Notes under the pieces: generated by a model | What the model saw: only the letters and a program-made list of their open reading frames with translations | The model's database searches: none | What the model was told of the DNA's origin: nothing | In this document: piece by piece, positions 1 through 64,000 of the stretch | Numbering within the stretch: position 1 is the stretch's first letter | Layout: every line of letters begins with the position of its first letter | NCBI GenBank assembly: GCA_025526935.1 | Contig: JAHLKD010000050.1 | Span: 124,001-188,000 of the forward strand | DNA length: 64,000 nucleotides | Reading direction: 5' to 3' | Source: Cladochytrium replicatum | Lineage: Eukaryota > Chytridiomycota > Chytridiomycetes > Cladochytriales > Cladochytriaceae | Position numbers and translations under genes: made by a program

Positions 1-3000
1 GCAAAAGCGGGACTACATTATTCAGCGCCTCAACGACGACTATCAGAAGCCGTGGTTCGGAAGGAAAGCAGACGGATCTATCTGCGACCTTCACGAGATG
101 ACTTACAAGGAGGTCTCGGACCGGATGTTCGAGCTTCTCTATGTGCATCACCAGTCGAGATGGATTGACTTTACGCTCCGAGACACCATGGGCGACTACC
201 TTCGTCGTGTTGAGGAGCGTTTCACCAATGCGCCAACGGTGTCGATGCTCCAGAGTTACTCTGTGCTTGACAAAGAACCTCGTGAACTGTTGGAGCTCTT
301 TTTTACGCGCTTCCCGGATGCAACGGTCCAGCCTCTCACTCAGGAAGATGTGTTCCACTTCTTGACGATCACCACGTACCCCTGGCGCAAACCCGTTCCC
401 TTCATTCCGGTGTTCGACGACAGGTTCGAATTCTGGTTCAAGAAGGACTCGCTTTGGCAATCCGAGGATTTGGATTCGATCGTTGGGCAGGATGCTCAGC
501 GTGTTGCAATCTTGCAGGGACCCGTTGCTGTCCGCCACAGCATGATCGTTGACGAACCGGTTCGAGACATTTTGATGAACATCTACACAAAGCAAATCGA
601 AGTCATCAAGAGCCTTTACTATGATGGAGAGGATGACAAGATTCCGACCGCGGAGTTCTTGGCACGTCGTGAGACTACGGCTCCTGCGCAGAAGCTGAAG
701 GGAGTTTCGGTCACGGAATTTACGCAGGAGGACGGTACTGTTACAGTGATGTACGAACTGTCCGCCAGTAACTCAGCACTCCCCGAAACATCTGCATACT
801 TGGAGTTCCTTGCGGGAGAGGAGTACAACTGGCTCCGAGCACTCTTGTGCACCGAATCAATCGTGCAGGGGAAGATGCTGGTACCGAACCCACTCCAGCG
901 TCTTCTTCGACCGCGTACTCTTCAGACTATTTTCGTGAAATACGATGCCGAGAAGAAGCCGGTTGCGCTGACCGTGTACGACAAGAAGGCCACGGAAGCG
1001 ATTCCGTCGCGCGACCCTGCTATGTTGATCACTGTTGAAGGCAGCGAAGTGAAGGTCACGCTTTACGAGAAGTGTGAGAAGGAGCGCGTGCCGCTTCAGT
1101 TCTGCTTCGTGTACAAACCGCAGCAGGGTCACAACCCCATCCACGAGGTGATGGAGGGCAGGAACAAGCGGATAAAGGATTTCTACGCTGGCCTCTGGAG
1201 TGTCGACCTCACCAGCCAGTCTCTGAAGCCGACGGACACTTTCAAATGCTCGTTCAAGATTCCGTCGCAGATGGCCGAGAATTTCACCGAGGTGATCGGG
1301 AACCGTGCCGAGCTCTATTACGCGAAGGACAAGGACACTAATGCAACCACTCGTGCTACGCCCATGGACTTTGGTATCGTGGCTTCCTGGCGTGCGATCA
1401 CGACTCCGATCTTGTTGGAGGAGCTGGACGGTGACTTGCTCCGACTTGTCCACCTGTCCAACGAGTTCCGCCTGTTGAACGGTGGCAGATCGCTTATGGT
1501 CGAAGACGTGATAGACACCGAAGCGATTGTGGACTCCATTACCATTTCCGAGGCTGGAAAGACCGTCGCTGTTAGGGCCACTTTGAGCAAGGACGGGAAA
1601 CCACGCATGGAGATTCTGACGAGTTTCCTGTTCCGTGGGAAATTCTCGGACTATGAGAATACCTTCCGTCGCACCAAGGAGAAGCCCATGCAGGTGGTGC
1701 TGAAGTCGAAGAAGGATGTCGCCGTTCTGGAATCAAAGCCGTGGGTCGAGTGGAACGCAGACGCGCCGACTCTTACGCCAGGCTCAATCTTGATCTTCCG
1801 TTTGCACACTTTAACCCGGTTCAAAGATGCTAAGACTTTCTCGGAGCTTGAGACAACTGGTTCGGTCTACATTAAGACAACTCGTGAGACCATCGAGATT
1901 GGAAAGGTCATCTACCACCACTCCAGCGGGACAATCCACGGTAACATCGTGTTGGAATACTTGAACCGCAACGGAACCCCGATCGAGCAGGCGGTGAACT
2001 TCAAGTCTGGTGGATACTCTATTCTCCCAGACCCGAAGGTGTTCCCGGCGGTTGTGAGCGTTCCGTCGTCCAACCACAACTACGCACAGAGCTCCTTGGA
2101 CTTGAATCCGATCCACGTGAACCCGTACTTCTCTGATCTGGCGGGTCTTCCGGGCACGATTACGCACGGAATGTGGACATCGGCGTCTACTCGCAAGTTT
2201 GTCGAGATTTTCGCTGCGAACAACCAGCCTACTCGTGTTAAAGCGTACTCCGTTACGTTCATGGACATGGTGCTACCTGGAGATCAGCTCGAGACCAAGC
2301 TTTTCCATGTCGGGATGGTGAACGGGCGGAAGCTCATCCGCATCGAGACACTCAATCAGAACGGGTCAAAGGTTCTTGTTGGTTCAGCGGAGGTTGAACA
2401 GCCAGAAACAGCGTACGTGTTCACTGGACAAGGCTCTCAGGAGGTTGGAATGGGCATGGACTTATACAATTCGTCACCTGTCGCGAAGGAAATCTGGGAT
2501 CGTGCGGATACGCATATGCAACAAACGTATGGCGTGTCGATCTTGGAGATCGTTCGCTCAAACCCACTCAGTCTTACTGTTCACTTCGGTGGTCTGAAAG
2601 GTGCTGCTATTCGAAGCCACTATATGTCGATGACGTACGATGTTCTTAATCCGGCAACAAACGAACTCAAGAGCCTCCCATTGTTCCCAGCCATCACCGC
2701 CGACACTTTGTCGTACACTTTCTCGCATCCGATCGGCCTGCTATCTGCTACCCAATTCACCCAGCCCGCCCTCACTTTGATGGAGATCGCATATTTCGCG
2801 GACATGAAGGCGAATGGTCTTGTGCTTGATGATTGTGCGTTTGCTGGACACAGGTTTGTGTAATATTTTGAGCGCTGTGTGGCCCTTTACTCATTAATCT
2901 TTTGTCTTTCTAGTCTCGGAGAATATGCCGGACTTTGTGCTGTTGGTGAGGTCCTTGCCATCGAGTCACTTGTTGACGTTGTTTTCTACCGTGGAATGAC

Positions 3001-6000
3001 CATGCAAGTTGCCGTGCCACGAGACGCAGCAGGTCGCTCTGAGTATGGCATGTGTGCCGTCAGCCCCGTTCGGGTTGGCCCAACCTTCGGTGATCAGCCT
3101 CTCAAGTTTGTTGTTGCATCGATTGCTCGCCGGTCAAAGAGCTTGCTCGAGATTGTCAACTACAACGTCGAAAACTTCCAATATGTCGTTGCCGGTCATC
3201 TCTTGGCTCTGGAGACCATGCGATTGGTAATCAACAAGATCAAGTCATTGAACCTCAACTTCAGAGAGCTCGTGAAAACCCGGACTATCGCTGAGATTGA
3301 GGAGACCCTTGATACGATCGTCGACGAAGCCCTCGAATCGACTAACGCCAAGCGGGCTTCAAAGGGTGGCATTCTTGTTCAGGAACGTGGGGTTGCGACC
3401 ATTCCACTACCGGGAATTGACGTACCATTCCACTCATCATTCTTGCTGAGCGGGGTCGTTCCATTCCGTGAAGTCCTTCGGCGCAAGTTCGAGGCTCGCT
3501 TCATCAACGTCAGTCTCCTTGCAGGGAAGTACATTCCTAACTTAACAGCAGAGCCCTTCAGCCTCAGCAAGAGCTACATCACGAACGTTCACGAATTGAC
3601 GCACTCGACCTGGTTGAAGGAAGTCCTGGACGGGTGGGACGACGAAAAGTACTCGACGCCGGCTGAACAGCAACAGCTCGGGTACATCCTCTTGATTGAG
3701 CTTCTGGCTCACCAGTTCGCCAGCCCTGTTCGTTGGATTGAGACACAGGACAGGTTGTTCCGGGATTACCAAGTCGAGCGGCTGATCGAAGTTGGCCCAA
3801 GCCCAGTTCTTTGCGGGATGGCTCAGCGAACCTTGAAGATAAAGTACGAAGCCTATGACGATGCGGTAACTCAGCGCCGTGTTCAACTGTGCACGGTTAA
3901 GGATAAAAAGGACATCTATTACGATTATGAGGACGCCCCAGTCGAGGAGGCACCAAAAGACGCTCCCGCCCCGGTAGCATCTGCTCCTGTTGCAGCTGCC
4001 CCTGCTGCACCTATTGCCGCTGCTGCTGCCGCTCGTGCGGGGCCCGTTGCGTAAGTTTATTGCTGATCTTCTTCATCACTTTATCTCACTCTTTGCGGAG
4101 CAGTGACGTTCCGATCACCGCTGGAGAACTTCTTTTCGCTCTCATCTCTCAGAAGTTGAAGAAACCACTTTCAGACATTCCTCCTTCTAAGAGTGTCAAA
4201 GATCTCGTTGCAGGCAAGTCAACACTTCAGAACGAAATTCTCGGTGACCTCGCAGGCGAGTTTGGCAACGTTCTGGCAGATAAAGCCGAGGAATTGCCCT
4301 TGTCTGAGGTTGCATCAGCATTGTCGAACAGCTTCTCCGGCAAGCTCGGGAAGATTAGCACCGGATTGATAAACAAGCTCATTTCGGCTAAAATGCCTCC
4401 TGGGTTCGCGATGGGCCAAGTTAAGGGCTACCTCACGAACAATTACGGCCTTGGACCTCAACGAATTGAGGGAGTTTTGGTCCATGCTCTCACAGTTGAA
4501 CCGGCCGCTCGTCTTGGATCGGAAGCCGATGCCAAATCCTGGCTCGACAGCGTTGTTCCGGCCTATGCATCAAAGGTCAGCTTGAGCTTGTCATCCCGCT
4601 TGGAAGGTTCTGGAACGGCAGGCGGAGCAGGAGTAGTTGTAACTGTCAACTCCGAAGATTTCAACCTGATGCGCGCGAAGACTGACACGATGGTTCGCGC
4701 ACAGCTCGAGCAATTTGCGAAATATCTTGATATCGACCTGTTGGACGGTATGCAAGTCGCTGGTGTCGAACGTGATGCAAAGGAGGCGCTCCAGGCAGAG
4801 CTTGACTTCTGGTTGGCCGAGCACGGGGAAGCTTACAGTGAAGGCATAAAGCCAGCCTTCAACACACTCAAGGCGCGTGTGTTTGATTCGCACTGGAACT
4901 GGGCTCGCCAGGATGCTCTTCAGCTGTACTACGATATCATCTTTGGCCGCATCACTTCGGTTGACCGCGAACTTATGAACAACGCTGTCCATCTTATGAA
5001 CCGTGCTGACAACTATGAATCGCTGATCCAGTTCATGGAGTATTACATTTCCAAAACTCCCGAGAAGGCAGAGCACTACGATCGCGTTAAAGCTCTCGGC
5101 CAGGTGTTGCTTGACAACTGCAAGGAAGCCCTTCGATCCGACCCGGTTTACAAGAACTGTAAGAAAGTTATCTTCATTTTTCTGAGTTTTGTCTGAAGTT
5201 TGTTTTTACTTATTCCTAGTTGCGTACCGTCCTACGGCGCCCCGAACTATCGTTACAGAAAACGGAAAGCTCGTTTACAGTGAGGAGCGCCGGGTTGCCA
5301 GCAACATGAAGGACTACGTGAAGGAAATGCGTGCCGGGAGTGAATTGACGAAGATCACCGGATCTGTCGTCAGCACTCGATTTGAAGACCTTTTGGCTCT
5401 TGTTCAGAAGATCGAAGGGACATTTGACGCAGAGTCGAAGACTGCGATGGATGCCATTTTCGCGGACATCAAGTCTCATCTTCACAAACCCGCTGCTTCA
5501 AACCAGCCGTTCATCTTCATGAAGTGCCGTTCAAAGGGCGATCCATCGCACTGGGAGTACGATACCAAGCTCACAGACAGCTATCTCGACATCCTTGAGA
5601 GAGTCGCTGCTGATGGAATCACATTCGCTGGTCGCACAGCGCTCATCACGGGCTGTGGAAAGGACTCCATCGGTGTTGAAGTGCTGAAGGCACTTCTCTC
5701 TGGTGGTGCACGTGTCATTGTTACAACTTCTCGCTTCAGCAAGTCCGTCACGGAGTACTACCGATCAATCTACGAGCGCTACGGCTCCAAGGGCTCTCGG
5801 TTGATCGTTGTCCCCTTCAATGGAGGCTCGCTTCGTGACATTCGTGCTCTCGTCGACTACATCTACGAGAAGGATCCGAAGTCGGGTTTGAACTGGGATT
5901 TGGATATTGTCATTCCATTCGCGGCCATTCCAGTGCAGGGTCGTGAGATTGACGGTATCGATTCTCGCTCGGAGCTGGCGCACCGTATCATGTTAACCAA

Positions 6001-9000
6001 CTTACTGCGTATGCTCGGAGAGATCAAGACAAAGAAGGCTTCGCTTGGTTATGACACTCGTCCCGCAGCAGTTATGCTTCCGTTATCACCAAACCATGGC
6101 ACTTTCGGAAGCGACGGTCTGTACGGCGAGTCAAAGATCGCTTTGGAGACACTCATGAACCGCTTCCATGCGGAAAGCTGGGGAAGCTACCTCACCATTA
6201 TCGGGGCATCCATTGGGTATGTCACAATTGGCTGTTCATCAAGATTGTTGTATTAATTAATTTTCATAGGTGGACTCGTGGTACTGGCTTGATGTCTGCC
6301 AACAACGTTATTTCAGAGGGCTTCGAAACCCTTGGTGCTAGAACTTTCTCCACCCACGAAATGGCGTTCAACTTGGTCGGTTTGCTTCACCCTGCGATCA
6401 TCCAAATGTCACAGACTGAGCCGGTTTGGGCGGACTTGAACGGAGGATTTCAATTCGTCCAGGATCTTAACAATGTGACCAGTAACTTGCGCCGTGAGCT
6501 GATGGAGACCGCAGAAGTTCGTCGTGCGGTGTCGCAAGAAGCAGATCTTGACCGAAAGGTTCTTGAGGGTCCGGTCACAAAGGATGCGGTCAATGTCACC
6601 CCTCGTGCAAACATGCGGTTCTCGTTCCCGGCTCTTCCGAAAGCACAGAAGCTCACTCACCTTCGCGGTCTCCTTGACTTGGAGAAAGTCATTGTCGTCA
6701 CTGGTTTTGGTGAAGTGGGACCATACGGTGGCTCTCGCACTCGCTGGGAACTTGAGGGGTATGGAGAGTTTTCGTTGGAAGGATGCATCGAAATGGCCTG
6801 GATCATGGGCTTCATCAAGTTCCACAACGGTCCGTTGAAGAACAAGAATGTTCCCCACTTCTCTGGTTGGGTTGACGCAGCCACCATGGAGCCAGTCAAG
6901 GATACTGATGTCAAGTCGAAATACGAAAAGCAGATCCTCGAGCACAGCGGTATCCGCTTGATCGAATCCGAGCTCTTCAACGGTTATGACCCCAACAAAA
7001 AGATGTTCATGCAAGAGGTGATCGTTACGACCGAGATGGCGCCGATTGAAGTGAGCAAAGAGGAGGCGGAGGCATTCAAGCTTCAGCACGGAGACGCCGC
7101 GTTTGTCGAGCAGCGTGATGATCAGTTCTTCGTGCGTCTTCGTAAGGGAGCCTCTCTTTACGTACCAAAGGCATTGCGCTTTGACCGCCTTGTTGCTGGG
7201 CAAATTCCAACTGGCTGGGATGCTCGCCGCTACGGTGTGCCCGACGACATCGTCAAGCAAGTCGATCCGATCACGCTTTACAGCTTGGTGGCAACGGTGG
7301 AAGCGTTGGTCACCTCCGGTGTGACTGACCCTTACGAGTTCTACCAGTACGTACACGTCACCGAGCTGGGAAACACGACTGGTGGTGGTATGGGTGGAAT
7401 GAGGTCTCTTCAGAAGATCTTCTTTGAACGCCAAATGGAGAAGCCGGTTCAAAACGATATCCTCCAAGAGAGCTTCATTAACACCATGCCAGCGTGGGTA
7501 AACATGCTCTTACTTTCTTCTTCTGGTCCGATCAAGACGCCAGTCGGTGCGTGCGCTACCGCTGCAGAGTCAGTCGATATTGCCGTTGAGACAATATTGT
7601 CTGGAAAAGCAAAAATCGTCATCTGCGGTGGTTACGACGACTTCCAGCAGGAAGGATCGTACGAGTTTGCAAACATGAAGGCTACTTCCAACTCCATTGA
7701 CGAATTTGCTCGTGGTCGTGAACCTTCGGATATGTGCCGACCGGCGTCAGACTCGCGTGCTGGGTTCATGGAGGCACAGGGTGCCGGTGTCCACGTTCTC
7801 ATGACCGCTGATCTGGCTATCCAGATGGGAGTGCCGATTCGTGCCATCGTCGCATGCACAAACACTGCAACAGACAAGAACGGCCGATCTGTGCCTGCTC
7901 CGGGTCAAGGCATTTTGACCACAGCTCGAGAGACCAAGACTGCCTACAAGAGCCCGCTGCTCAACTTCGAGTACCGTGCTAAGCGATTGCATCGCGAACG
8001 CGAGCACGTCAAGCAGTGGGTCGCGAAAGAGTACGAGGCTTTGGCCGATGAAGTGGATGAAATGAAGAACGCTGGCATCGAGGTGGATGAGTCGTTTGTG
8101 GCCGAACGAACAGTGTTCATCGAACGGGAGTGCTCCCGCAGGGTGAGTCTGGAGAGTCTGTCAAGTCATTGCGAAATTAATTCTTTTATGTTCACAGGAA
8201 AAGCAAGCGCTAGCTACTTGGAGCCATGACTGGTACAAGAGCGACCCGCACATTTCCCCACTCCGAGGTGCACTAGCCACTTTCGGCCTCACTGTTGACG
8301 ACATCGGTGTTGCATCGTTCCACGGCACTGGTACCAAGGCGAATGACTACAACGAGTCGTCGGTGTTCAACCAACAATTCGAACATCTCGGCCGTACTCC
8401 TGGAAATGTCTGCCCGGCAGTGTTCCAGAAGCACCTCACTGGGCACCCGAAAGGAGCTGCCGCAGCCTGGATGCTCAACGGCTGCTTGCAGATTCTCGAG
8501 TCGGGCCTCATTCCTGGAAATCGCAACTTGGACAACGTCGAGGATCGTCTCCACAAATTCAACTACATGCTCTACCCATCGCGCTCGATCCAGACCGACG
8601 GCGTAAAAGCTGCGTTGTTGAAGTCTTTCGGATTTGGTCAAGCCGGGGGTGAAGTCCTTTTGATTCACCCTGACTATGTGTTCGCTGCACTCAGTGAGGA
8701 GACCTACCGCAACTACGGCGTTCGTCGTGAGGCACGTCAGGTTGCGTCGTACCGTTATTTCCACGAAACTCTCACCGGATCCGCACCGTTTGTGCGAGTG
8801 AAGAATGCAGCTCCTTACACAGATGCACAGCAGGCATCCGTCTACCTCAACCCGCTCGCTCGTGCGTCATACGATCGCGCAACGAACACCTGGAGCTTCG
8901 CGAACACCAAGTCTGCGCGTAAGGCTCCCGATGTCGAGGTCACATCTGCGCTGGTCCAGAAAGCGCTTTCTGAGCACTGGAAGGATGCGAACGCAGCGGC

Positions 9001-9382
9001 TGGACAAGGAATCGGGATCGACGTGCAGCTCATCGATGAGGTCAACGTTGAGAACCAGGAATTCATCGCGCGAAACTTCACAGAAGATGAGATTGCTTAT
9101 TGCGAGCGGCAACCTAACGTCCAGGCTAGCTACGCTGGTCGGTGGGCGGCGAAGGAAGCTGTCATCAAGGCAGTTTCAAGTGCAGCAGGCACGACCGTGT
9201 TCGACAAAGGTGCTGGAGCACCACTTAAGGAGATCGAGATCTTGAGGAAAGAGGGCGAGGCACCTATGGTGGTCTTCCATGGCGAAGCAAAGGCTGCGGT
9301 GTATGGCACAGGAGTGAACGATGTTAAGATCACGATCAGCCACAGCGGTGCCTACAGTGTTGCGATGGCCTCGGCGATCTGA
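1..9382 (+). CDS. FAS1-FAS2: Single-chain type I fatty acid synthase (beta-alpha fusion), 5' partial
   Basis: Makes long-chain acyl-CoA in the cytosol from acetyl- and malonyl-CoA. Read as exons 2-2853, 2914-4050, 4104-5158, 5220-6216, 6270-8142 and 8198-9382, about 3,032 visible residues; the start lies upstream. Domain order seen: end of the enoyl reductase region, dehydratase, malonyl/palmitoyl transferase (TGQGSQ, then GHSLGEYAGL), acyl carrier (serine of GKSTLQNEILGDL at nt 4219), ketoreductase (ALITGCGKDSIG), ketosynthase (Cys in VGACATAAES at nt 7552; HGTGT and KHLTGHPKG histidines), and a C-terminal phosphopantetheinyl transferase (GIGIDVQLI). In yeast-type enzymes the beta chain ends and the alpha chain begins inside the transferase; here the frame runs straight through (about nt 3660), so the two subunits are fused, as known in some fungi. 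The Ala/Pro-rich linker before the carrier domain is typical. I see no frame disruption. Confidence 0.96.
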
Positions 9383-9466
9383 TCACACTCGGACCAACCC
9401 AGTCGATCCCTTTCACACTCTCGACAAGAACATGAAGTTCCGATACCCGTTTTAACATCTGATCGA

Positions 9467-9709
9467 ATGGAAATAACTGAACCCCAACTACCCTTACAAC
9501 AACCCGAAACATCTCCCCAACCAACCTCACCACCGACATCCGACTCTCAAAATTCTCAACATCACCACGACACTAATTCTGGACTGGAAGTCAACAACTC
9601 CAATTCCGAGCTTCAACGGCCCGCAAGACCTCGCGTGGTGGAGGTAGTGGGAAGCATTTGGCTGCTCTTCGTCCGTATCTTCATACGGCTTCTTCGCTCA
9701 ATCGTTTGA
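9467..9709 (+). CDS. Possible small tail-anchored protein, 80 aa
   Basis: An ATG-to-stop frame of 80 codons begins 84 bp after the fatty acid synthase stop. The first ~55 residues are rich in Pro, Gln, Ser and Asn with a short His run. The last ~24 residues are hydrophobic with a few arginines (GSIWLLFVRIFIRLLRSIV), as in a C-terminal membrane anchor. It could equally be chance coding capacity in the 3' untranslated region of the synthase transcript. I recognise no family. Only the composition and the hydrophobic tail argue for a real gene. Confidence 0.25.
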   Translation: MEITEPQLPLQQPETSPQPTSPPTSDSQNSQHHHDTNSGLEVNNSNSELQRPARPRVVEVVGSIWLLFVRIFIRLLRSIV

Positions 9710-10660
9710 TTTTTATTTTTTTTTCCGTACAGTTTACCACAGTTGGCCATCCGTGCCAGATTTTTTCTCTTCCTTATTTTGTACGCATTTTCATATCTTG
9801 ATTGTCTGTGCGTTGGTTTCATGCGAGTGTGGGTTTGTAATGGGTGACCCACTATTTTGTTTTGTGTTCAGCGGCGTTCACAAAAACACAATGGAGGATT
9901 TCTTTTGCTTGGTTGGGAGTTTTGTTTGTGCAACGTTCACCGGCGTTCCGTTGCCAACCATTTCTTCTTTCTCGTGACCATTCAAACGTGACTTCTGCTA
10001 TGAATGTGCAATTCTGACTTTCACTTGTGATATGCGCCAGTCGTCAAAAATATTGAATACACTTATATGACAAAAATATTCACTGCCAAATTCACTGCCG
10101 AGATGTGCAGATGTCCGCAACAAATGAACTGCTCCACAAACTAGATACTAGCTTGAAGATTCTTGGCATCACTTTATGATGGCATTCTCGTTTGTCACCC
10201 ACACCACCAGTACAAAACAATGATCAGGCCACTTGGATGATCTGGTTAGCACAAAGTTCCTTACTTTGATTGATGCGCATCGATTGGCTTGTAGGTTGAT
10301 TGATGGTTCGAGCAGTTTTGGACGAAGGTCCGTGCACGAAATGTATTTGAGTCGTTCCCCTTTGGTTACTTTGGTTTCTAACCCAATACACCTCATAGTT
10401 CAGTGAAACACAGAAAACATCCGCAACCTCGTAAGAGCAGAATTATCGATACCACCAGGTCAGTCGGGGCATAGTGCAAACTTTCCCAGTTCTGGAGTCC
10501 ATAACCTTACAGTGGTTATCAGGACTTGTACTGAACCGTTTATGCCTACCTCCCTTCCGACCACCAGTGATCGAGAGCCTTTGTATGCCACCAATGCCTG
10601 AACAGAGGTGAACCTGCCGATCCTGACATAAGATTTGCCTTACCACAGTCTCTACTCTAA
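9710..10660. other. Intergenic, no gene recognised
   Basis: Short frames on both strands only, none with recognisable motifs. AT-rich just after 9,710, with T runs typical of a fungal 3' region. Confidence 0.5.
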
Positions 10661-10662
10661 TC

Positions 10663-11210
10663 GCTCTTCGGATCTAGCTCTACCAACAAGTCTACTGAGC
10701 CTGTAGAAGAGATCAACATTGAAGTATCACCATCAAGCTCATCCCAAACTACACATACAGCCCAGGAACCAGAAACAGTTCTAGATACGCCAGCTGAAGA
10801 CAGCGACACTAAGCCAGCCATTTTTTGCAACTCACTTGTTGAAGGATCTTCTGAAGAAGACCAAGACGGGCCTGAACCAGAGATACCTGTTACCTTATCA
10901 ACTATGGCCGATCCAAACAAATGTCGAGTCAGGTCTCCCCCTAAGTTTGATGGGACAGTGATGGGCTATGCGGTCTTGGAATTCCGCTTCAAGTCTTGGG
11001 TCAAGCCGCAGGACTTGGAAACTCAGCTCAATTCACACAGGTGCCGGGACGGATGAAGACATTGTCACAAAGATCCTAGCTGGGATGCCACTTGAGTACA
11101 GTGGTTTCGTTTCAGCGACTCACGCCTTGCCAGCCGATCAGAAGAAGTTGGACGTGTGGTCGAAGAGAGACTCAGGGCTTTGTGAGTCAGAGGACTTCTT
11201 CATATCCTGA
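10663..11210 (+). pseudogene. Decayed Ty1/copia-type gag fragment
   Basis: The plus strand has an acidic Ser/Thr-rich stretch, then MADPNKCRVRSPPKFDG and a tryptophan-containing segment in one frame. Near nt 11,040 the similarity moves to another frame reading TDEDIVTKILAGMPLEY, then FVSATHALPADQKKLD. That pattern (ILAGMPLEY followed by a Trp/Asp segment) is characteristic of copia-type gag proteins. There is no protease, integrase or reverse transcriptase nearby and no LTR that I can see. At least one frameshift and a missing upstream start mark it as a relic. Confidence 0.55.
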
Positions 11211-11580
11211 GCCCACACTAGCAGTGGTTCCTTTCTTCTCCATGTTTCTTCCAAGGCCATTTGCACAATATGGAGTGTGTCATCTGTTGTTTTTTCCGGT
11301 AGCAAGCGCAAACCAGGAAAGTTATCATGTATCTTCATCAAGCGATGTTGAATGACTTTCTCACCTCCCTTTTCCCAGCAGTGAAATTGGGCGGGTACCC
11401 CAAATATCACCATTCCACTCCTCTGGTGTCTTTTTGATTGGGTGTGTGATGGCAAGGCTTTGTTGGATAGGTCAATTTATGGATAATCCCAAAGGCTAGT
11501 GGACCCAGAGATACTAACATGCCCTTCACCGTACCACACTTTCCACAGGCCATCCCACTGGCCAAAGAGACATAGGCTGC
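11211..11580. other. No gene recognised
   Basis: Between two gag-like relics. Short frames exist on both strands but show no family motifs; probably decayed transposon sequence. Confidence 0.4.
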
Positions 11581-11940
11581 TCAAAGCTCTTTTGCAGATG
11601 GCGGATCAGCTTTCAGTTGATCATAAGGTGTATTCTTCTCCTTATTCTTTTGTTTCAAAATTGCTATAGCGTTCTTATACAATGAAACGTCACGAACTAA
11701 GAATTCTTTGAGAAGTCGATATCGATCTTCAGTATTGGTATTTCTAATAGATTTCATCAATCTCGCGAACCTGGTAACAAACCAAGTAGCTGATTCTCCA
11801 GCAACCAATGATAATGACTTAACATCATCCCAAGTAGGTCTTTGATATTTGAAGATGGTATCTAGTTTGTACCAAAACACTTTGACATCATTATCGTCAT
11901 ATGTGATAGTAGGAGTAACAGTAGATCCACGAGGTGTTGT
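11581..11940 (-). pseudogene. Retrotransposon gag-like fragment (gypsy type)
   Basis: Minus-strand frame open from about 11,940 to 11,581. It contains TYDDNDVKVFWYKLD and later ATWFVTRFARLMKSI, the tryptophan/basic pattern of retrotransposon gag capsid segments. It stops 9 bp short of the left terminus of the hAT-like element, so the hAT insertion or a later rearrangement may have removed its 5' part. No continuation was found past the other end of the hAT element. Confidence 0.4.
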
Positions 11941-11949
11941 AGTTCCCAG

Positions 11950-12120
11950 TAAGGCTCGGCGGGTCCAGGTTGGGTCCAGGTTTCAGTGGCGACCTGCGTG
12001 AAACCCTTTGTGTCAGGTCGTGCTTGTCCGCGCACCCGCCGGGTCTCTGACAGGTGCGAAGGGAATACCCGGACCCGAAGTGGTTGAAACCCGTACCCGA
12101 CCCTGACCCGCTGGTTTTTT
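11950..12120. repeat. Left terminal/subterminal repeat of locus 1 hAT element
   Basis: TAAGG terminus followed by a GGGTC/ACCCG-rich block to about 12,115. Closely matches 39,095-39,265 in the second element. Clustered short GC-rich motifs just inside the ends are typical binding platforms of hAT transposases. Confidence 0.75.
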
Positions 12121-12247
12121 GCTGCCCAGGAGAGGATTGATTGAACTTGAGTTAGCACACGGATATTTACATGAACACTTTGTGTCTGTGTGGACAGTGT
12201 GATATTTAAAACACTATCGTAAAGAGAAACAAAACTCCACTGAAAAA

Positions 12248-13913
12248 TCACAAGTTGATAGGTGGAACAGCCCAAATCAGCTTCTGTATCTGGTTCATAT
12301 TGTCAGAGTCCCATCCACCACTGGTTATGTCCTTCGCCAACCCAGTCCTGATGAACCGATCGATGTTGTCATTTGAAAGCATGAAATCCTTGGCTAAACC
12401 TGTCTTCCAAGGTTTCCAATCCACCTCAGGGAGTGTTATGGACGAAAGATGCCCGATATATGCCTTCCAGAACCTTAGCCACTCAGAAGGATATGCATCC
12501 ACTAATGCTCTGAACATGCAATAGATAGTGGCAGACGTACTTAGCGAGTTGTTGTGCCGTATCCAGGCACCCTAAGAAGAGTAAGGCTGCTCCGAGTACT
12601 GCTACTTGAAGTTGATGTTGGCTTGAGCGGTCGTCTGATTCAACAAATATGGGCCGTAAAAACTCATTTCGGTAGAGGACTTCGTAGTTTACGTTGACGT
12701 ACTTGATTGATGGTGGAAGAGACGGCAATTTAAGGTCATAAATAACCTCATTGATCTTATGCATCTGGAAGCAGATACCCTGGATGACCTCTTTCACCAA
12801 AAGGATAGCCGTACGACGGTGCTGCTGCAGGCTAAGCAATGCAAGGGAACTCGTTGGAGAACTGGTTTGATGTACCTTCGGAATTCTACCAATCCCCTTG
12901 ATAGCTGACGATATGCTTATTAGGCCGCCTGTTGATGTTGGCGCCACAGGTGCTGCAGCTTCTGAATGACCAGCCTGTCGTTTCAGAGCAGCAAGCTCTC
13001 CCTCCAGGGCGGTCACACGTGATTTCCATTGTGAAATCTCCTGGGAAGTTGCCTGCTTCTCCCTTTCCATTGCAGCGGTGATCTCCCTGAATTTTGCTAG
13101 CTCTTCGTGCTCGCCGCGCTGAATCAATGCACCCGCCCTGCCCAATTCATCAATGAGAGCCTTCTCTCGCACTTCTGCTGCGATGCGGGTCCTTCTCTCG
13201 TTCATTGCAGTCTCTTCAAGATCTTTTGTCATGTTCAACAGTCGTTCTGACTGTTTGGGGACCTGTTTTGCCCTTTCACGGTCCTCATCTGCTCGTTTGA
13301 TGGTCGCTTGGAACTTGTCAACCTTTGCAGTGACAGGCATTCCTCTGTAAATGCCGTACTTGTGTCCCTGCCGCCTGTAAAAGTCCAGAAATGTTGTTTC
13401 CTTCTGAAAGGAAGAGCTTTTCAAGCACTCCATACGATAGGCGTTTGCTGCTGTTATGAACTCCGTTCATCCACTGCATTCATCGTGAATTTCGTTCAGG
13501 GCTTGACGAACTAGCTTGCTGTCAGAGTTAAGCCGGTCGATCAACCCTTGAAGAACAAATCTTGGGCCGAATTCATCACGATTTGTTTGACAGTTGCTGA
13601 TGAAGTCCTCCGAGTCGTAGCTGTGGCCGCTTGCTTTGAATTTTCGATACCAAAGTCGTATGTCTGAAGCAGGACAGAGTCCGTCGATGAGCAAATAGTC
13701 AGCATCCCCTTTAGTACCACGTCGCGCCGGTTTCTTTGAAGGAGCTGTCGATTTGACATCTGTCGATTTGACATCAAGGCCAACTTCTGCTTCTTCCACT
13801 TCAGAACCCGATCCCAGAGATGTTTCAGGTGCAGTCACAGGTTCTGCACTTGATTCTCTTTCAGATGATGGTCTGGATTGTTTTAACGCTCGCTTCTTTG
13901 TAGTTCGAGGCAT
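12248..13913 (-). pseudogene. Broken copy of hAT-element accessory ORF
   Basis: Almost the same protein as the intact ORF at 39,388-41,175, starting MPRTTKKRALKQSRPSSER. After about 148 codons an in-frame TGA replaces the CGA arginine of the intact copy (just after CSG, near 13,467). Reading continues in frame through the coiled-coil segment. Near 12,610-12,580 an indel shifts the frame before the C-terminal segment resumes in 12,517-12,248. It has two DVKST repeats against nine in the intact copy. The function is unknown; it is not a transposase, because the hAT catalytic and hATC motifs sit in the separate gene at 15,010-17,303. Confidence 0.8.
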
Positions 13914-14055
13914 GGTGTTTGTACTGTTTGTCGTGGGAAGATACTGGCCCGGTGTTCTTAGCCGGAATGGTACAGGAATGTATGCTATAATACTTCCCTG
14001 ACACTATAGTTTTCTACCCGATCTGAAAATAAAAATAAGCTAGGGAAGAAACTGG

Positions 14056-14400
14056 CTAGTAACATTGATAGAGAGGATTCTGTCCGAGTGGACAGAATCT
14101 TATTGCTAGTAAAATTGATAGAGAGGTTAGCTGTACTTGATAGAGATCACTGAAGTACCGTAAATGAGTTGAGAAAGTGTCCGGGTGGACAGAATCGTAT
14201 TGCTAGTAACATTGATAGAGAGGTTAGTTGTATTGGATAGAGATCACTGAAGTACGGTCAATGAGTTGAGAAAGTGTCCGGGTGGACAGAATCGTATTGC
14301 TAGTAACATTGATAGAGAGGTTAGTTGTATTGGGTAGAGATCACTGAAGTACCGTCAATGAGTTGAGAAAGTGTCCGGGTGGACAGAAATCTGGGAGACT
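14056..14400. repeat. ~97 bp tandem repeat array A (direct orientation)
   Basis: About 3.5 units. Each contains the 14-bp imperfect palindrome TGTCCGGGTGGACA, then GAATC(T/G)TATTGCTAGTAA, a GATAGAGAGGTTAG block, GTAGAGATCACTGAAGTAC and CAATGAGTTGAGAAA. The same unit recurs in arrays B, C and D. Confidence 0.9.
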
Positions 14401-14430
14401 GAGTGTCACTGTGTCTGTCTGGGTAGAATA

Positions 14431-14960
14431 GGATTCTGTCCCCCCGGACACTTTCTCAACTCATTGACGGTACTTCAGTGATCTCTATCAAGTACAGCTA
14501 ACCTCTCTATCAATTTTACTAGCAATACGATTCTGTCCACCCGGACACTTTCTCAACTCATTGACGGCGGTACTTCAGTAATCTCTACCCAATACAACTA
14601 ACCTCTCTATCAATTTTACTAGCAATACGATTCTGTCCACCCGGACACTTTCTCAACTCATTGACGGCGGTACTTCAGTAATCTCTACCCAATACAACTA
14701 ACCTCTCTATCAATGTTACTAGCAATACGATTCTGTCCACCCGGACACTTTCTCAACTCATTTACGGTACTTCAGTGATCTCTATCAAGTACAGCTAACC
14801 TCCTTAATAATGTTACTAGCAATAAGATTCTGTCCACCCGGACACTTTCTCAACTCATTGACGGTACTTCACTGATACTTCACTGATCTCGATCAAGTAC
14901 AACCAACCTCTCTACAAATACTACTCGCAATAGGATTCTGTCCAGGCGGTCGCTTTCTCA
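14431..14960. repeat. ~97 bp tandem repeat array B (inverted relative to array A)
   Basis: The same unit in reverse complement (GATTCTGTCCACCCGGACAC, TTTCTCAACTCATTGACGG), about five copies that diverge toward the transposase. Arrays A and B face each other across a ~30 bp spacer and could fold into a hairpin several hundred bases long. Confidence 0.9.
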
Positions 14961-15009
14961 ACTCTGGACGGTACTTCAACAGATGAACAGTCTAAACAAC
15001 AATTTATAT

Positions 15010-17303
15010 TTAAAAGAGTGGGTTATCATCAGTTGATTCCAACTCTAATACCACATCAAAATCCTCGCCAAAATTATGCACCCTTACAAAATCCTCACTA
15101 ACATCACTTTTTGAATCTAGGGAATCATTTTTGAACGGTTCTTCAGCACTCAATTGATGCAACCAGTCATGACGGCACATCAACGCATTTATTGTTCTTG
15201 GAGCAAGGCGGTTGCGAGTTGCAGATACCAAATCAACCCAGGCTGAAAACTTTCGTTTGACTGGAGCGCTTGTTGCTGGTATTCCTAAATAGTCCATTGC
15301 CATCTGGCTTAGGGCTGGAAAGTTCACACTTCCAACGGTCTTCCACCAGTCCATAATATTGATTGGCTTCCCATCAGAATCAATACCGCGGAGTACCTGA
15401 TTGCCAAGATAGTGATCCAGCTCATCTTTTTCCTCAGGAATCTCTTCTTGCCAGATGAAAACGGATCTAATGGCTCTCAAGCGTTCAGCGTCTGTTTTTT
15501 TCTGTCTATCACCGGAAGCTCCGCTCGAATCGTGTCGACGTTCTGGCATGTTTCCAAAAACATCGGCACCACTGTTCTTGATTTTCCGTGACTTACACGA
15601 TTCCTCCCAGACTTTCCGCACTAGGGTGACCTGATCTCTTCCTACATCTTTCTCCCAAGCCTTTGAAAATCGATATATTGATCCTTAAAACGAGGATCGA
15701 GTACTGTAGCAACTGCTAAACACGGGCTCTTAGCGATTGAGTAATATATTCTCAGCTTATCTAGTGCATTTCGAAATGCTTTGGTGAAAGTTTCATCCAA
15801 TTCTGCCTCCTCTAGGTCCTCCAAATGATCGATCAGATCGTTGTAAAATGGAATAACAAGCGGAAGTGTTGGATATCTAGACCCCTCGATTGCCTTTGAT
15901 ATAACCTCGAAAACACTCAAACCATCCCGGATCTTCTGTAGAACCTCCCATTGCTTTGGATTTATTGACCAATCTTTCAAAGAATCTTCAATCCAGCATA
16001 TTTTGTCCATTGCCTCTCGTAGCTGTAAGGCTCGTTTGACCATATAGAACGTGCTATACCAGCGAGTTGTCACATCGATAATTGGTAATAGAGGAACCAG
16101 TTTCACAAATCGGCACGAATCAATAAATGAGCTTCGTCATTTTGGGGAAGACCGGATTCCTCTGACTAACCGTCGAAGAAGGTTTATGACATTAACGCCG
16201 GAGTTATCGTCATTTGCGACTGTGTCCCCTGCGGGCGCGAATGTATCGATAAAATCCTTTGCCGCAAGATTGATAATGTGTGCCATACACTGCATGTGTT
16301 GAGTTTCTGCAGACCACGCAATATCCCTATCTTCCAAGAGCGTCTCCAGCTTAGCACTCATGGTAAAGTTGTTTGAACCGTTGTCGGTTGTAATGCACAA
16401 TAAGCGTTCACCCGATAGCATGCCAAATTCATCCAGACACCTGACAAGCTGACTAGCCATGGCGACGCCTTCATGCTTTCCAACCATCGGAATCATCTGC
16501 AGCAGCAAGTCCTGCGGCTCCCATTCTTTCGTGATGAAGTGGGCAGTAATTCCAAGAAAAGAAATCTGGTTCTTCGATGTCCAACAGTCAGCTGTTATTG
16601 ATACTTTTGAAGGCGAACCAACAATCAGACCTTTAACGAGCTCCTTCTGCCTATCGTAAAGATCCATCTCATTTTGCTTCACTGCTTTTGCCGTCTTTGG
16701 TGTATAGTTTGGCTGAAAAGTCTTCAGCATGCTGACAAAGAACTCGTTCTCCACAACAGTAAAAGCCTGATTGTCTGCAGCAATCCAGTCCAAAATCGAC
16801 CGCCACACTACGTCTGGATTGAACACAAAGTTTTGCTCCTTCTCCTGCGAGCCAAAATTCAATGTCTGTTGTCCCTTGGGGACGATGTCCAACAGTCCAA
16901 GCGACCTGGCAATACTTCCATGGTGGTTTTTCAGATGCCAGAGGAAGTTTTTTGTTGATCCCGTCTTATCGACCTTCTGGCTCCACTTGCATTTCGCAAC
17001 CAAACATGTTCTCAGACCATTATCAACCTTATAGTAATCCTTTGCTATGCCGCCTCGACTACCTCTACAGTCCGACATGCTATCAACATCTGCGTCTGAT
17101 GAAAGCATTGATGGTTGAACTGATCCAGCTGCAGGCTCCTGTCGCACTGAAGAGTCAGCAAAACTAACATCGGCAGGAAGCTCTGGTGCATGCTGAGAAG
17201 CCAGGCCCAACTCGCTGGAGTCATTGGAAGAAGATGTGGAGCTCGGCTCTCGAGCGCTGTTGTTGCCACCGTGTCCTGATACACGTCTGCGTTTGTCCTG
17301 CAT
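15010..17303 (-). pseudogene. hAT family transposase, broken copy 1
   Basis: A near-complete hAT transposase of ~764 codons. From the N terminus: a Ser-rich tail, a BED-type zinc finger (CLVAKCKWSQ... HLKNHH), the N-terminal part of the catalytic core (ITADCWTSKNQISFLGITAHF), TTDNGSNN, CMAHIINLAAKDF, then VTTRWYSTF, DPRFKDQY, and the C-terminal hATC dimerisation segment (WWKTVGSVNFPALSQMAMDY then RNRLAPRTINALMCRHDWL). It would cut and paste the element using the terminal repeats. Two lesions are visible: an in-frame TGA at about 16,139-16,137, likely from CGA, and a 1-nt deletion near 15,665 after DPRFKDQY. It lies inside the locus 1 element between arrays B and C. Confidence 0.9.
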
Positions 17304-17567
17304 GCTGTTCCCCTCGCTGGACGCCTCTGAAATTTGGGGGGCTGGCAGACTTCACTTCTGTGTGTCAAGCGGATGACTGTCCACCAGTCTTTGGCTTGCG
17401 TCGGACGCTGCCTTAAGCTTTGATTTAACGAAGGCGGCGTCCATTTTTGCTGTGGTGTGGCTGGAACGTTACCGACTCTAAGTGTCCAGGTGCACAGAAA
17501 GCACAGCTCTCGAGGTCTGTCGTGGTAGAAATTGTTTGTTACAGAACTTCCGTTGTGACTTCTTGGA

Positions 17568-18262
17568 AAGTGTCCGGGTGGACAGAATTGTATTGCCAGT
17601 AACATTGATAGAGGTTAGTTGTACTGGGTAGAGATAACTGAAGTACGTCAATGAGTTGAGAAAGTGTCAGGGTGGACAGAATCCTATTGCTAGTAACATT
17701 GATAGAGAGGTTAGTTGTATTGGGTAGAGATAACTGAAGTACGTCAATGAGTTCAGAAAGTGTCCAGGTGGACAGAATCTTATTGCTAGTAACATTGATA
17801 GAGATGTTAGTTTGTACTTGATAGAGATCACTCAAGTACCGTCAATGAGTTAAGAAAGTGTCCGGGTGGGACAGAATCTTATTGCTAGTAACAGTGATAG
17901 AGAGGTTAGCTGTACTTGATAGAGATCACTCAAGTACCGTCAATGAGTTGAGAAAGTGTCCAGGTGGACAGAATTTATTGCTAGTAACATTGATAGAGAT
18001 GTTAGTTGTACTTGATAGAGATCACTCAAGTACCGTCAATGAGTTAAGAAAGTGTCCGGGTGGACAGAATCTTATTGCTAGTAACATTGATAGAGAGGTT
18101 AGTTGTACTTGATAGAGATCACTCAAGTACCATCAATCAGTTAAGAAAGTGTCCGGGTGGACAGAATCTTATTGCTAGTAACATTGATAGAGAGGTTAGT
18201 TGTATTGGGTAGAGATAACTGAAGTACGTCAATAAGTTGAGAAAGTGTCCGGGTGGACAGAA
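17568..18262. repeat. ~97 bp tandem repeat array C (direct orientation)
   Basis: About seven units of the TGTCCGGGTGGACA repeat upstream of the transposase start. The preceding 17,480-17,567 segment is a diverged unit. The array runs into the same right-end block (ACAGAAAATACATGCCTCG...) that ends the second element. Confidence 0.9.
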
Positions 18263-18374
18263 AATACATGCCTCGATGTCTGTTGTGATGCAAAATTGTT
18301 TGATACATACTAAACTTATATTGCGTCTTCTTGGAAAGTGTCCGCGTGGACAGAAAGAACAATAGCTTCGTTTT

Positions 18375-18562
18375 AGCTTCTCTATCACATCGGGTTTTAC
18401 TCAGGTCTGACTTTTGACCCGAGAAGGGTTTTCCTACTGGACCCGATACCCGACCCGAACCCGACCCAAAAATTTTCCATGAAAACCCGGCACTCGGGTC
18501 GGGTACATTTGGTCAATGGACCCGGACCCGACCCGAAAGACCCTAAAACCCGCGGATCCTTA
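18375..18562. repeat. Right terminal/subterminal repeat of locus 1 hAT element
   Basis: A block dense in ACCCG/GACCCG motifs ending GATCCTTA. Nearly identical to 41,880-42,052. In reverse complement it starts TAAGGATC, pairing with the left end. Confidence 0.8.
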
Positions 18563-20345
18563 TCCTGGACAGTACTTCAAAAGATGAACAGTCTAAACAA
18601 CAATTTATATTGAAAAGATTTGGGTTGTCATCAGTTACTTCCTACTCTAATACCACATCAAAATCCTCACCAAAATTATGCACCTTTACAAAATCCTCAC
18701 TAATATCACTTTTTGAATCTAGGGAATCAGTTTTGAACGGTTCTTCAGCACTCAATTGATGCAACCAGTCATGACGGCACATCAACGCATTTATTGTTCT
18801 TGGAGCAAGGCGATTGCAAGTTGCAGGTACCAAATCAACCCCAGCTGAAAACTTTCGTTCAACTGGACAGCTTGTTGCTGGTTTTCCTAAATAGTCCATT
18901 GCCATCTGGCTTAGGGCTGGAAAGTTCACACTTCCGACGGTCTTCCACCAGTCCATAATATTGATTGGCTTCCCATCAGAATCAATACCGCGGAGTACCT
19001 GATTGCCAAGATAGCGATCCAGTTCATCTTTTTCCTCAGGAATCTCTTCTTGCCAGATGAAAACGGATCTAATGGCTCTAAAGCGTCCCGCGTCCGTTTT
19101 TTTCTGTCTTACACCAGACGCTCCACTCAAATCGTGTCGACAATCTGGCATGTTTCCATTCTTGATTTTCCGTGACTTACACAATTCCTCCCAGACTTTC
19201 CGCACTAGGGTGACCTGATCTCTTCCTACATCTTTCTCCAAGCCTTTGAAAATCGATAATATTGATCCTTGAAACAAGGATCGGGTACTGTAGCAACTGC
19301 TAAACACGGGCTCTTAGCGATTGAGTAATATATTCTCAGCTTATCTAGTGCATTTAGAAATGCTTTGGTGAAAGTTTCATCCAATTCTGCCTCCTCTAGG
19401 TCCTCCAAATGATCGATCAGATCGTTGTAAAATGGAATAACAAGCGGAAGTGTTGGATATCTAGACCCCTCGATTGCCTTTGATATAACCTCGAAAACAC
19501 TCAAACCATCCCGGATCTTCTGTAGGACTTCCCATTGCTTTGGATTTATTGACCAATCTTTCAAAGAATCTTCAATCCAGCATATTTTGTCCATTGCCTC
19601 TCGTAGCTGTAAGGCTTGTTTGACCGTGCTATACCAGCGAGTTGTCACATCGATAATTGGTAATAGAGGAACCAGTTTCGCTGCAAGATTGATAATGTGT
19701 GCCATACACGGCATGTGTTGAGTTTCTGCAGACCACGCATCTTCCAATAGCGTCTCCAGCTTAGCACTCATAGTAAAATTGTTTGAACCGTTGTCGGTTG
19801 TAATGCACAATAAGCGTTCACCCAATAGCATGCCAAATTCATCCAGACACTTTACAAGGTGATAAGCTATGGCGACTCCTTCATGCTTTCCAACCATCGG
19901 AATCATCTGCAGCAGCAAGTCCTGGAGCTCCCATTCTTTCGTGATGAACAAGGAAAGAAATCTGGTTCTTTGATGTCCAACAGTTAGCTGCTATTGATAC
20001 TTTTGAAGGCCAACCAACAATCAGACCTTTAACGAGCTCCTTCTGCCTATCGTAAAGATCCACCTCATTTTGCTTCACTGCTTTTGCCGTCTTTGGTGTA
20101 TAGTTTGGCTGAAAAGTCTTCAGCATGCTGACAAAGAACTCGTTCTCCACAACAGTAAAAGCCTGATTGTCTGCAGCAATCCAGTCCAAAATCGACCGCC
20201 ACACTACGTGAAGCCGGGCCCAACTCGCTGGAGTGATTGGAAGAAGATGTGGTCGGCTTTCGAGCGCTGTTGTTGCCACCGTGTCCTGATATATGTCTGT
20301 GTTTGTCCTGCATGCTGTTCCCCCTCGCTTGATGCCTCTCGGAAA
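18563..20345 (-). pseudogene. hAT transposase, broken and deleted copy 2
   Basis: Homologous to 14,965-17,340, beginning right at the end of the locus 1 element (CTGGACAGTACTTCAA here, CTGGACGGTACTTCAA in copy 1). The hATC end, the VTTRWYST region, TTDNGSNN and the mid-core are recognisable. The BED-finger segment is missing (about 400 bp lost at ~20,208), and a further ~165 bp are missing near 19,680. Several frames are used. At the site where copy 1 has lost one base after DPRFKDQY, this copy keeps that base but lacks another 10-20 bases on. The two copies therefore decayed independently from an intact ancestor. Confidence 0.85.
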
Positions 20346-21060
20346 TTTGGGGGGCACTTTGTCAAGAATATAAGATCCTTTCGTCATCATCACTGCAAGT
20401 TCTACATTCAAATTCAAAACGGCAAGTGAAAAAAGCGGACGATTCTGATAACGAATGTGGAAGTAATTACAAATGTGACTAGTTCTACTTGTCCACTTAC
20501 AATGTCCCATCTCACATACTGTGATCTGCTCCTTTAAAAAGCAAGAATGAGTGCAAGTGAACGTGTCAGAGAACCTCAATCATCCCAGGAACTTTGAGTT
20601 AGAACAGTACGACTTTGATAGGGTCGTGCTTACTGCTTAGTGCTTGCCATAGTTGCCTCCCATTTCTTTGTTGTATACTTGGGATCATTGACATTATTAT
20701 CAATAACTAACTCAAGTTCTTTCTTCATTTTGGATGTAACAGGCATTCCATCTACGTAGTAAACTTCCCGCTTGGACACAATATGCTGCAACATTCAATC
20801 TCTTAGCACCCCTCTAGTGATTGATGCCCCGTGATCCAGTTCAATGCAGGGGAGCCTACTTGACGTGTTGAGCCAGGAGTAGAATTTTCTCCCCCCCCCC
20901 CCCCCCCCACACACAGTCACAAACAAGACCTCATATTACAGCAACCATACACATCAGAGTAAAGCGGAGGGCAGCGCCAGAATATGCACCATTGTACCTG
21001 CCTATGGCAGATTTCAGCTATTTAGTCCCCTGTGATCTGGAGAAATAACAAAATGCGCCT
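20346..21060. other. No intact gene; poly-C tract
   Basis: Contains an 18-base C run at 20,891-20,908 followed by a short AC repeat. A minus-strand frame at about 20,780-20,630 reads KREVYYVDGMPVTSK then KKELELVIDNN before a stop. Its GMPVTSK resembles GMPVTAK of the accessory ORF, but the match is too short to assign. Confidence 0.4.
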
Positions 21061-21067
21061 TTGGCAA

Positions 21068-21330
21068 CTTTGACATGCATTTACTTGGTCAATACGCATC
21101 GTAGTACAGTGCAGACACTGGCAACAGATTTGTAGCATTGAGGTGTTGACCCCATGATCACCTTGGTTGCCCAAAAAAGTGGCCAAAGAAACTGTCGACC
21201 TTCTGGCACTTTCAACCTGCAGTTTCTTGGTCAACACGCATTGCAGCGCAGTGCGGCACTGGAAATCGATTTTCAGCATTGAGTTACATTTTTTTGACCC
21301 AGGCATTACCTTAGTCACCCAAAAACTAAC
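21068..21330. repeat. Degenerate two-copy tandem duplication, ~143 bp period
   Basis: CTTGGTCAATACGCAT near 21,083 recurs as CTTGGTCAACACGCAT near 21,225, followed in both copies by an AGTGC...CACTGG block, a CAGCATTGAG-like block and CACC(C)AAAAA. The copies differ at many positions, so the duplication is old. Confidence 0.55.
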
Positions 21331-21386
21331 TGAGAAATTTCGCAATTTTGATCACGAGTATCACGTCAACGAGACACTGTAGAGCT

Positions 21387-23549
21387 TCAGAGACAACCAC
21401 AATCAATTTGCGCGATCTTTTTGGTATGTGAGTGGCTCAACAGGCTTGGTTCACAGCATGAACAAAGTGGCCAAATTTTGGTTTTCTCCTCAGGGAAGAG
21501 ACAATTCCGTTCCCCCCACGACAAAGGCACTGAGTGTTTGGAGTTCTTGCATTCCTGGGAAGCTGGGCACAGTATAGCAACCATTGGCTGCCTATTTCTA
21601 TTTTCTATGGATTGTGTGGGGGCTCGAGTTCCGCTCAGTTGTGGCTGCTGCCTCTGCAGTGAAGACGGACCTGGCACAGAGGACATATGCTCACTTCTGG
21701 GCTGTGTTCACCTTTTCAGTCATACCTGATGAGAAATGTTGACATTCAATGGCTGGATGGATAGAGTCAGGGAGTAACATGGCTGGGACCGCACAACCAG
21801 CTGGGCATATAAGAAGATTGATTGGATGGAGTTAGTTGACAGTTGACATGAGCCTGAAAGAATGAATAGCTTACTATGAAGACAAGTTAGAATTGAAGAA
21901 TTTTAGGTGCGACGTGAAGATGGACAATCAGAATCCTTCCCTGTCTTTCAGGGCATGCCAACAGTTTGTTTTCAATCATCAGTATGATTCGACATCCATA
22001 TTCACCGGGCTAGACACGTCAAGATTCAGAGGCTGGAGGAGTGATGGATTGGGAGCGAAGGCTCCACTCATTGGATCAGTACAACACATTTTTTGTTGAG
22101 TGAATGAAACATGTACACCAATTGGACAGCGTTGCAAATGCTTTGGTGGCAAAAGCAGTGGGGTAGTCTGCATGAGGAGCAGTACTGGCAGATATCGGCG
22201 AGGACAGCAGAGCCGGCCAAGATAGCACTTCACCTGACCTCTGGCAAAGAAAGGTTATCTATCGGCACTGTTTTGCCAACTGGCGCATTGGTGATACAGA
22301 GATACTACTCTGAGCAACAACAGCATCAAGGGATTGGGAATGACGTGATGGGGCACACTGTGCGGTGTCATATGGCAGATTGGTGTAGTGGAGAACCTTT
22401 CAATGAGTGTCCAAAGTAGAATGGGACTAGCTATACAACAAAAATGAGAAAGGTCAACACCTAAAAGCCAAATTATATCAATAAATGAGGCTGTGGCATG
22501 CAGACGACCATCCGTTTGAGATAATCCTGGTGTATGATGTTGTTCAGACTAAAACTGGAAAAAGTGTTTGGAGGTAGAATGACGCAATGGGCATGATACA
22601 ATGAGATTAGTTGATCTCCTCATCTGCAGAAGAGACCAGCGATGGTTATGGGCAAGTAGTAGCAGATGGAAGCTATTGTTGACTGAAAACATTGGTTGTA
22701 GAAATGGCAGTGCATTTTAAATTGACATTCGTTTTAGAAGGTTTGCATATGTGTTTTCGGATTTCTGTTGGTGGCCTTGCCCCTCTCTACACTGTGGGCT
22801 TGGAGGTGGGTTTTCTTTCTGGTCAAACAGGGGTGGTAGGAAGTATGGGTTTTCTTTCTGGTCAAACACGGGAGGTAGGATGAGTTGGGAAGTGAAAGCC
22901 TCAGTGCTTGGTTTCATTTTTATGTTTTACTTGGGGAACTACTATTTTGGGGATGGAACAGTGGCATGCACTTTGGGAACATGTGGTGGGGTTCAACCTT
23001 TTGGCTTTTCTTGCTGCCTTAGTACTGTAGAGGATTGTGATTCCAGGCTGGCGTATTGGTGGAGCTACGGGTAGGTTGACGTTCCTATATGTACCTTTCT
23101 TTTCCAGTACAACACGATCTACGCATCACTGAGGCCAAATGCAAAAAAAAAGGAGACACACATTGCTTAGAGTAACATTTTGGTTGCTTTTTTAGAGATG
23201 CACAGCATGGTGAAAGGTGTGGCACCAAACTGAGAAAATGCTCAGTGGCGTAATTTTCAAACTCACATTGTGGTAAACGTTATGTTTGCACCTTTTTGAG
23301 GTAACTTGGAAACGATAGGGACGTTATGACTGAGATAATGTTGAGCACACACACAACGAGCGCATGCAAGATTGCAGAGTCTACCTCTTCACTGCATGGT
23401 AGCGCCATTCACATCACTACTGTTCAAGTCAGCTTCCGCCCCTAAAGTAGATCCACCGCAATCAGCATTCCTGACGCGCTGTCATCAATAGGGTTGTGTC
23501 ATACTTTCGAAATATTATTTTCGGCATTCACGCCATGGGATAGAGGGAG
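21387..23549. other. No gene recognised
   Basis: About 2.1 kb with only short frames on both strands and no family motifs. Probably decayed repeat sequence. Composition (CA/TG rich, few CG) fits old, deaminated transposon DNA. Confidence 0.45.
22808..22884. repeat. Short two-copy tandem repeat, ~39 bp unit
   Basis: GGGTTTTCTTTCTGGTCAAA occurs twice, each followed by a similar GGGAGGTAGGA-type tail. Confidence 0.7.
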
Positions 23550-24002
23550 TCAAACTAATTCGATGTTGTTATCCTCGAGTCCTCGACAGCATGCACCAGG
23601 ACGGTTTTCCCATCCGAGAGCCGTGTATTCGTGACAACCTCGCTTGGAGGACCTTTTCCACCCCTTCATTCTCATCAGCCTCAGCATCAGCTCCGTTGCG
23701 ATGTCGGGTTCTTGGCAGGTTGCTTTGCATGTGCTTTGGTTTTTCGCGGGCCAGGCTTTTTGCTTGACTCGAGGAACATAGTGCAGCAACTTGTTCTGTC
23801 GCTTGCGCTTTGCCAAAACGGCGGTTGTTTCTGGAGATGGGTAGTTGATCGCAGCTTTTGCATTCTTCCGTGAGCTTGTTGGTGCCCTAATGATCTCTTC
23901 TTCGCTTTCCTCTTCAGTCTCTTCCTCGACCGACATATTCACAGCACGTTCTAGATTTCCGTGCATTAGCTTATGGACCAAATTTGAAACGTGATCATAC
24001 AA
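23550..24002 (-). CDS. Hypothetical ORF, 150 aa, acidic then basic
   Basis: Open minus-strand frame from an ATG at 24,002. The first third has an acidic run (VEEETEEESEEEI); the middle and end are Lys/Arg-rich (AKRKRQNKLL, RMKGWKRSSKRG). I recognise no family. It lies at the edge of the repeat island and might be a remnant. Its upstream flank is shared with COX20 on the other strand (~310 bp between starts). Confidence 0.25.
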   Translation of the reverse strand: MYDHVSNLVHKLMHGNLERAVNMSVEEETEEESEEEIIRAPTSSRKNAKAAINYPSPETTAVLAKRKRQNKLLHYVPRVKQKAWPAKNQSTCKATCQEPDIATELMLRLMRMKGWKRSSKRGCHEYTALGWENRPGACCRGLEDNNIELV

Positions 24003-24314
24003 TACCTGGCTCTGTTACGTGCAAGCTGAGCTCGTTTCGATGAGCGGCCAGATCTTCCTACGCGGACAGCCAGTGCAGATACCGATGATGTTCACAATGC
24101 AGTTATAGACATTCGCAATGTGGGTGTTGCACTATTTGAACTAGCACCACCAGTTGCACCAGCACGAAACAAGGTTCCCCTGCGAATGGGACGACTAGGT
24201 GGGACAACTACAAAAGGTTGCGCTTGAGCGCATGCTCGCGCTAGTTGGTGGTGGAGATTGTGGCGCGGACGTTCACCGCAGACAGTACAGCTGCGCAAAA
24301 TGCAGGCATGGCCC

Positions 24315-24915
24315 ATGGGGAGTCATGTGACCATGTCACCGAAGGGACCTTTTGAGACCCAAAAGGACAGTGACGGAGCAACTCTGCAGGGGAATGAAGT
24401 GCCGTTCACTATCACGGGAGAAAGACCAAGAGGATTAACAGCGGTATGGGAGGGGATGAAGGTGAGCGCAACGCGAGGCAACGAGTCTTTTTCCTGGCCA
24501 ATATTGATTACACTTTTAGAATCTCAGTGCCAACGACTTTAGAGTTGACAATATGACGAAAATGCCGTGTCTTCAGCAAGCTTCTATATATGGCGTCTCT
24601 GCTGGTCTTAGTATTGGAACCATTCGATATATAGTCACACGTAAGCCATTCGAATGCGGATTTCGAACATTAACTGACCATGATCATTGCAGGGAATCTT
24701 CGATCGACAGGGAATTGGGCCTTCTTAACTTTTGGAATACTATCAATGGCTTCTTGGTGAGTGATGTTACTTCGACGGTTATCCACCGTTCTCTCAGCCT
24801 TTGTTTCAGGGAATACTGCAGATTTCAGAGAAAGCTGATCCAGTTGCAGTTCGAAATGATTTCTGCCGCAAATAATGAAATGCAAAAGGGGACGGCCAAT
24901 CTGAATCAACGATAA
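24315..24915 (+). CDS. COX20: Cytochrome c oxidase assembly protein COX20
   Basis: Exons 24,315-24,461, 24,520-24,640, 24,693-24,756 and 24,810-24,915 join to 145 residues. COX20 is a mitochondrial inner-membrane chaperone for the Cox2 subunit. The sequence shows the family layout: TAVWEGMKNL, then MTKMPCLQQASIYG (the conserved Pro-Cys before the first membrane helix), GLSIGTIRYIVTR, a second hydrophobic helix NWAFLTFGILSMASW, and EYCRFQRKLIQLQ after it. Introns are 58, 52 and 53 bp with GT-AG ends. The start is uncertain: in-frame ATGs also lie at 24,258, 24,300 and 24,333; I chose the one giving a usual length. No defects seen. Confidence 0.85.
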
Positions 24916-25255
24916 CGGGGACAAAAATGATTAAGCTTTGAATTTTATCTCCAGCTTGATTCATTCATGCTATTGAATGAAGAGAACGTACTTTTTAACG
25001 TCAGATTAAGTATTCATAAACTGTAGCCACCCGGTCTCGAACAAGCTATCAGCAGTCACGTTACCGCCCATTCCAAACCCGACCAGCAACACCCGACGCA
25101 CATCGCTGGCAACAACAGCGTGGCGACGACGTCGAGCGAAACTATACAGCAATTCATCTCTCTGCACCATAATTTCAATTCTCTGTGAACCTGCGGAGGT
25201 TCCTAGGCGATTCACCCAGAATCAACCTTAAAATAACATTGCATTACCCTTCAAT

Positions 25256-27495
25256 ATGATTCCCAGCAGGAAGTCGGGGAAGGGAAAGGAACCGATCGAT
25301 GCTAGTTCAATGTCAACGAATGGCCACCTGTCAGCGACAGACCAAAAGACCGAGCCGATACCAATTCGTGAGGAGGAGCTAATGCGCGTTATCTGCCAAG
25401 CTATGTTTGAACATGGATACAGGTATGCAAAACTCGCTCATCCAATTAAGAGAGCTGATGCTCTTTCAAACAAATGATGGATTTCAAACTGTTCTTCCTA
25501 TGCTAATTCTGGGCTATTTACAGCAAGTCCGCTCAGCTATTGCAAGATGAATCTGGGTATCAATTAGAATCACTTCCCGTTACTCGGCTGAGAGCAGCAG
25601 TCCTCGCCGGTGAATGGGAGATAATCGAGCAATTGATCCCAGAAATAAACATTGGCCAAGAGAGTGCTGTGGTTAGTACTAATGTCTGGAAAGGGCTCAC
25701 TGGCTAAAAGGAATTTGTTTTCCAGAAAGTCAAGTTTTCGATCCGGCAGCAAAAGTTCCTTGAGTTGCTGGAGAAAAATAGAATCCACGAAGCTTTGCAC
25801 GTTCTACAAGCAGAGATATCGACACTGAATACTCAAATAGACAAAGTCCGTCTCTTGGCAAAGTAAGCACAATCGCTTTCCTCTGAAGCTTTGACCCAGT
25901 AATGTCCCTTTAGCTTGCTAATGTGCGAGAACATTGAAGAGGTCAAGCGAATAGCAGATTGGGATGGAGCAGAAGGGATTTCTCGTCACAGAGTGCTTCT
26001 GGACATCCAGAGTAAGGTCTCATGACGTTCGATCTTTCCTCCTCATAACTCTCGCAGAATACATCCCTTCCTCACTAATGATACCCGCCCGAAGATTAGA
26101 GACGCTACTCGGCCAGGCGATCAGGCTGCAGGAAACGATGTGTGCATATCACACTCCAGATGATGAACATATCTCCTTGTATTCGGATCACGCATGCGAC
26201 CAGTACGTTGTATTTCTTTCTTTTCGTATTAAACCTGTCGAATTTGGACAGCACTCCGTTTCCATTCGAAGCGACCCACATTTTTGATGAGCATTCAGAT
26301 GAGGTTTGGTTCATTGCATTCTCGCACGACGGGTCGCATCTGGCGTCTTCATCGAAGGATGATCTCGCAATTATCTGGAGTGTTGATGTATGGAATTGTT
26401 CAAACATTTTTTGCAAAATGCCCTTACCATCTCCGATTTCACCTTACAGCAAGTATTCAGACCAGTTCATATCCTCAGCGGACATGATGGACCCATTTCG
26501 TTTGTCGCATGGAGCCCAGATGATAGTTACCTGCTCACCGGGTCGTCAGATAAAGCAATCAAACTTTGGAACACTAAGGTATTTGTGACTGATTTGGCTT
26601 AAGTTCTTTGGGAAACTTACTAATCAAAATATAAGACTGGTTATTGCGAAAACACTTTCCATCACCACACTGATGCGGTTATGTCGGTTGCTTGGCTCCC
26701 CGATGGAAAGAGATTTGTGTCCGGCAGCCACGACATGAACCTGATCCTTTGGAGCGTAACGGGTGAAATCCTCCACAAGTGGTCTGGATCGCGAATTACC
26801 GATTTAGCCGTTTCTGCGGACGGGATGCGCGTAGTGGCAATCATTGATAAAAAGATTCGGACTTACAGTCTGACAGACAAGTCAGAACTGACGTATGTAT
26901 TGTGATCACTCTGGTCGGCAAGTCCTGAACTATTTTCTTGTGTTAAATATAGGACATTCCAAGAGAAAGATGATATTACATCCATATGCCTTGCGAAGGA
27001 TGGTCGACATGCCTTGGTCAACCTGTCTAATAAGGTTACAAAACTTTCTAATTTAGAGCGGACTTTTGAACTCAGAATTTTCTCGTGAAGGGCATACATC
27101 TGTGGGATCTTGAGGAGATGAAAATGGTTCGCCAGTACACTGGCCAGAAGCAGGGCCGTTTCGTAATCCGAAGCTGCTTTGCTGGTTCAGATCAAAAGTT
27201 TGTTGTCAGCGGGAGTGAAGGTAGTCTCGTAATTCTTCTTTAGATGTACGATGTACGACTCACAGACGCTTACAGACGCGAAGATTTATGTGTGGCATCG
27301 AAATCAGTCCAAGACTCTCGAAATACTGCCAGGGCACACAGGTGGGGCTGTTCCCTTTCATTGGGCGGCGTCTAAACTGCTTCACTCTGAGTAGGCTGCG
27401 TCAACTGCGTATCCTGGAATCCAAGATTGAACATGCTCGCCTCGGCATCTGATGATGGGACGATCAGGATTTGGCAGCCAAAGCGTCTTGCATGA
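25256..27495 (+). CDS. GID7: GID/CTLH E3 ligase subunit, WDR26/Gid7 homologue
   Basis: Twelve exons (25,256-25,422, 25,524-25,671, 25,726-25,862, 25,914-26,011, 26,058-26,202, 26,252-26,387, 26,450-26,578, 26,636-26,892, 26,953-27,034, 27,076-27,220, 27,276-27,341, 27,395-27,495) give an uninterrupted 536-residue protein. The N-terminal ~190 residues carry LisH-CTLH features ([15 protein letters not shown], then [18 protein letters not shown] and [20 protein letters not shown]) and [14 protein letters not shown]. Seven WD repeats follow, e.g. [39 protein letters not shown] and [13 protein letters not shown]. Gid7/WDR26 is a scaffold subunit of the GID/CTLH ubiquitin ligase that degrades gluconeogenic enzymes in yeast. 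The acceptor at 27,076 is the least certain junction. Confidence 0.93.
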
Positions 27496-27920
27496 CGATA
27501 TGTGAGGTGAGTAGAATTTCAACCGTTCATAATTTTTTACCTCACTCGCACAATCGAAGGCACATGACGAAGCAATTTTTTGTTGCACAGTAATGGGAAC
27601 GCGGTTGTCTTTTATGGTTGGGCTGGGCAAATGTTGGACAACGTGTGATAGTTGATCGCTTTCGAAGCAGAACATTGCAACTTGAAAGGAGAAAATGTGA
27701 AGCCTGTTGTTTTCTCGATGTATCCGATGATGACGAAGTGCCAAATTTTTTGGCTTGTCGCAGTCGCTTCTTCGTTTTGGAGCCACTAAAATTTTAATAC
27801 CACTGATAAACAAAGTACCATGACAACAAATTTTGACAAACAATGTCCGCGAAGAAAAAGTGGCACTGAATAAAAGTCGGTAATGGAAATGCTTCGGCAG
27901 CCATCACACCACTTTGCAAC
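27496..27920. other. Intergenic between GID7 and the membrane protein gene
   Basis: No gene seen; presumably the 3' region of GID7 and the promoter of the next gene, both on the plus strand. Confidence 0.5.
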
Positions 27921-30900
27921 ATGGGATACCACAAGCTTGCTCGGCTACTTCTAGTAACCACTTTCGCTATTCTAGCAGCTGCACAAAACGGGACAAGCTC
28001 CGGCGATGACACAATTGAGCCAGCTTTTGCGAATCCAGCAGTCGCCTTTGTGGGGGGATCTTCGATTAAAGGGTTTGTGTTGAGAGATCCCACAAACAAG
28101 CAGTGCATTCCGAGAGTATCAACTCGCCTTGCCGGTATCACGAACGGCGAGCTTACTTGCGAACCTGTGGGAATTCCAGGTCAAAATATCTCAATCAGGT
28201 TGGTAGTTGCTCCTCTTGATTAAAACCTTTGTAACTAACAACTACGATACTAATAGATATAACAAAACTTATGTCGATCATGTCGTTCGCTTCGATGACT
28301 GGAAAGCATACTTCTACTTCTCAGTTAGTTCGTCGAGTAACCATAGACCGTGGCTGATATTTGATTGCAGTTCGATTGCCTAGACCCGAACAGACGGAAT
28401 ACCACAATCATCGTTACCTCAAACACAACTAACTTCAAGAACACGGGCACGGTGACACAGAACATTACACTTCCCGGCATTCGACCAACAAATGGCCAAA
28501 AGGAAGAACTAAACTGCCTTGATTTAAGGTAAAGACTACATTTCCCATTCATACGGAAATAACGCTGACGACGCTTCTAAGCCCATTCGGTCGGCTTTCC
28601 CTTGTTGTGCAGTCACTCGACAACGACAACGCAGTCGTGTCCTTGTCAATCCCCTTCAACCTTAACGTAACAGACCGCCAGATTGTCAGTGACTCCGTCG
28701 ACGCGCTCTTCTCTCGCATCGGCAAGGACAACGTCGCGGCACTCACTATCGCTCTCATCGCACTCATATTCCTCGCCACTTGGTCTTCAGTACTCTACCT
28801 TTCTTACAGAGCACGCCGCGCGCGCTACGTGGATGCAACGGCGCGTTCGAACAGATCTAAAGTCGTGCTAAGGCGGGATCAGCGTGTGTCGGTCTTACCT
28901 GAGAACATCCGGCACTCAACTTTCGGGAGGACGGTGGAGATTGAGGAAGACGTGACGAAGCCAAAAGACTTCTCGAGCGATATGCTTGATGCCTTGGCAA
29001 AGTATTCGGAGGGTGTCAAGATACACATTGCAGAGAACGGCTACGAGAAGTTGTGTAAGGGAATCGACGATTTGGACGCCGGACAGAAGGTTTCTTCGGC
29101 ACCTTCGGCAACTCGCGTGAACACGGTACGCCCTTTTTACAGTGTTCGATTCACTTCTGGTCTAACCAATTCCCGTGTTTCTCAGCTTGGAAGGACAGGA
29201 ATGAGCATTTATCAGCTATTCCCATTCCGCCTCGCTTCAATTGGCTCGACTACCATGGTTGTTGGAAGTAGAGGTGAACTCATAAAGCTGCCGAGGATGT
29301 TCACATATTCGGTATGTTCACAGTTCACTATCTCGAAAAGTGAAACTGATGGTTAACTTCAGAGCGCACATTGGTATGAAAATGAAAGAAAGAGTTGTTA
29401 CTCGGGATGAATCAATGTCCGCCCCACAGGCTCGCTTTGGTCTTTTTGATCATTGTCTTCGCATTGGGGATTCTCTGCACTGACGTTGCTTTCACTGGAA
29501 CCGTTGATGCAAACTTTGGATACTTTTGGTTGGCTGGCGGTGTTGGACTCATTGGCACCGTCGTTTATATGCACAGTACTGTCCAAGCTCCAACAAAAGG
29601 TAATGGTCATCATATCGATTGCGTGTCGATCATTAACCACAAAATAACAGGGATGCTCCGTTTGTTCCGTAGCATTGCTGCACCAACTACTGAAGAGGTA
29701 AGAACCCCCAGCGGATACTACAATAAATAAAAGTTGAAGTATTATTTTACTTAGTTTATGTTCTCCTACTGCTGGTAAACCTTCCCGCTGACTTTCGAAG
29801 AGCTCATAAACAGAACATTACTCCCAGGGTCGAATCTTGCCGTCCAGATGACATTCGGACTCTCGCTCGAGCGATGTACGAAATTGGTCTGTACGTATGG
29901 ATTGACACTGTCAAGGTAAAAAGGGTACTTCCGAGGAGATGATATTGCAACTGAAGCATTTATTTCCCATCCAGCTTATCTCGGGCTCGATGATTTCTTC
30001 CTCCCTCATCAACGCTGTCCGCACCGCAAACACCGTGGTCATCTTCCTGTCACCGGAGTACCTTTCCAGGCGAAACACTTCCACTGAGCACATCGAAGCG
30101 CTACACTACCCAGCCAAGATCCACCTTCACGTTGTGAAGTGGGACACCACCGTATACGGCGCTGTTGACGTCCTCGTAAATGTTTTCAAGGTTCCGAAGG
30201 AGAGAATCACAGCTCACAAGTTTGAAGGCGAGAAGTTGTTCCTTCCGCTGAGCTCAGATATTAAAGAGCTCAACCGGGCGATGGAGTTCGGAACCGGTTG
30301 GTACGACTTTGCAGCGATGCTGAACGCCTACTCTAAAGGTGAGTCACTGATTGAACCTGACAATTTCTCACCGTATTGGTGTTTAAGATGACAATGATAT
30401 TCTTGACTTCCAATGGTGGATCAAGTATGCTTCAAACTTGGGAGGGATTCCTTCGACTGCACCTTATCCCAAGCACATTCGCCCGTGGAACTTCCTGTAA
30501 GCATCTGATAAGTTCCAAACGTGGTCTAGCTCGCTGAACACGGCAATGCATTCAGAGGTCTGATACCCGGACTTTTCGAGTGGACAGCCCGGAAGGATGT
30601 TCGTGTAGGCAATGTTTGGATTCGAGGCGACGCAAGATACACTGGAAAGAGAGCTTCCGCGTTCCCATGGTGAGCGAGGAACTTATATGCATTCCTTCTC
30701 AACTCAACTAAATCAATCAAGGTTTATCATTCCTCTTGTCTTGTTCATGCTCTTTCCCGTCGCCGACATTGTCCTCATATTATCGCGTGAGTTCGAGGTT
30801 CTCGGAGAAGCACAGCTGTGCGCCAATCGCCTTCAGACCATTGCAGTAGAAAACAGGGTCCGTTCCGATGACCTTGGACACAAGTTTAACGAAACGACCG

Positions 30901-32058
30901 CCATGCAAGCAATCTGTCGTCGATTCCACCGCAGTGAGGCTTTCACCACAAAGTACAGCGCATTCTCGATGGACCCAGTAATGAGGATCTTTGATCAGCT
31001 GCACGATCAGTTCCAGGGAAACTGCACGGCCAAGGGGAAGGACACAGCGTATTGGCTTAACCCGCAGCTTTCTGGAAAATACAGCATTTCACAGGAGCCT
31101 TGCGTATTCGATTTGCAATACTATTTCTCGCAAAAAGACTACTTCGCGCCGAGAAACGTTCATGTAAGTGATCTTCTTTATCCCAGGACTGACAACAACT
31201 GACTATTTAACTAGGCAACCTTCTTTGCAATTCTGTTCCTTCTATACCTCTTCCTCGTTGTGCTAAACTTCAACCAAGCCTTGAACTATGATGACCCTCC
31301 CGCCTGCCTTCGTCCTCTCCTAGCAACTGCTAACTTAGTTCGCAAAACCACCCCTTCAAATGTAACCAACGATGACTCGAGCTCTAAAACCAAGACAAAC
31401 GGATCGTTCTGGAACAAATCGGATGACGAGGAAAGTAATCACAAAGTCTCCGCCAAGAAGGAGCCTGAAGAGGAGATTTTGATTCCGGAGGTGAAAGTCG
31501 CAGTCCACGGCACGGGCCAAGTTGCCGACACACTCCGCAAATTCTTGGACTCCCTCGGATTCCTTGCAGATCCTACGCCGTTTGATGAACTTGGACGTGT
31601 CAAGCCCATCATCGCACCGTCGACACCGCAACTTGTCTATGGTGAGCCATCGGAGCATTCTTCGCTCACGGCCCCGCCACGAAACCATTCGTTCATCCCG
31701 AAGCTTCCGTTCGTGTGGGTGGACGTGTTTGTGATCTCGACGCCCGAGTACCGTGACCAGCTCTACGCAATCCGCGATACGTTGCGTTATGAGCAGATGG
31801 TCGTGGTTCTTGGAAACGACGTGGGTGCTCCGCGTGTGACTGACGGTTCGACAGAGTCTGGGAGGTGGTTGTTTTCGGTTATGTTTATCGATTGCAACGA
31901 TAGCAAATTGAGCTTTGCAAAGGTGAGAAAGATTCTGTGTCTGTGACTTATGCAAAACTGATCGATGGCTTTAGACTGTTCTTGAAAACATCTCACTTCG
32001 AACCAAGGACGCACTTATGAATTATGGCAAGGAAGCTTTCTCGAAGACTATGGCTTAA
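27921..32058 (+). CDS. Multi-pass membrane protein with TIR-like cytosolic segments
   Basis: Fifteen exons join without frame errors to 1,107 residues: 27,921-28,198, 28,257-28,323, 28,371-28,528, 28,582-29,125, 29,186-29,311, 29,363-29,373, 29,430-29,599, 29,651-29,697, 29,814-29,915, 29,975-30,338, 30,388-30,496, 30,556-30,669, 30,722-31,163, 31,215-31,922 and 31,975-32,058. It starts with a signal peptide (ARLLLVTTFAILAAAQ). An ectodomain with several N-glycosylation sites (NGT, NKT, NTT, NIT) follows, then a membrane helix (ALTIALIALIFLATWSSVLY). Two more helices (LALVFLIIVFALGIL; GYFWLAGGVGLIGTVVY) precede a segment with TIR-like order: DDIRTLARAMYEIGLYVWID, LISGSMISSSLINAVRTANT, VVIFLSPEYLSRR, then a Glu (STEHIEAL) where TIR NADases have theirs. 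Two further helices flank a Cys-containing loop. A second, weaker TIR-like tail (VAVHGTGQVADTLRKFLDSLGF; VDVFVISTPEYRD) ends the chain. I read this as a receptor-like protein; the TIR assignment is by eye. Confidence 0.75.
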
Positions 32059-32317
32059 GCTGGAGCTAGGTCGTTTCGAGGGGAAAGCTCATTGAAACTT
32101 TGCTTTTATTTTTCCATCTTCACTCGTTCTGCAAGCTTCATCGAATCATTGCAGCCATATTCCCTCATTTTGGACGCATTTTGATTGTCCACTGATATTG
32201 CTTTTGTGTTACGGTAGAATCCAGAAATATATCAATTATTGAGTATCACTGATAGCGTTGAGAATTGTCGTTCAACCACTGGAGAGAAAGAGAAATATGA
32301 GATCAGTCATAGTCGAA

Positions 32318-33543
32318 TCAATTCCTTGTGTCAGCCCTCACCTTGAATACAACCGAAAAGTCCTTATCACCAAACTCCCCTGACGCAATCTGGCAGTACA
32401 GCTGCAACGCCATCGCACCAATCGCAACCGTGCTCTTGCTCTCATGAGCCGCCGCCACCGCAAGTCCCAGGTCCTTCACGATCAGCTTCACTCCGAACCC
32501 GCCCTCATACCCCCGGTCGCTGGGTACGTTCTTCATGACCCCAGGGACGGGATTATATGTATCTGTGCTCCAGCAGCGGCCCGAGGACGTATTGATAATG
32601 GAGGCGAGGAGGGACGCGTCGACGCCGTTGCGGATTCCGAGGTTCATGGCTTCCGCTGCGCCGATCATGGAGATCCCGAGCAGCATGTTGTTGGCCATCT
32701 TAACAATTTGGCCAGACCCCGGTTTGCCGCAGTAGTACAGCTTCTTACCCATGTGCTAAATATAGAAGTAAGTCGAGGCAAAGAATCAGTTGAGGTGCAC
32801 CCACTTCCAAGAACGGTTTTGCCCGGTCGAAGGTTTCTTGATCCGGACCACCGATCATGAACGTCAGGTCCCTGCTGCAGCACCTCCCGTCCCTACAAGT
32901 TCAAATGCCATCACTATAAAACCGCCTTTGACGTTTCAATGTACCTCCAGAAACAGGCGCGTCAAGACACTTCACATTCAAACCAGCCTCCTTCCCCTTC
33001 GCCTCCGCCGTTCCCGCAACCTCCACCGCCGTCTTCGCATCAATCGTGCTCCAATCTACAAGAAGCACAGACCCCTTGCGGTGCTTAAACCCAGCAGTGA
33101 TCCCGCTCTCGGGGTCCATGTACACTGACCGCACCTGCGCGGGACCCGGGAGCATGGTCAGAACAAAGTCCGAGGACGACGCGACGTCCCGCGGGGTCGG
33201 GGCCAATTTTGGCTGGGGTGCTCTTTCGTGAAGCGAGCGGTGGAGGTCCCGGATACGTCGAAGACGGTGACGGCGTGAGTGTCGGAGAGGGCCTTGAAGA
33301 GGTTGGAGGCCATGGGGTACCCCATCTGGCCTAGACCAATGAACCCGATCGACGGCTTTGATGCCCTCTGAATCCGGAATAGAAATTGAGGAAGTTTCTT
33401 AGATCAGTCAGCTGAAAAGTTGAACCCACCTCTAGGGAGACTGGGATCAGCAAGCAATCAAATGAAAACAAACGCAAAAGGCGTACCGGAATAGCTTCTC
33501 CCCCATAATGCGCTGATCTGCGTGTGAAGCGCCGAACGCGCAT
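32318..33543 (-). CDS. HIBADH: 3-hydroxyisobutyrate dehydrogenase, with two apparent frameshifts
   Basis: Mitochondrial valine catabolism: oxidises 3-hydroxyisobutyrate with NAD+. Exon 1 (33,543-33,487) encodes an Arg-rich presequence (MRVRRFTRRSAHYGGEAI). A GT-AG intron leads at 33,367 to the Rossmann motif SIGFIGLGQMGYPMA. Further on come FVLTMLPGPAQV, CLDAPVSGG, TFMIGG, FDRAKPFLE, and GKKLYYCGKPGSGQIVKMAN with the catalytic Lys region, then a normal C terminus. Near 33,215 the frame changes between RFTKEHPS and PKLAPTPRDVA; a 44-nt intron with GT-AG ends would also fix the frame but would delete ~14 expected residues. Near 32,871 one base seems missing (ACCTGACG where ACCCTGACG is expected). 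These are either assembly indels or true lesions. Confidence 0.85.
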
Positions 33544-33656
33544 CACCGAGTCTGGAACTCCTCGCCAACATTGTGCAGCTTAGTTTTGTATGTGCGGTGG
33601 GAGGGGCGCAGCACGTGGTAATTTATTGAATTATTGTACTATATTTTGACGAGTGA

Positions 33657-34215
33657 TCACTTCAAAAGCTTCTCCGGAGTCTTCTCAATCAGCGACTTCC
33701 ACACCTTGAGGAATTTTTTTGCAATGGCTGGGTTTACCGCACGCCCGTCCACCACCAGCTCAATCTCTACCCCGGAAGCAACTGCAAAGGAAGTTGCTCC
33801 AACAAGGAAATCCAGATCATTAAAAGGTTTCTTTGATCCGGAAGTAATAGCAGTCACGGGCTTCTTGGAAGACGTTGCGCCAAGGAAGAAATCGACGTCT
33901 GGTGTCGACACGGTAGATTGTGTTGGAATGGCATCAATCACAAGAATGCCACACTGATTGGGTGCGAGGATCGGGGTTAGCAGTGGATTAGCGGAAGCTG
34001 ATTGGTCGTAGACAGAGAACGCGTTCGCCGAGAGTACGGGGATCTGATCCAGAGTCTGCCAGAACTTCTCAGCAATCCTCTCATGCATCAATTGTTATCA
34101 TGCGAATACCTTCAAGCATTTTCCAATCGATTTTGTTGCAATCTCGGCGAGATCACCTGTGAACGACGCGTAAGAGGCACTTCCTGATACCAGCCGGATA
34201 GTCGAGAGCGATGCT
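33657..34215 (-). CDS. Unknown protein, 5' end lost at LINE boundary
   Basis: The minus-strand frame ends at 33,657. A 54-nt GT-AG intron (about 34,106-34,053) joins IRLVSGSASYASFTGDLAEI...SIGKCLK to TLDQIPVLSANAFSVYDQS. The rest reads NQCGILVIDAIPTQ, two similar Asp-Phe-Leu-Gly/Val-Gly-Ala-Thr-Ser segments (DFFLGATSSKKPVTA and DFLVGATSFAVASG), and an end FLKVWKSLIEKTPEKLLK. I recognise no family. No start codon is visible before sequence homologous to the LINE begins at about 34,225, so the gene seems truncated by that insertion, or its upstream exons lie elsewhere. Confidence 0.45.
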
Positions 34216-34224
34216 GTCGATTGA

Positions 34225-35461
34225 TTGACAAATTCCGCTCCTGCCTCTCCAATTCACTGGGCTGATGATGTGAATCTGGGGGAGGATGAAAATGCCGAAT
34301 CACGTGACTTCCGATCACGTGACCGACGCGCCAATAGACCTGCTGATCATGAATTGCCCCGTGGTCGCTCCCGTTCTCGTTCCCGATCACATCTGCCGGG
34401 TGTCCGGGTTCTTGCTGCTGTGGCTGCTCCCTCGAGTGTTTGCATCTCTGGCCGATCTCCGTGTCGTTCTCACTCAGATGCGATCTGTTTGTGCAACCTT
34501 TGATCCGTTGGCGATGCTGGATCCTATGCTTGCACATTTGCCGAGGGACACTCCTGCTGAATTTTTTAGTGTTTGTCGTGATATGGCCGAGGATCTGGTG
34601 GGTCGCTTTGGGAGGCCGCTGCCTTCGCCTTCACCTCCGGTTGCCCCTGTCTCCCGCCATGATGATGTGGCTGCGCCTGTGTGCCTTCCCCCTAGACAAC
34701 TGCATGGTAATCCTTCAATTCAGGACGATCTTGGGAACTCTGGTGTTCCTGGCCCTCGCCCCCCGTCTAGTCGACCTAATCCACGTGGACCTCGTGGTCC
34801 ACGCACTTATGCCGCTGCTGCTGCCAATGCCCGTGCCTGTGTGCTTGAGAGTCTCCCCACACTGAGTGCTGAATCTCGTACTGAAGCTGTCAGGACTGCC
34901 CTTGCTGGTCATGACCCCACTTCGAATGTCAGCCTTCGTGGCCCTCGGCCTGTCGTATTCTATCCTCCAACCTCTCCGCTGCTGGTCTCCCCACCTGCTG
35001 ATCTTCGGGTCCGTGTGGATGATTTGACCACTGTGTACATCAAGGACATCATGAGACAGCGGCTCGGCTTTGTGCGGACCATGCTGAGGGCTCCCTGGGG
35101 GATGAGGTGGTGCGTGGTATCCGCCACATCAGTTTCGTTGGTCGCAACATTGCTTCCTTTATCTGTATTCGCTCAACCGCAATTGCTCTCCGTGCGCACT
35201 TCTCCACCCAGGAAGCTTCCACTGACGAATCAAACCCTGACTTTCTTCGCCGAGCCTCTACTCTGCCTTTGGAGCAGCGGGAGGCTGCGGTCAGGGAAGT
35301 TGTCCACAAGAGATATGCACATATCCTCAGTTCAGTTACTGATCCTGCTATTTTCCTGTATGTCCGTGGTCAGCTCCCCATGGATGCTCAGGAAACTGTG
35401 CTGGACAGTGCCCGCAGGATTGCGCGTCAGCCTCGCTCAACCCATCTTCGTCAATGATTAG
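34225..35461 (+). pseudogene. LINE 1 ORF1-like protein, frameshifted
   Basis: Reads SPIHWADDVNLGEDENAESR and an RS-rich stretch (GRSRSRSRSH) in one frame. It then runs in another frame from ~34,420 through TYAAAAANARACVLESLPTL, RPVVFYPPTSPLLVSPPADL and DIMRQRLGFVRTMLRA, and near 35,095 moves again to RHISFVGRNIASFICI. These resemble nucleic-acid-binding ORF1 proteins of fungal LINEs only in layout and composition. At least two frameshifts. Confidence 0.5.
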
Positions 35462-37652
35462 TGTTCGAGTTGGTACCTTCAATTGTCGCAATTTGAGCTT
35501 TGGAGTTCTTGATTCACTGTTTCGTTTTATGCGCGCAAATCACATTGTTTTTCTGCTCCTGACTGAAACACACCTTTTCCTTTAGACCCGCTGCCTTCTC
35601 CAGATTTGATTTTTGACACTCGTTTTTCTCCTGGGTCATCAGGTACACGACGGGCTGGTGTGGGAGTCTTGATCAATTGCAGTCTTTGTAGAGCTTCTGA
35701 TTTCCGTCTCGTTTCTAGTTATGGTGGCACCTCTCTATGGTTTACATTTCGTGGGCTTTTGGTTGGAGGGTATTATTTGCCTCCGTGTGGTATTGCTCAG
35801 GACCCCTTCCTTGAAGAGTTTATTGCTTCACTTCCTCAACATGTCCCGTCGTCTCCGTGCCCTGTTCTTTTGTTGGGCGATTTCAATGCCCGTTTTTTAG
35901 CTACTGGTGATCATTCTTCAAATTGTAGGGGTTGGTTGTTTGAGCAATTTATTTCTGCCGCTAGTTTCTCTCTAGTTAAGCACCCTTCCTGTCATAACCC
36001 CACATTTTCTTCTCGCAATGGTGACTCCATTATCGATTTGTTGTTTGTCAATCCTCTGCTTCAATGTGATCCTATTTCTTACATAGTTCATAGTCGTCTA
36101 GCCGACGGCGAGTTTATGCCTTGGCTTCTGACCATTTTCCGGTTACAGCTGTTTTTTCTTTTGCTCCTCCCAATGCCAGCGCTCCCTCTGCTGCACCCCC
36201 CCACAAGCGCTGGGCTGCTCATCTGTTGCGTGAACCTGCTGTCTTTCAAGCAATGGAGGATGTGGGACATTTGTTTTTTGATCCCACCCTTGCTGATGTC
36301 AATGCTGCACTCAGTCCAATTTTAGAAGCTCCCGCCTTTGTCCAAATGTCTGTGGATGTTGCACAGGGATGTATTGACTCTGCATTGGATATTATTTTGT
36401 CCTTTGTTACTTTGTGTGCTGCTTGTGTCATTGGACCCCCCAGTTTAGTTCGCCGTCGCCCTGCCCTGCCATTGTTGCCGCCGCATTTAGTGGCCTTGCG
36501 ACGGAGCTACTTACTTGCTCATAAGCACTATTTAGCTGTTTCTTCCTGTGATGATCCTGATCCTGGTTTAGTTGAGTATTGCCGCTTGGAGCGTGACCGG
36601 CTATCGCGTGAGCGTGTCAAAGCTTTTCGTACTTGGTCTCTTTCTCAGCGAGCTCGAGAGGCTTCTGGCGACAATATGTTTAGTTCTTCTCCTAGTTCTT
36701 TAACCGAGGTTAGCAAAGTTCTTTCCACCGCGCGTAGGTGTCATCAACGGCGCTCAGCTGCAAGTGGTTTATTGTCTGATCCTGCCTCTTTATCTCATTA
36801 TCGCAATCACTTTGCCTCCGTTTATCAGACTCAGTTTGCACAATCCTCTGCCAGTGTAGAACACGTTCGTCTACATGCGCTGAATGATTCTGTGTCAGTT
36901 AGTGTTAGTGACTTTGTTTGTGCTATTCGTTCTTCCCCAAACAACTCTGCTCCTGGCCCAAACCATATTCCAGCTGAGTTATTTAAGCCGTTAGCTTCTG
37001 ATGTTGCTATCCTTTTGTCCAACTTTCAAACGCTATTTTCCGTTCAGGTTTGTCGCCCTCTGCCTTGAATGCTGGCTTTGGGTATGGTTCATCTCCTTAT
37101 TTTTCCGCTTGTCACAATGATCTCATTGTTCCTATGCCTGTTGTGCTCCCACTTCATCCGTTGATGTTGCATTTTCAGTCTTTAGCTGTTGCGCATAATG
37201 GACCAATTGCAGTTTCGTTTGCCCCTGTCCGCAATTTGAAACTTCACCACCCTTTGTTGCTACCCCCACACCAACATCTCCCAACAGTATGTCTTCGTTT
37301 GTTCCTGCTATATCAGCTTGGCCGCCTGTTTCCAAACCCCCGACCTTATTGTAGGAACTGTCATGATGCCCCTGAAGTGTCGCGTGCCCATGTCTCGGTG
37401 TGTCTACATTTGCGTGCTAGTTTGTCTGCTAGTTTTGATTTAGGCCTGCCTGACGATCCCCGCCTACCTCTTGACATTGCAATTGATATGCTTTCACCAC
37501 GGCCTTCTTATCCTTCCCCTGCTTTTTCCCACTGGGTTCTTGTTCTTCGTGCACTTAACCGCATTTGGTCAAACTGTCTTGGTTATGAGTTAGTTTTGTC
37601 TCCAGCTCCTAATTGTATCTTGCCTGCTTTTGTTGATTTGGATATGCCTTAG
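35457..37652 (+). pseudogene. LINE 1 ORF2 (endonuclease and RT fragments, finger), broken
   Basis: ATG at 35,457 overlaps the end of ORF1. It begins RVGTFNCRNLSF and LLTETHLF (endonuclease start), then an in-frame stop. From 35,606 come VLLLGDFNARF, HNPTFSSRNGDSIIDLLFVN and, after a frameshift, SDHFPVTAVF: the Asp-Phe-Asn and Ser-Asp-His signatures of the exonuclease/endonuclease/phosphatase fold. NNSAPGPNHIPAELFKPL is the entry of the RT domain. Sequence then jumps at about 37,060 to a C-terminal piece ending in CRNCHDAPEVSRAHVSVC (CX2CX9HX3C finger). No FADD box is present, so the RT core is deleted. Confidence 0.7.
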
Positions 37653-39086
37653 TGTTTTGAAACATTTTACTTTTTCTACGGCTCGCACGGCTCCCCATGT
37701 GCTGCCAATTTACGTGTATTTTTACACTTGCTATGACTCTCTGCTCCATCGAAGTGCCAAGGCGATTGCTACTACGTCTGAGCCAGCTGTTGCATTGTTC
37801 TACCGCAATCTTGTTGATCCGTCTCATCTTTCTACGCTGTTGCATCTCGCTCGATTATATGCCCCTTCGATGACCTCAGCTTCTGACCTTCGTTTGACCC
37901 AGTGATTTGCTCTTTGCTGTTATATTCTTCACAATGTTGAGTGTTCTTTCTTTTCTTTATCCCTCACCCGCCCGCCGCACCCCCCTCCAAAATTTTCACC
38001 GCTTCTGGCCGTGCTCGCTCCCGTGCTCCCTCTGTGTCCCACCCTCGCGCCTATCAGGAAAATATTCCTGACTCTCAGCCCAGCAACTTTGATGGAGAAA
38101 ATTTTCTGTGGGCAGATGAAGTGAATTCTCCTTCCAAATCACGTGACCGCTGATCATGTGACCAAGCATCATCCACTTCAGAACTGGCTCGAATTAGAGG
38201 AACATCCCCCGCAAGTGTCGTTGATGTTCACATGAATGATACAGTCGAAATGTCACTTACCATTGCTGATGCTGATCCCAACGGGAAACGTCGAGCCTCA
38301 AAATCACCCCCAACTTGCCGACCTGCCTCTCGTGCCAGGGTCGAGAAGAATGCCTCTGCAGCTGATCATGCTTCCTCTTATTTTGTGCATGATCAACCCC
38401 AGTCTATGGCTCCCCATCCTTCAGACCATTTTGCAGTGACCTGTTCATTTTCTGTAGCTGGCCCAGATCCTCAGGCCACTGTGCCTTCTCCTCTACCCTC
38501 TTGGAATCTCCGATTGTTAAAGGATGAAGTTATTCGTAAGTTGCACAGAGAAACTGCTAAGATTCTGCTTCCTCCAACATCAGAGGCACTAACAGCAGCA
38601 TTGGAACCACTTCAGGTCCCTGTGGGGACTTCACTTTCTCGTGCAGTGGCCCAGGGAGCAATTGATTCTCCATTTCAAATTAAAGTTGATTTTGTTGAGG
38701 CAGCAGCAGTTCTGACAATGGGACCCCCAACACCTCGTCGTAGAGCACCAGCGACCACCCCTCTGCCCCCTGAGATTGCTTTGTTGCGTAGTAAGGCTCG
38801 TTCAGCATTCCGTGACTATTATTCCCTCTTGCACCACAATTCTTCTGACCCTCTTCTTCCTTTTCTAAGAACTCGCCAACTTGATAGTCACAATGCATTC
38901 AAATCAGCTCTGAGATCACACAGGCGTAAGACAAAAGCAAATTTTTTGATGACCCTAGTTCTTCATCAGTGCCTTCTCTTCTGAAACATGTGTCTCATGC
39001 TCGGCGCTGTGCTAACTTTCCTACTTCAGCTGATGATTTAGATTTTGATCCTCAGTCTTTAGCCAAATATGCTGATCATTTTGCTA

Positions 39087-39094
39087 GTGTCTAC
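39087..39094. repeat. 8-bp target site duplication, left copy
   Basis: GTGTCTAC immediately before the TAAGG terminus; repeated at 42,053-42,060. Confidence 0.9.
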
Positions 39095-39387
39095 TAAGGT
39101 TCGGCGGGTCCGGGTCGGGTCCGGGTTTCAGTGGTGACCCACACCAAACCCTTTGGGTCGGGTCGTGTTTGTCTGGGGACCCGCCGGGTCACTGACGGGT
39201 ACAAAGGGAATACCTGAACCCGAAGTGGTTGAAACCTGTACCTGACCCTGACCCGCCCGGTTTTTGCTGCCCAGGAGAGGATTGATTGAATTTTGAGTTA
39301 GACCACGGATATTTACATGAATACTTTGTGTCTGTGTGGACAGTGTGTATTTTAGAAACACTATCGTAAAAAGGAACAAAACTCCAA

Positions 39388-41175
39388 TCACAAGTTGATA
39401 GGTGGAACAGCCCAAATCAGCTTCTGTATCTGGTTCATATCGTCAGTGTCCCATCCACCACTGGTTACGTCCTTCGCCAACCCAGTCCTGATGAACCGAT
39501 CAATGTCGTCATTTGAAAGCATGAAATCCTTGGCTAAACCTGTCTTCCAAGGTTTCCAATCCACCTCAGGGAGCGTTATGTACGAAAGATGCCCGATGTA
39601 TGCCGTCCAGAACCTTAGCCACTCAGAAGGATAAGCATCCACTAATGCCCTGAACATGCGATAGATAGTGGCAGACGTACTTAGCGAATTATTGTGCCGT
39701 ATCCAGTTTCCGAGCAAAATGTGCACCCTAAGAAGAGTAAGGCTGCTCCAAGCACTGCTACTTGAAGTTGATATTCGGCTTGAGCGGTTGTCTGATTCAA
39801 CAAATATGGGCCGTAAAAACTCATTTTGGGAGAGGACTTCGTAGTTTACGTTGACGTACTTGATTGATGGTGGAAGAGACGGCAATTTAAGGTCATAAAT
39901 AACCTCATTGATCTTATGCATCTGGAAGCAGATACCCTGGATGACCTCTTTCACCAAAAGGATAGCCGTACGATGGTGCTGCTGCAGGCTAAGCAATGCA
40001 AGGGAACTCGTTGGAGAACTGGTTCGATGTAGCTTCGGAATTCTACCAATACCCTTGATAGCCGACGATATGCTTATTAGGCCGCCTGTTGATGTTGGCG
40101 CCGCAGGTGCTGCAGCTTCTGAATGACCAGCCTGTCGTTTCAGAGCAGCAAGCTCTCCCTCCAGGGCGGTCACACGTGATTTCCATTGTGAAATCTCCTG
40201 GGTAGTTGCCTGCTTCTCCCTTTCCATTGCAGCGGTGATCTCCCTGAATCTTGCTAGCTCTTCGTGCTCGCCATGCTGAATCAATGCACCCGCCCTGCCC
40301 AATTCATCAATGAGAGCCTTCTCTCGCACTTCTGCTGCGATGCGGGTCCTTCTCTCGTTCATTGCAGTCTCTTCAAGATCTTTTGTCATGTTCAACAGTC
40401 GTTCTGACTGTTTGGGGACCTGTTTTGTCCTTTCACGGTCCTCATCTGCTCGTTTGATGGTCGCTTGGAACTTGTCAACCTTTGCAGTGACAGGCATTCC
40501 TCTGTAAATGCCGTACTTGTGTCCCTGCCGCCTGTAAAAGTCCAGAAATGTTGTTTCCTTCTGAAAGGAAGAGCTTTTCAAGCACTCCATACAATAGGCG
40601 TTTGCTGCTGTTATGAACTCCGTTCGTCCACTGCATTCATCGTGAATTTCGTTCAGGGCTTGACGAACTAGCTTGCTGTCAGAGTTAAGTCGGTCGATCA
40701 ACCCTTGAAGAACAAATCTTGGGCCGCATTCATCACGATTTGTTTGACAGTTGCTGATGAAGTCCTCCGAGTCGTAGCTGTGGCCGCTTGCTTTGAATTT
40801 TCGATACCAAAGTCGTATGTCTGAAGCAGGACAGAGTCCGTCGATGAGCAAATAGTCAGCATCCCCTTTAGTACCACGTCGCGCCGGTTTCTTTGAAGGA
40901 GCTGTCGATTTGACATCTGTCGATTTGACATCTGTCGATTTGACATCTGTCGATTTGACATCTGTCGATTTGACATCTGTCGATTTGACATCTGTCGATT
41001 TGACATCTGTCGATTTGACATCTGTCGATTTGACATCAAGGCCAACTTCTGCTTCTTCCACTTCAGAACCCGATCCCAGAGATGTTTCAGGTGCAGTCAC
41101 AGGGTCTGCACTTGATTCTCTTTCAGATGATGGTCTGGATTGTTTTAACGCTCGCTTCTTTGTAGTTCGAGGCAT
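39388..41175 (-). CDS. Intact accessory protein of hAT-like element, 595 aa, function unknown
   Basis: Single open frame from ATG at 41,175. Residues 1-45 are basic/Ser-rich and acidic (MPRTTKKRALKQ; GSGSEVEEAEVG). About 47-91 are nine tandem DVKST pentapeptides. A basic patch (SKKPARRGTK) and a globular-looking segment (LLIDGLCPASDIRLWYRKF; FVLQGLIDRLNSDSKLV) follow. From about 235 to 355 runs a long charged helix, probably coiled coil (ATIKRADEDRERTKQVPKQ; EMEREKQATTQE-like). The C-terminal third is hydrophobic-patterned with many Trp (WTAYIGHLSY, PEVDWKPWKTGL, GGWDTDDMNQIQKLIWAVPP). It has no BED finger, hAT core or hATC motif. I recognise no family. A role in transposition (DNA binding, target choice, regulation) is only inference from its retention in both elements. 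Confidence 0.75.
   Translation of the reverse strand: MPRTTKKRALKQSRPSSERESSADPVTAPETSLGSGSEVEEAEVGLDVKSTDVKSTDVKSTDVKSTDVKSTDVKSTDVKSTDVKSTDVKSTAPSKKPARRGTKGDADYLLIDGLCPASDIRLWYRKFKASGHSYDSEDFISNCQTNRDECGPRFVLQGLIDRLNSDSKLVRQALNEIHDECSGRTEFITAANAYCMECLKSSSFQKETTFLDFYRRQGHKYGIYRGMPVTAKVDKFQATIKRADEDRERTKQVPKQSERLLNMTKDLEETAMNERRTRIAAEVREKALIDELGRAGALIQHGEHEELARFREITAAMEREKQATTQEISQWKSRVTALEGELAALKRQAGHSEAAAPAAPTSTGGLISISSAIKGIGRIPKLHRTSSPTSSLALLSLQQHHRTAILLVKEVIQGICFQMHKINEVIYDLKLPSLPPSIKYVNVNYEVLSQNEFLRPIFVESDNRSSRISTSSSSAWSSLTLLRVHILLGNWIRHNNSLSTSATIYRMFRALVDAYPSEWLRFWTAYIGHLSYITLPEVDWKPWKTGLAKDFMLSNDDIDRFIRTGLAKDVTSGGWDTDDMNQIQKLIWAVPPINL
40903..41037. repeat. 15-bp minisatellite, 9 perfect units, inside accessory ORF
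   Basis: Unit TGTCGATTTGACATC, nine head-to-tail copies with no mismatch, coding on the minus strand for DVKST. Locus 1 has only two units (13,746-13,775). Confidence 0.97.
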
Positions 41176-41317
41176 GGTGTTTGTACTGTTTGTCGTGGGA
41201 AGATACTGGCCCGGTGTTCTTAGCCGGAATGTTACAGGAATGTATGCTATAATACTTCCCTGACACTATAGTTTTCTACCCGATCTGAAAATAATAATAA
41301 GCTAGGGAAGAAACTGG

Positions 41318-41752
41318 CTAGTAACATTGATAGAGAGGATTCTGTCCGGGTGGACAGAATCTTATTGCTAGTAAAATTGATAGAGAGGTTAGCTGTACTT
41401 GATAGAGATCACTGAAGTACCGTCAATGAGTTGAGAAAGTGTCCGGGTGGACAGAATCCTATTGCTAGTAACATTGATAGAGAGGTTAGTTCTATTGGGT
41501 AGAGATCACTGAAGTACCGCCGTCAATGAGTTGAGAAAGTATCCGGGTGGACAGAATCGTATTGCTAGTAACATTGATAGAGAGGTTAGTTGTACTGGGT
41601 AGAGATAACTGAAGTACGTCAATGAGTTGAGAAAGTGTCCGGGTGGACAGAATCCTATTGCTAGTAACATTGATAGAGAGGTTAGTTCTATTGGGTAGAG
41701 ATCACTGAAGTACCGCCGTCAATGAGTTGAGAAAGTGTCCGGGTGGACAGAA
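41318..41752. repeat. ~97 bp tandem repeat array D
   Basis: About four units of the TGTCCGGGTGGACA repeat in the same orientation as arrays A and C, upstream of the accessory ORF start. Some units carry a CCGCCGTC variant in place of CCGTC. Confidence 0.9.
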
Positions 41753-41879
41753 AATACATGCCTCGATGTCTGTTGTGATGCAAAATTGTTTGATACATAC
41801 AAAACTTATATTGCGTCTTCTTGGAAAGTGTCCGCGTGGACAGAAAGAACAATAGCTTCGTTTTAGCTTCTCTATCACA

Positions 41880-42052
41880 TCGGGTTTTACTCGGGTCTGA
41901 CTTTTGACTCGAGAAGGGTTTTCCTACTGGACCCGATACCCGACCCGGACCCGACCCGAAAATTTTCCATGAAAACCTGGCACTCGGGTCGGGTACATTT
42001 GGTCAATGGACCCGGACCCGACCCGAAAGACCCTAAAACCCGCCGATCCTTA
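41880..42052. repeat. Right terminal/subterminal repeat of locus 2 hAT element
   Basis: Dense ACCCG/GACCCG motifs ending CCGATCCTTA; matches 18,375-18,562. Confidence 0.85.
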
Positions 42053-42060
42053 GTGTCTAC
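42053..42060. repeat. 8-bp target site duplication, right copy
   Basis: GTGTCTAC directly after the element, identical to 39,087-39,094. Confidence 0.9.
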
Positions 42061-43230
42061 AATGCTCAGGCTGTGTGATTTTTTTCAGCTGCCATTGGAT
42101 GTTGAAGCTTTTGTTCTAGCTATTAACGACTGCCCTTTGGAGTCTGCCCCGGGTCATGATCATCTTCCTGCAGAACTTTATCGCCCAATTTCAGCTATTC
42201 TTGCTCCATTGTGACATAACTAATTATCGCCCCATTACTCGTTCATGTGTTGCCCGAAAAAATTTGAGTGAGCTTTGTTGCCACATCTTTGTTCTGCTAT
42301 CATGTCTCAACGCCCACTTGATGCTGCCCAAGCTGGATTTCAGTCACACCGCTCAGGAATGGAATGTGTTTCTGGTCTTCAGGCATGTATCTCCCGTGGG
42401 TCTAATGCCAAGGTTCCTTGGGTTGCTGGTTTTAGGTTTATGAGACCACAAATCATGCAATTCTTTGGGCTGAGCTTCTTTCTAGGGGAGTACTGTTGCC
42501 ATTTGTTTTTGTTTTGAAGTCTCTGTTTGATTTTTGTTCTTCCAGAGTGGTTGTTGCAAATTGTTTTTCAGATGCTTTTGAGTTGGTTTGGAGGTTTGTT
42601 TCAAGGTTCTGTTCTCAGTCCACTTCTCTATATCACATTTCTTGATCCTCTGCCTGGGCTCCTCCGACCGTTTGCCCCTCCTTTTACAGTCTTTCATCCT
42701 GCCAAACCATGATACAATTCTATTTTATTTGCAGATGATTTTGCTTTGTTTACACTCACTTTGGATGCTATGCAGGCTCTTCTCTCTGTTTGTGAACAGT
42801 TTGCCCAAGCTCGTGGTTTTTCATTTGCTCCTTTGAAGTCTGTAATTCTCACAAGAATTCCCATTCCTGCTAATTTGCCTCTGCTTCTTCATGGTCAAAC
42901 CCTGGTTATGGTTCGTCATTTGTTTTCAATTTTTTATTGGACCTACGCTTGAATTTGGTTTATATGTTAGTCTTCCCTCTGTTGCTGTTTGCAAATCAGT
43001 TCGGACTTTTATTCATCAAAGTTTGTGTAGATTTCTTTGCCTTTCATTCTCCACTTCAATTGCTGGGGTTTGCTGTTTTATAAGTTTCCTTACCTTCAGT
43101 TCCTGCTTCAATATCTGCAGTTTCAGATGTTTCAGTGTTGGTTGAATGATGATGCCCCTGATATGGTTCACTCTATGTTGTCATTCTTTCTTCCTTTTCA
43201 ATGGTTCCCTGAAAAGTGGTGAAGGAGGGC

Positions 43231-44500
43231 CCACAGGGTACCTCCCGATTGTACACCTCCACTACTCTACTAATGTAGAATTCAGCAACCACATCTCCTT
43301 CTGCAGGTGCTCCAATTGCCACTATCTCATCCCGACCAATCGCTGAGTGTTGCACTAAAGCCTCCAGCACGCGAAAGGTGTTGATAGGGAGCATCTGCTG
43401 CCTTATTTCTGGATTCACCAGCCACCATCAGCCTGTGCAGTATGCAAGTTGTTCAATCATCTCAAGAAGCACTTTTGGGATTCTTCTCACAAATCCACCA
43501 ATCTTGTGACAGAAACGCCAGGCCGAGCCAAGCAGAATTGCTCTATTTGACTAATCAGTTAGTTCCTCTACATACCAAACTGAGTTGCACCGAAGCCAAG
43601 GAAGCCACCGCCAGTGCATATCTGCAGAGTCAGCATATGCCACAATTAGTGTTTGCTTTAGACGGAGGATAGGAACCCAGTGTGATAGTGGTATCTTGCA
43701 CTGAAGTCCATACTCATGCATCATTCCAAGTCCTCAAGCTGTGTTGTCCCACCTGGTGTGACGTCCAAATAGTAGAGGATGTGCCAGAGGATTATAGTCA
43801 ACAGCCCACTCAACACTCAATTGTTGAAGCTGCATCAAGGCCAAATCTCCAACTACTCCAAACTTTTGTGTTTGCTCAAGCAACCAATGAACTTGGTCCT
43901 CCAAATGTGCTCTTACAAAACTGATTAACCCAAGTCCATCAGAGTGCTCAAGAGCCACAGTGGGAAAACAGGGAGACCACACTTTGCTTGACAGTTGTGC
44001 TTATAGCAAGTTGAAGCTTCACTGTATCAGTCCGTGACAGCACCTATGTTTGCCATAGTATCTGATTGCTAGAAGGAGAATCCTGTTGACACTATGAACA
44101 GCAATTCTACCTGATATAGCCTTTTTCTCAATCTTCATCATCAACCACTTGATCTCCCCAAGCATTTGCTGAGTTTAGAGTCAACTGCCTAGGGTTAGTT
44201 GATGCAATGAGGCACGAGCTTTATCTAAGCGATGATCAATAGTTGCAGCAAGATCAAACCCAGCAATAGTAAAATAGTGACCAACGTACCTAAAGGAAAC
44301 CTTGACAGGGAGGGCAGAGCCGTGAAGCTTCAAGGGGGTGGGCAACCACTCCGCCACCAAAGGCATCTGTTGTGTACGAAAATTTGTTTGATTTGTGTAA
44401 ACTGAAAGTTTTCACGACACAGGCAGACACAAAAGAATGTGTAGCATCAGTCCAATAGATCGATTTTCCAAAGTATTTAGCCAATCAAAAGACCTTTACC
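43231..44500 (-). pseudogene. LINE-like relic on the minus strand
   Basis: At 44,366-44,181 the minus strand reads LKLHGSALPVKVSFRYVGHY, then FDLAATIDHRLDKARASLHQL. This is the pattern after the RT palm in LINEs (strand, aromatic-Leu-Gly, then a helix with Arg-Lys-Ala). Other short minus frames continue to ~43,231 without clear motifs. Multiple stops. Nearby LINE 2 runs on the opposite strand, so this is a separate insertion. Confidence 0.4.
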
Positions 44501-44689
44501 ACCAACCAATTCAATGTTATACAATTGTAATTCATCGATATTGGAAGTAGTTGACATGATTTCTAGAGTTGTTTCAATGCAATGTAGAGTACTCGCCTCA
44601 GTACCACATTGCATCTCTAGTTTTCCGCTCATGATTCAGGAGAATCTTCTTTGTCTTCATCAGGGGGGGGAGTCAGATTCTTACCTTCA

Positions 44690-45590
44690 TCGTTCAGAAG
44701 AATATTGTACAAGAATTCATCATCAAAATTGCTGTCTTTAGTTTGAGTAATGTTATTCGCACTGAAGCAACCGGACTTTGGGCGTCTACAACAGGAGCGC
44801 GAAAAATGATCCTTAGAACCACAAGTGAAGCATCTTCCTTCAGAAAGATAGAGTTCACGTTGTTTAGAGGATACATGATTGCGATTTTACTACCAAGGTT
44901 CTGGACATACTTTCGTAGATCCTTTCTGCATGTGGTAGGGTTAGTTCATACATCTTTAAGATATTGTTTCTGCTTTGGCGAGCATAATAGAACTATTGGG
45001 GTGATCTATATTGCTCAAACGTAGCGATTTTGCTTTCGAAGCGGAAGCAATGTTACCTAAGTCCATGGATACAACATTCTCGTTCGAATGACTATTAGAG
45101 GTAAAAGAATCATGACTAGCGTCACCATTGTTTTGCATCTTCCAAATATCTCAGCCATGTCAATGACTTGACAAAGTGAAGGTTCAGATTTATTGAGTTT
45201 CTTATGAGCATTAATCTCTCGGTTAATAGAGATGTGCTCATCAGGATTAAGACTCAATAAGTCTAGAACAGTAACACCAGGGAATTGAACTTAGCAATAT
45301 GATCAGAGAGAGAGGTACTTCCTTGTTTTTGTAATTTCTTACGAATGTTGGTGTCATTGTCAGCAGGATAGAAACGAGTGCGTAGAAGTTTGAGAAATTG
45401 ATCCCAATCTTTGCATTCAAGTTTGTTTGCCTGTCGTTGTTGAACAACAGTTTGCCACCATTGTTTCGCCGTATCAGTGAGATAAATAGGGCCAAGGATG
45501 AACAGTTGGGTTTTCAACAATGGATCATCAAGAGTGTAGTTCTTGAGCACTATGTTCCAACTCCCGCTTACGCAACTTTTGGATCATAAC
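44690..45590 (-). pseudogene. Ty3/gypsy gag fragment with CCHC knuckle
   Basis: From about 45,550 the minus strand reads LGPIYLTDTAKQWWQTVVQQ, DWDQFLKLLRTRFYPADND and SLSDHIAKFNSLVLLF, the classical retrotransposon gag (capsid) pattern. After a frameshift it continues with HISINREINAHKKLNKSEPS. Near 44,825-44,780 a CX2CX4HX4C zinc knuckle is visible (CFTCGSKDHFSRSC). No protease, RT or integrase and no LTRs recognised. It ends ~160 bp upstream of PMT2. Confidence 0.75.
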
Positions 45591-45751
45591 TTCATGTGGA
45601 GTTAAGCATACATTTAAAATTGAAAACACCCTCTAAAGTTCTTTCCAGAGTTGCTGATTTAGCTGGGAATAAAAGTACTTTAAACAAAATAAACACTATG
45701 CTGCGATTATTGCCCGGTTGTGTCAAATTTGCCTCCACACCGAAAGTCAAA

Positions 45752-48700
45752 ATGAGCACACTTGCTCAGGACGGGTTAAGGAAACGTGTGCGCGAGACTG
45801 ACTTTGCGGCTGAGGAGGAGCCGCTCATCGAATCTGGTATTGCGTCCGACGAAAAGGAGGTTAAAATCGAGGCCAAACGGCAGCTGGTGAGCATTAGCAT
45901 GAGATCCCTACGACAACTTTCACAGCGACGGGGGCAATATTTCGTGAAGGGAAAATTTCGAGAAATGAACCCGCCAATTTCATATCGCACTTGCGGAGGA
46001 GTGTGTGCGTCTCTTCAGTAGTTGGATGGAAACCGAAGATTTTGGAGGTTTCTCGGTCATAGAAGATAATATCACCCGTCGTTAGCACATGTTCTCATTA
46101 TCAATTGATGCCAGGATGCCGAGCGACAATGGGAGTTCGTTATTCAAATCGTCATCCCTGCAATACTCACGATCACGTCGATATGGACGCATTGTTACAA
46201 AATCGGCTGGTCAGACATTGTTGTGTGGTAAGTGGAGTCTACAAGCTCATTTCATCAGTCAGTTTTGACATATTTTGCATTCCGTTGCTTGCAGGGACGA
46301 GGCTCATTTCGGGTAAGTGATTCCCTCCGGACTGTGCAATTTGCATACTTACTGGAATGTTTGTAGTAAATTCGCTTCGCACTATATTAATCGCGACTTC
46401 TACTTCGATGTGCACCCGCCTCTGGGCAAGATTTTGCTGGGAATGTCTGGGATAATCGCTCAGTACAATGGATCCTTCGCCTTCGAATCCGGTGCGAAGT
46501 ACCCCGCAGAGCTGAACTACCCCGTCATGAGGATTTTCTGTGCTTTGTTCGGTGCTTTCACTGTGCCGGTCGCCTACTACACTGCTTTGGGAATGAAGCT
46601 TTCAAGTGCCGCTGCAGTTTTAATCGCTGTGATGACGCTGACGGGTGTGTAATCATAGAAATGCTTGTCGAAGCCTACATTTAACCTTAAAGCTCACGTT
46701 CAGATATCGCATTTTTGGCCATTAGCAGATTCATTTTGCTTGATTCAATGCTGCTCTTCTTCACCACGACCAGTGCACTGTGTCTTGTCAAATTCAGAGA
46801 ATACCAGAAACTTGAGTACGTAGCGTCGAGTGCAATTAACATTTTAATTGAGATATTTGGACACGTAGTCCGTTCTCATTCGAATGGTGGTTCTGGCTTG
46901 CGTCCTCAGGACTCTCGCTTGGTACTGTGTTGAGGTGAGGGGGATCATGAGGAATAACATAAGAGCCACTAACTTTGGAAAACGCTTAAAGTGTGAAATG
47001 GGTTGGTCTTTTCGCCATCGCTCTTGTCGGACTGGTAAGGCGGCACAAGTTTTCAAGATCAAGCGTCTTAAATTTTCTCCAGCACACGGTCGAAGATCTT
47101 TGGGAGATGCTTGGCGATTTGAAAATGCCGGCGGTATGAATGCTTCATAAAAGCCACCTTTTTGAGAACTGAACGCTTTTATTGCAGCGAACATACATCA
47201 ACCATTGGCTGGCGAGAATCGTCTTTCTTATCCTCGTACCTGCGAGTGTCTACATCTTCAGCTTCTGGTTGCATTTCGAAATTTTGAACCGCAGCGGTCC
47301 AGGGGACGCTCAGATGAGCTCGTTGTTCCAAGCCAACTTGATTGGAAATAATTTCCACGAAAACCCACTCCGTAAGTGAAATGAGACTCTTCATATCTCT
47401 AATATGGCTTACATGATCGACACACAGAGATTGCCTATGGATCGAAGGTTACGCTTAAAAATAATGGAAGGGGAGGTGGCCTTTTGCATTCCCACGTCCA
47501 GCGTTTCCCGACTGGATCGGAGCAGCAGCAAGTTACTTGCTATCACCACAAGGATGCAAACAACGAATGGACTATCACGAAACCTTGGAACAGTCCCGAA
47601 CCAGAACGAGCTGACGAGATCGAATTCTTGAAGAATGGTGATGTTATTCGTTTGGGTATGAGCAATCCACGTGGTCGCTTTCAATTGAGCTCATAGCCTG
47701 TTTTACTTGATCAGTTCATATTCAGACTGGTCGCAATCTTCACAGTCACGTAGTTAAGGCACCTGTTACATCTAGTGAAAACGAAGTAAGTTGCTATGGC
47801 AATGCAACGATTGGAGACCAGAACGATCACTGGAAGGTTGAAATCTACGAGGTTGGTCGGGGCTATTTTGAGATTTATAACGGCCGAACTTATCCTATGC
47901 TTGAAAGGATGTTGCCGCGAAGGATATTGACATTGTTCGGTCACTCACCACTCGATTCCGCCTGCGTCATGTCATGACTGGTTGTTTGCTGCGATCCCAC
48001 GCTGTTAACTTGCCACAGTGGGGCTTTAAGCAGGCGGAAGTGATCTGCCAGAAGAGAGGTGATAACTCGAGCATCAATAACATCTGGAACATCGAGCAGC
48101 ATTGGAACGAGAAGCGTTAGTTACTAAGTTTACGAGAACTTCAAAATCGCTCATTTTCTTTCTTTTTTATAAGTGCCCCCCGGAGGAAAGGGATTATACA
48201 AACGACGTTTCTGGAATGACTTCATTGATCTCAACGTGGCGATGTGGTCATCAAACAACGCATTGACACCAGACCCCGACAAGGAGCCTGATAACCTTGT
48301 CTCACAGCCTTGGCAGTGGCCACTTCTGCTTGTGGGCTTGCGAATGTGTGGCTGGGGCGATGATGCTGTGAAGTTCTTCCTTTTGGGGCACCCATTGATA
48401 TGGTGGGGCTCAGCGGCGAGTCTGGTGGTATTCTTGGGCTTGATGCTCTGGTACGGTGTGCGGAGCCAACGTCAATGCAAAGACTGGACCGACGGTACGT
48501 TTCTTGTTTCCTTGGCAGCTTTTGTTTCTTCGTGTAACGGACGATTTCCACAGATGAGTGGGACGACTTCTGGTTTGCAGGCAAGGTTGGCTTTGGTGGT
48601 TGGTTCCTTCATTACCTTCCCTTCTGGATAATGGGTCGCGTAACTTAGTAAGATCATCAAAATTCGAGCACAGGAGTATTTCTTAATTATTTCTTTCAGC

Positions 48701-48931
48701 CTTCACCATTACTTCCCTGCCCTCTATTTCGGAATCCTTTGCCTTGGATTTATTCTCGATCACGCCACGAAGCGGTTCTCCAGCCGGGTACAAGGAATCC
48801 TGTTGTCTTTGGTGACAGTTGCAATGATCGCTGTGTATCTCTACTTTGCCGACTTCGCCTTCGGGTTCACTGGACCAGCAAGAAACTATTCTGCTCGGCA
48901 GTGGTTGAAGACCTGGAGGTTTTACGATTAG
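45752..48931 (+). CDS. PMT2: Dolichyl-phosphate-mannose protein O-mannosyltransferase, PMT2 family
   Basis: Transfers mannose from dolichol phosphate to Ser/Thr of secretory proteins in the ER membrane. Fifteen exons (45,752-45,886, 46,115-46,227, 46,295-46,312, 46,367-46,644, 46,704-46,815, 46,869-46,934, 46,992-47,034, 47,083-47,133, 47,188-47,371, 47,428-47,655, 47,715-47,851, 47,908-48,115, 48,174-48,494, 48,554-48,647, 48,700-48,931) join to 739 residues, the family's usual length. Key signatures: WDEAHFGKFASHYINRDFYF (catalytic Asp-Glu in loop 1), DVHPPLGK, SRFILLDSMLLFF, FSFEWWFWL, HTVEDLWEMLGDLKMP, RTYINHWLAR, a MIR region (GGGLLHSHVQRFPTGSEQQQ; LRSHAVNLPQWGFKQ), and C-terminal helices ending in TWRFYD. 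Exon 3 is only 18 nt. The start at 45,752 is the best Met; 45,698 is an alternative. No lesion seen. Confidence 0.93.
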
Positions 48932-49125
48932 AGGGATCGACTTCAGAAAAGTTTCATCGGTTCCGTTGTGTCAGCTTGTTGCAAAACTGTGGTGGACTAT
49001 TGTGCAGCTTATGTTTATGTGGTAATACGACACAAGTGAGAACCAAATAGCTGCAGTGAACAAAGTCGCGTATTAGTGCAACAAGCTGGCATAAGCCCAT
49101 AAATAAGTCAAGGCAGTCTCTTCTC

Positions 49126-51632
<2,507 letters not shown>

Positions 51633-53170
51633 TCACTTCTTCTGCTTCTTCTTTGGTGGAGCAGATGGGGCAACCTTCTGAGTATTAGCCTTCGCTTGCT
51701 TCGGCTTCGGTTTCGTTTCCCCGTTTTCTGATGCTGATTTGTGTGAGGCAGCTTTGCTCGTTTCGTTCTTTTCAACTTCAGCAGACTTCTTTGCAGATGA
51801 TTTGTTTTTGGTTGGCTCTGGTATGTATTCCTTCGTTGAAGATGGTGTACCCTTCTTTGTTCCTGCCTTTCGGGATGGAGCAGACGGGACTTTGTCTACA
51901 TCCATTGTGACTGCCTTGGAATCATCGGCATATCCCACAAAATTGTAGTCGATTCCGGCGTCAGCGAGCTTCTTTCGAGTAAGCTCATCCTTCTTCTTGA
52001 GACGTTTCCCAATCACCTTTTCTTGTTCTTCGCTTTTGGGCTGGTTCGATCGTACAGTTAAAAATTACCTTGGGAGAACTGTTTCATCATTCCCATACCT
52101 TGTTTTGGCGTTCTATGTGAATTTTCCTCCATGGAATCGCTTTAAATTTGCGGTTCGCTCCAACGAAAGTGTTGGGATGTACTTCTTCATCAGGCACAAA
52201 ACGACCTAAAACATAAATCAGACACGGCAGAGCGATAATTAAAAATAGCATACAATTAAGAATGTGATTAAACAATAAGTAATTGTTCATTGTTTCTGCA
52301 GCGATCTTTGCAACTTCCTCAGCAGCGAACTCAATGAACGCATAATGCTTCGATGCCCCGGTCTGCAAAGAGCGAGAATCATCAGAATCAACTGAGCGCC
52401 ATTAGTGAAAACAAAGACAAACCTTCTTGTTTCTTGAGAGTCGCACCCTTGTCACATCACCGAACTGTGAGAAGTACTGCTTCATTTCCTGCTCATAAAA
52501 GCCGTGCGGAATCCGCGAAAGACAGATTACACCCGGTTTCAAACCGGCAATTCGTCCCGATCTCCTTGAATTTTCTGTAGCATCCCCTCCAGGCAGCAGA
52601 ATTTTGGGAAGGTTTGCAAGGAACTCATCGGCAGTGTGTTCGACTTCGTCCGTCGCATCGGGAGCATCGTCTTCATCATCATCATCACTGTCATCCGGAA
52701 GAGGAATCTCATCGCTTTCGTCGTCCGAACCATCATTGTTCTGGTCTTCACCGGCGGTCTTTTCGTCATCGCTGTCTTCGTTGAAACCTTCATAAGTGAC
52801 TTCAATCCCGTCATCAGATTCCTCCTCTTCGAGTTGCTGTGCAACCTCGGGTTCTTCCGCTTCGAGCAACTTCCTCTTCCTTCCCAATCTTTTCTGTTTG
52901 GCGCCGTTCGAATAAGATTTGGCTGATTTCATTTTCTCCTTTACAGCAGCTTTGGGCTGTGTTGATACGGCACTTTTGGGCTTCTTTGTCTGACTCTCGA
53001 CTTCCGCTGAGTGAGAAGCGAGATAAGTAACAAGTTGCATTGTAATGCATCACAGCATTCTGCTGACCTGCATTGATCGCTTTTTCAGATTCCTCCTTCT
53101 TTTCAACCGGGTTCTTCTTCAATCCCGCGGTGGCCGTTGCCACTTTCCCGTTTGATTTGCTCTTCGCCAT
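51633..53170 (-). CDS. NOP15: Nucleolar RRM protein of the NIFK/Nop15 type
   Basis: Ribosome biogenesis factor for the large subunit. Exons 53,170-53,068, 53,006-52,423, 52,362 onward, then two more ending at 51,633. Lys-rich N terminus (MAKSKSNGKVATATAGLKKN), a long acidic stretch (DDESDEIPLPDDSDDDDEDD), then one RRM: VICLSRIPHGFYEQEMKQYF with RNP2-like ICLSRI, and KHYAFIEFAAEEVAKIAAET with RNP1. VPDEEVHPNTFVGANRKFK and IPWRKIHIERQN after the RRM are family-typical. The C terminus is Lys/Ser/Pro rich (TKNKSSAKKSAE; PPKKKQKK), a nucleolar targeting composition. Yeast Nop15 is shorter; the acidic N-terminal half is an extension. Confidence 0.85.
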
Positions 53171-53394
53171 TGAAAATCAGAAACCTGTCAGAAAATACAC
53201 GCTGTGCCACAACGTCTTACATCTTGATCGTGGGAACTTGTTTACGTCCATCATGAATTAGCATTGCGGTTGTCCTAGTCATCCTTAGTTACCGACCCCG
53301 ACGTCGATCCCACCAAGAGAACGATTTTGTAGAACAAACCGAATTTGCTTCACTTGTTCTCGGAATGGCGATATCACACCGATATCGCCCATGT

Positions 53395-54390
53395 CTACGT
53401 GCCTTCGCCTTCATTGAAGATCGTCGCTACTGTGTCCGCTAACATTTCCACTTCGATCGAATTCAACCAAGCTGAGCTAGTGGTTTCCCCGGTGCACTCG
53501 CCGCTTCCTTCCACTCCAAAAATGGCAATCGGTGTAGAAGCGTTTGGGAAAGGTTGGCCTAGGAGAACCTCGGTCTGAGACTTGTCTGCATTGGCTTCCA
53601 ATGTAGACGAGTAGAAAACTGGGATTGGACCACCAATATATTTGACATGTACTAAATAAATCTCATATGTTGCTCGTACTGGATGGTTCCGAGAGTTTCG
53701 AATCAAACTGACAAAAGATGCAACAATGTCATCCGACAAGGACGTCTGCATGTAAGCTGGCTAGAGCGCTTGATGAACAGCAGACTGTACACAAACCATC
53801 CCGAGTTGCACGGTGCGAAACAGGAATGGAGAAGGAGAAAGACAGAAGTCGCTGGGTTTCGTGAAATGGGCGTGGACAAGTGCATAGTCATCGTGAATGA
53901 GCCGGGAAAGCTACTTGTGCTTATGCGCACATGGATTGTACACCAAGTAGCGACAAACAGAGGAATCACCGGCACCTGCACTTCCAACCCCATCGACTGT
54001 TTGAATCTTCTCGTCTTGCTTAAAAATTGGACTTTCTGTAGGAGCGATACATCTAGCGACATGATTGTGAGGCGTTCTTGAAGAGTCTTGCTGAGGACAT
54101 GAACGACAAGTACTCCAAACAGCGGGCAGTTCCCGACGGCGTTGGGCAGAAGGAGTACCGTCTTGGAGCTGGCAGATCCAACTGCAGCTCAGATGTCCCG
54201 TGCATCTGAGGAGGGGTCTCTGGCTTCCCCGCCCATGGGAAGGAGGAGGGCCGACCATGTCGTGATCAATTTGCTGAAGTGTTGCTTCGCAGTCAAAAAA
54301 CACCCACGAATACAAAACGCCGCGAGTGACATTCGCTTTTGCAGTAACTACCACTCTGATCATCACCTGGAGCTAGGATGCTGAAAGTGA
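53395..54390 (-). CDS. Possible unknown gene, two or more exons
   Basis: The downstream frame (53,762 to 53,395) reads MQTSLSDDIVASFVSLIRNS, YEIYLVHVKYIGGPIPVFYS, PNASTPIAIFGVEGSGEC and ends NEGEGT. It is preceded in frame by a stop, but a CTCTAG acceptor just before could join it to an upstream frame. Upstream minus frames include RVVVTAKANVTRGVLYSWVF (near 54,366). I could not settle the splicing and recognise no family. Confidence 0.3.
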
Positions 54391-55006
54391 GAAATCGGCC
54401 ACACTTGGGACGGAAACTGAGCATACTGAGCATACTGAGTTGACGAGGCGTTCTGCTGTGCTAAAACTGAACTAGTGGTTGGTTCGATGCAACTCCGATG
54501 CAAGCTCATCATTATTGGATGGAGAAGAATCAACGGCGGCGAGTAACGTGGTGTTTTTCTCGTACTCGAGATATGCATTGTGCTCAATGTGAAAAGGTTG
54601 CCCGGCCATTGCTTGCGTCGATAGCAGCAGTCGGTGGCTGCTATCGCCCACCACGCACAGTCCCAGCCACATAACGGCAGACTACGGGCGGTTTCCCGTT
54701 TCTGGCTATTGGTGGTTCATCCATTCTCGTGTTCAGGGTATAAACCAATAATATCGCACTCCAAAGTTTCGACTCCTGTCAATTCATTTAGTCTATGTCG
54801 GCACCCGTTCGCTGTCCCATGTCAAACCGTGAAATCCCAATTCCAATTCGGACGTGCGGATTAAATTCTGTCCGTTTTCAAATTAAAATTCAAATTCAAA
54901 TCTGAGATTTTGGATTTGTGATCCCACCACTCCCCCGGGAAAAAGAAAACAGACGCGATTCTTATCACTGTCAGACCTTCCATTCGATTGTGCTGTCGAT
55001 TCTACC
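54391..55006. other. Intergenic, nothing recognised
   Basis: No gene seen. An AT-rich run with several AAATTC repeats around 54,880-54,905 may be promoter DNA of the next gene. Confidence 0.4.
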
Positions 55007-56069
55007 ATGCTGCGTGTACAAGACTTTTGCTGCTTTCCTCCATCCTCTCAAAAGTCTCGCAGAATCACAACCTCATACGTCATTGGGACGGCCCACTGCT
55101 CAAAGGGTGCAGGCAGCACAGAAGACGAGGTCAGAAAATTAGCTACCAATGAATGAACCCTTTCGTCACCCATTGCCAAATGCTCACCGCACGTCGCTAT
55201 TTTATCCACCCCCACAGTTGCGCGTCGCTCTCGAAGATGCACTTGTTCAGAATGCCGGGGTTGGACCGGAGCCGACCAAAAATTCCGACCAGACCATAGT
55301 CCAGCTGTCAAAGCTTTGGACTGCCGAACTTGATGAGAGCAGGGCAGACTTGGACATCACAGGTAATGCCTTTCCCACACTGTCGAGTGTTTTATCAGGA
55401 CTAACTTTGGTGCGTTCTAGTTCAGCTCACACTCCCCAGCGATTCTGTGAACTCCATTACCGAATCTTGTCGCTACTTCAACTCTTTTTCCACGTTCGAC
55501 CATGTTGATACTGTTGTCGTGTCCTGGGCTGGTTTCCAGGACATTGGAACTGATTCACAAACACTGGTCCAGCGTTTCCTGCCAATATGGAGAGAGCTCG
55601 AAGCCTGCGTGCTGGAAGCGAAAGTCATTTCGAGACTGGGAATCACCGGAGTGACTGCAGCGCAGTTGGAAGTCATTTTACAACAATTTGTCATTGCACC
55701 TGGAGTGATTCAGCTTGTTGGGGATGACAGTAAAGAGCTGGAGGATTTTGAGAAATTGAGTGCTCGTTCGAATGCAGGTTTTGAAATCTGGCTGCATGGA
55801 AATGCTCAAGGTTCGTACCAGACCTGGTGCCAGCATGAGGGACGCATTTGCTGAATCATATTGAAGGACCTTTGTCTCCGAAGAGCCTGCAATGCGTACA
55901 CGATCGATTCCAAAGTCGTATCTCAGCATTTGTGGATCAGTCGATCCCGATACCTGAGTACAAACTGTCGGCTGAATGGATTCTGAAGTACACGATATTC
56001 GTCAAACCGCGAATGATGCTCTGTGAGACGGGATACATTGCTTGTGTCAGTGCCGAGACTCAGTACTAG
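55007..56069 (+). CDS. Unknown protein, 286 aa, four exons
   Basis: Exons 55,007-55,129, 55,218-55,362, 55,421-55,810 and 55,867-56,069 join with matching phases. The protein starts MLRVQDFCCFPPSSQKSRR and continues LRVALEDALVQNAGVGPEPT, VQLTLPSDSVNSITESCRYF, DTVVVSWAGFQDIG, LVQRFLPIWRELEACVLEAK and QLEVILQQFVIAPGVIQLVG. It ends with SRISAFVDQSIPIPEYKL and ACVSAETQY. No transmembrane segment or signal peptide is seen. I recognise no family. Consistent splice phases through four exons argue that it is real. The first donor (GTCAGA) is weak, so 55,149 is an alternative start. Confidence 0.55.
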
Positions 56070-56544
56070 AGGACACCCTTCATTTGGCAGCTGTAGAATT
56101 AATGCCAAACTCGAACGTGTATTTTTGGAAAGATTCTGTTTTTCAAAGATTTGATGTGTTAGATATTAGCCAATAGTAGAGTTGAGGAAACTGAAGCAGT
56201 TGTTGTTCACGTTTCTTATTTTCATCCCTTCCCTGTGGGCCGAACCAACCAACCACGGCACCACACCTGGCAGTTTCAGACCTACGGAAAGCGCGGAACA
56301 ATATTTGTTGCATACAGCACGCCGCATCACCATTCAACTCGACCTTCCTTGATCAGCCATCCATTATCAACACAATTTCTTCGGGCTGAGCTCGCTCGAT
56401 GATGACAGCTCATCGGCGGGCAAAGAAAATATTAACCAAAAATTCTATCCACAAAATTCCAAAACGGAAAGCCTGGGATGATAGCGCACCTGTCGATGAT
56501 GAGAGGAATAAAGGTTGCGTTGAAAGAGTATAAGCTGGTGGTTC
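56070..56544. other. No gene recognised
   Basis: A short frame at 56,401-56,517 (MTAHRRAKKILTKNSIHKIP) ends at a possible donor and could be a first exon of the damaged locus that follows. Confidence 0.3.
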
Positions 56545-58740
56545 ATGGGGGACATCTCTCAACAAGCAAAAAATTCCTCGGAAGGTCCCACACGCTTGAA
56601 ACGATCACCAAAAACAACATCTCGGAAAACGAAGGATGTTCAGGTTGAAATCCAAGAGCGTGCAACGATTATGGGTGAATCCAAGACACCAATAGTTCCT
56701 GCAGCTGCCAAAAAGCCGGTCTATCGTTGTTCAATGAAATTTTCCCGAGTGGAAGGCAAAGGGAAGTCTATGATCATCGTTTTCGACGGGGGAAAGTCCC
56801 CGAACTGACATTTTTGGGTGACCTGTTGGAAACCGGAGATGAAGTTCGTCGGTGGTTGATCAAAAGAAGAAGAGAATTTCTTTGACTTCCGATCGTGGGG
56901 TATCTGAAACGACCTCCAGTGCTACCGCCTTGGAAGCAACATTACCTCGCCCCAAATTTCATCTAAACGTATTGGGCATCAGGAGGTACTCTATGTGGGC
57001 GAGGGCGGGCAAGAGAAGAAGTAAGGCTCATTGCTGAAATAACTCCTGGAAGAGCTCCACCGAGAAGGCGATATGTAACAAACAGAACGGAATAACAATG
57101 TCATCCAAATTCTGGCTGCTTTCAGAGACCGAAAAAGTATGTCCTGGATGCCGCAACAGGCAATGGCAATCTAATTACCTATTTTGCAGGCGAATTGCAG
57201 CGTGCCGTTCATGCTTTGAGTCCAAGTCGGTCGAACTTCTTTCTTCTGCTATCGAAACGCTGCCCGAACAGATGCAACACCCAATACCGACTCTTTTGCG
57301 ATAGCGTCTATGCCATCAAAAGCGGGAAATGATGCCCCGATCATAATTGAATACGGCTCAAGCGACCTCCTTGAACTTAATATCCAATCGCTGATCCAAG
57401 GCACTGGAGAACTCGAACCATTTTGATTTCATCTGACGAGGTTGTGCCTAATCCCATTACAAATTCAAAGATGAGCAATGCTCCGGTGATATCCAAAGAA
57501 CGTCTATCAGAGAATACTTCCGAACAAGATTGTGACGATTTTGTTCCAGACACCTGAAGACTGAGACGTCAGAGTTCTTGTCGACTCACTAAAACCGCGC
57601 AGATGTCTGTGATGGTTCGCGAGGTGATTCAAAGTCGGAGAGAGAAACGAGAAAACATTTCATTGTCGATTCAGATGAGGATGATATGGACACTGTCCGA
57701 CCAGCTAGCCACTGATGAAGATGAATTGAGTGCTCCTGTTATTTCGAAGCAGAATACAGAACACTGAAGGTTTGTCAGTTGATGAGGTCGATATAATTTG
57801 CAAGACAGGGAAAGAAAGTCCAAAATCGTCCGAGGTGCCAGCTGATGTGATCAAAGATGATGAGAATGATCGACGTGGTTACAAATTCGAAGCTTCGTCT
57901 AACTAAAGTAACATTAACATTTCCAGATTATTTTGACGAGACACCGCTCTTTTGCTTTTCTCATCCTAAACACAGAGGAGTGGATCTTGAGCACAGCATC
58001 TATATGTTGGATAGCTATGCTCAAATTCGAAGTACACTGCAACAGTCTGCCGCTTCTCTCGCAATCATTGCAATGCCTTCAGTTCGAGTACTGCAATTTC
58101 CATTCTTTGAATCAATATGTGATTCGAACTTTAGACAGCCAATTATCCCATGTTCCTACAGATGATGAATCGTTCTTCGCTGGCGAAGGTTGGAAGTTTT
58201 GACTAACTCATTTAGAATGATATTTACTTGAGTGTTTTTAAGGTGATTACCAATATGATGTCTATCGGTCGATGAGGAAGAATACCGAACGGCAGTTGAA
58301 GTGATACCACCGAATTACGAACGTTCTTTGGATGGACTACTTGATTGATAAGCTGTTGTTAGCCCCTATTTTTGTGCAGCGTGCAAAGAGTGCAAAGAAT
58401 GATCCGCGACCAGATCGTGTGAAGAATAACCATATGCGAACTTTTTCTTTCGAAGTTTTCGATGGTGGATACAATTCCAATGAAAGGGGGAGCAGAGATT
58501 GTTGCCCTGTGCAAGATGGTCCGAGGTGGAACATATGAGAGCGTTGCAGACCAACTGAATGACCCTTTCTTTGCGGGAATGTTTGTTGGTTAACTGTTTT
58601 GTTGTGAGTGGGGAGTGAGTCGTCGACTGTCATAGTCACTAACACAGTGGACAAAAGAGTTTCATTCGAATCAAACAATTAAGTGTACATAGAGAGATCT
58701 TAGAACCGAAAGAAGAACCCTTACGACGGCACAATGTAAC
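56545..58740 (+). pseudogene. Unidentified locus with repeated frame breaks
   Basis: A chain of plus-strand fragments in changing frames: YRCSMKFSRVEGKGKSMIIV then ELTFLGDLLETGDEVRRWLI after a frame change near 56,800; later LSVDEVDIICKTGKESPKSS, DETPLFCFSHPKHRGVDLEH, MDYLIDKLLLAPIF, and GGAEIVALCKMVRGGTYESV. Coding-like composition persists but most junctions lack GT-AG signals. Either a decayed gene or a stretch with base-calling indels. I recognise no family. Confidence 0.4.
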
Positions 58741-58811
58741 GCCATTGAAACGCATTAACATGATCTACCACGACAACATTTGGCGTTCGAGTGCGCGACA
58801 TTCTACTCTGT

Positions 58812-60467
58812 CTAACACGAAGCTACAGAGGCGCTCAATGGTGGTCGCATTGAACGACTTGAAGAGGAAGATCCGACTCCCTTCCGCCCACTCGAAAGGA
58901 CGGCCTGAGGTAAAGGTAGGCCATACGCACTAGCTACCTCAACAGTTCGTGCTACACCGATTCCACCTGAGATAATACACCCATCCTGAAAACCTACATC
59001 ATCATTTTTGGAGCTTATTTTGGTTGAACGAGCACTCGAGGGAGCAGAGGATCGAGCTGATTTGCGCTCCTGAGCAACATTTGATGAAGACGTGTGGGTG
59101 GATCCAGGTCTACTACGACTTCGTGCGGTGCGCGGCCGTCCATTCAAATCACCAGAAACCGAACGTGGGAAGCTCTGCACCAGTTCGCCCTTGTTTTCCG
59201 CTTTCGCTGCTTCACTTGATGGATCATTCACCACTCCGCTTTTGGCGCTTGCTCGAGTTGTTTGCGTACGACTTGCTCGGAAAGTGGAGGTCGATCTCTC
59301 AAATGTACTGTTACGAATTGAGTTTGATCGTTCAACAGAACCATGGCGCAGAGATTGCTGACGTGAGTTGGCAGCCGTTGATAGCCTGGAAGACCAGTCA
59401 TCCGCCCTCTTCAGTGGGTCGTCACCCATTTCCTTCAGAATTCGTCTGTATGTGGATGGATACATAGCAATATTGAACAAGTACTCCAAGTTCTTCTGCC
59501 GATCAGATAATGCCTTTTCTCGTGAATAGTTAGGAGGTTTGTCTTCAAGCCTCTGCAGTATTGTCTTCAAAGATGTTCAGAGTCGGCTCAGCAATCAGTG
59601 GTTTACAGAACTTACGAGATTTTCGATCGCAATATTCTCTAAGTCGTGCTGCCGTTTGGGGTTCGAAAGATGGGCAGGTATTTCCGGAAGACCTTTGTTA
59701 TCAGAGTCAAGGGCAGAAAGTTTGACTTTCGCATTTGTCATCTGGTACGCAATACGGTCCAAGAGAATGCGATTACTGTGCTGAATGGACGCCCTGCAAT
59801 CTAATTTTTTCCGATGCAACTTCAACATTTTGAATTTAAAAAGTGAAGAACCGTTACCTTCATCGTTTTGCAACCTGCGCAATCGAAGCTCCAAATGCGG
59901 GTATGACTTGGGAGGGGAATTATCTATAGCTGAACGAGCACTATCAATCTTTTGAAGGTGTAGCTGTCGTGCACTACTCTCCCAACGTAGCGCGAGAAGT
60001 TTACTACATGTTGGGTGAAATGGGAGGAAGTGTCTGTGCGAGAAGTTTGGTGGTTTGCGCGGTTCGAAAGATGCCGTTTTAGGCCGCCTTTGCACATCTG
60101 TCTTGCGGTGAAATACTTTAGTCGGCGTATTTTCTGATAGCTGCACTATTTCGTTGGCGAAGGACTCCTCAGCAGCAACTGAGACGCTGTCGTTCAATTC
60201 TGAACTGGTCCAACTTGAGCCTTTATAGGTGGGGAAGCTCGCCCAGCTATCCATTGGAACACCGGATTTTGAAGAGTTGGCCTTTCCCTCTGAACTTATT
60301 TCGATGATCCCCAAATTCTCTTCAGATGTGGAGAGATCTAACCCTCCCGCTGTTGTATCGTTCGTCATTCGCCGACCATTTTGATTTGCTGCATGAGGCC
60401 TTTTCTTAGAACTGAATTTGCTTGCACTATTGCTCCTCTCGGTGCTCCCAACACTAGGTACTTCCAT
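58812..60467 (-). CDS. CFAP97: Cilia/flagella-associated protein 97 (hemingway family)
   Basis: Two exons, 60,467-59,616 and 59,564-58,812, joined by a GT-AG intron, give 534 residues. The conserved KIAA1430/CFAP97 region spans the splice: SYPHLELRLRRLQNDEGNGS, LKLHRKKLDCRASIQHSNRI, LLDRIAYQMT, NPKRQHDLENIAIENL, then TILQRLEDKPPNYSREKALS. Flanking regions are Ser/Arg rich and low in complexity (SRSRPGSTHTSSS). CFAP97 is tied to axoneme assembly and motility, so the organism very probably has flagellated cells. The start is uncertain: the frame is open further upstream to about 60,632, but that overlaps the divergent plus-strand locus; 60,467 leaves ~80 bp between starts. Confidence 0.75.
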
Positions 60468-60546
60468 ATGAATTGGGGAAACACGAAGAGCGCGCACTCC
60501 CGTGATTATCAATACTTCCTTTTTGGGACCATTCAACCAAAAGTCC
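60468..60546. promoter_or_regulatory. Putative short bidirectional promoter
   Basis: About 79 bp between the chosen CFAP97 start (minus) and the start of the plus-strand acidic locus at 60,547. Inferred from the divergent layout only; no motif assigned. Confidence 0.25.
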
Positions 60547-61371
60547 ATGAACTTTATGAATGCGATCTTCGAACTTGCGAAGATGAAACCATTCGAGAAG
60601 TCGGCTCCGACGGACCAGCGAGATCTCTCCAAATTTATGGTCGATGTCAGAGCTTGTCTTGAAGCCGATCCTTCACTCGCAGACTACGGTTCCGGATTAT
60701 GCACCATATCCTACCAACTATCTTTACTGCTGCACTTAAGGAATACAGAGATTCCGATGCTGGGCGGCTGGAACTCATGGAGGGATCAGGATATTCTGCT
60801 GGGCACCTTCGGAAGTTTCGTGAATTGTTTCTCAACAAGGACAAAGTGCCTAGTTTGGCCGCACCATTAGCGGAAGGGATCAATGACGCTAAGAAGAAAT
60901 TTAATGATCATGAATCTGATGACTGATGACGGAGATAGCGAGATTGAAAATCCGAGGCTCAGAAGCTCGAGCTTCGAGAAATACTTGAATCCGACAGCGA
61001 AGAGCACAAAAACAGTGATGAAGATGCACACATTGGCGGAGACATGGATTCAGTGATCGATGAAGGTGATGAGAACGCTAGTGATGACGAAGCAAACGAC
61101 AGCGAAACCGAAAGTCTGAACATAGACAGCGAGGATGAGAGTGAACATATTCAACCGAGATAGCGACGAGAGCGAGCTTGTGAATCGAGATACCGAGGAT
61201 GAAAGCGAACTCATAAACCGGGACAGCGAAGACGAAGCTGACGACTCAGAAGATTATGGGAGAGTGGCATTCGAGGACCTGTCCTCTAATGAAGATGAAC
61301 CGAGTTCGAAACATAGGGATCCGAAAACAAAAGTGCAAGATCCGAGAATAATCTTAGAAGGAAGTGGATGA
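60547..61371 (+). pseudogene. Acidic protein locus, frame changes several times
   Basis: Starts MNFMNAIFELAKMKPFEKSA and continues DLSKFMVDVRACLEADPSLA. Near 60,690 the coding-like frame moves to HHILPTIFTAALKEYRDSDA, HLRKFRELFLNKDKVPSLAA and ends HESDD. Further frames give DGDSEIENP, REILESDSEEHKNSDEDAHI, DEANDSETESLNIDSEDESE and, from 61,135, SELVNRDTEDESELINRDSE through to a stop at 61,371. Acidic Ser/Asp/Glu coding is kept across at least four frame changes without splice signals. No family recognised. Confidence 0.45.
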
Positions 61372-61595
61372 TGTGTCCTGAAGGTCATTGAAGCCAGCAA
61401 TACTACTATGCAAAATGTTGCATGTTGGTTCCGCACCTGTAAACCATGCTTCACGGAAACGAAATGCCAGTCAATTCAACATAGCGCTCAAAGAGGATCG
61501 CATGTCGATTGTCTTAGTTTTAATGTTCGCGCACAATTTTCATGAAAATGGAAGCTGGGGTTCCACACCCAGTTTCCCACGTGATCCACTGGATC

Positions 61596-64000
<2,405 letters not shown>

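What the first reader, a model, noticed from the sequence alone, without database searches (positions are those of the whole stretch)
39095..42052. hAT-like family that carries an unrelated 595-aa accessory protein and keeps it when the transposase is lost
Seen: two loci share termini, GGGTC-rich subterminal blocks, ~97 bp repeats and a second ORF. Locus 1 (11,950-18,562) also has a hAT transposase; locus 2 does not, yet its accessory ORF is fully open, with perfect 8-bp duplications. Non-autonomous hAT derivatives usually lose all coding capacity. Retention of a non-transposase ORF suggests it is useful to the element (DNA binding, target choice, transposase partner, silencing evasion) or that it is cargo. 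I know of no described protein like it.
Basis: partly seen in the sequence, partly recalled or inferred. Interest (0 to 1): 0.85.

Follow-up and report, generated by a model that had tools for sequence, protein, structure and literature searches.

The report
Two-gene hAT transposon with partner protein
A jumping gene whose ends occur at nearly 300 places in this genome carries, besides its cutting enzyme, a second gene for a protein we could not match to any family; selection has kept that gene working in the family, but the copy in this window probably keeps it only because repeats inside the element tend to delete the enzyme gene alone.

Summary
The observation at 39,095-42,052 is right: a 2,958-bp element with TAAGG ends, a perfect 8-bp duplication, ~97-bp repeats and an open 595-aa ORF, without transposase. 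It belongs to a young two-gene hAT family (277 left and 299 right ends). One 7,303-bp copy encodes an 811-aa hAT transposase and a 560-aa accessory protein, which matched no Pfam family above cut-off and no PDB chain. Old relics show purifying selection on the accessory ORF in the active lineage (80 S / 100 N / 7 stop; neutral 50/127/10; true frame only). Retention in transposase-less copies is no sign of use there: 3 of 6 recognised copies are open, private changes of the 4 aligned look neutral, and in 5 of 6 only repeats of the orientation found before both genes remain, as recombination between those arrays would leave. The mirror derivative exists. Best mechanism (inferred): the accessory protein binds the 97-bp repeats, working like TnpA of CACTA or VANC of VANDAL elements. 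C-to-T changes concentrate at CpG (75 of 98), so methylation pressure is likely. New variant of a known kind.

The parts
39087..39094 (.). Target site duplication, left in window (GTGTCTAC)
   Evidence: sequence; matched flanks
39095..39387 (-). Right-terminal region of the element: TAAGGTTCGGCGGGTCC end and GGGTC-rich subterminal block
39388..41175 (-). Accessory ORF, 595 aa (560 aa in 23 of 30 copies read): N-terminus with KSTDV repeats, helical part, two long predicted helices at residues 254-300 and 305-351, helical C-terminus; no Pfam match above cut-off, no PDB match
   Evidence: model of low confidence outside the long helices
40900..41031 (-). 15-bp minisatellite coding for KSTDV repeats, expanded in this copy
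41343..41752 (-). 97-bp repeat array; by best matches its first units come from the left array and its last from the accessory-proximal array, so the transposase deletion lies in it
41753..42052 (-). Left-terminal region: TAAGGATCGGCGGGTTTTAGGGTC end and GGGTC-rich subterminal block
42053..42060 (.). Target site duplication, right in window (GTGTCTAC)
   Evidence: sequence
11950..18562 (-). Locus 1: related element with both genes, both broken; no matching target duplication
15010..17303 (-). hAT transposase of locus 1, split into frames of 388, 154 and 203 aa
   Evidence: PF05699 in 15010-15621
12240..13913 (-). Accessory gene of locus 1, broken (34 substitutions and 17 gap positions against the family majority)
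14064..14972 (.). Intergenic 97-bp repeat arrays of locus 1, in two opposed orientations
17554..18270 (.). Left 97-bp repeat array of locus 1, upstream of the transposase

Best explanation
Locus 2 is an internal-deletion derivative of a young two-gene hAT family. SHOWN: full members (about 6-8 kb) have TAAGG ends, 8-bp duplications in part of the copies, an 811-aa hAT transposase and, downstream on the same strand, a ~560-aa accessory protein; arrays of a 97-bp unit with the core GTCCGGGTGGAC lie before each gene and after the transposase. The accessory ORF was under purifying selection in the active lineage. INFERRED from best matches of repeat units: locus 2 and most of its like arose by recombination between the left array and the same-orientation array just before the accessory gene, which takes out the transposase and leaves the accessory gene; the retained ORF then drifts. 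INFERRED: the accessory protein is the second, trans-acting protein of the element; it dimerises through its long helices and binds the 97-bp repeats, to keep the element's promoters active under CpG methylation and/or to help assemble the ends, as VANC or TnpA do for their elements. My split: two-gene family 0.95; accessory constrained 0.85; array recombination as the usual deletion route 0.75 (lowered because C79 does not fit); binding to the 97-bp repeats 0.45.
For: Two genes. Of 50 transposase C-termini in stop-free frames of at least 784 codons (150 scored), 23 have an accessory frame of at least 574 codons within 6 kb downstream, 14 a broken one, 13 none scored. Transposase: PF05699 1.9e-20, Hermes chains 8.7e-13. 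Constraint: held with CpG sites excluded or stratified; old transposase pieces give 0.65 and 0.72 on fewer changes. Deletion: 5 of 6 TPase-less copies keep only one repeat orientation; unit matches. Unit number varies: 43 of 47 transposase-accessory spacings lie within 8 bp of 1038 + 97k, 8.2 expected. CpG: 75 of 98 transitions at C, base share 21%; five PF00145 stretches in the genome. VANC targets are tandem repeats in noncoding parts that contract and expand (PMC10398659, passages). TNPA is a 67-kd protein that binds subterminal repeats; such proteins share little sequence (PMC2613891, passages).
Against: No recognisable DNA-binding domain; both structure models are poor (mean pLDDT 45.0 and 40.1), so no fold comparison was made. 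No expression or binding data. The right end has no 97-bp array, unlike a symmetric TnpA layout. The selection signal rests on two relics (L055, L029); L011 alone shows none, locus 1 is not significant (0.74, P 0.22), nor are private changes of the other young copies (17 S / 26 N / 1 stop, 0.68, P 0.08). C79 does not fit the array-recombination route. 7 of 18 transposase-bearing end pairs lack matching duplications, and so do the C14 copy and locus 1, so some copies are recombinant or misassembled. Repeated broken accessory frames suggest the gene is not needed in cis.
Confidence: 0.6

Rival explanations
1. The accessory protein is a partner of the transposase that works by protein contact (transpososome subunit, target choice), and the 97-bp repeats are bound by the transposase or by host factors.
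For: Constraint of the same order as that of the transposase and the long predicted helices would fit; the Ac transposase of maize itself binds subterminal repeats (PMC3260210, passages).
Against: The right end lacks the array while both gene starts have it, which points to gene control rather than end binding.
Confidence: 0.25
2. The accessory gene is cargo or a captured host gene that serves the host, and its conservation reflects host function.
For: It has no Pfam or PDB match; hAT-like units with other genes exist (PMC6737239, passages).
Against: 25 of the 30 accessory loci read have the element's right end at the expected place, and no solitary host copy was recognised. The searches score only the best candidates, so a distant host homologue is not excluded.
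Confidence: 0.1
3. The accessory protein is a self-limiting repressor, and TPase-less copies spread because they make repressor.
For: TPase-less copies with an open ORF exist (3 of 6) and duplications are perfect in 5 of 5 testable ones.
Against: Private changes of the 4 aligned TPase-less copies look neutral (5 S / 19 N / 1 stop, ratio 1.49); half of the 6 have stops; array lengths differ in all 6, so none was seen as a plain repeat of another.
Confidence: 0.1
4. The ORF in TPase-less copies is kept by selection on those copies.
For: The window ORF is fully open over 595 codons.
Against: 26 differences from the C14 copy, 8 S / 18 N / 0 stop against 6.6 / 17.9 / 1.5; no stop is expected in about one neutral copy in five (P 0.21). 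The C79, C127 and C53 TPase-less copies carry stops.
Confidence: 0.04

Closest known systems
hAT7 elements of Puccinia with a TET/JBP gene (PMC12730594; abstract, outline and passages seen)
   Same: hAT transposase plus a second, non-transposase gene; proposed role in escape from methylation silencing
   Different: 7-bp duplications and a TET/JBP dioxygenase; here 8 bp and a protein with no such Pfam match, placed downstream of the transposase
VANDAL/VANC of Arabidopsis (PMC10398659; passages seen)
   Same: Accessory protein, tandem repeats in noncoding parts that expand and contract, methylation pressure
   Different: Another transposon superfamily (Mutator-like, recalled); no homology found; anti-silencing not tested here
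En/Spm (CACTA) TnpA plus TnpD (PMC2613891; passages seen)
   Same: Two-protein element; TnpA is of similar size (67 kd) and binds subterminal repeats; TnpA-like proteins share little sequence
   Different: CACTA transposase; here the right end lacks the array and further arrays stand between the genes
Ac/Ds and Ds-del derivatives of maize (PMC3260210; passages seen)
   Same: hAT, 8-bp duplications, subterminal repeats, internal deletion derivatives
   Different: Ac encodes a transposase only, as described there
ToxhAT of wheat pathogens (PMC6737239; passages seen)
   Same: hAT-like unit with non-transposase genes
   Different: 14.3-kb unit without identifiable target duplications and with other gene types; not a high-copy two-gene element

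Membership tests
hAT superfamily | hAT C-terminal dimerisation domain in the transposase | tested here: met
   PF05699 1.9e-20; Hermes chains 8.7e-13 over that region
hAT superfamily | 8-bp target site duplication | tested here: met
   5 of 5 testable TPase-less copies and 11 of 18 transposase-bearing end pairs; the C14 copy and locus 1 do not match
hAT superfamily | Short terminal inverted repeats | tested here: met
   TAAGG(A/T)TCGGCGGGT at both ends
hAT superfamily | RNase H-like catalytic fold | tested here: inconclusive
   PF14372 at 24 bits, cut-off 27; catalytic residues not assigned by a call
TET-bearing hAT7 | TET/JBP dioxygenase and 7-bp duplication | tested here: not met
   No such Pfam match in the accessory protein; 8-bp duplications
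VANC of VANDAL | Homology of the accessory protein to a described family | tested here: not met
   No Pfam match above cut-off
VANC of VANDAL | Tandem repeats in noncoding parts that vary in unit number | tested here: met
VANC of VANDAL | Sequence-specific loss of methylation on the element | not testable with these tools
   needs bisulfite or nanopore data
TnpA of CACTA | Encoded by an element with a CACTA transposase | tested here: not met
   transposase is hAT
TnpA of CACTA | Second element protein that binds repeats near the ends | not testable with these tools
   repeats present; binding needs an assay
Ds-del type deletion derivative | Both ends kept, internal part deleted, transposase lost | tested here: met
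   Both ends seen in C50, C79, C10, C11 and C53; C127 left end only

The most novel reading that the evidence does not exclude
A hAT family that has evolved a private two-protein system: a protein family not seen elsewhere that reads a 97-bp repeat placed before both element genes and keeps the element expressed against CpG methylation, a hAT counterpart of VANDAL/VANC, with repeat arrays that both serve as its target and generate transposase-less derivatives.
Probability: 0.3. Interest if true: 0.7.

Novelty: new variant of a known kind. Interest (0 to 1): 0.5.

Why it matters
hAT elements are generally taken to need one protein (general knowledge); this family has kept a second one under selection while its ends spread to nearly 300 places. 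If the protein binds the repeats, it would be a hAT case of element-encoded, sequence-specific control or anti-silencing, with natural variants (both genes, transposase only, accessory only) in one genome in which to test it. It also shows why an open ORF in a defective copy is poor evidence of use: repeat layout and youth can explain it.

Tried and rejected
Homologues elsewhere: genome contigs and viral contigs gave none; these hold prokaryotes and viruses, so absence from eukaryotes is not shown. Structure models were poor, so no fold search was run. A ribosomal RNA search to place the host failed twice for machine reasons. A DNA search with the left 300 bp scored only 40 of 612 candidates and was little use. 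Searches with two old accessory relics found no near kin of either among the 40 places scored in each. N/S among young copies has little power (singletons 20 S / 29 N / 3 stop, ratio 0.62; shared in 2-16 copies 11 S / 12 N / 2 stop, ratio 0.5, P 0.07), so old relics were used. Considered and rejected: selection on TPase-less copies; a single spreading TPase-less lineage (array lengths differ in all six; in the weakly supported tree the C50 copy groups with L018 and locus 1, the C79 copy with L025, all of which keep transposase sequence). Literature searches for a hAT with a comparable second protein; for TnpA; they cover only the open-licence library. Of the papers cited I saw passages and one abstract with outline; of the others only listings.

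Rows left out: the selection test used accessory or transposase DNA matches of at least 120 bp and under 94.5% identity (cut-off chosen after seeing the list), which gave 3 accessory matches (L055, L029, L011) and 4 transposase matches from 2 sources (three pieces of the window copy at 18.6-20.4 kb, and L019). L053 and L038, divergent at the protein level, did not enter by that rule. Locus 1 and young copies were tested apart. The 30 accessory loci read are the best-scoring ones and so lean towards intact copies.
Full report
WHAT IS THERE. The finding is real. Locus 2 runs 39,095-42,052 (2,958 bp), begins TAAGG and ends CCTTA, and is flanked by GTGTCTAC on both sides. It holds one ORF of 595 aa on the minus strand (39,388-41,175) and no transposase. 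Locus 1 (11,950-18,562) shares its kind of ends and repeats. It holds a hAT transposase (PF05699 1.5e-19 in its last frame) and the accessory gene, but both are broken, and its flanks do not match.

THE FAMILY. The genome holds 277 left ends and 299 right ends at up to 2 mismatches; the reversed control patterns gave 0. One copy, put together from three overlapping stretches of contig C14, is 7,303 bp and encodes an 811-aa transposase followed on the same strand by a 560-aa accessory protein. The transposase matches the hAT dimerisation domain (1.9e-20) and Hermes (8.7e-13). Of 150 accessory C-termini scored (of 658 candidates), 61 lie in frames of at least 574 codons between stops; 94 of the 150 have a listed transposase within 6.5 kb upstream and 56 do not. 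Of 50 transposase C-termini in stop-free frames of at least 784 codons (150 scored of 496 candidates), 23 have such an accessory frame within 6 kb downstream, 14 a broken one and 13 none scored; of the other 100 the numbers are 20, 28 and 52. A place not scored is not a gene absent: only the best candidates are scored. Duplications match in 11 of 18 transposase-bearing end pairs (4 of 9, 7 of 9); the C14 copy and locus 1 do not match. The mismatches point to recombination between copies, wrong pairing of ends or misassembly, which I did not resolve.

THE REPEATS. In the C14 copy the core of the 97-bp unit occurs 8 times in one orientation between the left end and the transposase, 13 times in the other orientation after the transposase, and twice in the first orientation just before the accessory gene. 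Unit number varies among copies: 43 of 47 transposase-to-accessory spacings lie within 8 bp of 1038 + 97k (anchor taken from the list itself), against 8.2 expected. No core was found between the accessory gene and the right end of that copy.

WHY THE ACCESSORY GENE STAYS WHEN THE TRANSPOSASE IS LOST. Six TPase-less copies were recognised by a left end shortly before the accessory gene: C50 (locus 2), C79, C10, C11, C127 and C53. This is not a complete survey. Five of the six (all but C79) hold repeat cores of one orientation only, the one that stands before both genes in the full element. In C50, C11, C10 and C127, and with more scatter in C53, the best matches of successive 97-bp blocks pass from left-end or left-array units to the units just before the accessory gene; because units are so alike, the exact joint is uncertain. 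Recombination between these two same-orientation arrays would take out the transposase and the opposed array and must leave the accessory gene. C79 is different: it passes from the left array to the stretch just after the transposase and keeps two units of the opposed orientation, so it needs another kind of deletion. Five of five testable copies (not C127, whose right end was not found) have perfect duplications. These could have been made by a full element that lost its transposase later, so they do not prove movement of TPase-less copies. Three of the six ORFs are open (C50, C10, C11) and three carry stops (C79, C127, C53). Private changes in the four aligned copies (C50, C79, C10, C11) are 5 S / 19 N / 1 stop, against a neutral 6.6 / 16.8 / 1.6. 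The window copy alone shows 8 S / 18 N / 0 stop against the C14 copy, neutral 6.6 / 17.9 / 1.5. The mirror case exists: on C24 an element with an open transposase frame has lost the start of the accessory gene. Equal broken frame lengths recur (211 codons at 5 places, 347 at 4, 396 at 3, 415 at 7). I checked only that L026 and L028 both end after codon 348. If the breaks are the same, elements with a broken accessory gene also multiplied, presumably helped by intact copies.

IS THE ACCESSORY GENE UNDER SELECTION AT ALL? Young copies are too alike to tell. Three old relics met by chance (L055 79% identical, L029 91%, L011 83%) were compared with the current gene. Pooled: 80 S / 100 N / 7 stop, neutral expectation 50.3 / 126.5 / 10.2, no shuffle of 2,000 reaching 80. 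Read in the two wrong frames the same changes give ratios of 1.39 and 1.57. Without CpG sites the result holds (59 S against 38.4), and with CpG strata the ratio is 0.51. L055 and L029 are significant alone; L011, with 12 changes, is not. The transposase, tested on 4 matches from 2 old sources, gives 0.65 (P 0.018) or 0.72 with CpG strata (P 0.047); the two genes were not tested against each other. Because a relic itself decays neutrally, the active lineage must have been constrained more than the ratio shows. Locus 1, younger, gives 0.74 (P 0.22).

WHAT THE PROTEIN IS. Pfam gives only weak matches below cut-off, mostly to coiled-coil families; the PDB gives nothing better than E 0.46. Single-sequence models are poor (mean pLDDT 45.0 and 40.1). 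The only fairly confident stretch (block means 67-82, residues about 258-347) is in two long helices at residues 254-300 and 305-351, which I read as a coiled coil. An N-terminal basic stretch could be a nuclear signal (my reading, from no call). No relative was found in genome contigs or viral contigs.

SILENCING PRESSURE. Among rare changes in accessory copies (34 sequences; changes present in at most 3), 75 of 98 transitions at C lie in CpG, where 21% of C stand (P 4e-32). Descent shared among copies makes this P value too small, but the excess is large. It is the usual mark of methylated CpG. Five stretches of the genome match the C5 DNA methylase family over its cut-off. Methylation itself was not observed.

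MECHANISM. The data ask for a second, trans-acting element protein that is conserved like the transposase, with repeat arrays before both genes that change in number, in a genome that appears to methylate the element. TnpA of En/Spm (67 kd, binds subterminal repeats, shares little sequence with its counterparts; PMC2613891) and VANC of VANDAL (binds tandem repeats in noncoding parts; PMC10398659) are what it most resembles in working. It is a member of neither: the transposase is hAT and no homology was found. Binding to the repeats is an inference, which I put at 0.45.

NOVELTY. A second gene in a hAT element is not new as such: twenty TET-bearing hAT7 families are described from six Puccinia species (PMC12730594). 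A hAT with this kind of protein did not turn up in searches of the open-licence library. I file it as a new variant of a known kind.

Noticed in passing
window 18565-20355 (-): A second, older and decayed copy of the hAT transposase directly abuts locus 1 (90-93% DNA identity to the current gene in three pieces).
   Followed up: partly
window 11942-11949 and 18563-18570: Locus 1 flanks do not form a target duplication, so locus 1 may be a recombinant between copies.
   Followed up: no
window 40900-41031: 15-bp coding minisatellite (KSTDV) strongly expanded in the locus 2 accessory ORF compared with other copies read.
   Followed up: partly
L041/L008 (contig C14) and L070/L071 (contig C58): The left flank of the C14 element (TTCCGGTC) equals the target duplication of the C58 element, and 7 of 18 transposase-bearing end pairs lack matching duplications: recombination or misassembly among near-identical copies.
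   Followed up: no
accessory gene copies, contigs C31, C13, C137: Pairs of accessory copies in opposed orientation about 5-7 kb apart at three places, as if elements insert into or next to each other.
   Followed up: no
window 98-8229 (+) and 59595-60632 (-): Fungal-type fatty acid synthase domains and a CFAP97 (flagellar) domain; together they suggest a flagellated fungus or fungus-like host, which was not confirmed.
   Followed up: no
G000 contig C140:40675-41019: A C5 DNA methylase stretch lies in an open frame of 1,414 aa.
   Followed up: no
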